64,000 nt of DNA. It comes from Pyropia yezoensis (taxonomy: Eukaryota > Rhodophyta > Bangiophyceae > Bangiales > Bangiaceae). Shown here piece after piece: positions 1 through 64,000 of this stretch; within the stretch, counting starts at the first letter, position 1; each line of letters opens with the position of its first letter. Location: positions 4,603,727 to 4,667,726 of the forward strand of contig CM020619.1 of assembly GCA_009829735.1 (NCBI GenBank), in the 5' to 3' direction. The position numbers were made by a program, and so were the translations under genes. The notes below the pieces were generated by a model, which had not been told where the DNA came from, did not search any database, and saw only the letters and a program-made list of their open reading frames with translations.

Positions 1-32
1 GAGACGCTCCACAGCTACTGACGGAAGTCGTC
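1..32. mobile_element. Edge of a second chromovirus B copy
   Basis: These 32 bases are identical to 16296-16327, inside the integrase region of chromovirus B. They end directly at the assembly gap. They show that a further copy of the same retroelement family lies to the left and that the gap probably results from this repeat. Confidence 0.85.
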
Positions 33-532
33 NNNNNNNNNNNNNNNNNNNNNNNNNNNNNNNNNNNNNNNNNNNNNNNNNNNNNNNNNNNNNNNNNNNN
101 NNNNNNNNNNNNNNNNNNNNNNNNNNNNNNNNNNNNNNNNNNNNNNNNNNNNNNNNNNNNNNNNNNNNNNNNNNNNNNNNNNNNNNNNNNNNNNNNNNNN
201 NNNNNNNNNNNNNNNNNNNNNNNNNNNNNNNNNNNNNNNNNNNNNNNNNNNNNNNNNNNNNNNNNNNNNNNNNNNNNNNNNNNNNNNNNNNNNNNNNNNN
301 NNNNNNNNNNNNNNNNNNNNNNNNNNNNNNNNNNNNNNNNNNNNNNNNNNNNNNNNNNNNNNNNNNNNNNNNNNNNNNNNNNNNNNNNNNNNNNNNNNNN
401 NNNNNNNNNNNNNNNNNNNNNNNNNNNNNNNNNNNNNNNNNNNNNNNNNNNNNNNNNNNNNNNNNNNNNNNNNNNNNNNNNNNNNNNNNNNNNNNNNNNN
501 NNNNNNNNNNNNNNNNNNNNNNNNNNNNNNNN
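33..532. other. Assembly gap (500 N)
   Basis: A run of exactly 500 undetermined bases, which looks like a fixed-size scaffold gap. The sequence to its right (533-1000) is unrelated to the retroelement on its left. Confidence 0.99.
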
Positions 533-1000
533 TTTACCTCTTAATTCTCCAAGTAATTACAGAACTCATACTGCACTCATGCGGACCGACCACAGCAACG
601 AGGTCGCGTTATGTACATAACAAGATGCCAAGAGATCTCACATGGCCGCGACTATTTTCATGTGGTTCTCCGAGGATGCGAACGGTACACACTGAAACAG
701 TTGGACGGAACTGTGGTTTATCTATCAACTGATGAAGTGGTCCTCGCCACCAGTTGAAAAAGTAACCTGAACACTATCATATGATATGGTGGCGTGATTC
801 ATCAAAAATCGGATCACGTCATCGATCGAACGATTTTGTACGTGGGAATGGCACTCGTGAACAAAGTTTGTGTTTTTGTCTATCACGATCTCAGTGGTTA
901 CCGACATGCCCCGACAGCGGTCGAGGTGACGCAGCCTCGTTTTCTTCGCTTTCCCGTCGTGTGACGCGACGCGTCCTCGTCTTCCCCGCTTCCCGGCGTG
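533..1000. other. Unassigned sequence
   Basis: This stretch is less GC-rich than its surroundings. A minus-strand open frame (about 725-900) has a non-repetitive C-terminal part, but I recognise no family and see no convincing start. No RNA gene or repeat is evident. Confidence 0.4.
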
Positions 1001-2870
1001 CGCCCGGCCCCACAGGGGAGGGGGGGGGGGGGGGGGGCGGGGAAGGGAGGAGGAAGGAGAAAGGCCGGGTCCGGTGGTGGAGATGGCCGCGAGAAGCAGG
1101 TGGCGGGGAATGGGGACGGTGAGCCCGGCCGGCGCAGGTACCGGATGTGGTGGCCCAGCGGGGACGGTTGTGGCGGCGGCAGTCATCACGGGCAGCTTGG
1201 CTTGCTGGCGCCCTTGGCATTCACTGTTGTCTTTGTCATCGTCAACAAGTCTACGGTCCTCTCAATTGGTGCTGGCGTCGCCAGACGCGGTTTAAACGCA
1301 ACCCCGTTCGGTGCAGTGCATATGCAGTGTGCATGCATTTTGAGGGTCTGACACTACCGCGACTGTGGCAGGCCCGCCGTCGTCGGCCGGTGGACCGCGT
1401 ATCTCCCCTGGGCGGGCCGTCGGCGCAGCACCCCAGGGCGTGTGGTGCTGTGCGGCTTGCCGTGGTGCGTTGCCATGCACCGCGCCGGTACTTAGTGCGT
1501 TTGGCCTTGCGGTTGCCGGCAACGCGCTGGGCGACGCCAACAGCGATCCAGCGGTGGGCACGCCGGGGGAGGCGGCTGCCGATCCGTGCGTGCGTTCGAC
1601 GGCGGCGGGCGCGGGCGCGGGGGACGCGGAGGCGGGGGCTGCCGATCGGTCCGTGTGCGCGGCGGCAGGGGCGGGGAAGGAGGCCGCTGGCGGCGCGGCG
1701 GCAGCGGCGGAGGCGGTGGGGGCTTCCGATCCGGCTGCTGGCGCGGGGGTGGTGGCGGCGGCGACCGATCCGGCTGTTGGCGCGGGGGGGGGTGACGGCG
1801 GCGGCGGCCGATCCGGCTGTTGGCGCGGGGGTGGTGACGGCGGCGGCGGCCGATCCGTCTGTGGGCGCGGGGGTGGTGACGGCGGCGGCCGATCCGGCTG
1901 CTGGCGCGGGGGTTGTGACGGCGGCGGCGGCCGATCCGCCTGTGGGCGCGGGGGTGGTGGCGGCGGCGGTTGATCCGTCGGTGAGCGCGGGGGTGGAGGC
2001 GGCGGTGGCTGGCCGCGCAGCGGCGGACGCGGCGGGGGTGGAGGCGAGGGAGGAGGGCGACTGGCAGAGCGGTGTTGGCTTGCGCAGCGGAAGCGGCACG
2101 CGCGGCGGCTGCCTCTGGCCGCGCAGCGGCGGACGCGGCGAGGGAGGAAGCGGCTGGCGGCGCGGCGCCGGCTGGCACGGCGGTGACGGCACGCGCGGCG
2201 GCTGCATCTGGCTGCGCGGCGGGGCACGCGGTGAGAGTCGAGGCGGGGGAGGCGGCGGCTGGCAGAAAGTCGTCGACTGGAGCGGCGGCTTGCGGCGCGG
2301 CGTCGACTGGCGCGGCGGCGGCTGCATCTGGCCGCGCGGCGGCGGCCGCGGAGAAGGTTGAGGCGGGGGCGGTTCTTTGGGTGGTCTCAACCACTCCCTG
2401 GCCCGGGGCGAGCGGCGCAGACGATTCCGGCGTTGGTGCCCACCGCCGAGATGGCGGGGAAGGCTCAAGAAGCTACCGCACCGGGCTCCGGTGGCCGGGG
2501 GGCGGCCAAAGCAGGGCGGGGGGCCGCAAAGGCAGGGCGGGGGGCGGCCAAGGCGGGCCGCGGCGCGTCGGCGGCAGGGCGGGCGGCGGTCAAAGCAGGG
2601 CGCGGCGCGTCGACGACCAGGTCAAGGGGGGGGGGAACGGAGGCGCCGGCCTCCACTGCGTCTCCTCCTCGTCTGCGCCAGTCGACGCTGACGCAAGCGG
2701 GCGCAACAGACGCCCTCAAGAAGCTCTCTACCGCGCGTAGCGGCGCGCGTGGCGCGGCCGCGGCCGCGCGTGGGGGCGCACGTGGCGCGGCCGCGGCCGC
2801 GCGTATCGGCGCGCGTGGCGCGGTCGCTAGTGCGGGGGACACGGTATGCTCGTGTGTGACTTTGTCTTTA
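1000..2870 (+). repeat. Ala/Gly-rich low-complexity tract with minisatellites
   Basis: This GC-rich sequence has long open frames in several frames. From about 1728 to 1990 it repeats a 39-42 bp unit that would read ADPxVGAGVVTAAA on the plus strand. Around 2500-2610 a short GRGAAKA-coding unit recurs, and around 2740-2822 a 36-bp unit built on GGCCGCGGCCGC recurs. The Ala-rich reading moves between plus frames at G-runs. It could be an Ala-rich gene with introns or homopolymer errors, or non-coding repeat; I cannot decide. No domain is visible. Confidence 0.6.
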
Positions 2871-3332
2871 TGACGGCGAAGAGGTGCTCTTTGGCGTCCC
2901 CTGGCATGGGTTGACGGTGTGATTCTTTTTTGCGTCGTGGTCGGTGGCCGCGTCTAATTACCGTGTCCCCCGTGTTTTTTGGGCCCCTCGCTCGTCCTGG
3001 TTGGTCGCCACGTCTGTATCCCGTGTCCCCCGAATGGTTTGTGTGCCACGCTCCAATGATTGTGCTGCACAGGCCGGAAAGAGACAGATCGGACGGCAAG
3101 CGCAGGCTAGCGAGGAGGTGTCCGGCATTTGCTCGGTACGTTTGCGCAACCGGCGTGGCTCCTATTGGCAGCACCTTTGAGCCATCTGCATTGCATATCA
3201 CCATTTGTTCGCAGTGGTGCCTCATTTGATGTCATCTGGACCACATCTCACACACATTGAGGCTGCATCTGGATTACCGTCTTGCTTCTGAAACCATGTG
3301 TTTCCCCGACCGCGTGCCCTCCTTGCATTTTC
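2871..3332. other. Spacer upstream of the two-exon gene
   Basis: This is mixed-composition sequence with short T-runs. I see no ORF of note and no clear TATA element. It presumably holds the promoter and 5' leader of the gene starting at 3333. Confidence 0.4.
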
Positions 3333-5193
3333 ATGGTACGCGCGACGCAGTCATCAAAAGAGGAGCCTGCACCTGCACCGAAGCGTCCTAAATACGCTGC
3401 TCAAGGCAAGAAGCGGCGACTCGAGACGTTGATCCGGGAGCTGGCAAACGACAGCGACGAGGGTAACGGGGACGAATCGGACGGGTCCGCCGCGGCGGCC
3501 CTAGAAGAGCGGGACGCTGCACGGGCGCGCGCGATGGAGGCCGCGGTGAAAGCCGCCGATGCCGCCAGGAAGTCTGTCCCGAAGGCGCTCGTTCGGCGGA
3601 AGGCAATGACCAAGGCTGCGCCACCCCCTTCTACCAAGGGGAAAGGCAAGGGACCGGCTGCACCGAAGAAGGGCAAGGGAACGGCTCTTCCTGCCGGGAA
3701 CGCGTCACGGACGGGTAAGGGGGGCAAGCCGACGAGGGCGGACCCAGGTGAGTTGGCCGGGCCGCCCGTGACGCGCGCCGTCCGCCAGGAGGTGACCGCG
3801 CGCACCATTACGCTCTTTAGCAATCCGTTTGACGCCGACGACGTCTTCCTGTGCAACGACGACGCGCGGGCCATGTACATTGCCAGTATCATGGCGGTAG
3901 CGCCGGCCAGCATGGAGCGGGCGGAAGAGTTTGCGCGTCAAGTGGCGGCGGTCAACGCGCGGCCGAAGAAGGAGGAGACCACCAGTCTGACGCGCACGAC
4001 GGACATTCTGGGGCAATGTGCCCAGGCGCGGTCCACGAAGTACCACAGCGTGTGCACTTGGGTGTGGTCGTCGTGGACTTCCCTGGTGGAGTACGAGTCG
4101 ACGGAGGTGGACTACACGGGCAAGGACAACAGCAAGCGCACTGTAGCCATCGCGCTGTGGTGGCTGAAGGGGAGGCGCTACCTCAACACCAAGAGCGGGC
4201 GCGCTGCGCTGGATAACTTGCGCGCCGCGTACATCGATCGGTTCGGTATGAAAGACGCCTGCACGGACCAGTACCACAAAGGGCGACGGGTGCTCAGCCT
4301 GTTGCTCGCAGTCATTGCCCTGATCGTCGCGAAGGTATGGACCGTGCCCCTTTGTTGTGTGTGTGGGTGTGTGTCTGGGTGTGTGCGTGTTGTGTGAAAG
4401 TTGTCTCTATGTCGTTGTATATCCAGTCATACGGCCCGATATGATGCCATTCGTTAGTTTACTTCTGCATTGGACTGCATGTTACCTTGCATTCGACTGC
4501 ATCTGACTTGTCTTGAGCCCTCTGTTTTTCTGGGTGCCTGCATCTCTCTCGTCTTTGGTGTGATTGTGACTGCTGTAGATTCGGTCTCAGCTGCTCCTTG
4601 ACGCGTACGGACACGCGGCACTGAAGAAGATGATGGGAGGCCTGAACCCGTCGCACCGCGCGTACTTCTGTGAGGAGCTCGCCGCTCTGCACGCCGCGGC
4701 GGTCAAGCCTGACTGCCAGTGGATTAAGCTGTTTGCCACCGACGTCAAGGACCCTTTCTGCGCGGCGGTGAAGGACCCAGACTCGACGCTACGCACCAGA
4801 ACGCGGGTGGACAAGATCGGGCGGCGCACACTGTACGTTGGGGTCCAGTCCTCGTTGCAAGGCATCCTGGACCTGCTGAACGACGACAGCCTCTCGGAGG
4901 AGTCTGACTTGTCGTCCGACGATGACGTAGTCCATGTCGTCATCCCGGTGGCGGCGACAGCGCCGTCATCTCGCGACGCGAAGCGCCGGGAGCGTCTCAT
5001 GTCGGTGGCTCGGGAGGGGGCAGCGGGAATGCTGGCAGTCAAGGCCGAGGTCTTTGAACCCTGCGTTGCACACGAATTCTCCTCGTGGTATTCTTTGTCT
5101 TTGGACGACTCCTACGAGCAGGAGTCGGACGACTCCTACATGAGATTCGAGGAGGGGGCCATTGAGGACGCCGAGTTTGTGGCCCGGAGCTGA
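3333..5193 (+). CDS. Unrecognised two-exon basic/acidic protein, 538 aa
   Basis: I do not recognise the family. Exon 1 (3333-4334) and exon 2 (4579-5193) are joined by a phase-0 intron of 244 bp with AAG|GTATGG at the donor and CTGCTGTAG at the acceptor; the downstream frame continues without a stop. I chose the ATG at 3333, but an in-frame ATG at 3282 is possible. Residues 1-150 are Lys/Arg/Ala-rich with nuclear-localisation-like KKRR and KGKGKG runs and an acidic patch (DSDEGNGDESD). The middle (about 165-335) is a non-repetitive, probably folded region rich in Trp (WVWSSWTSL, ALWWLKGRRY). The C-terminus is acidic (SEESDLSSDDD, DDSYEQESDDSYMRFEE). Just after the stop, 5235-5321 reads as a second degenerate copy of this tail (WYMKFEQ). 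A nuclear, possibly transposon-derived protein is only a guess. Confidence 0.65.
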
Positions 5194-5430
5194 CGATGGA
5201 ATAGGCGAAGGATCACGTCTTGTCTACGGCCAATATGGACCACTGGTACATGAAGTTTGAGCAGAGTGACGGTGAGGAGGCAGTGGGTGGAGAGGACGGA
5301 GAAGTAGCGGAGGAGGAGGATTAGGAGGAGGAGGTTGGGGAGGAGGGGGAGGAGGGGGGGGAGGAGGAGGGGGAGGAGGAGGAGGGGGAGGAGGAGGAGG
5401 GGGAGGAGGAGCAGGAGGAGAAGTAGGAGG
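5194..5430 (+). repeat. GGA-rich polypurine microsatellite
   Basis: From about 5273 to 5430 the plus strand is almost pure purine, built on GGA and GGGGA units. It follows a short acidic open frame resembling the tail of the gene before it. Such tracts can form triplex or quadruplex structures, and this one is probably unstable in length. Confidence 0.8.
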
Positions 5431-6890
5431 GTGACGAAGAGGCTGAAGAAAGCGACGCCGGTGAGAGCAGCGAGGCCACCACGTGACTTGCGGTCCAACG
5501 TGCTGTTCTGTCGGTCTGTACTTGCTTTGTGCCCGCACCCGGCTAAGTGAGATACCGCCCATGAGTACGCATGGCCTGTGTTTGGTGTGCGAACGACTGC
5601 GTTAGATGTCGATTGGATGTATCATGCGATCACGATGTGGATGAGGAGAACCCAGCTTGTTGATCAATAGCGGTCATCGCGGCCACGGAGACAGCTGGCG
5701 CACCTGCCGCTGGGGGGAAGGGCGACGACAATGGTGTGGAGGCGCCGTCGCTGCCGGGCCAGCGGAGAGGGGGTGCGGCTAGAGGAGCACGGCGGGGTGC
5801 AGCGGTGGCGCGCGCCGACCGGCAAGGGTGGAAGGGGGGCGACTCGCGCGGGCGGCTGGTATAGGGGCAAGCTATGGCCGACGGCCGCCCCGCTGCCCAC
5901 CGCCATCCTTTGCGTTTGCGGTGCCACCGCGGCCGCGCCGGCGGCGGCGGAGTCACTCCGTCGCCCCCGCCGACGCGGTGGCGGCCGTGGCGGCGGCGAC
6001 GGAGACTCGTGGCGGTGGCAGCCCGCCACCGCTGGGCGCCGCCGCCATGCCCTCAGTGTCAGGGGGGAGGGAGCGAGGCGGACGCGCCAAGCAGGGCGCC
6101 ACCGACGAAAACAGTTGTGGCAGCGGCCACAGCGACGACAATGACGATGGGTGGGGCGGCGGTGACGAGCCGCCGAGTGACACGGACACAGACGTCCGCG
6201 GCGGTGGCGGTGACGGCGGCGGCCGTGGCGGTCATCGCTGCACGTACTAACACGTGGTCTGCTCTCTTCTTTTTCTGTTCCATGTGTTTGTTTATGATTG
6301 TTTGGCTGCCGTTCTTCTGTCCTGGGCTGAGATGGCATCCAGATGCACGATAAATGTGGTCTGAATTGATTTACCTTTGCCGGTACACGCCCGTCACTCC
6401 CCCCCGTCCGTCTCGCCCGGAGCCCCAGCACCGCGGGCCAGTAAAGGCCACGACAGCGTGACCAGACACGACAGCGACCCGTGTCTGAGACGCTGTGTCT
6501 CTCCGGCCGACACGGGTGCAAGACACAGCTGGCTTATGTTCGTTAGGCGCGCGAGTGGCCCGCCTGGATGGCGGCTAATGTCGGGCTGCGTACCGTTTAC
6601 GCAAACGACATCAAGTGGCCGTAAGTTCCTACAAGTCGCGGTAACCGGTAGATGGCTGAACAAGATTTGGCGAGCCATTGAGGCTTGATTTAAGTAGTAA
6701 AGAAATCAGTATAATTCAAACAAATTATATTTCCAGTCGCCCCTACCGGTTAAGCCGATGACATATGTTCGAATCTTTTCTATACATCTGGACCTGCATC
6801 TTACTGCTTCTGCTGGACAAGCATGTACAGCTCAAAAAAAAAATTGTGACGGTCTGCGAGATGCAGCCTAGGTCATGTCAGATGCAGCTG
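5431..6890. other. No recognised gene
   Basis: 5630-6250 is GC-rich with overlapping frames on both strands. A plus-strand frame (5828-6250) ends in an Asp/Gly-rich stretch but has no recognisable domain. 6680-6850 is unusually AT-rich for the window (ATAATTCAAACAAATTATAT and a short A-run). It could be an untranslated or intergenic segment. Confidence 0.4.
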
Positions 6891-7470
6891 AGATGGGGTG
6901 GGCACGGAGGCGGAGGATGAGGCCGCTGAAAGGCCAATTCCGGAACTGAAGCGGGATGCGTATCCGCAATCGGATCCTGCTTCAGTTCCGCCTCGCTTTT
7001 GGGCAGCTCCAAGCGAGGTGGCCCTTCTCCCGGCAGCGCAGACAAATTCCGTCGCGCATGCATCTCTTTCGCTCCTCGGGGGTCAGACGCGTCACTTGCA
7101 CAGCAGAGATATCCATCGGAGTCGACTCGGCCTTCGATGCCTCTGCCTGGTACGCGTTGCTTTGAGCGCTGCTACCATAGCTTCCGCGTTTCGCCGCTTC
7201 CACCTTCAGCGCGTCCAGCATGAGAGTCTCTACAGATTCGTACTGCTTGGTGCACAGCACTTCTGTACGAATTGAGTCCACGGCAGTACCGATCAATCTT
7301 CTCGGGCATGGTGATGCTCGGGATGTCCAGGACTATGGTCTGGAAAGTCTTGTTGTATGTTGTCACGTCTTTGATCTGCCGCCACTTGTGCAGGAGGTTC
7401 CGCGCCGCTTGTCCCTTGTTCAGGGGGTGAAACCGATGCGTCATGGCATCGCGAAGATGTGGCAAAAACC
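6890..7470 (-). pseudogene. Ty3-type gag remnant
   Basis: On the minus strand the translation shows a retrotransposon Gag core (RDAMTHRFHPLNKGQAARNL, followed by TYNKTFQ and IDRYCRGL). Downstream is a CCHC zinc knuckle (CLRCREKGHLAWSC, C-x2-C-x4-H-x4-C). It is a broken fragment with no pol. It abuts the LTR-like end of chromovirus A. Its Gag differs from the Gag of elements B and C, so it comes from another Ty3 family. Confidence 0.75.
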
Positions 7471-7926
7471 ACATGCACACACGGCACCCAAGTTGGGGCG
7501 GTGTGCAAGGGCTGCCTCCCGTGTCGGGGGAACCGGAAGAAGTGCAAGTCGCACACACTCTGTCCCTGTTGTGGGGCAAACCCCCCACGGACAAACAAGA
7601 GGATGGTGTGTGGTCCAACAGTTTCTTGGTCGGGACGGGGACGCAGGGCCAAGCCCCGCTGTCCCTCCCCTTATCCCCCCAGGGTCCCCTCAGAATCTCA
7701 CCACTCAGAATCTCCCACCCCAGCACCTGCCCACCGGGCCACACGAAAATTCAAGACGATAAATGCAGAAAACCCTCAAATCCAAGTTGGATTTACTACT
7801 AAGCTAACTATCCCAAACTTAGGGAATATGGACCTAAATGCAGGGGGAGGAACGGATCAGGCTAGTGGCCTGCCGTCCCTTGCATGGCACGTGTTGCCCC
7901 CCTACCTGGGGGTCAATACTGCCACA
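7470..7926 (-). repeat. 3' LTR of chromovirus A (left edge approximate)
   Basis: On the minus strand the LTR would begin TGTGGCAGTATTGACC at 7926. It is preceded by a purine tract (GAGGAGAGGGGAG, 7927-7939), as expected for the plus-strand primer site before a 3' LTR. The body resembles the LTR of element B (runs such as CCGCTGTCCCTCC and CCCAAGTTGGGG). I could not fix the outer edge, which lies near 7470 where the gag remnant ends. Confidence 0.6.
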
Positions 7927-8264
7927 CTCCCCTCTCCTCAGTTCCGACCGACCCGGTCGGCCCTGTGAGGGGGTGCGTAAACGCACGTCTCGGCGTTGGG
8001 GGCGCGACTTGCTGTCCCCCATCGAGTACGTAACACGGATGTGGAGGCGGTCACGTTGACCGCCCCTCTTCTCAAGCTTGCCCACTCGGCAGCTTGCTCT
8101 CTTCAGTTCACACTTCACCATCACCACCACCTCCCCTTCACCTTCCACGGGGCCGCCCCACGCTGAGGAGGCCACCCGTATACCCACGATCCGAGTCCCC
8201 CTCAACTCGAGGCGGGTCTCGTGCTGCTGTAGCCAGAGCGTCTCTCCCCAACTTGGGGAGAGCC

Positions 8265-10208
8265 ATGGCGACCCCGGGAGTGGAGACGGACTCTCTAGAT
8301 GAGCGTATTGAGGACACCACCTACGGTGCAGCACCCGCCGGGACTTCCGGCGGGGGCTCCGCGATCGCTCCGGGGGATGGGACTCCCGCGTCACCCGGCT
8401 TTGGGTTGACGGCGGGGTCTCCCCCGGAGACGGGACAAGTTGTCCCGCGTGAGGCCTTGGGGCGGTGGTTTTACCCCGCTTGGCCTCTCTATGAGGAGGG
8501 GTTGACTGTTCTTCGCTGTGGCCGACTTGGCGCAGCGATGGGTCGGGTATGGGACCGCCTACGGGAGAAGTATCCCCGTAGGGTCGGGTTCCCTGCCGGC
8601 TTCAGGACGGACCAGTTTGCCTCCCTGGACGAAGAGGAGGTTGAGGACGTTCAGCGTGCGAAGGCCATGATGGACCGCGGGGGAACTATCCCGGGTCCCG
8701 GCGACTTGCCGACCTTTACTTAGGACGCGGTGGCAACTCGCCCCCCGTACCTCCACGAGGCCGATCCGCACACTCATCACTTTGATGTGCGGATGGAGAA
8801 AGACTTCCGGCGAGGTCCCTACTTGGTGACCTCGGCTCAACTTGAGTTTCCTCAACAGTCTGCTGCCAGCAAAGAGCAGTACTATCCGAAGAAGCCCGAG
8901 TGGTGGCCTCAAGTTGAGGTCCCCTACGGGTTCCCGGCGTTGCTGCCACGGTTGCTTGACCACTTCGGCTCCGTCATGTTGACGGCTGGCCCTGATCACC
9001 TGGTGTGGGCCATGTTGGCCACCCAGTGGCTCCTCGAGGTCATGTCGACCTGGGTGTCTTGTGTTCAGCGGCGGGTGATGCTCTGGCATCTCCCCCTCCG
9101 GCTTATCCAAGGTTTGGAACAGCTCACCCCTCAGCTAGTTGCTGAGGGGTGCTCATCAGGACAACTCACTCTACTTGAGGAGATGCTCCGGCTCCACAAG
9201 TTCATCGAGTGGGAGAGCATTGAGCACAAGTTGCGCCGCCCCACTCGTGGTCCCAAGGACGATGGCGCACTTTGCCAGTTCGTGTGGGTCGCTCGTGAAC
9301 TTCACGACGGCCGTGTGGTCCTACGAGAGGGGTTGGGCATCGGGGACTACCCTTATGCCCCGGGAGTGGATCGCCACACTGCGCCACCCCCGGACAAGGC
9401 CATAGTTATGGCCGTGCCCTCATATGATGACCATATGACTCAACCCACTGCGGGGGCCCCAAGTCGCGGTCGCAGTTACACACGGGTCCCGCCACCTCGG
9501 CGTGCCCCTCCGCTTCCTCCTGTTCCCTACCAGCCGCACGGGGACATCCCGATTAGCGTGGCCGTTGAGTCGTCCACCCCGGTGTCCCCCAACTTGGGGG
9601 CCACCCTCCTGACGGTATACCCCAAGTTGGTGTTACCGCCCACGCCTCTAACCTCAGAGATGATGATCACCACGTTGGTGCGCACCATTTCCTGGTTGGC
9701 CGCGTCGACCGCAACCCTTCAAACGTCCGAGACTCCTCAACTTGAGGAGCGCGTTCGTACTGCAGTGGCGGCCGCGAGTTGCGAGTCGGTGGCGGAGCTT
9801 ATGACAGCCGAGTTGGCTCGCATTGGGGCTATTATGCCCCAGCCAGCCCCACTTGGGCGTGGCAAACGTCGCGCGAGCCGGGCATACTCGCCTCCTCGCC
9901 GTCGTCGCCGACACTCGCGGCGCTCTCCCTCCGTGTCGGAAGACGAGTTGTCTTACTCCGTCTCGGAGTCCTCTACCCCGTCGGAGACGGAGTCTGTCCA
10001 GCGTCTGCGTCGCCAACTTGCGCGCAAGACCAGGCAGAAGAGTAGCCACGGTCGGCGCCACTTGCGCGACCGTGAGGGGCGCGACGGTTCCGACTTGGAG
10101 CCGCCGCCCCTTCCAACGAGTGGAGACCGTTATCGCCGTGGGTCTCCTCGCTCGCCTCCACGTGAGGGCGAGGGCCGTGGAGTGGGAGAGTCTAGCATGC
10201 GTGCCTAG
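8265..10208 (+). pseudogene. Antisense extra ORF of chromovirus A
   Basis: This ORF runs against gag-pol, between the integrase end and the 3' LTR. The conserved core reads WWPQVEVPYGFP, then LWHLPLRLI, then VVLREGLGIGDYPYAPGV. Element B has WWETVEVPCGFP, LWHLPPALV and LFLREGLGDSSLPYAEGV at the matching places. The C-terminal part is Arg/Ser-rich (SPPRRRRRHSRRSPS), like an RS domain. The copy is broken, with about one break. No known domain is recognised, and no membrane segment or signal peptide is seen. The start at 8265 follows a GAGCCATGGC context. Confidence 0.7.
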
Positions 10209-10249
10209 TTGGCAGCTGCCTTTGTTGTGAGAGTGTGAGGGTTAGGGCT

Positions 10250-11851
10250 TTAGTTAAAAGCCACTCTGCGTACCACTTCGACTTGAAGCACTCTCTTGGC
10301 ACTGTTACTCGGCCTTCCCTCACGTTGAGGGAGGGCAGTTAGGGTGTTTCTCATTCCGGGCACAGTAAGCCCGGACGTTCTCAGCGGGAAGGTCCTCCAC
10401 ATACTCCCACGTATCATCCTTGGCTGTGTAGCCAAACCCACGGACCTCAACATGAGGCGGTCAGTGTCCTCATCCCAGCCGTGGTCGATGAACTTATCGA
10501 ACACGTACTCCTGCGGGCCCTGTTTGGCCGCAGGCAGCGGGGGGAGGCGCCACGCTTCCAACTCACGCGCCTAAGCTGGGTCGCCTGCAGGCGGTGGTGC
10601 AACTTTGACCACGTCCTGTCCGTTCACTGTACGGACCCCATCGTCACTTTCGATGGTGAAGCGCCGCCCATCAGTACGAAGGACCTGGTTTCGGCCCCTT
10701 GTCTGGAATACCAACTTACCCCCAGTTGGGGTGTGTGAGTGTACCAGCACCCAGTCACCCTGCTCGGGGACATGCTTAGCATTGCGCACCTTTTTGTCAA
10801 AGGTACGCTTGTAGCGCTTTTGTGCTTTGTCCATCTCAGCCCTGACTTTAGGGATGAGGTTTTCAAGCCTAGCAGCGAACTCCGCCTTACTCTCAGTAGG
10901 AGTAGGCATACTGCCACCATCCTCTTTAGTTTGGAGCGGCCGCCGCACGGCAATAGACCGCACGCGACGGGGGGTCACGAAAGCGAGGGGTACTTCCCCG
11001 GTAGATGAGTGAACCTGCGAATTGTAGGCAGTGGTAAGAATAGAAATGTATTGGTCCCACGTTTTCACATGCTCACTCACATAGTGGCGCAGCTGCCGAA
11101 GAATAGTTTTGTTGAAGCGCTCCACCTGCCCATTAGTTTGTGGGTGGTAGGGGGTAGCATAGTTTGCCTGAACCCCCAACATATCCAGCACTCCTTGAAA
11201 CAGTACAGACGCAAATTGCGGTCCATTGTCCGATAGTGTACTATCCGGAATGCCATACGCGGCAACCCAGTGATCTTGGAAGGCTGACACGACCGACATG
11301 GCCGTGATCTCTGCCAGTGGGATCGCTCGCGTAAGATTCGTGAAGCGGTCACAGATGACCAGGAGGTACTGGTTGCCCTCCTCGGTCACTGGCAGTGGCC
11401 CAAGGATGTCCATCGCCAACGCGGCAAAGGGCTCCTTGGCCGGGAACAATAGCATAACCGTAGTAGGCCGCCGTTCCATCAGACGGTTCTGTGCACAACT
11501 TGTGCAGGCAGCCACCCAACTGTAGATGTCCACCACCATGGACGGCCAGTAGTACCTGGTCCTCAGGGTCTGGTACAGTTTACTAGACCCCAGGTGTCCA
11601 CCCGTGGGAGCGTTATGCTCCCTCTCAAGGATACTGTGCTTGAGGAATGCGGGGACGACAAGTTCTGCGGTCCCCTGGAATACCCCTCTCCTCATGAGGA
11701 GGCCATCGTTTCCCAAGAAGAACCGCGTCTCCGCCACTGTATCCAGTGTATCCCTCTGCGACTTGCAGAAGGGATCCTCGGCCTGGGCCTTCACCACCTC
11801 TTCCAGGGACAGGGGCAAGTACTTCTTGTTCCCTGGCGCCTCGGGGTTCAT
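10250..11851 (-). pseudogene. Integrase-chromodomain part of chromovirus A pol
   Basis: The HHCC zinc motif is visible (H-x-H, then CTSCAQNR). The DDE core follows (AMDILGPLP, LSDNGPQF, NGQVERFNK), then a GPY/F-like region and a chromodomain-like end (YVFDKFIDHGWDEDTDRL). It is a partial, broken Ty3 pol. The chromodomain end places it among chromoviruses, whose chromodomains are known in several lineages to direct integration to heterochromatin. Confidence 0.85.
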
Positions 11852-11861
11852 CGCCTGACCC

Positions 11862-12039
11862 GATTCTTACTACCGCCTACAATTCGCAGTTTCACTCATC
11901 TACCGGGGAAGTACCCCTCGCTTTTGTGACCGCCCGTCGCGTGCGGTCTATTGCCGTGCGGCGGCCGCTCCAAACTAAAGAGGATGGTGGCAGTATGCCT
12001 ACTCCTACTGAGAGTAAGGCGGAGTTCGCTGCTAGGCTT
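11862..12039 (+). mobile_element. Inverted integrase fragment of chromovirus A family
   Basis: About 175 bp is a close inverted copy of the stretch around 10870-11037 in the A integrase (reading STGEVPLAFVTARRVRSIAV on the plus strand). It ends exactly where the LTR of element B begins at 12040. It looks like part of an A-family copy into which, or next to which, element B landed. Confidence 0.75.
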
Positions 12040-12580
12040 TGTAGCAGTACTCCCAAGCACCAACCCCGAGTTAGGGAAGGAAGAGGGAGAACTGCCGATA
12101 TCCCAACTTGGGACACCGGAAGCAAGCACCTCCAAACAACCGGACAACGCTTCTTGCGTGTGGTGAGCGGGTTCACTCACCAAGGCACGAACAAGATGTG
12201 TCGGAGCCAGACGGTGTTTTCTTGCTTGGCCAGCCAAGGTGGGCCCTCCCCGCCTTGCTGTCCCTCCTTATCAACCCTCCTCACACGCTCACGCAACCCC
12301 TCAAAACACTCAGAAAATGAACCCTCAAACAAACCAATCATATCACTCCACATGCAAAGAACTCAAAGCGTAGAAATCCGTCTGGCTCCCGTGCAAAAAT
12401 CCCAAGAAACAAATACCAGCAGCATTACCCTGCTCTAGTATGTCGGAAGTCCTAGTCGAATTTCCGTCCAGAAGTCAGAAGTTTCACCATCGTGGGTCGG
12501 GTGAATTTCGACTTCCGGTCAGGTCCACTTGACCCGAATCTTCAAAGTATTGGTACCGAATTCCGGCCCAATCTCCCACA
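12040..12580 (-). repeat. 3' LTR of chromovirus B
   Basis: A 541-bp direct repeat of 21738-22276. On the plus strand it starts TGTAGCAGTACTCC and ends AATCTCCCACA, so it has TG...CA ends on either strand. It is flanked at 12581-12593 by a purine tract on the minus strand (GAGAAGGGGGAAA), the expected priming site for plus-strand DNA synthesis. Confidence 0.92.
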
Positions 12581-12593
12581 TTTCCCCCTTCTC

Positions 12594-13584
12594 AAAAGTC
12601 CAGCCGTCCCGGTGGACGTCCAATCAGCGGCGAGTCGCAGTGACCGGGAGAGGAGGATGCAATTCCCGAGTTGAGATGCAAAGTACGGTGCATCGCTGGC
12701 GTCTAGCGTGCACCAGGGTTACGCCGGGGTTGCACTCGCGTCCGGCGGGGCCCTCCGGGAGAGGCAGTCCCTCTCCGTGGGGTGCGCTCTCTGCCCTGAC
12801 ACTGGGTAGAGGAGCCCCCTTCACGCGAAACAGGTGTGGGGGAAAGTCGTCCCCCACCTGGTCAGGGTGCTCCACGGGTGGACTCACGTGTGGGTGAGCC
12901 CCCTAATCTGGGTGTCGGCGTACCTCCGCCACACCCCCTGCCCCTCAACTGGAGGAGTAGGGCGTCGACGTTCTCACTCGGAACGTCGACCTGCACCTGC
13001 CCCTTCAGTTGGGGTACGGATGCTCTCGGGGGGTCGGGTTGTGTCCCCCCCTTCAGCTCGATCCACCCCCAGCTGGCTCTCTGCGGGGTGTTCCTCACTC
13101 CTCCCCTCCCTTTCTAGTCAGGGTTGAGGGGTGTGCGCACCCCGAGTTGGGGGTGTTGCACTCGGTCGCCGGCGGTGGGACTCGGCCGCCGGTGCGGGGT
13201 CTTCTCTCCCCTTCGTGTGTGCGGGCGGGTGTGTGCCTTCCCGCCGCTGCTCCCTCGCGTCGGCGGGTCTGTCTCTTCCCGCCGTGCGGTTGGTGTCGTT
13301 GGTTGGGGTGGTGTCTTCCCCCTTCCGCCCCTGTGTCGGGCGTCTTCGTTGTCGGTGGGGGCGTGGGTTGTGTTCCCCCCCCTTTGTCCTCGTTGGCGGG
13401 GTTGTGTCTTCCCCGCGCTGCCCCTTGTGTCGGGCTTCTTCGTTGTCGGTGGGGGGTGTGGGTCGTGTCCCCCCCCCTTGCTCTACCTCACCGAGTCGGT
13501 CAAGGTTGGTTGTCGTCGGAGGGGGAGCGGGTCGTGTCCCCCCCCGTGCTCAACCTCACCGAGTCGGTCAAGGTTGGTCGCGTG
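12594..13584 (+). other. Leader region of the antisense ORF of B
   Basis: One kilobase between the 3' LTR and the extra ORF. It contains duplicated segments: TCTTCGTTGTCGGTGGGG occurs near 13335 and 13437, and CTCACCGAGTCGGTCAAG near 13487 and 13554. Open frames run through it without a recognisable domain. It probably holds the promoter or 5' leader of the extra ORF. Confidence 0.5.
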
Positions 13585-15501
13585 ATGGCGGGTGAGCCGA
13601 GTCGGCCTTTGTCCCCGTCTCCGACGTCTCTGTCGGACAAGCGACGGACGGGAGAGGAGGCCCTCGGGACTGAGGAGTCTCTCAGCCGGGGGTCGGCCAT
13701 GGAGACGACTCGTCCCGGGCGAGGGTCGGAGGCGGCCGCCTCAGCCGTCCCCGCCCCATCACCTCCTACTGCCCCCTCGGCCGTGGTCCCACCGGGGGAT
13801 GGGTCTTCCAACCCGGTGGCGGAAGGGGATGTGACTCCCATCCCCCGCCTTCCTGAGTCACGGCTGCTACTCCCGCCGCGGCCCCGTCCTCCTATGGGGC
13901 CCCGAGCCTGGGCGCCTCCCAAGTCAGTCGGGGAGCTTCCCGACTGCAAGCTCAAGGATGTCTACTTGATCATCCCCGAGCCACGGCGGACCGACGTATG
14001 GTACCGCCGGACTCGTCGGTACCCCAACCAGGTGACGCTACCTGATGGGGTGGTCTGCGACCTACCAGCGCTACTCTGCCTGGCGGACGCGCCTGAAGTC
14101 CAGGCGTTGTCAACCTCCCTCGCCTTGGGGTCGGGCGACAAGGAGATCGACGACACCCACGCGGTTGTGTCTACCGAGTGGTGTGCCCTTCCCCGTCCCT
14201 ACCTGGGCGGAGAGGACGCCCACGCCCAACATGGCGTGGTGCGAGAGGAGTTCCGACTCCGGGGCTCCTCGGGCTTCCTCATCCACGGGTCGCGGGTGGA
14301 GTTCACCCACGTACCTCTGGAGGAGCGTGAGCACCAGTACCCTTTTCTCCCAGGGTGGTGGGAGACAGTGGAGGTACCTTGTGGGTTTCCGGCTCGGATC
14401 CCCCTCCTCGTTGCCTACTTTGGCTCCGTGCTACGCTCCAGCTCGGAGGGTAACCGGGTCTTCGCCTACCTCGCCACGCACTGGGTGGTCGTGGTGGCTC
14501 GGGGCTGGTACTCCGATGTAGTCCATCGGGGTTACCTGTGGCACCTCCCACCGGCTCTGGTGGAGGGTATGGAAACCCTTGGCTTCCACTGGTTAGCCTT
14601 GGGCGCGGGGGACCTGGCTCCGTTCCTCCTTAAGGGTATGGTCACCCTGCACAATCGACTCGATTGGGCGCAGCTGGAACCCTTCCTCCGCCGCAACAAG
14701 CGTCCAGAGCCGGGGTTGGAGAGTGAGCCACCCCGGGAGTTCGTCCATGTCACCCATACTCTGGTGCAGGGACAGCTGTTCTTGCGTGAGGGGTTGGGGG
14801 ACTCTTCCCTTCCCTACGCAGAGGGGGTTACTCCCTCTACGTCGCCCCCTGGCTCTGGGTGGGCGACATCATCGGCGACGACTCGTCGTGGTGCTCATCG
14901 AGGAGCCCCTCGAAGCCGCGGGCGAGCTGTGCCGACGACATCCCCGCGGGTCGCGACTCCGACCTCGGGGGGTGTGGAGCCGACTCAGGCTCCACCCTTC
15001 CAGTTCCTCGAGCCCTTCCCCGACGTGGCGTTGGGTTCGCTACGGGTCCGAACTCCGGTACCCATGCCGATTGCGCGTGGCGTTGGCGAGATGCTTCCCA
15101 ACTTGGGAGCCATCATGTATGACGCCACGGTGGAGGCCTCACTCGTGGCCTCCCTTGACACGTTGGCTTGGGTCACCCGGCGTGTCAGTCACTTCCTCGC
15201 GTCGGGCGACTCAGCCACGGCGCGACAGTCATTGGCAGCTGAGGTCACTCGCCTCGCGGTTGGACACGAGTTTGTCCAACGGCTGCTGTCGACTCAGCAG
15301 CAGCTTCCGCGTCACGGAGGGAGTACCTCCGGACATCTATCTTACGACGGGGATGGGTCCGCGAGTCGGCGGGCCCCTCCCAGTGCTTCCACTCCGGGGC
15401 CCTCCCGAGTGGGTTACGCCCCTCCGCTACCGGCCTACGACCCTGGGGGTTCGTGGTCGGGCGGTCCCTATAGTGGTGGGGGTGGCCATATGGAACGCTA
15501 G
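13585..15501 (+). CDS. Antisense extra ORF of chromovirus B, 638 aa
   Basis: An intact ORF on the strand opposite to gag-pol, ending 128 bp from the end of pol. I chose the ATG at 13585; the frame stays open upstream to 13009. The N-terminus is Pro/Ser-rich. The central part (residues about 110-430) is conserved with the extra ORFs of elements A and C: WWETVEVPCGFP, YLATHWVVVV, LWHLPPALVEGME, LFLREGLG. The C-terminus is Ser/Gly/Pro-rich. No known enzyme motif, zinc knuckle, signal peptide or membrane segment is visible, which argues against an envelope gene. The function is unknown; conservation of the core across elements suggests selection on the protein. Confidence 0.75.
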   Translation: MAGEPSRPLSPSPTSLSDKRRTGEEALGTEESLSRGSAMETTRPGRGSEAAASAVPAPSPPTAPSAVVPPGDGSSNPVAEGDVTPIPRLPESRLLLPPRPRPPMGPRAWAPPKSVGELPDCKLKDVYLIIPEPRRTDVWYRRTRRYPNQVTLPDGVVCDLPALLCLADAPEVQALSTSLALGSGDKEIDDTHAVVSTEWCALPRPYLGGEDAHAQHGVVREEFRLRGSSGFLIHGSRVEFTHVPLEEREHQYPFLPGWWETVEVPCGFPARIPLLVAYFGSVLRSSSEGNRVFAYLATHWVVVVARGWYSDVVHRGYLWHLPPALVEGMETLGFHWLALGAGDLAPFLLKGMVTLHNRLDWAQLEPFLRRNKRPEPGLESEPPREFVHVTHTLVQGQLFLREGLGDSSLPYAEGVTPSTSPPGSGWATSSATTRRGAHRGAPRSRGRAVPTTSPRVATPTSGGVEPTQAPPFQFLEPFPDVALGSLRVRTPVPMPIARGVGEMLPNLGAIMYDATVEASLVASLDTLAWVTRRVSHFLASGDSATARQSLAAEVTRLAVGHEFVQRLLSTQQQLPRHGGSTSGHLSYDGDGSASRRAPPSASTPGPSRVGYAPPLPAYDPGGSWSGGPYSGGGGHMER

Positions 15502-15629
15502 AGTCAGCGGTCGAACGACTTGTTCTTTCCTTGGTGAGAAGAGTGGTGGGTATTCTTCTCGTTTTGTATTGTGCCATAGTCGGCTTTGTTCGTAGAGAAT
15601 CTTTGAAGAACCATGGTATGTGTTTGTAC

Positions 15630-18600
15630 TCATGGTTGGCTTGCCGCTCTGCTCTGACTTGGAGCAGGGACTTCATCCCCCGACGTACGAGTGCTACGTC
15701 GGCGTATAGATACGCCAACAGTCTGGCAGTATCTACGGACCTTCTCTACTGGTAGGTCTTCTACAAACTCCCATGTGTCGGAAGTTGGTCCATACCCGAA
15801 CCACCTGACTCGGAGCATGAGTCGCCCCGACTCATCATATCCGTGCCCGACAAACTTGTCGAACACCGCCTCCAATGGCTTATTGGAAGAGGTCGGCAAG
15901 GATGGGACTTTCCATGCTTGCAAAGCCCTTTCCCAAGCGGGATCTCCCTCTGGGGGTTCGGGTGCGCGAGTCGCGTGATTCCCATTTATTGTCCGGATAC
16001 CATCATCACTCTCGATGGTTAACCGACGTCCATCCGTTTTAAGGATGTGATATGGTCCCAGAGTCTTGAAGACCAATTTCCCTCCCTTATTGTCGTGGGA
16101 GTTAACATAAATCCAATCTCCAACTCGGAGCGGATCGCGACGATGTCTGACTCGGACATCGAAGTACCTCTTGTAACGGGCTTGGGCCTTCTCCATAGTA
16201 GCCCGGACAAGGGGTATCATCTCCTCCAGTCTCTGGAGTAGGGAGGCTTTCGCCTGACTCGGTGTTTGAGTCGAAGTCTCACCCTCAGTCTGGGTGAGAC
16301 GCTCCACAGCTACTGACGGAAGTCGTCGGGGGCAGACGAAGGCAAACGGTGCCTCTCCCGTACTACTGTGTACCTGGGAGTTGTATGCTGTCACGAGTAG
16401 TGACGCATAACGAGCCCATGTGACTACATGGTCATGGACATAGTGACGCAACTGGCGCACTAGAGTCCTGTTGAATCGTTCCACCTGCCCATTAGTCTGG
16501 GGATGGTAAGGGGTGGCGAAGTTCGTCTGCACCCCCAACATCTTCATGACTCCCTGATACAGGACGGACGCAAACTGTGGTCCGTTATCCGAAAGGATAG
16601 AGTCGGGGATGCCATAACTGGCAACCCAGACGTCGAGTAACTCACTCAGAACGTCCACGGCTGTGATATCCTTGAGTGGGATACCCGTGTGAGCTTAGTG
16701 AAGCGATCACACATCACCAGAAGGTACTCATATCCTTCAGGTGTTCGTGGTAGTGGACCGAGTAAGTCCACTGCTATCGCTGCAAACGGCTCTGTTGCAG
16801 GAAAGAGTCTCATGGAAGAAGTCTGCCGGGACTCCATGAGTCTATTCTTTGCGCAAGTCGCGCATGCGGCTACATATCCGTACACATCAGCCACGAGTGA
16901 TGGCCAATAGTACTTCTTACGTAGGGTCTGATACATCCTCGTAGACCCTGGGTGTCCACCCAACGGTGAGGAGTGCTCCCGTTGGAGGATACTCTTGCGT
17001 AACTCCTTGGGGACGACGACTTGCTTGTCCCCCTGGGTATATCCCTTACGGCAGAGTATGCCGTTGTCATTCAGGAAGAACCGAGTCGGTTGAGCCTGGT
17101 CGAGCTCCTTCCTGAGTCGTCGACAAAGTTTGTCGCTCTCCTGTGCCTGGACAAACTCATCCAAAGACACGGGTAATAATTTGGCCATGCCAGGCATCCT
17201 CGGGTCGAGGACAGTTCCGGAGCGAGTGGTCACTGCCACATGAGGGAGTTCCTCAGGGATAGGGGAAGTGTCTTTCCCATCCGTCGGTATGCGAGACAAC
17301 GCGTCCGCAACCGCATGCTTCGGGCCTGGCCGATATTCAACATCATAATCGAACTCAGCGAGGCAGAGTCGCCATCGATTGAGTCGGTTATTCGTACAGG
17401 CTGTAGTGGTGAGTATCCACTTCAAAGCCTTGTGGTCACATCGAATGAGGAACTTCCTTCCTTCGATGTATGGCCGTAGCATGGAGACTGCCCATACCAC
17501 GCCAAGACCCTCTACCTCCGTCACAGAATAGTTCTTCTGGGCGGGTGAGAGTCCCTTACTGAAATAGCCAACGGGTAAATACTCCCCCGAAGGCTGTTGT
17601 TGGAGTAAGCAACAACCGAGTTGGTCGTAACTTGCGTCCACATCAACGATGTAGTGAGCCCCCGGTCTCGGGATCGCTAACACCGGTGGGTTGCAGAGGA
17701 GCTCTCGCAACCTATCAAACGCTTCTTGCTCCGGGGGTTTGGGAGCATCCAAGCGCTTGGGCATCTTGGAACTTACCAAGTGGTTCAACGGTGCAGACAC
17801 TTTGGCATAGTTCGCCACAAAGCGTCTGTATACGTTACACATACCCAGGAAGCTCCTGAGTTGTGTCTGCGTCTGGGGGAACTTCGCCCGACGGATGGCC
17901 ATGAGGTTCTTCTCATTGACCAGAATGCGACCTGGCCGGACTATATGGCCGAGGTACTCCACCTCATTACTAAAGAGGTGACACTTCGTAGGTTTGAGTG
18001 TTACTCCTGCTTCACCCAACAGGGTAAACACTCTGTCCAAGTGGGACAAGTGTTCTTCGGCAGTCCCGGAGAACACAATGATATCGTCCAGATACACCAG
18101 GGCGATCTGCCACTTGACTCCGGCAAGTATCAAGTCAATAGCACGCTGGAAAGTCGCAGGTGCATTGCAAAGCCCAAAAGGGAGCCGTGTACACTGATAA
18201 ACTCCACAGTGACACGTGAAGGTGGTCAAGTGTCTGTCCTCCTTGCGGATGGGTATCTGCCAGTACCCCGCGTTGCAGTCCAACGTGGAAAAGTACTGTG
18301 CCTCACCGAGTGAGTCAAGGCAATCGTCCATACGGGGTAAGGGGTAACTATCCCTTACCGTCCGCTCGTTTAGCTTACGATAATCGATGCAGAACCGCAT
18401 CGTGCCGTCTGACTTGGGCACCAAGACTATGGGACTGGCCCACTCACTTGAGCAAGGCTCAATGACACCCATGTCTTGCATCCGTTGGACCTGCTCTCGG
18501 GTGAGTTCCCGTGAGTCTGGTCCCATACGGTAGGGACTCAGGCGAACTGGCCTAGCCCCTGGCTTCAACACGATTCTGTGTTCGGTGGCCTTGATGAGCC

Positions 18601-19618
18601 CAAGGTCACCATTCCACAACTTGTGATGCTTCTGGATTAACTCATCCAGTCGTCCATGTAAACACTCCGGGATGTTCTCCCGATGTACCGTCGGCGACTT
18701 AGCCGTCGATGAACTCGATTGGTCGGCAGAGCCTGCCATTCCAATATCCTCCCATTGCTGTTGAGTCACAGCAACGACATTCCCCTCAAAGGTAGAGATC
18801 GACGCAATCTTCATGCCTCCGGGGAGTCGTCGAGGTTCCTCCGACGTGTTGAGGACCTCCACCCACCAGGTTTGGTCATCCCCACAAGTCATGGGGCCCC
18901 AAGCAACTTGCACTTGGTGAGTATAATAGACTCGGTCCACGGGGGAAACAAGTCCATTCCCTCGAAACCGTGTGCGTACTCGCACAAAGGTCCTTGATCG
19001 GGGCGGGACTACCGTACCCTTACATACTCGTACATGGGTCGTAGAGCCTCCACCCTTGGGAGAGTTTTCCCTAGGTTGATGAGTCGTAGGGGAAACAGTC
19101 CTCCCTTTACGCAATATGGGGACAGTCTCTCCATTACGCATTCGGATTATCCCTTCCGGTCCACAGACGGCCGGGACATGGAGGTCCAGATAGTCAGTTC
19201 CCAGGAGTACGGGGACTGACATATTGGAGACTACTCCAAAGTTCACCTGCGTCTGGTAGAACCCAATGCAAACAGTCAATGCAATAGACCCAACAATGGG
19301 GAGGAGTCCCCCATTGACATCAAACATACGCCACTCGGGTGAGCCGGCGGGGCTCACATCCGTCCCCTCTGGCAATAAGTCTTGCCTAATGAGAGAGGCA
19401 GCAGAGCCTGTGTCGACTATGACACGAGAGGTAAACTCATATCCATCCTGCAGCCAGAGTCGAGCTGCGACCTGGTAGTTACTCCCTACCAGCACTGACA
19501 CAATCCGACTCGGGTCGTGCTTCTGAGGAGGGGCCTTGTCCCTAGGTCTCACCCCTCGAGGTCGAGTCAGGACCTTCACTCTCCCATGGGTCGGTGAGCG
19601 TGAAGCAACCCGCTTCAT
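15630..19618 (-). pseudogene. Pol of chromovirus B (PR-RT-RH-IN-chromodomain)
   Basis: The order is that of Ty3 elements: aspartic protease (VDTGSAASL), reverse transcriptase (ALVYLDDIIVFSG), RNase H (VDVDASYDQLGC), integrase with HHCC zinc motif and DDE core (LSDNGPQF, NGQVERFNR), and a C-terminal chromodomain (RLMLRVRWFGYGPTSDTWEF). It is nearly whole, with about one break. In chromoviruses the chromodomain binds methylated histone H3 and guides integration to heterochromatin. Confidence 0.93.
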
Positions 19619-19656
19619 TACCGCTGGAGCCTTTGGGTCAGTCTTAGTCCCAGCGG

Positions 19657-21435
19657 CTAGGCGTTTCCCTCATCCGACTCGGATGATGGAGTATCCTTGC
19701 CACTTGAGCTGGGGGAAGAGGTTTCCCCCTTCTCAAGCGTGGACTCATCCTCTGACTTAGGTTGAGTCATGGCCGTCACACGTGTGGTGTGTGGCCGGGT
19801 ATCCGAATCAGTCCTCGGAATACCGAGCTTCCCAATACGAGCCAACAGGGCTCTCAAACGAACGTCCAGAGTGGGGCATTGGGCTGCCCAGTGTCCCGAC
19901 TTGGAACACTGCCAACACGGCCGATCACTCATCGACGCCGATGGCTCCGCTTTTCCCTGTGACTTATCAGGGATGGCGGCCACCATACCTTCCGTCTCTC
20001 GAGTTGAGGACGAAGGTACTGCAGGGTACGTCCGCGTGTAGGAAGGCATCCTTGCAGTTCTGCGGAAGCGACTTGCTTCCATTCCCTTAACTTCTTTCTC
20101 TCGTTCCTTCCGCTGCTCAGACACGAGCCAGCGGTACTCATCACCCTTAGTCTGGGCGATGCGTGCCAACTCCGCCAGAGTCATGGTCGGAGTATTACGC
20201 TCTCGCACAGTCGCTCGAGCTGCTCGGTGGACACCCTCCACAAAGCGTCCCTTAATGACTCCTTGGGGATATAGGAATCCACAGAGGACGTTCAGCTGAC
20301 GGAGTCGTTCAGCGAACTCCCGTTCCTCTTCACCCTTACTCTGGGTGGCGCGGTTGAACTCTTCAACCTGCACAGCCAAGGAAGCCTCGTCTGCGTGAAG
20401 ACGAAGGATCCAATTAACCAACTCCAGGTAGGAGGTCACCTCACCCGGATTCCCACCATGCCGACTTGGCATGACGTTCATCACCTCGGAGCGGAGTGGC
20501 TCCTTGGTGAAGTCCTGAAGCATGAAAAACGCTTCAGCTTCAGAGACATCATTGTCATCGCAGGCTTTTGCGAACTTCCGCAAAAACTGGAAGACCTTCA
20601 GGGGTGGAGTCCCGTCCCATTCTGAACGGACCCCGAAGGATTGCGCAACGTGTTTCTTGCGCCGGCCCAGGGTACGGGCCTGGCTATTTGAGTAGGTCAA
20701 CGACTTGTTGACCAACCCATATGTCTCACAGTCGAAGACATCCTTGAACAATGGATTATTCACCACGATCTTTCCTGGGACGACTCTAGTCCCAAGACGG
20801 TCCGTGTGAGTCACACGACCATGTCGAGTAAGATCTTCTTCACCCGACTTGCCACTTGCAGAGGACTCAGACTCCGAGTCCACCTCACGACGGAGAGTAC
20901 GTCGAATCTCCCGTCGCTTCTGACGCCTCGAGGCCTGCTCAGGCGGAGGGGTGCTCCCCTTCAACGCCTTCCCCACCTCCTCTCGCACGACTTGTGCGAT
21001 GGCAGTCATCACCGAGTTATCCACGATACCGGATGATCCAGGTGGAGCTTGACTCGAGCTCCCACCCGGTCCTTCCGGCACCAGTCGTGGCGCGGACCCA
21101 CCAACCCGGGGTACAGAACTCCCTGTCCCGTCACCTCTGCCGGTCGGCGGTCCCATGCCGAAGTGAGTGTCGTCACTCCCCGAAGAGGTTGCCGGAGCCT
21201 GACGCTGGCTCGGCGCTCCCACCGGAGAAGGGCGAACTCCGCCCGTCTCTTCCGGTGACGGCCTGGGAAGGAACCTGGCCGATCGCCGTCGGGGTCCAAC
21301 CTCTGGACCCACCACATCCGCACTGCCCGGCCTGGGTGGTACTCCGCCCGTCGGGGGAGGACTACGCTCCCCCTCCCCAGGTACACTCGGCGCAATGGGG
21401 GGGTCTCCCTCACCAGCCATCTCCACAAGAGTCAC
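19657..21435 (-). CDS. Gag of chromovirus B, 592 aa
   Basis: An intact open frame directly upstream of pol. The N-terminal 200 residues are Pro/Gly/Ser-rich. A Gag core follows (VFQFLRKFAKACDDNDVSEA, then EAFFMLQDFTKEPLRSEVM), matching the Gag of element C (IFAFLRRFVKACNDNDVSE). A CCHC zinc knuckle lies near the C-terminus (CWQCSKSGHWAAQC). It forms the particle shell and binds element RNA. gag and pol are separate frames 38 bp apart, so pol needs frameshifting, reinitiation or a separate message. Confidence 0.9.
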   Translation of the reverse strand: MTLVEMAGEGDPPIAPSVPGEGERSPPPTGGVPPRPGSADVVGPEVGPRRRSARFLPRPSPEETGGVRPSPVGAPSQRQAPATSSGSDDTHFGMGPPTGRGDGTGSSVPRVGGSAPRLVPEGPGGSSSQAPPGSSGIVDNSVMTAIAQVVREEVGKALKGSTPPPEQASRRQKRREIRRTLRREVDSESESSASGKSGEEDLTRHGRVTHTDRLGTRVVPGKIVVNNPLFKDVFDCETYGLVNKSLTYSNSQARTLGRRKKHVAQSFGVRSEWDGTPPLKVFQFLRKFAKACDDNDVSEAEAFFMLQDFTKEPLRSEVMNVMPSRHGGNPGEVTSYLELVNWILRLHADEASLAVQVEEFNRATQSKGEEEREFAERLRQLNVLCGFLYPQGVIKGRFVEGVHRAARATVRERNTPTMTLAELARIAQTKGDEYRWLVSEQRKEREKEVKGMEASRFRRTARMPSYTRTYPAVPSSSTRETEGMVAAIPDKSQGKAEPSASMSDRPCWQCSKSGHWAAQCPTLDVRLRALLARIGKLGIPRTDSDTRPHTTRVTAMTQPKSEDESTLEKGETSSPSSSGKDTPSSESDEGNA

Positions 21436-21723
21436 GTGGAGTCAACCAAAACGACCAAACGGTGTCCAGAGTCGGGGATCGTCAGCTAGGGAGTTCCAAG
21501 AGCACGTTCCACCCCTCCACCTGCCTCAAGGAAGGCGGTGAGGTTTCCCGAAACTCCGGGTCTCCCACCAAGACTCACGGTGGCCAACCTCGTCACCCAG
21601 CGAACGCTCGGAACGTAGGCGAGTCGATCGTGTCACCGGAAGTCTCGGTGCCGAAGGGGGAGAGGGGCCAACTTGGTCCCGTCTCCGGTCAAGGGAGGTA
21701 CCAAAGTCGATATCCTCTCCCCC

Positions 21724-21735
21724 GCTGATCCACCA
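21724..21735 (-). promoter_or_regulatory. Primer binding site of chromovirus B
   Basis: Two bases inside the 5' LTR edge the minus strand reads TGGTGGATCAGC, complementary to a tRNA 3' end finishing ...TCCACCA. Element C has nearly the same site (TGGTGGAGCAGC), so both families probably use the same tRNA primer. Confidence 0.7.
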
Positions 21736-21737
21736 AC

Positions 21738-22276
21738 TGTAGCAGTACTCCCAAGCACCAACCCCGAGTCAGGGAAGGAAGAGGAGTATTGCCGATATCC
21801 CAACTTGGGACACCGGAAGCAAGCACCTCCACACAGCCGAACACGGAACTTGCGTGTGGTGAGCGGGTCCACTCACCAAGGCACGAACAAGATGTGTCGG
21901 AGCCAGACGGTGTTTTCTTGCTTGGCCAGCCAAGGTGGGCCCTCCCCGCCTTGCTGTCCCTCCTTATCAACCCTCCTCACACGCTCACGCAACCCCTCAA
22001 AACACTCAGAAAATGAACCCTCAAACAAACCAATCATATCACTCCACATGCAAAGAACTCAAAGCGTAGAAATCCGTCTGGCTCCCGTGCAAAAATCCCA
22101 AGAAACAAATACCAGCAGCATTACCCTGCTCTAGTATGTCGGAAGTCCTAGTCGAATTTCCGTCCAGAAGTCAGAAGTTTCACCATCGTGGGTCGGGTGA
22201 ATTTCGACTTCCGGTCAGGTCCACTTGACCCGAATCTTCAAAGTATTGGTACCGAATTCCGGCCCAATCTCCCACA
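21738..22276 (-). repeat. 5' LTR of chromovirus B
   Basis: A 539-bp LTR, the direct repeat of 12040-12580. Roughly the 150 bp from 21738 onwards differ at over a dozen places from the other LTR, while the remaining ~400 bp look identical by eye. Confidence 0.92.
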
Positions 22277-22649
22277 CCTACCCGTCGCCGTCGGTGCCCG
22301 CCCCCTGCCTGTCGCCGTCGGTGCGCTTCCTGCGTGTGACGGTGTCGCTGTAGTTGGATCTTCCCCGTGTGACGGTGTCGCTGTTGGTCGTGCCCGGCCA
22401 CTCCGCTCGGCCACCCCCTGCCCGTCGCCGTCGGTGCCCTTCCTGCGTGTAACGGTGTCGCTGTTGTCGCCTTTTCCACGTGTGACGGTGTCGCTGTTGG
22501 TCGTGCCCGGCCGTTCCGCCCGGCCGCCCCTGCCTATCGCTGTTGGCGCCCCTCCCACATGTGAGGGTGTCGCTGTTGGTGGTGTGCTGATTCGTGTCCC
22601 GTTCTGCCTCCTCTTTTGTTGCGACCACTGTGCTCTGGCCGCTCACATC
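22277..22649 (+). repeat. 113-bp tandem repeat with five copies of a 17-mer
   Basis: The motif GTGTGACGGTGTCGCTG, or a one- or two-base variant, starts at 22334, 22367, 22447, 22480 and about 22560. The spacing alternates 33 and 80 bp, giving a 113-bp period that repeats nearly three times upstream of the zinc-cluster gene. Regular motif arrays at this place suit protein-binding sites, for example subterminal sites of a transposon or an upstream regulatory array. Confidence 0.7.
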
Positions 22650-24800
22650 ATGAGTGGGCGAGGGTCGGCGGACAAGAGCACGACGTACCGTACCTGCAGC
22701 ATATGTCGGTTCAGGTTCAAGACTGGCACGACGGGGCACAACGCGAAGAACTGCCCGCTCAACGACATGGAGTGCCGATCACTGCTGCCGAGCACCAGCG
22801 AGTACCACGTCGCGGCGCCCTGCCTGTCTGGCAATTGCTCGCATCACATGACGTGCTCGGTGTGCCACAAGAAGGGGCACGCGAACAGCACGCAGAAGTA
22901 CAACCCGCTACGCTGGCGCATGAAGGATGGCAAGATCACCCGCTCCGACTACCAGCCCGGGCTCAATGTGGACGACTTCGTCTGCGAGCACGTGCAGAAC
23001 ACGGACGTGCAGCAAATCGTGGAGAACACGGTGAACGCGGCGACGAGAGCGGCGGTAGACAAGGCGCGTGACGCTGCTATGACGTCGACACTGCGAGCCA
23101 ACGTTCACAACGGAGGTGTTTCTGGTGATCAAACTGTGGCTTTGATGGACGCGCGGCGATCAAAGGCGTCCGTCCTCAGCGACAAGAATCGAGCCAATTT
23201 TGACAGTGTGCGGCGCCACCGCAAGCGCGGCGCCGTCGGCGCCAACGCAGCGGCAGCTTACGAACAAGAAGGCAGCTTCAGCGACGTGGACGGGAAGGAC
23301 GACTCACGTGACAGCTCCAGCACAGGCGGAGACAGCCGACGCGTCCTGTCAAGGAAAACTGTTCTACCGCAGACGAGGCGGGAGCTGATGGCGCATCTGG
23401 CAGCACGTAAGACAAGGACGTCATCCGCAGCGCGTGCCATAGTCAAGGCACGAGGGACTGCTTCTGGTGGGCGTGGCGGCGCCGGATCGTCACACAAGAC
23501 ACCGTCCGCTCACTCACCGTCTGGCCGTTCGCCCGCGACACGGTCGCCCAGTCGCAAGGGCAAGGGCACTCGCAACAACAACGATGTGCACGTGGTGTCC
23601 GACTCCAGTGGCTCTGCTGACGGGGGACGCAGCTGGCCGACGGGCTCTTGGGTGCGGTTTTCGGCGCTGTTGACGCCCATTGAGTGGCACCCCCTGTCAT
23701 CGCTGACGCCGACGGGGCTGGCAGAAGCTGTTCTCGTCGCCGCCTGTCAGCTACCCGTCGAGGAAACGGACGATGACGTGCGCAATATGGTGACACAGGC
23801 GGCGCTGAAGCTGGGCTTGCGCGGGTATGTCATGTCATGCGGGCAGTACTCCGCAGCTCACATTGCGGAGTTCTTGTGCAACAAGTTTCCGCCGATGATG
23901 AAGGAGATGTACCTGCCGTGCGTGGCGGGTGGCATTGTAAAAGTCCATGCACAGGCAGCGGCAGCTGCAGAGCGTCACGCCGATACACAGTCACTCCCAC
24001 CTGTTATTCGCGTTCGGCCGCCGCCTCGTGGGCGTCCTGCTGTCAACGATGCCGACCATGTCGACGTCAACGCAGTGTCATCCACCGGTAGACGTGGCGG
24101 CACACACACATCTACTGAGCCGGTCGGAGAAGATGCGATTGCGGGCGGTGCTGCCGCGGATGACACGAGTGTACGTGCACCGCCCTCGGCTGGCCCAGCA
24201 GCTGTGATGCAGCCTGCTGGCGCGGGTGTTTTCGGGCGGCCTGTGGTCTTCGGTGAGTTGGGTGGGTCTCCAGTTGCGACAGGGAGTCTACCGGTTGCTG
24301 CCCTCCCTGTGCAGCGGTTAAACTCCAACCTGTGTGGCGGTCGCGCTGCACGTGCACCTGTCACAGCACCCGTTCCAAGCGGAGCTCGTGTTGGAGCGAC
24401 GCCCATGTACGGCCAGACGCCCGACCACTCCCTTGCCTATGGTGGTCTCGGCCCTGGCGTGAATGTACGCCGTGTTGGGGACTTCTCCCAACCGATGCAG
24501 CCGGTGAGCGGCGGTGGTCCTGCTGCTGCTTGTCTGCAAGTCTCTGGGGTTGCTGTGTCTGCCGTGCCCGCAGCTGCTTCTGCCTTTGAGGTCGTGGCCG
24601 CACCCGCCGCGTTTTTTGATGGGACATCCGGCGGTCCCACTCCTGCTGCTGCTTGTGTGCAAGTCTCTGGGGCTGCTGTGCCTGCTGTGCCCGCAGCTGC
24701 CCCTGCCTTCGAGGTCGTTGCCACTCCCGCTGCCTGTTATGATCGGACACCCGACGGTCTTACTCCTGGTACTGCGCTCGAGCCCAGGTCACAAGTGTAG
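22650..24800 (+). CDS. Zinc-cluster partner protein of transposon unit 1, 716 aa
   Basis: The N-terminus holds a cysteine/histidine cluster: C16-x2-C19, H30-x4-C35, C42, then C58-x4-C63-S-H65, C69-x2-C72 and H77. The unit 2 partner has the same layout (C4-x2-C7, H16-x4-C21, C28, C47-x4-C52-S-H54, C58-x2-C61, H66), including the six-residue gap before the lone Cys. A second shared block lies at residues about 325-430 (WVRFSALL, LRGYVMSCGQYSAAHIAEFL; unit 2 has AWFASALP and LTGFALMCGAFSPADVAERL). Between them is a Ser/Arg/Lys-rich linker. The C-terminal third is Ala/Pro-rich with a 41-residue (123-bp) duplication. The likely role is a DNA- or RNA-binding accessory factor for the convergent transposase; this is inference. 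I chose the ATG at 22650 because upstream frame is LTR and repeat sequence. Confidence 0.8.
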   Translation: MSGRGSADKSTTYRTCSICRFRFKTGTTGHNAKNCPLNDMECRSLLPSTSEYHVAAPCLSGNCSHHMTCSVCHKKGHANSTQKYNPLRWRMKDGKITRSDYQPGLNVDDFVCEHVQNTDVQQIVENTVNAATRAAVDKARDAAMTSTLRANVHNGGVSGDQTVALMDARRSKASVLSDKNRANFDSVRRHRKRGAVGANAAAAYEQEGSFSDVDGKDDSRDSSSTGGDSRRVLSRKTVLPQTRRELMAHLAARKTRTSSAARAIVKARGTASGGRGGAGSSHKTPSAHSPSGRSPATRSPSRKGKGTRNNNDVHVVSDSSGSADGGRSWPTGSWVRFSALLTPIEWHPLSSLTPTGLAEAVLVAACQLPVEETDDDVRNMVTQAALKLGLRGYVMSCGQYSAAHIAEFLCNKFPPMMKEMYLPCVAGGIVKVHAQAAAAAERHADTQSLPPVIRVRPPPRGRPAVNDADHVDVNAVSSTGRRGGTHTSTEPVGEDAIAGGAAADDTSVRAPPSAGPAAVMQPAGAGVFGRPVVFGELGGSPVATGSLPVAALPVQRLNSNLCGGRAARAPVTAPVPSGARVGATPMYGQTPDHSLAYGGLGPGVNVRRVGDFSQPMQPVSGGGPAAACLQVSGVAVSAVPAAASAFEVVAAPAAFFDGTSGGPTPAAACVQVSGAAVPAVPAAAPAFEVVATPAACYDRTPDGLTPGTALEPRSQV

Positions 24801-25098
24801 CCGTCAATGCACTTGGTCGGCATGAAGGTGTGGGCGCGAAGACGTCGGAGCCTGCGTCGGTGACGTACACGTCGCGGACTTCGCATGTGATGTGCTTTTG
24901 CACGCGGCGAGGGTGTGTGTTAGAATTTGCGCGGTGGTGTAAGCGTGCGCAGTGGCTGGGGGGGGAGGGCGCCCAACAGCAGGCGCCCGCCACTACAGGC
25001 ACAGGAGAATGGAATGCATGCGCGGTCATCGCCGTCTTGCCAGTGACGACAGATCTCTTTTTTTATCTCTATGTGTGCAACAGCCGTTCTGCGGCTGT
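24801..25098. other. Convergent intergenic region of unit 1
   Basis: This carries the 3' ends of two facing genes. It contains a short T-run near 25057 and a small GCCG...CGGC palindrome near 25085. No further ORF is supported. Confidence 0.5.
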
Positions 25099-26133
25099 CT
25101 ACTGCAGCAACAAAGCATCCATGTTCATCTGCACTCGCACGAACTGTCCCATGATTTGCGCGTGTGTCAGCATCATCTCCTTGTCGGCCAGCAACCGTCG
25201 AGGCTTGTCCTGATACCGACTGTCGAAGTAGACAAGGTCGCGGATGTGCCTCTTCAATTCATTGAACACCCCCTCGATAGGTTGAAGGTTGGGGGAGTAG
25301 GCGGGGAGCCTGATGTAGTACACGCCATTCTCCTGCAGGAAGTCGTCCCCTTGCTGGTCATGGATGCCAGCGTTATCGAACAACAGCACGCTGTTGGCCG
25401 GCTGCAGGTCCCACGGCAGGTTAGGCTGGTACTTCCCTATCGCCTCCACGTGCATCAGGTCTTCCAGGAACAGCCGCCAGTCATCCGAGTTTTGAGCAGG
25501 CCCCAACACCACCGTCTGCATCCATAGAACACCCGAGCTGGCGCTGACCGCCATCATCGTGCTCGTCCTCGGAATGGTACGTGGGTCTCGGTCGAGCAGC
25601 ACGCACGAGCTGTTGCGCTGCGACCTGCCGTACTTCCTGTACGAGTCCTCACCCGATTTATGCGTCTCGTCGATACTGACGATGCACCGCATTTGAATCT
25701 GGCTCATGGTCTGCGCGAACTGCCGCTGGTTGTTCAGGTTGCGCTCATGGAACAGCCTCTCAATCTTCTTCCGCGTATAGCCATGGTAGCGCAGCACACG
25801 GTAGACAGTGGCGGCGCTGGCGTGGACGTCGGCGTACTCGTCAGACATGCTTCTCAGCTCCTTCAGAAGCTTGACGTGGTCCTTCAGGAACGCAGCCGGT
25901 TCTGCCTCTACCAGGTGCTTCACAGCAGCAGCGAGCGGAGACGAGAAGATGGCGGCGTCAAAGTGCGCGTTCTCACGCTCCTCACTCTGCCACACTGTCC
26001 CCGCGTCCTCCCACCGGCCAACCCAGCGGCGCAGAGACCGGGGCGAGCAGCCGATGATGTCTGCCACCTCCTCCTGGTTGTATTTTTCGGAATACAATCC
26101 GAGTGCGTGCAGTCTCTCCTGCTCAGAGAACAT
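25099..26133 (-). CDS. DD33E transposase of unit 1 (IS630-Tc1-mariner superfamily), 344 aa
   Basis: An N-terminal helix-turn-helix lies at residues about 18-45 (EEVADIIGCSPRSLRRWVGR). A DDE_3-type catalytic core follows: D155 (SIDETH), D253 (LLFDNAGIHD) and E287 (YSPNLQPIEGVF). The second Asp and the Glu are separated by 33 residues, one fewer than the 34 of Tc1. Near the C-terminus is NELKRHIRDLV. It should cut and join transposon ends in the nucleus. The ATG at 26133 matches the MFSE start of the unit 2 transposase; the upstream open frame is not conserved. The frame is intact and all catalytic residues are present. Confidence 0.92.
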   Translation of the reverse strand: MFSEQERLHALGLYSEKYNQEEVADIIGCSPRSLRRWVGRWEDAGTVWQSEERENAHFDAAIFSSPLAAAVKHLVEAEPAAFLKDHVKLLKELRSMSDEYADVHASAATVYRVLRYHGYTRKKIERLFHERNLNNQRQFAQTMSQIQMRCIVSIDETHKSGEDSYRKYGRSQRNSSCVLLDRDPRTIPRTSTMMAVSASSGVLWMQTVVLGPAQNSDDWRLFLEDLMHVEAIGKYQPNLPWDLQPANSVLLFDNAGIHDQQGDDFLQENGVYYIRLPAYSPNLQPIEGVFNELKRHIRDLVYFDSRYQDKPRRLLADKEMMLTHAQIMGQFVRVQMNMDALLLQ

Positions 26134-27220
26134 CGCAGCAGCCGTGACGGAGCGCAAAGCAAAGCAGATGCAGTGCATCCACCAGGGCATCCACCGAAAC
26201 CGTGCGTGACGCGACACGCACCGCACTGTAGAGATCTTTGCTGCACGGGCGCGATTGGTCGTGCGGTCCGATGGCAGTAAGTTGTGAGGGAAGGAACTCC
26301 CTCCTGACGGTCTGTCCCTGGGCGGTCGCCAATCTTTGCAGACGTTCCCGGATTGCCGGCCGCTTCGGACTTCTTTCCAAAAAGTGCTCGAATCCATGCA
26401 TTCGTCAGTCGACACTGAATCGATCGGCCGGCACCAAGCCGACATTACAGTAAGCGACCTGCTCCCATTTTCTGCCCCGAAATTCGTGATCACAGCCGAG
26501 GCAGACCCCGCGAGATGTGGGGCCGTCGTCGCCCGCCGTTCGACTACCGTCGTCAGCATCATGGACGTCGTCACAGCCGTCGTTCCCATACCACGACGCA
26601 GCACCCTGTGAGCACCTTGGCCTCTGATGCAGTACGTCACATGGTGACGACGTGGGGGCGAGAACGGTACGTTGGATGGTCGGGTGACTGGTCTTCTCGT
26701 AGATGTGCGTCGGTCATCACCCTGGTCCTCTCAGCTGTCATGCGGGACGGACTTGATGCGTCAGACGTAGTTGGGGGAGTCTTTTGCACGACCCGTGAGG
26801 CTCCCGGTCGTGTCGCAGACGCTGAATCCGATACTGACCCGGGTGCACTCTTGTCTTTTTCTCAACATTCACTCGCCTGGTGCAGTTGCCATCTATGTCG
26901 ATTGATCAGATGCCGCGGTGTGCGCGCGCCGCGGGTGATCGCCGCGCCCACAGGGGCGAGGGCAGCTCTGCGGTCCGTCGGCGCGTTGCGCTGGGCGCCA
27001 GCGGCGGCATCGGGGGGGGGGGGGGGGGGGGGGGGGGGGGCGGTGGCCGGGCGTTCTCCATGACCGGCGGCAGAACGCCTGGCTGCCTTTGCGCGGGCGT
27101 CGGGGGGGGGCAGTGGCGGCGGTGGCAGCAGCGGCGGTGGCGGCGGCGGCGGTAGCACTGCTTCCGCCACCGCCGCCGCTGCCGCGGCTGGTGCCGCCGC
27201 CGCCGCCGCCACGACCGTAG
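26134..27220. other. Upstream of transposase 1; G-run
   Basis: 26134-26900 is non-repetitive and probably holds the promoter and leader of the minus-strand transposase; no TATA box or gene is clear. 27010-27040 contains a run of about 30 G. 27090-27220 is GGC/GCC trinucleotide-rich. Confidence 0.45.
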
Positions 27221-27323
27221 GTGGCCGCCTCCACCGGCACCTCCACACCATCCTGCGGTCGCTGGCGGCTGGCGACGCGGCCGCGGCGGCGCCGCGCTTG
27301 GCGCTGCCCGCGAAGAGGAGCTG

Positions 27324-28712
27324 GTGGCGGTGGGCCGCGGCGGGCCGGGTGGGTCGGCCGCGGCCGTGTACGCGGCGGCGGGGCGGCTGCGACTGCTGGG
27401 CGACGTCGAGGCCGCCGCGGCGGCGGTGTTGCAGCTAGGGCAGGCGACGGTCGCAGTGGCGGTGGCGGCGGGGTGGCGTGGGGAGGGGGGAGCACCCTGG
27501 CGCGGCGCCTACTGCACCGCCGCGTCGGCGTCGGCGGCGGCGGCGGCGGCGGCGCTTGCGGCCGCCGAGGCGCGGTGGCGCGTCGAGGTGCGGACGCTGT
27601 TGCCCGCCGGCCGGGCCGTGCGGTCCGATCTGACCGCCACCGCCGCTGCGCTGCGGCGGTGGCGCTGCGCTACCGCCTAGCGGGAGTGCTGCGGCTGGGC
27701 GACCGACACCGCCGGCTGGGCGCCGACGCGGCGGCGCACCTGGTGGCCACCGCCCCTGCTGGCGCGGGCTTGGCGCACGCCGGCCGGGTGGTGCGCGCAG
27801 TGGCGGCCGGGGGGGGGGAGAGGGAGGGGGGGGAGGGGGGGAGCCCCCGTGGGGCTGCTGCGCCCGTCGTCGACGCGGACGCGGCGGCCATCCTGCTGGC
27901 AGGCGCCAAGGTGCTGTGGGCGGCGGGGGAGGACAGCAACTTCCGTTCGCGCGCGCTGCGGGCCGCCCTGCGGCTGGTGGCTGACCTCGGCGCCCGTCTC
28001 CCCGATGGCAGCCGCGGCGGCGGCGGCGGCAAGGGCACGGCGCGCGGTGGCACGGCGGCGGTGCCGCCGCCGCCAGCCGACGTGGCCGCCGCGGTGACCG
28101 CGACGACGGCGGGTGCCCGCCCCAGAGGCAGTTGACGTCGCAGTAGGCCCCGCCGCCGCCGCCGCCGCGGTTGAGCTGTCGGCGGTGCGCGCTGAGGCTT
28201 CTCGCGCCGTCGCCCGCTGGTCGGCCGACACGCGGGCGGAGCAGGTGCGAAAGGTGTTTGACACGAACCTCGGCCTGGGCATTGCCGCGTGGGGTGGGGG
28301 GGGGGGGGGGGACGGTCCGTCCGCGGCGGCAGCGGCCGGCGACGCCGCCGCAGCCGCCGCCGACCAGGACCTGCTGCACCTGGAAGAAGACGACACGGAC
28401 AGCGTCGACGGTGGCGGCGTTGGTGGTGGTGTCCGGCACCCCGACGCCCTGAACGCTGCCGAGGTCGACGCTGCCACTGGTGGCGACGGCGACGGCGGCG
28501 GCGGTGGCGGTGGCGGCGGCGCAGACGCCAGCATCACCGCCTGGTCGGTGCTGACGCGGATGGCGGAGAAGCTGCAGGGCGTCCACGAGCGGGAGGCGCT
28601 CAGCGTGCCCAACGACGTGGCCCTGCTGGTGGTGGAGGCAACGGCGGTGGAGAACCTGGCGCCCATGTACATTGGCTGGATGATGCTTCTGTTAGGGGAG
28701 CGCTGCGGGTAG
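27324..28712 (+). pseudogene. PIKK-family FAT/FATC-like remnant
   Basis: The last 35 residues (VALLVVEATAVENLAPMYIG followed by WMMLL, ending 28712) match the FATC end of PI3K-related kinases. Human TOR has [22 protein letters not shown]-type residues there and ATR a similar block preceded by RLQGV, as here (EKLQGV). Upstream, LLAGAKVLWAAGEDSNFR resembles a FAT-domain helix pair. I see no kinase motifs (no DRHxxN, no DFG) between them; that stretch is Ala/Gly-rich with an acidic LHLEEDDTDSVDG. The coding reading moves between plus frames at least twice, so this is a degraded gene, a gene with small introns, or one damaged by homopolymer errors. Part of it (28310-28565) is repeated at about 28745-28996, 442 bp on. 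TOR versus ATR versus SMG1 cannot be settled. Confidence 0.45.
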
Positions 28713-28744
28713 AGGGGCGGGGGGAGGGTGGGGGGGGGGGGGGG

Positions 28745-28931
28745 GGCGGTCCGTCCGCAGCGGCGGCGGCGGCAGCGGCCGGCGACGCCGCGCACCCGCC
28801 GCCGACCAGGACCTGCTGCACCTGGAAGAAGACGACACGGACAGCGTCGACGGTGGCGGCGGTGGTGGTGGTGTCCGGCACCTCGACGCCCTGAACGCTG
28901 CCGAGGTCGACGCTGCCACTGGTGGCGACGT

Positions 28932-28964
<33 letters not shown>

Positions 28965-29275
28965 CGACGCCAGCATCGCCGCATGGTCGGTGCTGACGCA
29001 GATCGTCGGGGTCCTGGCGGTGGCTGCTGCCGCCGCAGCCGCCGCAGCCCTCTCGCGCGGTTTCGCCCTGTCCCCCTCTGACCTGCCCGCCGGGTGGGCG
29101 GCGACGCTGTTGAGCAGCCACCCACTGGCGGGCGCCACTCCCACCTTTCCCCCCAAGCTGGTGACCTGGTACCAACTGCACCCGCAAGCCGACGTGCCGT
29201 CACGGGTGGCCGACTGGTGCTTGTCCGAGCGCCCCTCGAGGGCCGTCTGCGTGTGTCAACGCCACCTCTGAAAAA
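28745..29275 (+). repeat. Duplicated PIKK-like segment and tail
   Basis: The first 250 bp repeat 28310-28565 with minor changes at an offset of 442 bp, including the CTGCACCTGGAAGAAGACGA core. The sequence then departs into an open frame (28990-29271, SPSDLPAGWAATLLSSHPLA) with no recognised family. The FATC end is not repeated. Confidence 0.7.
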
Positions 29276-29446
29276 TACACGAAACTCCACATTACCAACA
29301 TGCACGCACCCTCCTCACAGGACACCGATTGAAAGTTGTCATGGCACGAGCAAAGGGAGAAATAGAAAGCACATGCGACGCAAACGGTTGCAGCCAACGA
29401 ACACAAGCAGCAGGAAAGGACAGCACGCACCGAGACCCTGCACCTC

Positions 29447-32040
29447 CTAGTCGTCGCAGTAGTGCCGTTGAAAAGTACTGTTTGAACGGAAAACTCGCTG
29501 ACAATGACGACATGTCAAACGGACAAGCGCACCCCCAGGCAGACGAATAGCAAGACGATTGGGGTCGACCATGGGCCCCTTGCCCTTCGTGGACTTGCGC
29601 ACCGGCTCGTTAGCCTCGTATTGACGACGGCCGCTGCCGTTGCCAACACCGCCGTGACGACCTCCATGCCCGTTGCCAGCGCGGGCTCCCGCCTGACTGG
29701 ACCGACGGCGCGGGCTGCGGCTGTAACTGCTGCTGCGACGCCGCCCCCCCCGCCCAGTGAAATCGATACGGCCGCTGCTGCTGCCGCTGGTGCTGCTGCT
29801 GCTGGAAGAGGGGCTCCAAGCACGACGACGGTAGTCACGTGCGTTGCGACTGCACGACCTGCGGCGACTTCTCCGAGGGCTGCGACTGCGCGACCGGGAG
29901 CTGCGCGAAGAGGTGCCGCGGCTGCGACGGCTTGACGCACGACCGCGTCGGCTGCGGCTCCGGATGCGCTTGCGGCTGCGGTGGTTGTTGGGGTCGCGCC
30001 CCTCGCCGCGCGCAGTAGTTGGAGTGAGCCAAGTGTCGGGGTCTCCCGACGTCCCCGCGACGCGACCACCAGCACGTGCCCCAGACACTTCGTCAGCACC
30101 GGTTACAGCGCGAGCAGCATGCGGCCGCGCCGGTGCTGCGGTCGATCGCGCCACTGGCGGCGCCGCCGGGACAGCCGGCACATGCGGCCCAGGCGGCTCG
30201 GCCGGTGACGGTACAGGCGGCGCAGGCTCCGCCGGCGCAGCGGCCGCTGCAGAGTGCACCATGTGCATGTCTGGCAAACCGATAAACTCCAACATGTCGC
30301 CGCCGTCCCGCGTAAACTCGTCCTGCGCCCGCCTCACAGTCGCTGCCAGGTTCATCAGCGACGCCTTGTCGTTCATCCGCTGCAGCAGCAGTAGGGATTG
30401 TTCGTGAGCGCGCCCAGTGCAATGCCGAAGCATGGCCACCGGTGAGTCGACGGCGCTGTTACATGCAGAGCACCACCATCGCTCGAAGTTCATCTCGCGC
30501 AAATGCGCAGGGGGTGCCGCCTCCTGGTACCGCATCAACGCCATCCGCTTCTTGTGCGGCTGCCCAGCCAGATGCTGCTCCATTGGCGCCCGAGAACTAA
30601 GGTACTTGCGGCAGGCAGTGCAAATGAGGAAGGTGGAGTTCGCTACACTCTTGACGCAGGGCGGAAAACCTATGGCAGGCTCAAGATCAGCTCGCGGTCC
30701 GGCACCGCCGGCGACATCATAGTGGTAGCCGCCGTCCGCATCATAGTCACCGTCATTGCCAGCAAAGCCCCCGGCTACCTGACCTGTCCAGAGGTGTTCG
30801 CCACCTTGCCCACAGGGGGTGCCGTCAACACCGTCAGCACCGCCGGGACAGCCGGAACCACTCGGACCCCCGGCATTACTCGGACCACCGCCAACAATCG
30901 GACCACCGGGACGGTGGGTATATGCAGCATCGACACCGTGATGCCGTCTGCCGTCACGACCGGCGCCGGCGCCGCCACTCGGGTAACCGGCGCCAGCACC
31001 GCCGCGGGCGGCTTCACGTGCACCGCCAGCACCACCGCCACCGCCGCGTTCGCCGTACGCCCCCCCCGCAGCGACGCCACAACCCTCGTATGTCGCCCTG
31101 GCGCCGACACCACCGCCACCATAGACACCGCCGGTGGCCCAACGCGCATGTTCACCCACACCATGGGCAGAGTCACCGGCATGGAAATCACCGCCTCCAC
31201 CATCGCCACGGGGATAGCCGCGGACTGCACCGCCGCCTCCAAGAGCGCATCCGCCGTGAGCGCGGCCTCCACCACTCGCATAGGCACCACCGGCAGTGCC
31301 AGCGCCGTAAGCGCCGCCCGCACCGCTGGGGCCTCCACCGTAGCCGTCCCCGGCGCCGCCAGCACGGCCGCTAAACGCATCCCCAGCGCGCCCGGCGGCA
31401 GGACGGGAACCTCCGCCGGCTGCGCCCGCGCCTGCGCCGTAGCCGCCACCTGCACCTCCATCACGCCAATCATGAGCACCGCCGCCATCACCGTCGCCAC
31501 GGGGATAGCCGTCGCCTCCGTTGCCACCGCCACGAGCGTGATCGCCACGCGGATAGCGGCCGCCTGCACCTCCATCGCGCCCAGCATGAGCATCGCCGCC
31601 ATCGCCGCCGCCACGGGGATAGCCGTCGCCTCCGTTGCCACCGCCACGAGCGTGACCGCCATGCGAAGGGCTGCCGCCTGCACCTCCATCGCGCACAGCA
31701 TGAGAACCGCCGCCATCACCGCCGCCTAGGCGATAGCCGTCGCCTCCGTTGCCACCGCCACGAGCGTGACCGCCACGCGAATAGCTGCCGCCTGCACCTC
31801 CAGCACGCCCAGCATATGCACTGCCGCCATCACCGCCGCCACGGGAATAGCCGTCGCCTCCGTTGCCACCGCCACGAGCGTGACCGCCACGCGGATAGCC
31901 GCCGCCTCCACCGCCGCCGCCACGAGCACTTCCGCCGTCGGCACGGCGTGCTCCACGACCATCGACACCGCCGGCGTAATCGCCGCCGCCATTGCCAGCA
32001 GGACCAGCATTTCCGCCACTAGCGCCGCCGGCGTCGCCAC
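29447..32040 (-). CDS. Gly-rich/RS zinc-finger protein, C-terminal part (gene split by chromovirus C)
   Basis: This is the larger part of one host gene on the minus strand; its 5' part is 41700-42117. The order is a Gly/Arg-rich region with a 38-residue (114-bp) repeat in four copies (HARGGGNGGDGYPRGGGDGG type), two U1/matrin-type zinc fingers (CTACRKYL...H-x5-H and CSACNSAV...H-x5-H, both C-x2-C-x12-H-x5-H), an Arg/Ser-rich segment (RSRSRSPRRSRRRSCSRNAR), and a last finger at the C-terminus (CRHCQRVFRSNSTFQRHYC). RGG, RS and U1-type fingers are typical of RNA-processing proteins, so a nuclear RNA-binding role is likely. The frame is open throughout. The retroelement cuts it at 32036-32040. 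Confidence 0.8.
31450..31960 (-). repeat. 114-bp in-frame tandem repeat
   Basis: The block AGCCGTCGCCTCCGTTGCCA recurs at 31507, 31621, 31735 and 31849, an exact 114-bp period. It encodes the 38-residue Gly-rich unit of the zinc-finger gene and stays in frame. Confidence 0.9.
32036..32040. other. Target-site duplication of chromovirus C (left)
   Basis: GCCAC flanks the left LTR and recurs at 41695-41699 just outside the right LTR. A 5-bp duplication is typical of LTR-element integration. Confidence 0.9.
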
Positions 32041-32612
32041 TGTAGCATCCCTGGCCCCGACTTGGCGCCGACCCGGGACTGCAACCAGAGGGCACCAGGT
32101 GCCAGAACACGCCCGCCGTGTGGCGATGGTTGGCGGCCGTGGCCCGTGCCCGGCACTGGGATGCGGTGGACTACGCTATCCACACGCGAGAGAGGGATTT
32201 CTGATGTGTTTTTGCATATTTGTGAGGGACTTGATTTGAGAGAATTTGAGTGTGAGATTAGTGAGTGGGAATAGAATTAGTAGTGATAGTGGCCCCCGAC
32301 CTGACGAGGTTAGACTCGGGTCGGGGCCACTCGGGGTTATGGGGGGGCTACCGGGCCAACGTGCCGGGGTTCCCCCAGATGCACGTTAAGAGGGACAGCG
32401 AGGCGCCCTCGGCCCGCGCCCTCAGGGAAAAAGACAACTGCGCGTTTGCTTTCCTCTTCCCCGTGTGCACTACCGTGCGTATCTGTTTGCTCTGCGAGCA
32501 GGCACGTGAGGCAACAGGCATACCATTCTCGTAGTTCCCCTTTCTGCGTTACCTGTCCCTTTCCCCCGAGGGATATTGACACGTGTCTGAGAGGATCGAG
32601 TTTTATACCACA
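32041..32612 (+). repeat. 5' LTR of chromovirus C
   Basis: A 572-bp LTR with TGTAGCATCC at the start and TTTTATACCACA at the end. It matches 41123-41694 base for base as far as I can read. Read on the minus strand, its end carries GGTATAAAACTCG, a TATA-box-like motif. Confidence 0.95.
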
Positions 32613-32616
32613 TATT

Positions 32617-32628
32617 TGGTGGAGCAGC
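32617..32628 (+). promoter_or_regulatory. Primer binding site of chromovirus C
   Basis: TGGTGGAGCAGC starts four bases after the LTR and is complementary to a tRNA 3' end ...TCCACCA. It differs from the site of element B at one base. Confidence 0.7.
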
Positions 32629-32821
32629 AGGGGATTGGAGTGTTTGAGAAGAGACATTTGGGAGCAGCGGTTGCGTTGTTCCTGCTCTGTCTTTTTCTGT
32701 GGTTTGGGAATTATTTGCACCCGTTCACGGGAACCCCATTCCTGGCTCTCCAACCCCTCTCTTGTGGTCTTGCGATCTTTGGACACGCAGGTAACTGGAC
32801 TGTGGCTGTCAAGAGACCAAC

Positions 32822-34582
32822 ATGGCTACCCTCCCTGGCACGACGGTGCCCGAAGGGGTAGACCCCGCGTCCCTTGACGCATCCCTGGTCACCGCGGGGG
32901 ACGGTGCCCAACCCGGCGTTCTCCCTACGGGTGAAGCAGACCTGGGCGTGACATCCGGTAGTGGACTGGAGTCTACAGGCGGCCAAGTACCGCCTGCTCC
33001 CGTTCCTCCGGCTGTTCCTCCTGTGGGAGCCACCCCGGGGTCAACGGCGTTCGAGTCCGCTCGCAGCAGACGTCTCCCTCCTGTCGGTTCTACTCCTCAA
33101 CCTCCAGGGATAGCCCCTGGTGTGTTTACTCCTGGACCCACACATGGCAGCTGGGTGTATACACCTCTTCCTGTGGGCACTAGCAGTGCCGGAGGCACCG
33201 CTATGACTGGTTCTACGGGTCTTCCTGAGACTTCGACTCCTGGGACCGGCCAAGCTTTTCCTCCCCTTGCGTCCTATGGGGCGGGGAGCTCCAAGACCGG
33301 TAACCGGAGCAGCCGTAGGCGTCGGCGTCGTCGCCGTCGCTCTAGCACCAGCGAGACCAGTTCCTCCAGCTCTGAGGAGGGATATGACTGGGATGCATCT
33401 CCCGGTCCTACCCGGCGCAGGCTAGTCGAGTTCGACTTCCCTGCCCACCAAGTGGGAGATGCCACCCTGAACAAGGTCACGTATTGGGGTAACTACCGGC
33501 TGGAGAACCAAGACCAAGGTTACACCCGGAAGATGGCCAAGAAGATGGCATCCCTGAGCCGGCGAATGCAGCCGAGCTTTGGGGGACATCCTAAGTTTTC
33601 CGGGAAGAAACCGGCGCTTATCTTTGCCTTCCTGCGCCGGTTTGTCAAGGCATGCAATGACAACGATGTGTCCGAGGGCAAGGCTCTCTATCTCCTGGTT
33701 AACTTCATGACCGGAGAAGCGGAACAGCGGTTTGCACAGGTTCTACCAGACTCTGCCGGGCACATTGTTGGACGTACCGTCGCGAGTTATCCGGAGGCGG
33801 TCAACTGGCTCCTGTCCAACTACGCAGACGCGGACTCCCTGCGTAAGGCAGTCGGTAGGCTGAACCGGGCAACCATGGAGAGACAAGAGACTCCAGAGGC
33901 GTTCGCCCGTCGTGTCCGGGAGATGAGCGATGCTTGTGGCAACGTTTACCCTGAGGACAGGCTCAAGATGATCTTCTCGGAGGGGCTTCCTGAATATCTT
34001 CAAGTGGATGCGGAGAACTACAACCAGGAACATCAAGAACATACCTTCCAGCAGTTGATGGCCTACACCCAGGGCAAGCACCGGCAAGCCAAGGCCCTCC
34101 AGGCTCCTATGGTATCAACTCCCAAGCCGTTGTCGCGAGTTCGTCCCGGACCCGACAAGTATAAGGGAGGTGATAACCCTGTACCGGTACTCGCAGTTGG
34201 CGAGGCCTCACCCATGGAGTCAAGGGACAAGTGGGGCGGCTTCGTTTCTAAGGAGCAACCTTCCCTGGTTGCCCCCAAGCAGATCAGGAACCAGCGGTTC
34301 CGGTCTTGCTGGCTGTGCCAGAAGGAGGATCATATGTCCTACCAGTGCCCGACCATTCCCAAGGATCTCCAGGAGAAACTCAAGCGTCAAGGACTGGTGT
34401 TTGCAAAGGCGGTCAACTGGGCTGACCGGCGGGCACCCTCCAAGATGGACAAGGCACAGGTACATGCCATCCGAGTGGCAACCTTACAGAGCATCACGGA
34501 GGCTCTGGCAAGGGAAGCTCCTACGGACTTTGACCTGGAGACCGAAACCTCTAAGGACTCCTCGGACCCGGGAAACGAGTAG
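32822..34582 (+). CDS. Gag of chromovirus C, 586 aa
   Basis: An intact frame. The N-terminus is Pro/Gly/Thr-rich with a basic RRRRRRRR-type stretch near residue 165. A Gag core follows (IFAFLRRFVKACNDNDVSE, then AVNWLLSNYADADSLR). A CCHC knuckle lies near residue 500 (CWLCQKEDHMSYQC). It builds the particle and packages element RNA. The frame differs from pol, which starts 128 bp after its stop, so pol expression needs recoding or an internal start. Confidence 0.93.
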   Translation: MATLPGTTVPEGVDPASLDASLVTAGDGAQPGVLPTGEADLGVTSGSGLESTGGQVPPAPVPPAVPPVGATPGSTAFESARSRRLPPVGSTPQPPGIAPGVFTPGPTHGSWVYTPLPVGTSSAGGTAMTGSTGLPETSTPGTGQAFPPLASYGAGSSKTGNRSSRRRRRRRRRSSTSETSSSSSEEGYDWDASPGPTRRRLVEFDFPAHQVGDATLNKVTYWGNYRLENQDQGYTRKMAKKMASLSRRMQPSFGGHPKFSGKKPALIFAFLRRFVKACNDNDVSEGKALYLLVNFMTGEAEQRFAQVLPDSAGHIVGRTVASYPEAVNWLLSNYADADSLRKAVGRLNRATMERQETPEAFARRVREMSDACGNVYPEDRLKMIFSEGLPEYLQVDAENYNQEHQEHTFQQLMAYTQGKHRQAKALQAPMVSTPKPLSRVRPGPDKYKGGDNPVPVLAVGEASPMESRDKWGGFVSKEQPSLVAPKQIRNQRFRSCWLCQKEDHMSYQCPTIPKDLQEKLKRQGLVFAKAVNWADRRAPSKMDKAQVHAIRVATLQSITEALAREAPTDFDLETETSKDSSDPGNE

Positions 34583-34710
34583 GGCAGGCGCTCTCCCCAA
34601 GTGTCTTCCCGAATCTCCAACGGCAGGGTACTTCTACCTGTTCTCCCCTTGCGTGCCGGGAGAAAGGACGGCAGTTACCTGCTCAACCGGTAGCCGCCTG
34701 GACGCCCTGT

Positions 34711-37700
34711 TTGTTCAAGGGGACCTTGCTCGTCCTGCGTAAGGAAAACCTCAAGATTAATGCTCGTATGCGTGTGGGGGATAGCCTCCCCCAAGCTGTT
34801 ACGCCGGTGGTCGACACGGGAGCCGGACCAAGCGTCATCACTGAGAACCTGTTACCTCCGGGCTGGCGTCGACATGCCTGGAGAGCGCCTACCAGAACCC
34901 ATATTGTAGACGCATCAGGTCAAACCCTACGACCGCTTGGCCGTCTTCCCGTCGCCATCTATGTCAACAATGAACCAATGCTTTTTCCCTTTCTAGTAGT
35001 CAAGACCTTATCAGTCCCCCTCATCCTAGGCTGGGACTTCCAGAAGCAGCATGTCAAGAGCATCCTACCCGGAGAAGGAAAGGTGCAGTTCAACCATGGG
35101 TTTGTATCACCAGTGCTGGAGCACCTGGACACCAAGGTTCGTGTGGCCAAGAACCAGAAGGAACGCATCCCACCCTCTACCTTGACCCTCATCAAACCGG
35201 TGCTCCTACCTCCTCGCTCGGAGACCAAGGTCCAAGTCACGACCCGGACTGCAGGTCAATGCCTGATCTACGGACGCAAGGAATTTCTGGCGACACACCG
35301 ATTATACCTAGCCCACGGACATCACAAGAAGGTGGAGAGGCACACCCCGTTCTCGGTGCTGATCGTCAACGTGAGCCGGAAGCCAATAACCCTCGCCAAG
35401 GGCACTCGAGTTGGTACAGCAGAGCCTTACCGGGGGTCCGCCCGTGCTATGAGCAAGGAAGACCTCTTGAACCTGCAACAAGAGCTGGCATCCAACTTGA
35501 CGGCCTTAGACGTATCTCCGGAACAAGAGCAGGCTGGTCGTACTACTCCGAAGCCCGAACAAGCACCGCCCGGGATGCCGAAGGTCAACCAAGAAAACGT
35601 CCCTCCCGACTTGAAGGAGGCACTGGAGAAGCTTCTCCAGGAATATCGGCACCTGTGGTCTGGAGAGCTGGGCAAGATGGACGCCACCCTACACCGGATT
35701 CAACTCAAGCCAGATGCCAAACCAGTGCACATGCAACCATACCGGGCTGGATCTCATCGCCGGGATGAGATTGAGAAGCAGGTTAACAAGATGCTCAAGA
35801 TGGATGTTATCGAGCCGTCTGATGGCGAGTGGGCTTTCCCGGTGGTAGTCGTCCCGAAACCTGGCGGTCACTTCCGTTTCTGCGTTGACTACAGACGCCT
35901 GAACGAGATGACAGTCAAGGATGTATATCCGATACCCCGGATGGATGATTGCCTCGACTTTCTTGGTGATGCCACCCTCTTCTCGACGCTGGATTGTAAT
36001 GCCGGTTACTGGCAGATCCCTCTGGCTGACGAGGACAAGGACAAGACTACCTTCACGTGCCACCTGGGACTATTCCGGTGCAAGCGTCTCCCTTTTGGTC
36101 TCACTAATGCTCCGGCAACCTTCCAGAGAGCCATCGACATCATCCTGTCGGGGCTAAGGTGGAGAACATGTTTGGTCTACCTGGACGACATTATCGTTTT
36201 CTCCAAGACCCCAGCGGAACACCTGGAGCACCTTCGAGAAGTCCTGGCCCTCCTGTCCAAGGCTGGAGTTACCCTCAAGGCCGAGAAGTGCCACCTGTTT
36301 GAGACTGAAGTGGAGTACCTGGGGCACGTGCTAAGTCCGGGGGAGCTCCGAGTCAATGAGAAGAACGTCAAGGCCCTCCGGCATGCACGGCAACCTAAAA
36401 CCCAGACGGAACTCAAGAGCTTCCTGGGTATGTGCAACGTCTACCGCCGGTTCGTACGGGACTACGCTCTGATTGCCCGGCCATTGACCAAGCTCACTAG
36501 CAAGAAGCTTCCAGCACAACTCCCGGTGTTCGACGAGAAGCAGACAGCAGCCTTCGAAGAGCTCAAGAAGCGCCTGACCACCACTCCAGTACTGGCGTTA
36601 CCCAAGCGGGAGGGCCAGTTTGTTCTGGAGACTGATGCCTGTGGCGTCCAGGTGGGGTGCTCACTACTCCAGCAGCAACCTGATGGGCACTTCCTCCCGA
36701 TAGGCTACTACAGTCGCGTCTTGACTCCAGCCGAGAAGAACTATTCCACGACCGAGCGCGAGTGCTTGGCGGTCGTCTGGGCTTGCTTCCTGTTACGTCC
36801 ATATCTTGAAGGACAAGAGTTCCTCATCCGGACGGACCACGCCAGTCTAAGGTGGCTGCTATGCATGGACAGCAGTCAAGGAAGGGTCGCCCGGTGGCGC
36901 CTACGCCTTTCGGAGTTCAAGTACAAGGTGTGCACCAGAGCAGGGAGGGAGCACCACTGCGCCGACACCATGTCCAGGCTGGAGACTCCCGCAGCCGATA
37001 CCGGTCCTATCCCGGAGGAAATACCTTGCTTTATCCTCCCGAATGTCGGACGTGGCTGGCACGCTCCCTTGTACGAGACACCTGACGCTCATCAACCGGT
37101 AACCATTCACCGGATGCTGGAGGCACAATTGACGGACCCTCATTGCTTGGAGCTTCGCCACCAAATGGACCTGAACCGGAACAGTCGCTTCTCCGAGTCT
37201 ACAGACGGACTCCTGGTACGGGTGTCACCCTTCGATGGGGCAACTCAAGTTTACGTACCCCGAAGCCTACGGACTGACATCCTACGCCTGGAGCACTCCT
37301 CTCCCCAGGCCGGACATCCTGGTATCAATCGGATGTATGCTTCCATGAGACGACATTATTACTGGGAAACCATGGCCAGTGACGTCCATAAGTGCCTGGA
37401 GGCTTGTATTTCTTGTGCAAGGAACCGGTTGTCCCAGAGGAAGAAGACTTCTAAGCTACGCCTATTCCCTGCGGCGGAGCCCTTTGCAAGCTTAAGCATG
37501 GACATCCTGGGGCCCCTACCTGAAACATCCAGTGGCAACATATACCTGCTCATCATTTGTGACCGGTTCTCCAAGTTCACTCGAGCAATCCCGCTGAGGA
37601 CCATCACGGCTCTGGATGTCACGTCAGCCTTCTGCGAGTACTGGATAGCTGCCTATGGGCCTCCAGACTCCGTTTTAACCGACAACGGTCCCCAGTTTGC

Positions 37701-38670
37701 ATCCCTGTTCTTCCAAGGAGTCTGTGACCTGATGGGCATCAAGAACTTGTACACCACGACGTACCACCCTCAAACGAACGGCCAGGTGGAACGATTCAAC
37801 CGGACCCTGGTGGACATGCTACGGCACTACGTGGAGGAGCACCAAGAAGACTGGGACGAGCTCCTGGCTGTCCTCACTCTAGCCTACAACTCCCGAGTTC
37901 ACCGGACAACGGGAGTCGCTCCGCTCGACTTTGTCACCCCAAGGCGGCTGACCAACTTCTCCCTGGAAAGAATACCGGATGGTCTCCAGCCTGCACTGAA
38001 GTCAGGTCCCAAGGCAAAGGATGAGTTCCTGGAACAACTAAAGCTCCTGCTCCCAAGAGTCAAGGAGTCAATCTCAAAGACCCAGGAGCGATACAAGCGG
38101 GACTATGACAAGGGTGTCCGGGAAAAGAACAAGGAACTGGGTGGTGGCGACTGGGTTTTTGTGGACAACCATAGCAAGACCCGGGGGAAGCTGGACTCTA
38201 AAACGGATGGACCTTATGAGATTCTCAATACGGATGGCTGGACCTTCCTTCTAGACGTGGATGGCTCTCCGTACCGGGTGAGCAGCGACCATGTCACCCG
38301 AGCTCCACCGCCAAGCCAGCGGGACTTGACCCGGCGCAAGCGGACTGCGGTACCCTGGCTATCCCAAGAAGAGGGCCGGGAATTTGTCTACGTCAAGTTT
38401 GTCGACCATGCCTGGAGAGACGGGCGCCTGTACCTGCGAGTACGCTGGTTCGGTTTTAACCCGGCAGATGATACATGGGAACCCTCAAACCGGCTACCCA
38501 TCGCGGACGTCTGTGCCTACACGCGACGGAACGGGATTGAGGGCACTCCAGTGGCCAGAGCCGGCAAGATTCTGGAGTCGGACACGGAGGAGGACCAAGA
38601 GGACGGGGCCAACCAAGACCCTCGGGACGAGACGAGCTCACCCGCAACGGATGCGGAACAAGAGGATTGA
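34711..38670 (+). CDS. Pol of chromovirus C (PR-RT-RH-IN-chromodomain), 1319 aa
   Basis: One open frame with all Ty3 parts: protease DTG at residues 35-37 (VVDTGAGPSV), reverse transcriptase YLDD near 489 (LVYLDDIIVFSK), RNase H near 639 (LETDACGVQVGC), integrase zinc region near 861-905 (HHCC), catalytic D near 929 and 988 and E near 1024 (SMDILGPLP, LTDNGPQF, NGQVERFNR), and a chromodomain at about 1226-1275 (LYLRVRWFGFNPADDTWEP). It looks whole. The chromodomain probably steers integration to marked chromatin, though this copy sits in a gene. Confidence 0.96.
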   Translation: MFKGTLLVLRKENLKINARMRVGDSLPQAVTPVVDTGAGPSVITENLLPPGWRRHAWRAPTRTHIVDASGQTLRPLGRLPVAIYVNNEPMLFPFLVVKTLSVPLILGWDFQKQHVKSILPGEGKVQFNHGFVSPVLEHLDTKVRVAKNQKERIPPSTLTLIKPVLLPPRSETKVQVTTRTAGQCLIYGRKEFLATHRLYLAHGHHKKVERHTPFSVLIVNVSRKPITLAKGTRVGTAEPYRGSARAMSKEDLLNLQQELASNLTALDVSPEQEQAGRTTPKPEQAPPGMPKVNQENVPPDLKEALEKLLQEYRHLWSGELGKMDATLHRIQLKPDAKPVHMQPYRAGSHRRDEIEKQVNKMLKMDVIEPSDGEWAFPVVVVPKPGGHFRFCVDYRRLNEMTVKDVYPIPRMDDCLDFLGDATLFSTLDCNAGYWQIPLADEDKDKTTFTCHLGLFRCKRLPFGLTNAPATFQRAIDIILSGLRWRTCLVYLDDIIVFSKTPAEHLEHLREVLALLSKAGVTLKAEKCHLFETEVEYLGHVLSPGELRVNEKNVKALRHARQPKTQTELKSFLGMCNVYRRFVRDYALIARPLTKLTSKKLPAQLPVFDEKQTAAFEELKKRLTTTPVLALPKREGQFVLETDACGVQVGCSLLQQQPDGHFLPIGYYSRVLTPAEKNYSTTERECLAVVWACFLLRPYLEGQEFLIRTDHASLRWLLCMDSSQGRVARWRLRLSEFKYKVCTRAGREHHCADTMSRLETPAADTGPIPEEIPCFILPNVGRGWHAPLYETPDAHQPVTIHRMLEAQLTDPHCLELRHQMDLNRNSRFSESTDGLLVRVSPFDGATQVYVPRSLRTDILRLEHSSPQAGHPGINRMYASMRRHYYWETMASDVHKCLEACISCARNRLSQRKKTSKLRLFPAAEPFASLSMDILGPLPETSSGNIYLLIICDRFSKFTRAIPLRTITALDVTSAFCEYWIAAYGPPDSVLTDNGPQFASLFFQGVCDLMGIKNLYTTTYHPQTNGQVERFNRTLVDMLRHYVEEHQEDWDELLAVLTLAYNSRVHRTTGVAPLDFVTPRRLTNFSLERIPDGLQPALKSGPKAKDEFLEQLKLLLPRVKESISKTQERYKRDYDKGVREKNKELGGGDWVFVDNHSKTRGKLDSKTDGPYEILNTDGWTFLLDVDGSPYRVSSDHVTRAPPPSQRDLTRRKRTAVPWLSQEEGREFVYVKFVDHAWRDGRLYLRVRWFGFNPADDTWEPSNRLPIADVCAYTRRNGIEGTPVARAGKILESDTEEDQEDGANQDPRDETSSPATDAEQED

Positions 38671-38793
38671 GAAGAAGGGAACGGGTATATCAAGGATAAC
38701 ACGCAACACAAGCATGGAACAATCAAGGAAAACAAGCACCCGCTCGAGCAACCCTTCTCTCCGCCTCTTCCCTCCTCGCTTCTCCCAAGACCC

Positions 38794-40935
38794 TCACCCT
38801 CCTTGCCTCCAACTACTACTCCCGGCGCGGACGCTGAGCCGCGGGAGTGTCCTCCGGCGCTGCCTCCGCGGTACGACGGGAACCGGAGGAAGACGGGATG
38901 ACGTAGTGCGGTGGACGCGGCGCATCCCGGTACGACACCATCGGAGTAGTACCAGTAGTTGCCGGTGGCTCCCGCTCATCCAGATATGTCCGTCGGCGCC
39001 GCTGGAAGCCCGTGAAGGTCTCTGTGACCACTGCTGGGCCAAGCCATGCCGCGTCAAGGTCGCCAGAAGTTCGCCAACCACCGGGTTGTTCGACATCTGG
39101 CCGCTGTCCGCGCAAGCAAACACCCGGTCGACCACGTCGTTCAAGACACTGGCGTAAGTACCCAGCACCAGAGAAGACCCGACGCCTTCAACCTGCACCG
39201 GAAGACGACCCAGCTGGTCTTCAATCATGCCGACGTCGTACTGGTCGCATGTTGGACCACCTTGGTTCAGGTACCAGTCAGGCACCCGGAAGCGGGTAAG
39301 GCGCAGAGTCGGCGCCGGAATCTCGAACCGGCCCGAGGATGACACTACCGGACGGTCCACAACGGCCCCCGAGACCGGAGTACCCAACTCCAGCGGAGGC
39401 ACAGCGCCGCCGGCGTTGGAGGAAGGCGTCCGAGGCAGAGCGGCTGGAGTAGTCGGCGACCGCACGGCCACCCCCAGACTCGCCGCAGACAGGCGCGGTG
39501 CCGGAGGAGCTTGAAGTACCGGCACAACCGGAACAGGGCGTGAACGCGCCGGCGACGGTTGAGGCGAAGCGACCGGGGCGACAGGGGCAACAGGAGGAAG
39601 CGGAGCCGCCGCAGACGCCCGACCGACCGCCGCGGCCCATCCCGACTCCTGCACCGGCGGCCCAACTGGCAGAAGATCAAGGGCGGCCGGAGCAGGAAAG
39701 CTACCTAGCTGCGGCCACGCCGGAAGCGGCGTCGCCAGCTGCACCTTGGCCGGAGAAGACTGGTAGACCACCTGCGCCCAACCGAAGCCATCCCGACGCG
39801 GGCGGTTCTGGTCGGCAATCGCGTTCAGGAAGTTCCGGTCATGCACCGGCACCAGACGCCAGAAGTCGATCATCGCCTGGAAGAGCTCCTTGTACTCCTC
39901 GTCCTGGCTGCACAGGAAGTCGACGGTCAACTTGTCGACAATCCAGACCATCAGGAGGTCAGGGAGAAACCAAAGCCGGTTGGACACCAAGACCTCATGA
40001 AGCCAGTGGTTGGCCGCCAAGACTGTCATCTCGGACGTGTACATCATGTACGGGATTGAGTGGAAGAAGCCCTTGATCGACGCCTGAGTCAAGGCGTCCA
40101 AGAAGTACCAGGTGCAAGGGATGCTGGAAGGAGCAAACCCGACCGGGATCTCGACTTCCTGCTGCTGCGGGATGACCTTGGGGTAGTACGCCGCCCGGTT
40201 AGCCTTGTCCAGCTTCCAGAACTCCTGGTGGTTGCAGCTCACGAGGAAGTCACGCTGACGGCCGCGTCGCTCGCCTTGCTCCCGCGCCGGCGACAACTTG
40301 GAATACTTCCGGGTCAGGAAAGGCGGCTCCAGAGCGACCATGCTCGGACGGGGGTCGCAGTTCAAGCTTCCCGACCCCTTGAGCGCCTCGTCCCAGACCT
40401 TGAGCGCCCGGTGGACGTACCCCTCCTCCTCCGGCCACCGGAGAACGGACGCGGACACGCGACGCTCGGTCAAGGGTAGATCCAGTACCAGTGCGAAGGG
40501 GAGATCCTCCAGACGAGCAACCCAAGAGGAACCCGAGAAGCTCTGGGAGCGGTCTTGTGCCAGGCGCATCTGGTCCGCCGTATGAAGACGTGCCTTGTCC
40601 ATCTCGGTCAAGACCCCGCGCTGGAGTTCCTTGCGCCAGAGGTCCATGCAATCCTGCTGGCACTGGGCCGCGCCGGCGTTGCCGACCACCGTGGAGTAAC
40701 GCCGGGCCGCCAGAGGGTCCTGCCCAAGAAGCATCTCCGGGAGACCCTCCGGGGGGGCCCCGACCGGGTGCATCGCGGAAGCCGGGGGAACTCGATCCGT
40801 CCCCGCCATGGCGACCGGCGCCGGCACCGACATCCGAGGAACCGGAGGCAGGAGAGGGGCACGACGACCCGAGTTCTCCTCCGCAACACTCGCCGCCGGA
40901 ACCACGGGCCCAGCTTGGATCTCGGAACTGGACAT
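38794..40935 (-). CDS. Antisense extra ORF of chromovirus C, 713 aa
   Basis: An intact ORF facing pol tail to tail (123 bp apart), between pol and the 3' LTR. I chose the ATG at 40935 (MSSSEIQ); the frame is open further upstream. The core reads YYPKVIPQQQEVEIPVGFAP, then VLAANHWLHEVLV, then LWFLPDLLM. These line up with WWPQVEVPYGFP, MLATQWLLEVMS and LWHLPLRLI in element A and with the matching blocks of B. The C-terminal half is Pro/Val/Ala-rich. No known domain is recognised, and no membrane or secretion signal is seen. It may be expressed from an antisense promoter in or near the 3' LTR. Confidence 0.78.
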   Translation of the reverse strand: MSSSEIQAGPVVPAASVAEENSGRRAPLLPPVPRMSVPAPVAMAGTDRVPPASAMHPVGAPPEGLPEMLLGQDPLAARRYSTVVGNAGAAQCQQDCMDLWRKELQRGVLTEMDKARLHTADQMRLAQDRSQSFSGSSWVARLEDLPFALVLDLPLTERRVSASVLRWPEEEGYVHRALKVWDEALKGSGSLNCDPRPSMVALEPPFLTRKYSKLSPAREQGERRGRQRDFLVSCNHQEFWKLDKANRAAYYPKVIPQQQEVEIPVGFAPSSIPCTWYFLDALTQASIKGFFHSIPYMMYTSEMTVLAANHWLHEVLVSNRLWFLPDLLMVWIVDKLTVDFLCSQDEEYKELFQAMIDFWRLVPVHDRNFLNAIADQNRPRRDGFGWAQVVYQSSPAKVQLATPLPAWPQLGSFPAPAALDLLPVGPPVQESGWAAAVGRASAAAPLPPVAPVAPVASPQPSPARSRPVPVVPVLQAPPAPRLSAASLGVAVRSPTTPAALPRTPSSNAGGAVPPLELGTPVSGAVVDRPVVSSSGRFEIPAPTLRLTRFRVPDWYLNQGGPTCDQYDVGMIEDQLGRLPVQVEGVGSSLVLGTYASVLNDVVDRVFACADSGQMSNNPVVGELLATLTRHGLAQQWSQRPSRASSGADGHIWMSGSHRQLLVLLRWCRTGMRRVHRTTSSRLPPVPVVPRRQRRRTLPRLSVRAGSSSWRQGG

Positions 40936-41109
40936 ACCGTCCAGACTCCGGGGAACGAGAGGGCCAAGGTGAAGGAGCGAAGGGAGGGGGGGGCAGAACC
41001 GGGGCAGGTGATCGTGACCGGGGTGAAGACGCTCGACCTCGGCACCGGTGTGGACGTGCTCGAGGCTGTGCACGGTGGCACCTGGTTCGGCCCGAGGACG
41101 TGCCGGACT

Positions 41110-41122
41110 AGGGAGGGAGCTA
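41110..41122 (+). promoter_or_regulatory. Purine tract before the 3' LTR of C
   Basis: AGGGAGGGAGCTA directly precedes the 3' LTR, the usual place of the polypurine primer for plus-strand DNA. Confidence 0.7.
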
Positions 41123-41694
41123 TGTAGCATCCCTGGCCCCGACTTGGCGCCGACCCGGGACTGCAACCAGAGGGCACCAGGTGCCAGAACACGCCCGCCG
41201 TGTGGCGATGGTTGGCGGCCGTGGCCCGTGCCCGGCACTGGGATGCGGTGGACTACGCTATCCACACGCGAGAGAGGGATTTCTGATGTGTTTTTGCATA
41301 TTTGTGAGGGACTTGATTTGAGAGAATTTGAGTGTGAGATTAGTGAGTGGGAATAGAATTAGTAGTGATAGTGGCCCCCGACCTGACGAGGTTAGACTCG
41401 GGTCGGGGCCACTCGGGGTTATGGGGGGGCTACCGGGCCAACGTGCCGGGGTTCCCCCAGATGCACGTTAAGAGGGACAGCGAGGCGCCCTCGGCCCGCG
41501 CCCTCAGGGAAAAAGACAACTGCGCGTTTGCTTTCCTCTTCCCCGTGTGCACTACCGTGCGTATCTGTTTGCTCTGCGAGCAGGCACGTGAGGCAACAGG
41601 CATACCATTCTCGTAGTTCCCCTTTCTGCGTTACCTGTCCCTTTCCCCCGAGGGATATTGACACGTGTCTGAGAGGATCGAGTTTTATACCACA
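41123..41694 (+). repeat. 3' LTR of chromovirus C
   Basis: A 572-bp direct repeat of 32041-32612, identical by eye, followed by the GCCAC duplication. The minus-strand TATAAAA at 41683-41689 points toward the antisense ORF. Confidence 0.95.
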
Positions 41695-41699
41695 GCCAC

Positions 41700-42117
41700 C
41701 ATTCTCGCCGGCCGAGCCACGGTCACTACAAGCATATGCCGCAGGGCCACGGCCGCCAGCGCGACCGTAGCCATCGCAGGGACGCTCTGCGGCACCGACA
41801 ATCGCACCACCTGCGCCGTCGGCACCACGAGCGAGGAGGCCGCCGTGAGCGGCAACAGCCGGAGCGTCCTGGCCGCCTTCAGTGCGCCCTGCGTCACCCC
41901 CAATCACACTGGAAACCGCTTCATATCCGCTGACGAGCACATCATCACAATCTGCAGCTCTACTAGTCGCATCCGCGGGGTCGTTCATATCGCCACCGTG
42001 ACGATGACGAAGAACAGTACCCCCCGGCGCGTTACTCGCATCACCTGCATCATAGATGACGCCGGTGGGGCCGGCGGCACTGGCCGGCCCCAGAGCCTCC
42101 GCGTGTCGAAGCGGCAT
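41700..42117 (-). CDS. Gly-rich/RS zinc-finger protein, N-terminal part
   Basis: The 5' part of the gene whose remainder is 29447-32040. From an ATG at 42117 (MPLRHAEALG) the frame runs Gly/Ala-rich to the insertion site. It meets the other part in the same codon phase when one copy of the GCCAC duplication is counted, which shows the retroelement entered an open coding frame. An upstream in-frame ATG at 42453 exists, but that stretch is Cys/Arg-rich and unlike the rest. The interrupted allele probably makes no full protein, unless the element is transcribed through and removed. Confidence 0.7.
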
Positions 42118-42860
42118 GAGAGCTTTCCTGAACCGACAAGAGAAATAGCGTGACACGCAAATACAGAACACATGATCCGTCAGACACAGCTTCTCAACAG
42201 AGCGCCGCGGACAGGCACCGCGCGCACCAGATCGCGCCCACACACAAGAGACGGGAAATGAGCCACCGAGGACACCGGACACGCGTACAGCTAGTTCTTG
42301 ATTCGCAACTTCCGCGTGTGGCAAAGCGTCTTCGCAGCTCCGGTCCCAACGTCCCCAGCTGCACAACGAAGATGCACAATCCAAACAGGGCGATACATGC
42401 ACACGACGCCAGCAAGAGGGTCGCGACCCTCGACGACCCTCCGTCGTGACCACTCATCCAACCACGTGGGGGCCTCGCCTCGCGCGACCAGCAGACACGA
42501 ACAAGTAGACCCTGTGCCTGTTCTTCATGTCTGCCGCAATTTTTGCCTGACTGTCCAATCAGAAGTGCCAAACGCGATTCTTCGATTCAACAGGGGTTGA
42601 CCACGGCGACCGACAACTGACGTGAAAAATCGGAAATGCAGCGGAGAAAAGGCACGGCACCCATCCGCGACGATGGACGTCGGGCGTCCCTACCGAATTT
42701 GTTTTCAATTGCACTCGAGAGCCAGGGTCCGCAGATTGGTGCCCCCAGGCGACTTGGCCGCAAAATGCGGGCAGGTGCTTCAGGCACATGTTGCAGCACA
42801 TGTGCCAAACCGCGCGCAGACGCGAGGACGCTCGCGGCGCCGCCTTGTACCGGCTTTTGA
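42118..42860. other. Upstream region of the split gene; no further gene
   Basis: Mixed-composition sequence between the start of the zinc-finger gene and the Ala-rich repeat field. It probably includes the promoter of the minus-strand gene. No TATA box or other gene is convincing. Confidence 0.4.
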
Positions 42861-43208
42861 CTGACCGTGCAACTGCCGCAAACGCCGCCGCAGCGGTCGC
42901 GGCTTGCGTCCCCGGTCCGCTGCCCCCACACTCACTCGACGGAGCCCGGGGGACCGTCGCGTTGTAAGCTTTGGTCGCCGCGGCGGCGACGGGGGCAACC
43001 CTGCTGTGGGAGGTCGCAGAGGGGGCGGTGGCGGTGGTCGCCGCCGCAGCAGCAGCGGCAGCGTTGTCCGCCGTGGCCACAGGGGCGTCGGTGCCGGAGT
43101 TCGCCGTCGCAGGCCCGGATGCGTCGTCAACGGCAGTGCTGGCCGCGGCGGCGGCTGTGCCGAAGTTGTTGACGGCGGTCGCCGTGGCGGGACAGCGGCA
43201 GCGGCGGC

Positions 43209-43640
43209 GATGTTGAAGGTGGTCGCCGCGACGGCGTGTGCGGCGGCATTGTGGCCGGCGGTCGCCACGGCGGTGGCGGCAGACATGGCCGCCGCGGCGA
43301 CGGCGGCGGCGGCGTTGTTGTTGACAGAGGTCACTACGATGATTCCGGTAGAGGCCGCCGGGACTGCGGCAGCGGCGGCGATGTCGGTGGTGGTCGCCGC
43401 GACGGCGTGTGCGGCGGCATTGTGGCCGGCGGTCGCCACGGCGGTGGAGGCAGACATGGCCGCCGCGGCGACGGCGGCGGCGGCGTTGTTGTTGACAGAG
43501 GTCACTACGATGATGCCGGTAGAGGCCGCCGGGACTGCGGCAGCGGCGGCGATGTCGGTGGTGGTCGCCGCGACGGCGTGTGCGGCGGCATTGTGGCCGG
43601 CGGTCGCCACAGCGGTGGCGGCAGAGATGGCCGCCGCCGC
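43209..43640. repeat. 171-bp tandem repeat
   Basis: ATGTCGGTGGTGGTCGCCGC-type units begin at 43210, 43381 and 43552, an exact 171-bp period with about 2.5 copies. The length is a multiple of three. The plus-strand reading is Ala/Val/Thr-rich (ALLLTEVTTMIPVEAAG), so it may be coding, but no gene structure is evident. Confidence 0.88.
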
Positions 43641-43798
43641 GGCTGCGGCGTCGTTGCTTGCCGTGGTCTTTGCGGCCACCGCGACGGCGGTTTTATTCGC
43701 CGTGGTCGCCGAAGCAGTGGCAAGCGTGGCGTCGTTTGCGGTGGTTGCATCGGCGGCGGCCGCGGAGGCGTTGTCGGCGGTGGACGCCGACTGCCGCG

Positions 43799-44235
43799 GC
43801 AGCTGTGGCGACAATGTCGCCGGCGGTCGCCGCGCCGGCGCCAGTGATCGCCGCGGCGTTGTCGGCGGTGGTCGCCGCGGCGGTGGCGGCCGCGGGGTTG
43901 CGGGCGGTGATCCCCGCGGCGGCAGCTGTGGCGACAATGTCGCCGGCGGTCGCCGCGCCGGCACTAGTGGACGCCGCGGCGTTGTCGGCGGTGGTCGCCG
44001 CGGCGGCGGCGGCCGCGGCGTTGCGGGCGGTGATCCCCGCGGCGGCAGCTGTGGCGACAATGTCGCCGGCGGTCGCCGCGCCGGCACTAGTGGACGCCGC
44101 GGCGTTGTCGGCGGTGGTCGCCGCGGCGGCGGCGGCCGCAGCGTTGCGGGCGGTGATCCCCGCGGCGGCAGCTGTGGCGAAAATGTCGCCGGCGGTCGCC
44201 GCGCCGGCGGAAGTGGTCGCCGCGGCGTTGTTCAC
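43799..44235. repeat. 123-bp tandem repeat
   Basis: AGCTGTGGCGACAATGTCGC recurs at 43801, 43924, 44047 and (with a change) 44170, an exact 123-bp period, 3.5 copies. It is also a multiple of three and Ala-rich in translation. Confidence 0.9.
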
Positions 44236-44292
44236 TGTGATTGCCGCGATGGCGCCCGCTGTGGCGGCGGCGGCGGCGTCCCGGTGTGGGGT

Positions 44293-44960
44293 GGTTGTCG
44301 CAGCGGTCTTGACGGCGGAGGTGTTGGTAGTTGTCGCCGCCGCCGCGCCGGCAGTGGTCGCTGTGGCGGCGGCGGCGACGACTTTTGTGTGCGGTGGTCA
44401 TCCTGGCCACCGGGGCGACGGCGTTGTTGGCGGTGGTCGCCGCAATGGCGGTGGCGACGTACGACGCGGTGGTCGCCGCGGTGGCGGCTGCGGCGGGGTT
44501 TTTGGCACGGCCGCCACCGGCATCCACGGCTGCGGCGGGTGTCGCAGTAGAGATGAGAGCTTCGGGCGATGCAGAATGGGGATGTCTGCGAGCCGGGGGT
44601 GAGGGCGGAACTGTACGACGCCGGCTGGTTGTCGCAGCGGTCTTGACGGCGGAGGTGTTGGTAGTCGTCGCCGCCGCCGTGCCGGCAGTGGTCGCTGTGG
44701 CGGCGGCGGCGACGACTTTTGCGTGCGGTGGTCATCCTGGCCACCGGGACGACGGCGTTGTTGGCGGTGGTCGCCGCAATGGCGGTGGCGGCGTACGACG
44801 CGGTGGTCGCCGCGGTGGCGGCTGCGGCGGGGTTTTTGGCACGGCCGCCACCGGCATCCACGGCTGCGAGTCGCAGTGGAGATGAGAGCTTCGGGCGATG
44901 CAGAATGGGGATGTCTGCGAGCCGGGGGTGAGGGCGGAACTGTACGACGCCGGCTTCGAC
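44293..44960. repeat. 334-bp direct repeat, two copies
   Basis: GGTTGTCGCAGCGGTCTTGA begins at 44293 and again at 44627. The two copies are nearly identical over about 300 bp, apart from a short deletion (about 17 bp) near the end of the second. The period is not a multiple of three, which argues against one continuous coding frame. Confidence 0.88.
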
Positions 44961-45111
44961 GCCGGCAAAGGGAGCGGTGGCGGAGGATGCATGTGGGAGA
45001 GCAGGGATTCAATCTGAATATGAGTGACAAGGGAAAAAGTTATGTTACGTTCACCGCGACGGGCAAGACCGATGCTCACCCACAGCCAGCACTCACAACG
45101 CCACCACAGAT

Positions 45112-45531
45112 TCAGTCGCGACGACCGCGAATGCGCCGCGCCAGCATGATGTCCTTGAGGGTAACGGTGACGCGCTTGGCATGGGACGCGCAAAGCACAG
45201 CGTCCTCAAAAAGCTGCACAACGTGCTGCTCCCCCACCTCCTGCAGCGCCGAGAAGGCGGCCTCCTGGAAGCGCATGCCAGGGGTGGCGACATTATCAGC
45301 TATCTCACGAACAAGGCGCTTGAAGGGCGCCTGAGGGATGAGAAGGCCGGGGTGCTTCTGAAAGTGACGAATCTCTCGCAAGGCCACGGTGCCAGGGCGA
45401 TAATGACGCACAGGCATGCGAATGCCTGCGTTGGCATGAATGCGGCGCCGCGCGGCAGCGGTGGGCTTGCGCCTGGTCTTGGCGACGAAAGGCGGGCAGC
45501 GCTGCGGCGTCACATTCTTCACGCGGCCCAT
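45112..45531 (-). CDS. Histone H3 variant, CenH3/CENP-A-like, 139 aa
   Basis: The histone-fold part is clearly H3: [16 protein letters not shown] (residues 43-58), a loop 1 near 80-87, [16 protein letters not shown], and ARRIRG at the end. Three signs point to the centromeric variant. The N-tail ([15 protein letters not shown]) has no ARTKQTARKS and none of the usual modified lysines. Loop 1 ([11 protein letters not shown]) has one residue more than canonical H3 (QDFKTDLRFQ), a known mark of CenH3. Many fold positions are changed (PQAPFKRL for RKLPFQRL). CenH3 replaces H3 in centromeric nucleosomes. The gene has one exon. I chose the ATG at 45531 because it precedes the basic tail and is the last ATG before it; upstream in-frame sequence is low-complexity Pro/Ser. 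A divergent non-centromeric H3 variant cannot be excluded. Confidence 0.85.
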
Positions 45532-45710
45532 GTCGGTGGGTGGGAAGGGGGAGACGGGTGGAGAGACGGGCGGGGAGGGAGGGGGGTATGAAAGAGGGGT
45601 GCGGACAGCGGTGTGCACGTACAGAGCGACAGTGTGCACGAATGGGTGGGCTCCTGGGCGATAGGTGCGACCACCAGGTTGGTTGGGGGAGGACAGTCGT
45701 CATCCTGGGC

Positions 45711-45717
45711 CTTTATA
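45711..45717 (-). promoter_or_regulatory. TATA box of the CenH3-like gene
   Basis: TATAAAG on the minus strand within GCTATAAAGGCCC, 180 bp upstream of the start codon. It fits a core promoter with a leader of about 150 bases. Confidence 0.6.
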
Positions 45718-46560
45718 GCTGCAGCCAGAGGCCAGGGATGCCGACTGAGCCCGTCGGGCCGCAAAGACGACCGACAAACTCTGACGGTGGTCATTGCGGA
45801 TGCCTCCTGCTTGCACAAAAACGCGGGAAACGTGGCGTGCCAAAAGTTGTGGGCTTCCTGTGAGATGAAGAAATAAATGATGCTGCGCAGCCCCCACGGC
45901 GCTTTCCCGCAAACACGAGGCGCAGTGGTCCCTGCTGGTGAGAATGCAGAGGACGACCAGTTGTGACACTGTGTGATTCGTACTCGTGGGGATCCTGTGC
46001 GCTGGTGGTGCCCACCGGCTGTGGGGATACGTTTTTGGGGATACACCCTTGCCACAGCGTGTGCCTGCCCACCAACACGAAAGCAGTGCGGAGTGCGTGT
46101 GGGAATGCATCCCGCTCGGACGCATGGCAAGGGGTAGGCCAGTGCAGCTCTTTTTGAGCCGCGGAGAGAGAGGTGCTCAGCGAGCCGTCTTTCGTGCGGA
46201 ACCCCCATGAGAAGATCTCACTGTCGGACGTGTGACTGTGCCCGTGACTGCACACGCTCCACACGTTGTCCAATCACAACCATCCACGTCGCTTGGCAGC
46301 CCCCCAGGCAGCACTGACCAATGACAAGGACGGAACGTGGTCCCTGTTTGCGGCAGCCGAGAACAACCAGGACTGGAAGACCCGCTCCGATTTCAGGGAA
46401 TGGCCGCGGTCGGGCCGTCCGATTCACATCGCGAACAACCATGGCTCGCACAGAGGTCGTGGGCCGCCATATTTAGCAAACAGGGACGTGCATTAGCAAA
46501 CCGGACTGGAACCACCTCGCCCATTTCACCGGTCCACACCAACCCACGGCAACCTGTGAC
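45718..46560. other. Upstream region of the CenH3-like gene
   Basis: Non-repetitive sequence with CCAAT-type motifs (GTCCAATCACAACC near 46268, GACCAATGACAAGG near 46317). I see no further gene. Such motifs occur in histone promoters, but here they lie far from the TATA box. Confidence 0.4.
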
Positions 46561-48500
46561 ACGGTTTGCGCAGTGGTCCCCGGAAGCCCGCGATCTGGCC
46601 ATCGCGGAGCACGTGACCCCCACAACCAGCACTACTTCCCAACACAATGGAGCTACACGAAAGTCCGGCGGACGTGTGACACGCCTGGAAGACCAGCCAG
46701 GGGCGGTGTCGAGGTCCCGTCAAAGGTTGCGTTCCACACCGATGTGGCCATTTTTGGGAAAAGCACCATATGGTACGTTGCAGAAAAAAGATACAAGGGG
46801 CGTTCTTTTGTCGGTTCTCGGACAACCTTCGGGCCACGCGCCTCGGCCAATGAGGTGCTCGTGCCATATTGCCCGCCGTGTCTCGATACGCACGCGGCAC
46901 AATCAGGCAGCGTTCTTGCCCCCGAAGCGGCGTCGTGCCATGGTGCCACAAGGCTGCCGAGGCAACCCCCGTTGGAGGGCGACAGCGGCGGGCGGAGTTG
47001 GGCGGAGACCAGCCCCACCCCGCCGCCGCCGCCGTGGCTGGCACACCCCCCCCCCCCCCCCCCCCAGGCGCCGCCCCCCACCAACGCCCCCTGCGCCCAG
47101 AACACCAACGCCCCCTGCGCCCACACTGCCGTTATCGCCCCCCCCCCGGGTGGGGGGGGGGGGGGAGTGGGCGCGCACCGCCGCCGCCACCGGGTGAACC
47201 GCCGCGCCGGCCAGGAGGCGTATCCACCCCATTCGCGGGAGGGGGTGGTGTGGTGTGGCGTGGCGTGGTGGCGGCGGCGGGGGGGGGGTGCGTGGGGGGG
47301 GGGGGGGGCGGGGGGGGGGGGGGGGGCGGAATCCGTTTTGTCGCCCGCATCGCGACGTGTGCCCCTCTGGCTCGTAAATATGCCCGGTGGGAGGGGGGGG
47401 CCGGGCGGGGGGGGGGGTGGGGGGGGGGGGGGGGGGGGGTGAGAGCTGCGGTGGGCAGAGAGGGTGGGATGGGATGTGGGCGGGACGGGGGCGTCGGACT
47501 CTGCGCGACACCCGCCTTTGCCCTCTTGCTCCTCTCTCTCTTGCCCTCTCCACCTGCCCCCCCCCCCCTCCCCCCCCTCCCCCCCCCCCCCCCGTCTTTC
47601 TTTTCTCTCGCTCGATGCCCCCCCTCTCCCGACGTGCCGCCGCACACCGCCGTCCTGCCGCCGCCGACCGACGGCGAGGGGGGGGGGGGGGGGGGGAGGG
47701 GAGCGGGGGTGAGAGAGACTGGGCCCTCCCCGCCCCTCTTGGTGTGGCCGCCCGCCCGCCCGCCCGCCCGCCCGTCCCGCCCGCCCGGCCCCCCCCCCCT
47801 GCCGCGGTGGCGGCAGCAGCGGCAGCAGCGGCAGCGGCAATGGGCGGCAGCGTGGCGTCTGCCTGACGGGGAGATGCGGCTGAGTCTGTTTTGGGGGGGG
47901 GGGGAGGGGGGGAGGGAGGGAGGGGGGGGGGGGTAGCGGAGGCGTGCGGAGGGTGGGTGCGGGCGGCGGCGGCGGGTGTGGTGGCTGTGGCCCCGCCGGG
48001 GCGGCTCGGTGTGGCTGTGGCTGTGGGACGGCCGTGACCGCGGCGGCCATGCCGCCGCCGGCAGCGGCCGGCAGGGGAGGCGCAGAGTCTTGCTGGGGGG
48101 GGTGCGGGGGGAGGAGGGGGGTGGGGGGGGGGGGGGGGGGGGGCGGCGTGACCCAACACGCACACGCCCTGTGGACTGGCCGCCACCGCCCCCCGCCCGT
48201 CTGACCGCCAATGCCGACGCGTCCCCCCCCCTGTAGCGGAGGGGGGGGAGCGACGGAGATGGGGGGCGGAGGTACGACTGGGGGGCTGCCACGGCGCTGC
48301 TGGGAGAGGGGGGGGGGGGGGGGGGGGGGGTGGGAGGGCGGTGGCTGGCTGGCTGCCGCCCCAGGTGGCAGACACTGCCGCTGCGCACGGCCGGCGGGGG
48401 GGGGGGGGGGTAGCGTCGGCAGCCTGGGGCAGGCGCTTGCACCGCCGTTGTGGCGAGAAGGGGGGGGGGGGGGTGGTGGTGGGGGGGGGGGGGGGGCGCC
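46561..48500 (+). repeat. G/C-run field
   Basis: From about 47040 to 48500 there are dozens of G or C runs of 7 to 20 bases (for example near 47150, 47280-47330, 47405-47440, 48300-48330 and 48465-48500). Open frames here are artefacts of composition. The plus strand could form many G-quadruplexes, and the run lengths may be unreliable in the assembly. Confidence 0.85.
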
Positions 48501-48746
48501 GTGCCCAGGGTGTGTACATAAGCGCCGCCGGGGGGGGGTCCCTCACACAGACCACCCGCTTCCGTACCGCAGCAGCCAGCAGCCACCTCCCGCCTCGCCA
48601 GACCCACCTTGGCTACCTCCCGCCTCCCACACCCTGACGCCGACATCCCTCCGCTCGTCTTGCCGCCCGCCCACCTCACCGCACGCGTCCCTCCCAGCCC
48701 CTCGCATCCCCCCCATCCTCCCTCTGCCTACCACCCTCTTCCTCTC

Positions 48747-48810
48747 CTCCTCCTCCTCCTCCTCCTCCTGCTCCTGCTCCTCCTCCTCTCCTCCCCCTCC
48801 TCTTCCCCAG
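48747..48810 (+). promoter_or_regulatory. Candidate 3' splice site with polypyrimidine tract
   Basis: A nearly pure CTC/CTT tract ends in CTTCCCCAG at 48810, 21 bases before a Kozak-type ATG. It could be the acceptor of a 5'-leader intron. TACATAAGC near 48515 could be a weak TATA element. Confidence 0.4.
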
Positions 48811-48831
48811 TACCCCCCTGACGCCGCCGCC

Positions 48832-49140
48832 ATGGCACCGAGGCCTCGCGTCGGGGCGGCCGCCGCCCTCCTCCTCGCCGCCGCCGCCGCCGCCGCGGCG
48901 TTGGTGACGGTGGCCCCCGCCCCCGCCGTGGCCGGCGGCTTTGGGTGGGACGACAAGTGGCGGAGCGGCCGGGCCACCTGGTACGGCGGCCCCGACGACC
49001 CGACGATGGACGAGAACGAGGGGGCGTGCCTCAACCAGGGGTACGTCAAGCGCCCCGTCCACGACTACTAGGGGGTCGGCCCCAAGGCGTACAACCAGTA
49101 CCTGTGAGGGGGGCGGAGCGCCATCACGGTAGTGGGCGAC
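48832..49140 (+). pseudogene. Expansin-like secreted protein start, interrupted by stops
   Basis: The ATG at 48832 lies in GCCGCCGCCATGGC, a consensus context. Residues 1-36 form a signal peptide (Ala/Leu-rich, ending PAVAGG). A double-psi-barrel-like start follows (GRATWYGGPDDPTMDENEGA, then C), which resembles the beginning of expansin-like domains (ATFYGG...GGACG). The frame stops at 49069 (TAG) after 79 residues. The same frame goes on with VGPKAYNQYL, meets a second stop (TGA near 49105) and continues RSAITVVGD. Either the gene is dead with two nonsense changes, or an intron starts at the donor-like GGTACGTCAAG near 49040. No other domain is visible. Confidence 0.5.
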
Positions 49141-50500
49141 AGGCGCCGGCGGCGGCGGGCCGCGGCGCCCGCGCCCACCCGCCCCGCAGCCGCCGCCCTG
49201 CTCACCCTCCTCCACTGGCCTCGCGAGGGTGCCCTGGCGGAAGTGCTCGGCCAGGTCACCCTTTTCCTCTCCACCGCACGCCACCCTCTTCCTTCTTCTC
49301 TTTCCCCCTCCCCCCCCCCGTTCCCTGACTTGGTCTAGGGCGGCAAGGGGGGGGGGGTGTCCCTGCGACGGCGGGGCGCAGCTGTCGCTCCCTCCGCCAA
49401 GCCCCCGTCCCTTCCTCCCTCCGCCGTCGCCCCCCCCCTGCTCCTCCTGCCCGTGGGAGCCTCTCTTGTTCATCCTGTGCGTGTGTCTGCGTGTTATTTA
49501 TTTTATGGAGCGAGTAGCCGTCGGGGAGGCCCGGGGCTCACCATCTACAGCAAGCCAACTCTCTCTTGTCGTTAGGATATACGGTACTCTACTTCTTTTC
49601 ATGTCTATCCCTTTGCCTCTCTGTCTGTGCTACCCGCCACTGCAGTGGCAGTCGGCATGTGGCACCGCAGCGCGGCCAGCCGAGCAGTTGGCGGGTGGCA
49701 CAGGTGGGGGCGTAGCTGTGCATCCGGATGGCAGACATCCGAGCACGTGCCCCCTTCTTTCATTGCAAAACCCGCCACCACTTCGGCTCTGCCCCGTTGC
49801 AGCAGGGGACGTCGGAACGGGGCAACCGCCGCTCGAGTCTGGGATTGAATTGGAAAGCGCGAGGTGTCGGCAACGCCGCGAACGCAGGAGGGGGGAGTGG
49901 GTCGCCCTCTTTTCCTTGGTTGCGGCCCGACGGCGGTGGCTTGCGCCGGCACCGACCTGGTCCCACTAGCTGTTTTCGGCCGCAAGGGCACGTCGCTTGT
50001 GTCGATTAGCCCGTCTCGTCCCTGGCGGTGGAGATGAGGAGCGGGGGGTGGGTGCGCGCCGGAGACGTCCACACAGAAGGCGGCACTGTGAAGAGAGCGT
50101 GCGCCGCAGGGAAGGACAACATATGGAAAAAGGTCTCTTTCTGTGAAGGGCGCCTGGGGTGGCCTGAAGCGCCGCGGGTGGTTGTCCCTGCTCTTCCCTT
50201 CCCTCCTTCCGTGGACGGCAGTGGGGGCGGCGTCTCCCGCCCGCTTCCCCCCCATCCCGCCACAGGGACTGGTGCTCGCTCCCCCGGCCACGGGAACGGC
50301 GGCTACTTCAGCGCACAGCAGCCCCGTTGGCCTCCCCGTCCTGTATCGACTTGGCCGCCGCGGGGCCCGCCCGCCACGCATGCGCGCAGCCGCCAGGCCG
50401 ACCCCTGCACACAAGGTCGACGACTGCTGTCGGTTGACAAGGGCCGGGGCCCGTGCAGATATACACACTGTAGTTAACAAACTCCTGTCTCTTTTCATTC
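49141..50500. other. No recognised gene
   Basis: Mixed GC-rich sequence with C-runs (near 49305-49440) and a more ordinary stretch (49500-50500). Overlapping open frames on both strands have no recognisable domain. It may include the 3' part of the expansin-like locus. Confidence 0.4.
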
Positions 50501-51720
50501 AGTCAGCGGCGGGCGCCGCGGCGCCGCGGCCGCCACTGCCGTCCGTCTTGTCCTGGCGGCCACCTCCACCCTTCCCGATGCCGCGGCCGTCGCCGCCGCC
50601 GTCGCCACTTTGGGCGCCCTCGCCGTCGCCGCCGCGGTCGCCGCCTCGGTCACCGCCGTGGGCGCCGCCGCGGTTGCTGCTGCGGGTGCTGTCGCCGTCG
50701 GCGCCACGGGTGCCCGTGCGGTCGCCACCGCGGATGCCGCCGCGGTCTCCGCCGCGGGTGCCGCTGCCGTCGCCGCCGCGGTCGATACTCCAGCTGCCGC
50801 CGCGGTCTCAGCCGCAGGCGCCACCTCAGCTGCCGCCGAGGTCACCGCCGCGGACGCCGCCGCGGTCGCCGTCCCGGTCGCCGTCCCAGTCGCCGCCCGC
50901 ACAGCCGCGCCGTGTGGCGGGCGGTGGCGCTGCCGCAGCTGCCGCCGCCCCGTCCCCGTGCCCCCCCCCCCCGGCGTCCCCCCCCCACTCCTCTTCGACC
51001 TTCGCTGCTGGTGCGGCCGTGCATGGCTCCCCGCCGCCGCACGGCGCGACCGTGTACGGCTCCCCGCCCCCGCCGTACGACCCTCTGTTGCCACGCACGT
51101 GCGCGCTGCCGCCGACGGGGTGGCGGCGGCTGGCGCAGCCGCCGCCGCCAGCGGCGACGGCCACCGCCCCGGCGGTGGCGCCAGCGCCGGTGTCGCGGCC
51201 GGCGTCGCCGCGGGCGTCGCCGCCGGCATCGGTGACGGCAGAGGCGGCGGCGGCCGCGGCGGCGGCGGCGGCGGCACGGCGTCACCAGTCCCCGCCATGG
51301 TGGTGTGCGCCGCCGCCGCCACCCGAGCCGAGGGCGGCGGAACGGAGGGGCGGAAGTCCCCCGACGACACCGCCCGCGGCAGCGCCCGGCTGGCCGGCAG
51401 CGACGGATGCGGCATGGAACGGCCGCGGCGCGGCCGCGCACGCGCCCGCAGCGGGCGGCGACTCGAACGCTGCTCGTCACCTTCCTCGCAGGCTAGTGTG
51501 CGTTGGAGCGGGAGGCGCTCGTCGCCGCCGTGGCCGCCGCGAGGGAGTCGCCTAGGGAGGGGGGCGGCGGCCGGCCGGCCGATGCCGCCGCCACGGCGGC
51601 GCAGGGCGTCGGGCGCGTGGGGGGAGGGGGCGGCCGCCGCCGCCGTCGCGCCGGCCGCCGCCACCGTCGCGCCGGCCGCCTGGCCACAGAGCAGACGGCC
51701 GAGGTGGAGTGCAGGGGAAA
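50500..51720. repeat. GCC/GCG low-complexity tract
   Basis: Imperfect repeats built on GCCGCGGTCGCC and related units (50560-50900) read as Ala/Val-rich in one frame and Pro/Arg/Ser-rich (SPPRSPPR) in another. The block after 50950 has Pro-rich frames (HGSPPPHGATVYGSPPPPYD). A hydroxyproline-rich wall protein is conceivable, but I see no reliable start or splice pattern. Confidence 0.5.
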
Positions 51721-51761
51721 GATGTCGCTCAGAAATATACAAACTAAAAAAAATGAAAATG

Positions 51762-52919
51762 TCAAAGAAGAGATGCGACATATCCCTCAGCCCACGCCGA
51801 AAACATAACCAATAACGTAGCTTTTGAGATGTCCCCATCGTCAGATCGCCACGAGCACAGGCGTTCCGCGACATCGGCAGGAGAAAAGGCACCACACATC
51901 AGTGCGAAGCCCGTCAAGTGACTGTCTGTCGCGCTTTTCACGACACGACCAGTCAGTCCTGTGTGCGTCTCGGCGAAATCAGGCCCGTGCACGCTGGCCA
52001 TTGCCTGCTCAGCGACGCCGCGAGAGCTCCAAACCACCCGCCGGTCAGGAGGGACCAATGGCAGGGCAGAGGCAAACCAAGCACGTTGCCCGGGTCCCCA
52101 GCCGCTCAGGTTGCCACTGTGATCTGGTGCCATCGACGCGCCTTCGCCGCTAGACGCGGCAGGGTCACGAGAGCGACCCCTCAACTCTGTCGCGAGCGCA
52201 TCAGCCTTGATCCGCTTGGCCGCCCTCGCAGCAATCGAGAGCGACTGCGCTGAGGACGCTGGTCCAATGGTAGACTTGGCCCGAAGAGAGCCGCCTCCAC
52301 TGCTGCTCTCGCGTCGAATCTGCTCTGCGGCAGCCAGGGCAGCATTAACAGCGCTCATTTCCGCTTTCCTGCCGCCTATCGCCAACTCATGCGCCCGCTT
52401 GTTGGATTTGTGCATCGTGCTTGATTTGATCTCCCCTTGTCCAATCAAATCGATCGTGTCCGCGGGGGAAGAGCCAACCGCACAGAGGTTGCCAGCCATC
52501 AAACCGACAGACGATGCCTTGACTTGCCGCTCGTTGAACCTGGCTGCGCAGCCGGCTCGGATGCCAGCACACATGCTTGCGGCCTTGGTATCGTCCACGT
52601 TTCGGCAGACCAAGTGGATGCCCTTCATGGGCCCTGCGCTGGCTCGTCTCGTGATGGACCGTCCCTTCGACATCTCGTTGATGGCGTAGCGCTCCGCGTC
52701 GAGCTCGAGGGTGTCGCTATCATGACCAATGTCGTGACACTTGGCGCACTTTCGCGCATGAGAGCACTTGAGGTTGGTGCAGGGCACATCTGGCCCAGGG
52801 GGTCGAAACGGATGATCGGCCGGCAGCCCCCGGACACACCGAAACTTGCGCATGGAGCATGAGCGTTGGTTGTGGCCAAACTGTGTAGAGTCCAGCCCGC
52901 AAAGAAAGCACCGAACCAT
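51762..52919 (-). CDS. Zinc-cluster partner protein of transposon unit 2, 385 aa
   Basis: This is homologous to the 716-aa partner of unit 1. The N-terminal cluster is C4-x2-C7, H16-x4-C21, C28, then C47-x4-C52-S-H54, C58-x2-C61 and H66. The C-terminal block (residues about 275-385) keeps RAWFASALP and LTGFALMCGAFSPADVAERL. The linker is shorter than in unit 1 and there is no Ala/Pro tail. The ATG at 52919 is the first ATG after the TATA box in the left inverted-repeat arm, which supports this start, although the frame stays open to 53276. The likely role is an accessory factor binding the element's DNA; this is inference from pairing and metal-binding residues. Confidence 0.82.
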   Translation of the reverse strand: MVRCFLCGLDSTQFGHNQRSCSMRKFRCVRGLPADHPFRPPGPDVPCTNLKCSHARKCAKCHDIGHDSDTLELDAERYAINEMSKGRSITRRASAGPMKGIHLVCRNVDDTKAASMCAGIRAGCAARFNERQVKASSVGLMAGNLCAVGSSPADTIDLIGQGEIKSSTMHKSNKRAHELAIGGRKAEMSAVNAALAAAEQIRRESSSGGGSLRAKSTIGPASSAQSLSIAARAAKRIKADALATELRGRSRDPAASSGEGASMAPDHSGNLSGWGPGQRAWFASALPLVPPDRRVVWSSRGVAEQAMASVHGPDFAETHTGLTGRVVKSATDSHLTGFALMCGAFSPADVAERLCSWRSDDGDISKATLLVMFSAWAEGYVASLL

Positions 52920-53019
52920 CTTGGACCGCCCGAAAAGTTCGCAGGATGCGTCGATACACACGCCGTGACACGTAGCAATCGACTTGCACAAGCACAGGGA
53001 CGCGGACAAAAGGCGTCGC

Positions 53020-53520
53020 GGGGGGCCGTGGGGCGGCAGGAGCACAGGAGGGGGGCGGGTCGCAGTGACGGCGCCGTGTGGAGCAGGGGGTGAGGAAGCA
53101 GAGGCAGCAGCACGAACGCCGCCAGGAAGGTCTAGGGTCACCACGGCAGGTATGAGGTGGGCGTGTGGTGCGGAATGGATGGACTGGTGGTGGCTGGAAG
53201 AAAAACAGAGGTTATAAGCTTTTTTCGGGCGTCTGACGGCCCCGCTGGGGCCCTCGCACGCCCGCCCGTGCACCACGCGCAGCGCACAAAAAGTGGGTTC
53301 TGGGGGTGCTTCTGGCCATGGTGTGCCGGATGTCGCGCATGCGGCGCCCGTGGGCGCACGCCGGCCGCGCTGCGCCCAGACAGACAGTGGGAGAGGCTGT
53401 CATGCCACTTTTTCGAGCCGACAAACATTTTCCGCATCGGGAGAGATCATGATTGCCCCCAAGCGCGACAAACGTGTCAGTCGCTGACACGAAGCCCAGA
53501 ATCATGCACGGACAATCATG
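53020..53520 (-). repeat. Left arm of the 500-bp inverted repeat (promoter of the zinc-cluster gene)
   Basis: Mirror image of 54839-55339, with only a few differences over about 500 bp. It holds a TATA-like TTATAA at 53212-53217 (read on minus) and most of the leader of the zinc-cluster gene. From the TATA to the start codon no other ATG occurs. Confidence 0.9.
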
Positions 53521-53589
53521 ATGTACATGACACATACAGCTGCAAATAAAGGACGCCGAATGCGGACAATCATCTGCCTCCCTACTCTG

Positions 53590-54800
53590 CGAGTGTGCGC
53601 AGATGCCGCCGAAAGCAGGTGGCCGCAAGCGCCTCATGCTGTGTCAGAGTTCCCATAGCACTCTCCCGTCCACAGATGCAGCGCACAGAATGTCGTGGCG
53701 TCCCCGCAGATGCGGAGCAGACAGCTCGGAAAGCGATCCGACTGGTGATTGTGCAAACACAAAATATGGAAAATCCGAAGTCATGGTGCTCATGCACCAC
53801 CGGACCTCTCCTGTCTTTGTTTGTGCGCAGATGCCGCCGAAAGCGGGTGGCGGCGGGCTCCTCATGCTGTGTCAGAGTTCCCACAGAACTCTCCCGTGCG
53901 CAGATGCAGCGCACAGAATGTCGCGGCGTGCCCGCATACGCGGAGCAGACAGCTCCGAAGGCGAATCCGACTGGTGATTGTGCAAACAAAAAATATGGAA
54001 AATCCGAATTCATGGTGCTCATGCACCACCGGCCCTCTCCTGTCTTTGTGTGCGCGCAGATGCCGCCGAAAGCAGGTGGCGGCGGGCGCCTCATGCCGTT
54101 TCAGAGTTTTCATAGCACTCTCCCGTCCACAGATGCAGCGCACAGAATGTCGTGGCGTCCCCGCAGATGCGGAGCAGACAGCTCGGAAAGCGATCCGACT
54201 GGTGATTGTGCAAACACAAAATATGGAAAATCCGAATTCATGGTGCTCATGCACCACCGGACCTCTCCTGTCTTTGTTTGTGCGCAGATGCCGCCGAAAG
54301 CGGGTGGCGGCGGGCTCCTCATGCTGTGTCAGAGTTCCCACAGAACTCTCCCGTGCACAGATGCAGCGCACAGAATGTCGCGGCGTGCCCGCATACGCGG
54401 AGCAGACAGCTCCGAAGGCGAATCCGACTGGTGATTGTGCAAACAAAAAATATGGAAAATCCGAATTCATGGTGCTCATGCACCACCGGCCCTCTCCTGT
54501 CTTTGTGTGCGCGCAGATGCCGCCGAAAGCAGGTGGCGTCGGGCGCCTCATGCTGTGTACAGAATGTCGTGGCGTCTCCGCAGATGCGGAGCAGACAGCT
54601 CGGAAAGCGATCCGACTGGTGATTGTGCAAACAAAACATATGGAAAATCCGAATTCATGGTGCTCATGCACCACCGGACCTCTCCTGTCTTTGTGTGTGC
54701 GTAGATGCCGCCGAAAGCAGGTGGCGGCGGGCGCCTCATGCCGTTTCAGAGTTTTCATAGCACTCTCCCGTCCACAGATGCAGCGCACAGAATGTCGTGT
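53590..54800. repeat. 228/229-bp satellite with alternating monomers
   Basis: AGATGCCGCCGAAAGC recurs at 53601, 53829, 54058, 54286, 54515 and 54703. The spacing is 228, 229, 228, 229 and 188 bp (the fifth monomer has a 41-bp loss). Monomers 1, 3, 5 and 6 share GAAAGCAGGTGGC, while 2 and 4 share GAAAGCGGGTGGCGGCGGGCT and a Cys/Gly-like variant further on. The array is thus built of about 457-bp dimers, a higher-order arrangement. It fills the loop of the inverted repeat. Confidence 0.92.
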
Positions 54801-54838
54801 CGTCTCCACAAATTGTCAGGCCTTCGTGTCGTGTTCAC

Positions 54839-55339
54839 CATGATGGTCCGTGCATGATTCTGGGCTTCGTGTCAGCGACTGACACGTTTGTCGCGCTTGG
54901 GGGCAATCATGATCTCTCCCGATGCGGAAAATGTTTGTCGGCTCGAAAAAGTGGCATGACAGCCTCTCCCACTGTCTGTCTGGGCGCAGCGCGGCCAGCG
55001 TGCGCCCACGGGCGCCGCATGCGCTACATCCGGCACACCATGGCCAGAAGCACCCCCAGAACCCACTTTTTGTGCGCTGCGCGTGGTGCACGGGCGGGCG
55101 TGCGAGGGCCCCAGCGGGGCCGTCAGACGCCCGAAAAAAGCTTATAACCTCTGTTTTTCTTCCAGCCACCACCAGTCCATCCATTCCGCACCACACGCCC
55201 ACCTCATACCTGCCGTGGTGACCCTAGACCTTCCTGGCGGCGTTCGTGCTGCTGCCTCTGCTTCCTCACCCCCTGCTCCACACGGCGCCGTCACTGCGAC
55301 CCGCCCCCCTCCTGTGCTCCTGCCGTCCCACGTTCCCCC
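54839..55339 (+). repeat. Right arm of the 500-bp inverted repeat (promoter of the transposase gene)
   Basis: Mirror image of 53020-53520. TATA-like TTATAA lies at 55142-55147. The next ATG downstream is the transposase start at 55428. Confidence 0.9.
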
Positions 55340-55427
55340 AGGACCCCGACGCCCCCCGTCCGAGGTGCTGCCAGCTGCTGGTCGAGGATTGGCGTTGTTT
55401 CCGACACCCGTCTATTGCCGAGACGTC

Positions 55428-56456
55428 ATGTTTTCCGAGGACCTGCGCTTGACGGCGATAGCGATGATTGAACGTGGATCTTCCGGCAAGGAGGTCTGTG
55501 ATGTGATTGGCTGCAAGGGCGCCGCGCTGGCCCGCTGGTTGAGGGACTATCGTGCGACGGGCACCGTTTGGCCGACGCCAGAACGGCGCAACTCCCACGC
55601 GGATGGACTTCAGTTCAACGAGGAACTACATCGGGCCATGGTTTGGCTGATCGATCAAGACCCTACGGCCACCCTCAAGGACAATGTCAGAGTATTGGAT
55701 GAGCTAGGCATCCTGGCCGAGGACGAATTCGCCGGCCTACAGTGCAGCACAGCGTCGCTCTCGCGATACTTCCGGCGGATGGGATTTACTCGCAAGGTGA
55801 TCGAGCGCCTGTTTCAAGAGCGGAATGAAGCGGCACGCCTACGTCACTGCCAGCTCATGAGGCAGATACCCAGGCGGTGTATCATATCCGTTGATGAGAC
55901 CCACACGGATGGCGGGGATGTCTTTCTCAAGCGAGGATGGGCCCCACGGGATGAGCCAATGCGGATGCTGGATCGTGATCCAAGGTCGGTCCCACGGACG
56001 AGTACGACCGTGGCAATCTCGGGATTGGGCAACATTGAGGCGGTGCATACGTGCGTCCTCGGCCCCGCTTTGACCGCAGCTGATTGGCTCATCTTCTGTC
56101 AAACCTTGGTGCCCCAGATGAACGTGTTCTTGGAGGGTCACCCATGGGATGATCAACCGGACAACTGCATTCTACTGTTTGACAACGCTCCGATTCACGA
56201 TGCTGCTGGCGATGCATTCCTCGAGGCAAACGGTGTTCACTTCATGCGCCTGCCGCCGTATTCGCCGGATCTTCAGCCAATTGAGGGGGTCTTTAATGAT
56301 CTCAAGTGCTACATCCGTCGGCTGGTGCACGACGATCCCACACTGTTGGATCATCCGCTGCACCTGCAGGCGTTGGCGGCTGTTCTTATCACGGAGCGGC
56401 AGATTTCCGGTCAGTTTCATCGTGTTGAGAAGGTGATCGAGTCGATCTGTGAGTAG
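55428..56456 (+). CDS. DD33E transposase of unit 2 (IS630-Tc1-mariner superfamily), 342 aa
   Basis: Homologous to the unit 1 transposase along its length, with the same MFSE start. A helix-turn-helix lies at about 18-45 (KEVCDVIGCKGAALARWLRD). The catalytic triad is D156 (SVDETH), D252 (LLFDNAPIHD) and E286 (YSPDLQPIEGVF), again 33 residues between the last two. The frame is intact. The start is supported by being the first ATG after the TATA box in the right arm; the frame is open upstream to 55083, which would add residues shared with an extended partner protein, but the TATA lies downstream of that ATG. Confidence 0.93.
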   Translation: MFSEDLRLTAIAMIERGSSGKEVCDVIGCKGAALARWLRDYRATGTVWPTPERRNSHADGLQFNEELHRAMVWLIDQDPTATLKDNVRVLDELGILAEDEFAGLQCSTASLSRYFRRMGFTRKVIERLFQERNEAARLRHCQLMRQIPRRCIISVDETHTDGGDVFLKRGWAPRDEPMRMLDRDPRSVPRTSTTVAISGLGNIEAVHTCVLGPALTAADWLIFCQTLVPQMNVFLEGHPWDDQPDNCILLFDNAPIHDAAGDAFLEANGVHFMRLPPYSPDLQPIEGVFNDLKCYIRRLVHDDPTLLDHPLHLQALAAVLITERQISGQFHRVEKVIESICE

Positions 56457-57375
56457 AACATTTTCGGAAATGGGTGAGAGATGAACTTCAGTATATTATT
56501 TTGTTTTTTCTGTGAGACATCAAGCTCGTCCCCTTTTACGCGGGCTAAGCGGGCCCGGAGGAAGGGAGAGGAGGGGGGGGGGGGGGGGGCTGGACGGCTA
56601 GTGCCGGCTGCCGCGGGTCGCCGTCGGTTGGCGTCGCCGCGCCGGCGGCAGCTCGCCGCCGGCGAGCTGATCACCCACCACCCCTGGCTTTTCGCCCCCC
56701 CCCGCAGAGGTATCAAGCGCTTCACGCTCGACGCGGGCCCGGTTGGCCCGTGGGAGGGGGAGGGTGGGGGAGGGGGGGGGGGGGAGCTGGACGGCCAGTG
56801 CCGGCTGCCGCGGGTCGCCGTCGGTTGGCGTCGCCGCGCCGGCGGCGGCCGGCGAGCTGATCACCCACCACCCCTGGCTTTTCGCCCCCCCCCGCAGAGG
56901 TATCAAGCGCTTCACGCTCGACGCGGGCCCGGTTGGCCCGTGGGAGGGGGAGGGTGGGGGAGGGAGGGGGGGGGAGTGTTGGACGGCTAGTGCCGGCGGC
57001 GGCGGGCCGCCTTCTGTTGGCGGCGCCGCGCCGGCGGCGGCCGCAGCGCTGGTCCCCTGCCACCCCTCGCTTTTGTCGCGCCCCCGCAGGGGCATCAAGC
57101 TCGTCACCCTTTACGCGGGCGAAGTGGGCCCGGGGGAGGGGGGGAGAGGGAGGGGGGGGGGCTGGACGGCCAGCGCGGGTGGCGGTGGGCCGCCGTCGGT
57201 TTGCGGCGCCGCGCCGGCGGCGGCCGGCGAGCTGGTCACGCTCCACCCCTAGCGTTTGACACCCGCGCGCCGGGGCATCAAGCGCGTCACCCTTTACGCG
57301 GGCTAAGTGGGCCAGGGGGAGAGGGAGGGCGGGAGTGGGGGGGGAGCTTGACGGCCAGCGCCGGCGGGGTGGTGG
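56457..57375. repeat. About 190-bp tandem array
   Basis: ATCAAG followed by a C(G)TCACCCTTTACGCGGGC-like block starts at 56519, 56712, 56902, 57094 and 57277 (spacing 193, 190, 192, 183). Each unit also has a G-run and a CGCCGCGCCGGCGGCGGCCG block. The array begins right after the transposase gene of unit 2 and may be subterminal repeat or an independent satellite. Confidence 0.88.
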
Positions 57376-58496
57376 CGGCCGCGGTTGTGGTCGCGTCGGT
57401 GTAGGCGGCCGCGCGGCGGTCAGCATGGATGATGGAGGGTGGATCATCCACACGATGGGACGCGGCGGCGGGAAGGGGAATGGCCGGTTTTGGGGAGGGC
57501 GGGAGGGGGGGGACGGAGGGAGGATGAGAACGATGGAGATGGGCGCGGAGGGGAGACGGGGGGTTGCGGCAGAAGATAGTTGGATGGAGCAGAAGCGCTG
57601 GCGGGATGAATTGGGGGGGGGGGGCGGGGGGGGGGCGCGGAGAAAGAGAACGCCAACGTTGATATGGAAGTCAGGCGTGTCCCCAGTCCCTCTGTTGCGT
57701 GCCAACCCAAAAAACACGTCACCCACCACAATCTCGCGGCAGATGGCCACGGCGGTGGCCGCCACCGCTCGCAGGGGGGCGGGGTGGCACCTGCAGGGTG
57801 GAAAGCGGTGGGGGGGGCGGGGGGGGGGGGGGGGGGGGGGGGGGGCTGTGGCGCCGCCGAGGCCGTGGGTCTGCGCGGTGCTCCCGCTTGCGGCGCGGGT
57901 GCAGGTGAGGGACGGGGCGTGGCACTTGCACACAGGCAGCTGCCATCATTCCCAGCTGTCGGCCTTCACACGCAACGTGCACGAGGCGCCGGAGAGCTGC
58001 AGTCGGCCAATCACGCGAGCTTATGCCATGGAACATTTACCGCCCTAGCAGCACATTTGACGGTCGAGCTCTCGCACACGGAAAAAGGGTCTGAAAAAAA
58101 CGCCCTCCGCACGTCCCCCGGAACCACTCTAATATCGACCACCCCGCTTCCAAGCCTCAGTTACTACATGGGCCCCAACGAACGCCCGAGACATGCAAAT
58201 GTTTCCGAAAATGATGGCGCCAGTTGAGGGCCATTAGTTGCCGGTGCCCTCAAGGTGCTGCTGACGGGGGTTCTCTCCATTGTCAAGTGCCATGGGAGCG
58301 CGCGACCGCGTGATTGCGCAAGACCGTGTCAGCATGCTCTGTCAGCATGGCAGCCATGGACCCTTCCACGGGGGGTCTGCCTCCTGGGCCCGAGCTGAGA
58401 ACATCCTCGATGTATCTTTTTCTGCAACGTACCATAGGTATACATAGCGTTAGTCTTTAGAGCGCACGTGACTGCCGGAGTTTTCTGATTGCCGCA
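57376..58496. other. No recognised gene
   Basis: 57420-57900 is GC-rich with a G-run of about 26 bases near 57818-57845. A plus-strand open frame (57335-58048) includes composition-driven Gly/Arg runs and no recognisable domain. 58050-58496 is more ordinary sequence with nothing identifiable. Confidence 0.4.
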
Positions 58497-58523
58497 CAGT
58501 CCCTACCTAATAATTTCCGTACC
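58497..58523. repeat. Left terminal inverted repeat of the Tc1-like element
   Basis: 27 bases ending TTTCCGTACC that pair with 59738-59763 apart from about two differences (one base change and one indel). Confidence 0.88.
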
Positions 58524-58590
58524 GCAAATTTTGAGATTCGTACCATCAGATTGGACATCTCACGACCACTCTTTCCAGGCCGAAGGCTCA

Positions 58591-59576
58591 TCAGTACTTG
58601 GTGCTGGCACCCTCGGCGGCTATCACGTCTCGCACCCGCCGAGGCATAGACTCCACAAGACCGGGCCACTGGCCGCCGGCGCAGGCGGCGCTCCAGGTCC
58701 GCCCATCAGTTCTCGATCGGATTAAGGTCAGGGCTCTGCCCCACCCAAGGAAGAACCTTCAGACCGAGCACTTCCTTCACCTCCTTTGCAGCCTTTGCCG
58801 CGTGGCAGGGCGCTAAGTCTTTCTGCAGCCACGCAGCGTCCGGCGCGCCGTAGTCAGAGCAAACTTGATGGACAACGTAGTTCTCCAGGACGCCCGCGTA
58901 CTTGGCAGCGTTCATAGACACCTTCACCCGCACCAGGGGTGTCCGACCGCGAGCAGAGAAGCCCCGCCACACCATAACCGACTGGCGGCCGCATTGAACG
59001 TCGGGCGTAGGCGGTGCAGCACACAGCGCTCCCCGTTCCGACGCCAAACACGTGACACGCTCGCTCCGCGGACCACAAACGAGCTCTCATCGGTTAAGAG
59101 CACCGAGGCCCACTCCGCCGACCAGCCACGGCGCGCACAGACCCACTTCAGGCGCTTGGAGACGTTCCTGGCCGAGAGGAACGGTCTCTTGGACGCCACC
59201 CGAGAGGCAAACCCCATGCCTCGGAGGGCCCTGCGCACCGTGGAGACCGATACTGGCAGCTTCCTGATCGCGGGCGGGCCCTGGGACCCAGTGTTGTTGC
59301 CCTTTTCAGTCGAAGCCGCAATTGCGGAAACCCCTGGTCATCCACCAGCCGCTTGAGCGAGCGGAGCTCGTGGTCTGTCAGGACCTTCGGGCGGCCGCGC
59401 TTGTCCACCTTCGTGCCGTCAGCCGCCGCGCGGATGTACATGGCCGCGTAGGTGACCGTGCTCTTCGAGCTGCCCAAAAGCGAACCAATGGCACGAAGGG
59501 ACTTGCCCTGTTCCCGTAGCGAGGCGACGGTGGCGACTTCGTCGGCAGATAGAGGGTGCCTCTGGGACCCTGCCAT
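58591..59576 (-). pseudogene. Tc1-like transposase (DD34E), frameshifted
   Basis: Read from ATG 59576 (MAGSQRHPLSADEVATVASL), a paired-type HTH region is seen (LREQGKSLRAIGSLLGSSKS). The catalytic signs lie in later frames: LLTDESSF, then KDLAPCHAAKAAKEV and SPDLNPIENWW with 34 residues between Asp and Glu, as in Tc1. The C-terminus VRDVIAAEGASTKY ends at a stop at 58591. The reading changes frame about three times, near 59320, 59050 and 58670, so the gene is dead. The usual QDNAPCH is KDLAPCH here. Confidence 0.9.
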
Positions 59577-59737
59577 GGTTGCTGGGGATATGAGTTTCGA
59601 CCTGAGGACTGCGCTGTGCGCGGTCTTATAGCGACCCCCGTCTGGCACTTGGCGCCGAGAAGCGCCGTACGCTTTGATTTGGTGATATCAGACCAGTCAG
59701 GGTGATCGAATCGGGCATGAAGATTTCGCTCCAAAAA

Positions 59738-59763
59738 GGTACGGAAATATTGGGTAGGGACTG
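59738..59763. repeat. Right terminal inverted repeat of the Tc1-like element
   Basis: 26 bases, reverse complement CAGTCCCTACCCAATATTTC plus CGTACC, followed by the TA target dinucleotide. Confidence 0.88.
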
Positions 59764-59765
59764 TA

Positions 59766-61450
59766 CATACACATCTAGGTATCGTGCTTTTCTATAAAAT
59801 GCCCGGACAAGGACGTGCGGCGTTTCCGGTGTCTGTTCAGACACTGTTCCATTGGCTTGGGCGGGGGTGGTCCGGACATGACGTCTGACTGAGGCGAAAC
59901 GTTCCAGCCACCAGACACGGGAATTCCGATCATCTGTATTGCCTCGCGTGGAAAAGCTCGCGATTTGTATCTCCCCGCCGGACGTGTCACCCGCTAGCCC
60001 GAAAAGAAGGCCTCTCCGTTGCTCCTGGTGGGCCTCTCTGTGACCCACTTATTCGCTGAAAATACCTGCGCACCGCGCCGGGTGGCCCTCTAGAATGGGG
60101 TGCAAGTGCCGCACGTTACGATTCCCCAGGTCGGCTTCCGGCCGATCCATCTGCTAACTGAGGCACTGGGGGCGCCCCTGCCCCCGATTGGCTGGAACGC
60201 TGCAGCCGCAGACACCAGCCACGCCTGAAATGGGCTCGGAACGCCGCAGCCTCCAGACCGCGTCAGGGAGCTTTGGACGCTGCCCCCCACAAGTTGGAGT
60301 TTCATGGCGGCTTGCCATTGGACAAGCAAAGAACAGTTGATCAACAGAGGATCTCCCATTCTCTTGTGTTATGGGAACCTCGGGGACGTTGATTTTTCGC
60401 GTCAGAAACAGAGTCGTGTGCTGTCTTTCGGCAATGACGTGAGGTCGCTCTGCAGAGAACCCATGTCCGACTGATCGCCTTCTCACCATGGCACACGCAC
60501 CGGCCACTTCGAGGAGGCTGGGATAGCCTTCTCCGGCGCCTGTATCGACTTCGTGGCTTCGTGGGATCTCGGAATGGATGGGTCTCCCTCCGGCACTCCA
60601 GTCGAGCGTCCTATCGCAAGAATAACCACAGAACACGCTGTACAAGAACATTTAGCACCCATTTTTTATGGTGATCTCCCGCGTGAGGCCCAGAAGCACC
60701 CATCGACCATTGGCAGCTACCAGAAGCTTTTTCTTCCGGGAGCACGCACCGTCGTCCCCCTCACTGTCCACCGCCCACATGCGCCACCGTCGTCCCCCCA
60801 CCATCCTCGCCACCTCAACCTTCTCCTCCCCCATATGCTGCTCCGTCAGCGAGAGCGTTCGCGGCAATGGCAGCGGCGGTGACAGCGGCAGCGGTAGGAG
60901 TGGCGGCAGCGTTGGCGGTGGCGCCGAGGCGCTGGCGGCGGCGGCGGTGACGATGCCGAGGCGGCCACGGCCGCGTTGGCGCCCGCAACTGTCGAGGTGG
61001 GCTGGGGCGGTGGCGGCGGCAACAGGTAGGGGGCGGGTGGGGGCTGGGGGGAAGAGACTCATTGGCAGGCGGGCGGCGCAAGCATAGCCTTTGCGGTGGG
61101 GGGCAGGGCGGCGGCGGTATTGCGCTGGCGCCGTCGCCGCCGGGCCGCCACGGGGGGGGGAGGGATGGTGGCGCTTGGAGCGGGTGTGCCGACGATAGAG
61201 GATGGGGTGGGGGCGGCGGGGGTGCGGTTGGTCGCGGTGGGCTGAGCGTGAGTGATCCACCCCCGCCGTGGTGGCGTCCGCGGGTAGGCCGCGGCGGCCA
61301 GTGGCCCGTCACCTAGCCGAGACTCCTTTTGGCACCCACCCCTATGTTGTCGCTGCCGTGTTGCTGGATGCGTGAGCTGGTGGAGAGGGGGGCGTGGGGG
61401 GGGGGTGGGCGGGACGCGGGGGAGGCTAGCTGGTGTTGTGGAAGGAGCTA
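59766..61450. other. No recognised gene
   Basis: 59766-60650 is non-repetitive with a 165-codon minus-strand open frame (60154-60651) of no known family. 60840-61450 is GC-rich with Gly/Ala/Pro-coding simple repeats on both strands. Confidence 0.4.
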
Positions 61451-64000
61451 CGGATAGCATGTAGGGGTGGCTGACTTCGGCTCGCGTTGCGCCTGATTTC
61501 TGGCCGTCGCGAAGCGGAGCGCGTGCGTGTACTTCTGAGGAGGGTCAGGCGTTGACAGAGAAAAAGACTAAATATATGAACCACTGCCACTGCTGCACCT
61601 GCCACTTCCACTGCTGCCTCCCCTGGTAGGCCCGATAGGCGGTGGTACCGCGAAGCTCCTCGTCGGGTGGCGGCTGACGTAGCTGAGCCGGCCGCGGGGG
61701 CGCGGGGGGGCGAGGAGGGCGGCCTGGGGAGGCCCGCCGGCCGCTGGGCGACCTTGCGCAACTCCGCCGTCGCCGTCGCGCGTGCGCATCCTGGCCGCGC
61801 AGGGGGGGGGGGGCGGACGGGCGGGAGGGGCAGGGGCGCCGCCGCCGCCGCCGCCATATCCGCCGCAACAGCCACCACCCCCACCGCCGCCGCCGCCACC
61901 GCCAGCGCAAACGCCGCTGCCGCAGCCGCGGGCGCCCCCGGCGACGGGGTCGCCCGCCCAACCGGCGGCGCCCCCCTCGCTGCGGCTGGGTGCGGTGGGG
62001 GGAGGTGGCACTCACAGCCCGAGAGCCACCGCCGCCAGCCGCCTCCACTATGTCCCGCGCTGCGGTCGCTGCACCCCGCACCCCTGCCACGGCGACTGGC
62101 CTCGTCACCCCCGATGGGGCCGCCGCGGCCGCGACGCCCGCCGCCGCCGTCGCCCGTGGCGTGCGCAAGCGGCCGCCGCCGCCACGGACGAGCGGCCTCG
62201 CGCGCGAGCGCCCAGTGGAGCCGGCGGCCTCGCGCGCCGCGGCGCCGCAGCCGCCGGCAACGTCGCCGTCGCCCTGTGCAGCCACCCGCGAGGGGGGCGC
62301 CCGGCGGCCGGGGGAATTCGCCCGTCACTTATCCCGTCACTCTACGAGCCCACCTCCGCGGCGCCTACACAGACGTTCCCCACCATCACGAACAAGCACG
62401 AAGCGTTCCTGTCACAAACACTCGGGGAGAAATAGAATATTGAAGTAGAACAGTTGTGCAAACAAAAAGGACTCTGCGGTGGCGACCCCACTACCCCTGC
62501 ATCCCCGCCCACCCCCAGCCCCCCCCTCCCCCTACCTAAAACCCGCCCCCCCCCCAGCACGAAGCTCCCCCCAGCACAAACCCCCACACAACACCCAACC
62601 AAGCTGCACGACTACGAGCACTCTGCGGCCTTCCCCCTCCCCCCCCCCACGTCGAGCTCCTCTTACCGTCTTCCCCCCACAGCCGGCACAATCATGGCCA
62701 ACCCCCCCAATTCCTACCACGACGACAACAGCTGTCCCCTCCGCCGGCCCCCGTCAGCACGCCAACGCAGTCGTGTCCACCCCCCCCACCACTCCTCCAC
62801 CACGACGGACGAGGACAAACAGCGTCCCCAGCGGTAGCACCTCCACAGCCGCCGCTCGTTCTCCTCCCATTAACCCAGCCCGCAGCAGCGACCGTCACCA
62901 CCCCCCCCAGCCGCAACCGCCGTCGCCGCTCGCCTGCACCCCCAGAGCACAATCGACGCCGCCGCCACCCCCATACCGCTGTCGTCACAACTGGGGGCGG
63001 CCACGAGCAGCACCGCGGCGGAAAACCGCCGCGAAAGACTGCCACAGCGACGACATCCCCGCAACCGTCCCCGTCCACGGCCGCCGCAGCCCACCGCCGC
63101 CACCGCCGCAGTCCCTCGCACCTGCCAAGCAGCCACGACGACGAGCCATAAAACTCGCCCACCACTTCAACGCTACGGGAAAAGAAAACATGGAAAAACT
63201 AGTGATAAAAAACTAGAGGCGGCGGGGTCGCCCCCAATGACCCACCCCCCCCCCTAGCACCTATTCCCCCCAAGAACCCCACCTACTCAAGCACCCTCCC
63301 CCCCTCCTCCACACCCCCCACAACCCTCCCCCCTCCTGCCACACACCACTTTTCCAAGCATCCACCACCCCCACCAACACGAGCGCTCTACCAACAAGTC
63401 CCTCCCACCCTCCGTATACCTGCCCTCACCACCGTACCCCCCCCGCCCGTCACCCTCAAGGCAATCCCCCCCGTACCCGCCCCCAACATCACAGCCGCAG
63501 CAGCCCCCCCCCGTCCCCTCATCAAACCACTACCGCCGTCGTGCACCTCCCCTCACCTAAATCGCCACGTACGTGGACACCCCTTGCCGCCGTGGATGAA
63601 CGCACCCGCCCTTTCCGCCACCGCAGACGATCATCGACGCCGCCACGACGACCCCCTCCACCGCGGACACCCCATCAAACATCATGGAAACCATCCCCCC
63701 CCCACACCGTCGCTCACCACCACAACCACAGCAATCATTCCCCCCCCCACCGTCGCCCACCACCCACAGCCACCACAGCCCCTCCCCCCCCCCCCCCTCC
63801 ACCCCCCCCCCCCCCCCCCACTCCTCCGTCCCCCCCCCCCACCCCCCCCCCCTCCACCACCACAGTCGAGCACACCTGCCGTTGCCGTCGAGGTGGCCAT
63901 CGACCGCCACCACCGACGCTGACGCCCACCGACGTCACGACCGTCAAACGCCATCATTGCCACGGACGAGGCCGCCGCCACCGTCGCCTCGGACACCCAC
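61451..64000. repeat. GCC-rich then C-run low-complexity tract
   Basis: 61550-62330 is GCC/GGC trinucleotide-rich; long frames on both strands are compositional. 62500-64000 is dominated by C-runs (for example 63787-63855) and CCACC/ACC repeats. No gene, RNA or telomere-type repeat is identifiable. Confidence 0.7.

Follow-up and report, generated by a model that had tools for sequence, protein, structure and literature searches.

Does the zinc-cluster protein gene that lies beside a transposase gene at two loci in the edible red alga Pyropia yezoensis (nori) belong to the transposon, and what might it do there? The window (the 64-kb stretch of Pyropia yezoensis DNA analyzed here) holds both loci, and the transposase and its partner are open in each, as a first-pass annotation had claimed (716 and 385 amino acids for the partners and 344 and 342 for the transposases of E1 and E2, respectively). 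Coordinates are given in Table 1.

Table 1. Features of the E1 and E2 elements in the window
Feature	Positions	Strand	Matches and remarks
E1, in-window part	22298..46770	+	copies align on either side of LTR retroelement insert
E1 array adjoining partner start	22298..22640	+	18-bp core TGTGACGGTGTCGCTGTT, five in window
E1 zinc-cluster partner, 716 aa	22650..24800	+	open frame; no Pfam/NCBIfam family
E1 transposase, 344 aa, DD33E	25099..26133	-	DDE_3 1.5e-13; IS630 6.8e-34, above cutoff
ORF with FATC domain in E1	28113..28712	+	FATC 2.2e-8
E1 third gene: Gly-rich, RS-rich protein with C2H2 fingers	29447..32041	-	zf-met 1.7e-9; copies found
E1 histone H3 variant, 139 aa	45112..45531	-	Histone 6.2e-29; PDB matches
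E1 right terminal inverted repeat with TA	46718..46770	-	
E2, whole element, 11,668 bp (11.67 kb)	46769..58436	+	
E2 left terminal repeat TATGGTACGTTGCAGAAAAAAGATACA	46769..46794	+	
E2 zinc-cluster partner, 385 aa from ATG preceding cluster	51762..52919	-	profile homology to E1-side partners
E2 inverted repeat arm 1 = partner gene leader	53012..53533	-	522 bp
E2 central tandem array, between the two leaders	53593..54741	.	
E2 inverted repeat arm 2 = transposase gene leader	54826..55347	+	
E2 transposase, 342 aa, DD33E	55428..56456	+	DDE_3 3.7e-13; IS630 97.1 bits, just below cutoff 100
E2 right terminal repeat with TA	58410..58436	-	

The transposases of E1 and E2 were assigned to the IS630/Tc1-mariner type. 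They matched DDE_3 and HTH_23 in Pfam and, above the cutoff for E1 but just below it for E2, IS630 in NCBIfam, and both have the 33-residue spacing between the catalytic D and E that had been read initially. The other features of the group were present as well: a DDE transposase with an N-terminal HTH, terminal inverted repeats, and insertion into and duplication of TA, which was found at every end of E1 and E2 that we read. A search of the PDB by sequence with the transposase gave only weak matches, including Sleeping Beauty at an E value of 0.19. Classical Tc1/mariner elements are 1-3 kb long and have the transposase as their single gene, a description that E1 and E2 do not fit, with 11.6-15 kb and at least two genes. 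A DD33E motif has been published for pogo-type elements of bees, there proposed to derive from DD33D (PMC8472432). Six of seven comparisons among recent E1 copies gave a dN/dS-type ratio of 0.28-0.40 for the transposase; the seventh gave 1.06.

The first locus is part of an element of about 15 kb. The 3.5-kb unit at 22650-26133 that had been taken for the element holds two genes only; copies align far beyond it, and the ends, terminal inverted repeats of ~50 bp adjoining TA, lie ~15 kb apart with both genes between them. Two undisturbed copies are 14,956 and 14,471 bp long. LTR retroelements interrupt the window copy at 22277 and from 32041 to about 41694, and the 5' part of its third gene is cut off by a retroelement. 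Its right end is at 46770 and its left end at C2:4598682, ~5 kb before the window starts. Nor is E1 a two-gene element, as had been proposed: it has at least four genes (partner, transposase, a C2H2/Gly/RS-rich gene, and a histone H3 variant), and the ORF with a FATC domain is likely the 3' end of a PI3K-like kinase gene that the element captured. No empty site for three E1 junctions was present among the matches listed, a list filled by one repeat.

A whole E2 copy was shown, by comparison of sequences, to have entered a TA as a single unit. The insertion site of an E2 copy other than the one in the window was found empty elsewhere, ungapped and with a single TA. In the search with the joined flanks of one E2 copy, 41 listed matches crossed the junction, and the best one read was identical at 372 of 382 positions. 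The terminal repeats of E2 are 25 bp long and enclose partner and transposase, and the first TA of E2 in the window is common to the E1 end. The two leader arms are 97.7% identical over 522 bp. A reading of 48.83-49.07 kb as a working gene for a secreted protein was ruled out by an in-frame stop and the lack of a Pfam match.

The partner belongs to the element. The first-pass annotation had said so, and had set against it two other outcomes, partner genes mostly lying away from transposases and ends that enclose only the transposase gene. Neither was found, because the terminal repeats enclose both genes. The empty E2 site and the recurrence of the pair in four lineages point the same way. Across the genome, 37 of 63 partner loci were within 5 kb of a transposase, compared with a mean of 0.8 and a maximum of 6 in 1000 trials of a control that spread the loci evenly along the contigs and is lenient because transposons cluster. 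Nine of the 63 had no listed transposase within 50 kb.

Each of the four transposase lineages has its own orientation of the pair. Among pairs within 6 kb, those of E1 (12/12) and of its 60-88% identical kin (3/3) were convergent, and those of E2 (10/10) and E3 (12/12) were divergent. Spacing was 1,001-1,004 bp in 12 E3 pairs and 1,082-1,095 bp in 11 of the 12 E1 pairs. The outer ends of E3 were not found; its arrays exceed 2 kb on one side. The partner stayed with the transposase down to 38% transposase identity, and the pairing does not extend to this type of transposase as a whole: among 60 transposase loci that were at most 37% identical to E1, none had a listed partner within 5 kb and three had one within 50 kb. 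These counts come from homologue searches that scored only the 8000 candidates sharing most words and from genome searches that scored only the best candidates, after exclusion of 2 of 118 transposase rows, 11 of 71 partner rows (fragments), and 1 of 54 H3 rows; in the family-homology search, 21 of 44 rows were excluded as E1-side loci already among the partner rows.

The partners are a real protein family, with similarity above chance. A profile of five E1-side partners found the E2 partner at 1e-33 and an E3 exon at 7e-12, and the best of 1000 shuffled sequences scored 0.04; the C-terminal exon of the E3 partner on its own was unlisted in this search. The partners had been said to keep the same metal ligands. 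This is true of nine positions that are invariant in nine aligned partners (C-x2-C, the C of H-x4-C, the next C, C-x4-C, C-x2-C, and the last H), but the H of H-x4-C and the SH of C-S-H vary. The C-terminal block, also claimed to be shared, aligns across E1, E1c, E2, and E3. No Pfam or NCBIfam family matched the partner, the Pfam scan found no kinase domain in it, and the best match in a PDB profile search had an E value of 0.075.

Based on these results, we believe that E1 and E2 are probably two lineages of large TA-inserting IS630/Tc1-mariner transposons in which the partner serves as the element's regulator or anti-silencing factor and the H3 of E1 possibly provides resistance to silencing. 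The transposase would recognize the terminal repeats, cut, and join. The partner would bind nucleic acid through its zinc cluster and serve the element. Its most likely role is to regulate the element or counter its silencing through the arrays and leaders near the genes; that the transposition complex cannot work without it is less likely. In E1, the array core (window positions 22335, 22368, 22448, 22481, and 22560) occurred in 5-12 copies between the left end and the partner ATG, and nowhere else, in 9 of the 10 E1 loci taken in; L028 yielded no count.

The partner could instead be an obligatory cofactor that recruits the transposase by binding terminal or subterminal DNA, which we consider possible but on the unlikely side. 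There are precedents in Harbinger and En/Spm, which have a transposase and a second element-encoded protein (a Myb-like protein and TNPA, respectively), although these belong to other superfamilies and differ from the nori elements (E1 and E2) in target duplications and partner folds. The arrays lie near one end of E1 and on the transposase side in E2 and E3, and the pair is kept, with a fixed layout, in four lineages, as would be expected of a cofactor. However, the array is predicted to be dispensable in cis, because a short unit with E1 ends lacks the array core. This unit (L021 440-1183), the one examined of 27 pairs of E1 ends less than 2 kb apart, has right-end sequence of ~300-400 bp and left-end sequence of ~150 bp. 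In addition, the accessory proteins of the ciliate element TBE left transposase binding in E. coli unchanged, according to the account in PMC12242761.

The H3 variant of E1 has the H3 histone fold and differs from the ordinary H3 of the host. A PDB search with it gave 179 sequences at ≤0.001, and the best 60 listed were all named H3. That it is the host's ordinary H3 was ruled out: the host loci L044 and L045 share 58% identity with it and still have the tail lysines. Lysines 9, 27, 36, and 79 are missing in all five element-type members with a full tail. The element-type genes form one clade (support 100/98) and keep the full histone fold across 63% identity, and dN/dS between E1 and L041 was 0.33. 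Nine of the 11 H3 genes that are at least 96% identical begin 1,220-1,239 bp from an E1 end; of the 11 copies, nine are open and two have a stop. An H3 copy, L039, has lost its ATG. Only one of 42 H3-like rows below 96% identity was within 20 kb of a listed transposase. Relatives of the lineage were found in other assemblies. Absence of K9 and K27 is not peculiar to the H3 of the element, since both are also missing in the H3-like L046, L047, and L050-L051, for none of which is element membership established.

If incorporated into nucleosomes on the element, an H3 without K9 and K27 could hinder silencing. A stronger version, in which the element supplies its own nucleosome component (an H3 without the silencing-mark lysines and with an altered loop 1) that the zinc-cluster partner guides to the element so that its chromatin stays open, seems unlikely to us as a whole. 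It also seems quite unlikely that partner and H3 are passengers, captured or hitchhiking genes that contribute nothing to mobility, a status that the kinase 3' end and the secreted-protein fragment do seem to have. E1 and E2 do contain gene fragments, and the partner looked near neutral among recent E1 copies, in which changes were few and the ratios ranged from 0 to 3.9 without a clear sign of constraint. A fungal hAT of Pseudocercospora fijiensis and relatives amplified a captured housekeeping H3, with the copies inactivated by RIP (PMC6710886); there too a DNA transposon amplified an H3 sequence, but the H3 of E1 is diverged and mostly open. Against passengers are the retention of the partner to 38% transposase identity with its nine ligands invariant, and the full histone fold and dN/dS of 0.33 of the element-type H3.

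A longer loop 1 and a divergent tail are marks of CENP-A. The E1 variant has both (its loop 1 has one extra residue compared with ordinary H3), but mimicry of the centromeric histone for an advantage in segregation or retention, rather than silencing resistance, is improbable given F84 and a C-terminal half of the ordinary H3 type, the scatter of E1 copies over three large contigs, and L051, which looks more like host CENP-A than the E1 variant does.

Tc1/mariner elements with several proteins were already described in ciliates (TBE and Tec; PMC7325037, PMC12242761), whereas the first-pass annotation named no two-protein system of this type. Accessory proteins have been termed surprising for Tc1/mariner (PMC12242761). 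TBE of Oxytricha encodes a 42-kDa transposase, a 57-kDa zinc-finger/kinase protein, and a 22-kDa protein, and its accessory proteins are described as under selection (PMC12242761, PMC7325037). Like the nori elements, TBE combines a Tc1/mariner-type transposase with accessory proteins, one of which has zinc motifs. By description, TBE is a DD34E element of a ciliate (PMC7325037), whereas the nori elements are DD33E and from a red alga; the TBE zinc-finger protein has a kinase domain, whereas the nori partners match no kinase family and a FATC fragment is present in E1 only; and E1, unlike TBE, carries an H3 gene. Tec of Euplotes is likewise large, of the Tc1/mariner type, and has several genes (three ORFs), but its terminal repeats are ~700 bp, versus ~50 bp in E1 and 25 bp in E2, and it has a tyrosine recombinase gene (PMC7325037), which was absent from the scanned part of the E1 and E2 ORFs. 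VANDAL, HarbingerS (with a SET gene), and fungal TET/JBP transposons carry cargo genes whose products affect chromatin or marks on DNA (PMC12730594); those products are enzymes or regulators, whereas the E1 cargo is a nucleosome component with a presumed effect. Searches of the open-licence literature on transposon-borne histones, red-algal mariner, Tc1/mariner accessory proteins, and DD33E/IS630 turned up neither a zinc-cluster partner nor an H3 gene for an element of this kind.

Our results suggest that the nori elements carry genes for proteins that assist or protect the element itself. Accessory proteins in ciliates could be ascribed to ciliate genome rearrangement, and the red alga offers a plainer, testable setting. 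The partner family, for which our searches found no named relatives, would be a second accessory-protein case, outside ciliates. If the reading of the H3 is true, a transposon that encodes an H3 lacking these lysines would counter silencing directly, in a way open to experiment, and would imply that histone variants are capable of spreading as selfish genes.

The transposon E2 inserted into TA as a single unit with both of its genes, one for a DD33E transposase and one for the zinc-cluster protein encoded beside it (the partner). We found a second copy of E2 with both ends present (C3:26199876 and 26211516; C1, C2 and C3 are contigs of the P. yezoensis genome) and with different flanks. These flanks, joined across one TA, had at least 41 matches elsewhere, one of which was read out and was identical at 372 of 382 positions without gaps, indicating that a unit with both genes had entered a TA in one piece. 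Of all results of the analysis, this one carries the most weight. The first-pass annotation, which proposed a two-gene DNA transposon, had raised the possibility that the ends surround the transposase gene alone; the matched empty site shows that this copy was inserted with both genes. In the window, E1 and E2 abut at 46769-46770 and share one TA, E2 beginning at the TA that ends E1, indicating that one used the very end of the other as its insertion site.

The ends of E1, a transposon of about 15 kb, recur throughout the genome. The left end common to the copies is TATGGTGCTTTTCCCAAAAATGGCCACATCGG, and the right end is the same sequence inverted. The left flanks were unlike each other except in copies 5 and 6, which share a flank and are therefore duplicates of one insertion. 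Two undisturbed copies measured 14,956 and 14,471 bp end to end. E1 in the window has its right end at 46770 and its left end at C2:4598682, approximately 5 kb ahead of the window, because retroelements inserted at 22277 and 32041. These belong to two LTR families (window 19400-22277 and 32041-36000) with at least 39 further long matches at 100% and at least 32 at 98-99%, respectively, indicating that both are very recent. A genome search with the E1-end pattern gave 83 ends, compared to 0 for the control: 27 pairs less than 2 kb apart, six longer pairs, and 17 unpaired ends. Short non-autonomous derivatives of about 0.7 kb have E1 ends (C3:11305939-11306682 and 26 other short pairs).

The partners are a diverged family with invariant metal ligands. 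We searched the 107.5-Mb genome (11 contigs). Both gene pairs predicted in E1 and E2 were found with all four genes open, and 33 residues separate the second D from the E in both transposases, in agreement with the intact pairs and the DD33E type claimed from the sequence. Both transposases matched the DDE_3 and N-terminal HTH models of Pfam; the NCBIfam IS630 family score was above the cutoff for that of E1 and just below it for that of E2. No Pfam or NCBIfam family matched either partner above chance, and there was no convincing match in the PDB. With 8000 candidates scored per query, the homologue search gave three proteins for the E1 partner and two for the E2 partner; the one from P. yezoensis, 'hypothetical protein I4F81_001773', is 97% identical to the E2 partner over 64% of the latter, and the rest are from other assemblies. 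The claim that diverged partners keep common ligands was borne out at nine ligand positions, which were invariant across nine aligned partners; six of these partners are only 21-23% identical to that of E2. A profile of five E1-side partners matched the E2 partner (1e-33), its counterpart in the E2 sister lineage (3e-26), a further E2-type protein (9e-22) and an exon of E3, a further transposase and partner lineage (7e-12), compared to a best value of 0.04 among 1000 shuffled sequences. The C-terminal exon of E3 was not among the matches listed for this profile. The reverse search with the E2 partner recovered E1-side loci.

Partner genes lie near transposase genes far more often than expected by chance. 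After merging matches into loci, 37 of 63 partner loci were less than 5 kb from a transposase locus (47 within 20 kb, 54 within 50 kb). Random placement gave a mean of 0.8 within 5 kb and a maximum of 6 in 1000 trials.

Partner genes near transposase loci, by transposase identity to E1
Transposase class	Partner within 5 kb	Partner within 50 kb
>=89%	12/15	
60-88%	3/5	
50-59%	0/9	8/9
43-49% (E2 and sister)	9/11	
38% (mainly E3)	12/14	
<=37%	0/60	3/60

The most distant class shows that the partner is restricted to a subset of this transposase type. Relative orientation was uniform inside each lineage. Gene spacing was 1,001-1,004 bp in E3 (12 pairs), 1,082-1,095 bp in E1 (11 of 12 pairs) and 1,676-1,678 bp in the E2 sister (four pairs), and was variable in E2 itself. 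A genome search with one E3 locus (C1:10327500-10331500) gave 12 near-full-length matches at 99-100%, including the query. Some of these E3 copies follow one another at intervals of 5-7 kb and point the same way, and long arrays flank the transposase side.

Upstream sequences and patterns of change bear on what the partner does. In E1, the stretch from the left end to the partner ATG contains an array in which an 18-bp core is present 5-12 times per copy (nine of the ten loci given); the core was found nowhere else in those loci. The one short derivative examined retains approximately 300-400 bp at the right end and 150 bp at the left but lacks the core. The array is therefore more plausibly a control region for the partner gene than a sequence required in transposition, which favours a regulatory role for the partner, with a cofactor role less likely. 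In E2, each of the divergent genes starts in one arm of a 522-bp inverted repeat (53012-53533 and 54826-55347). The arms are 97.7% alike, and the genes thus have the same leader; this likeness suggests upkeep by gene conversion. Comparing E1 in the window with seven other copies, dN/dS of the transposase was 0.28-0.40 in six of seven comparisons and 1.06 in one, and the partner, with few changes, was not clearly constrained in any of its four segments. The invariant ligands indicate constraint on the partner over deep time, and the near-neutral recent changes make a strict need for it in every copy less likely. The recent pattern would also be expected if the partner acts in trans.

E1 contains a histone H3 variant that forms its own lineage. 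Its gene is present in 11 copies (96-100% identity), in nine of which the distance from the start to an E1 end is 1,220-1,239 bp; nine of the 11 are free of stops, including one without its ATG. Comparison with Pfam and the PDB identified the protein as H3, with one additional residue in loop 1 and a different tail. It grouped with loci L041 and L043 and four collection proteins (support 100/98), separate from the ordinary host H3 loci L044 and L045; dN/dS against L041 was 0.33. A 34-residue N-terminal piece of E1-type H3 lies about 1 kb from the L036 transposase (68% class), and this sister lineage therefore seems to carry the gene too. In the five members with a full tail, K9 is replaced by Q/V, K27 by R, K36 by M/L/V/I and K79 by A/G. 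That K9 and K27 are missing is read directly from the sequence; from this we infer that E1 may resist silencing. A special meaning of this loss is weakened by four other diverged H3 genes without K9 and K27 (L046, L047, L050 and L051), and that of H3 by the finding that only 1 of 42 H3-like matches below 96% identity has a listed transposase within 20 kb. L051 is, by its sequence, a candidate for the host centromeric H3. Some of the other diverged loci occur as several near-identical matches.

Features of E1 and E2 and diverged H3-like loci
Feature	Position	Remark
E1 Gly-rich, RS-rich protein with C2H2 fingers	29447-32041	inside E1 ends; cut by retroelement
E1 histone H3 gene	45112-45531	inside E1 ends
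FATC domain	28113-28712	within E1; 2.2e-8
E2 whole element	46769-58436	terminal sequence TATGGTACGTTGCAGAAAAA(A)GATACA
Fragment	48832-49071	within E2; signal-peptide-like start, GRATWYG stretch, ends in stop; no Pfam match
Minus-strand ORFs	58706-59238	just beyond E2
H3-like L046	C3:17625709	diverged
H3-like L047	C2:32059597	diverged
H3-like L048	C1:6456609	diverged
H3-like L049	C1:20995977	diverged
H3-like L050	C1:30535630	diverged
H3-like L051	C2:13130244-13130537	diverged
H3-like L052	C2:26917599	diverged

The FATC piece probably derives from a PI3K-like kinase gene whose 3' end was captured. We take the GRATWYG stretch to be expansin-like, and the minus-strand ORFs are presumably remains of a separate Tc1-type transposase.

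The first-pass annotation named no multi-protein case for this transposase type, but the ciliate TBE elements are described as one: they are of Tc1/mariner type and have two accessory proteins under purifying selection, which left DNA binding unchanged when the TBE proteins were co-expressed in E. coli, and the authors call the accessory feature surprising (PMC12242761). TBE and Tec are reported to have three ORFs each (PMC7325037). Related cases with histone genes are reported: in Pseudocercospora, a housekeeping H3 was multiplied by a hAT element, every copy except the original being inactivated (PMC6710886), an H3 gene is amplified in Pyrenophora as well (PMC6710886, PMC3538342), and a Culex Helentron contains broken histone-gene fragments (PMC4067079). 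Transposon cargo acting against silencing marks is also described (PMC12730594). Compared to TBE, Tec and the hAT-amplified H3, what is new in these nori elements of one genome is a partner family and, linked to the element, a lineage of H3, both within an IS630/Tc1-mariner transposon.
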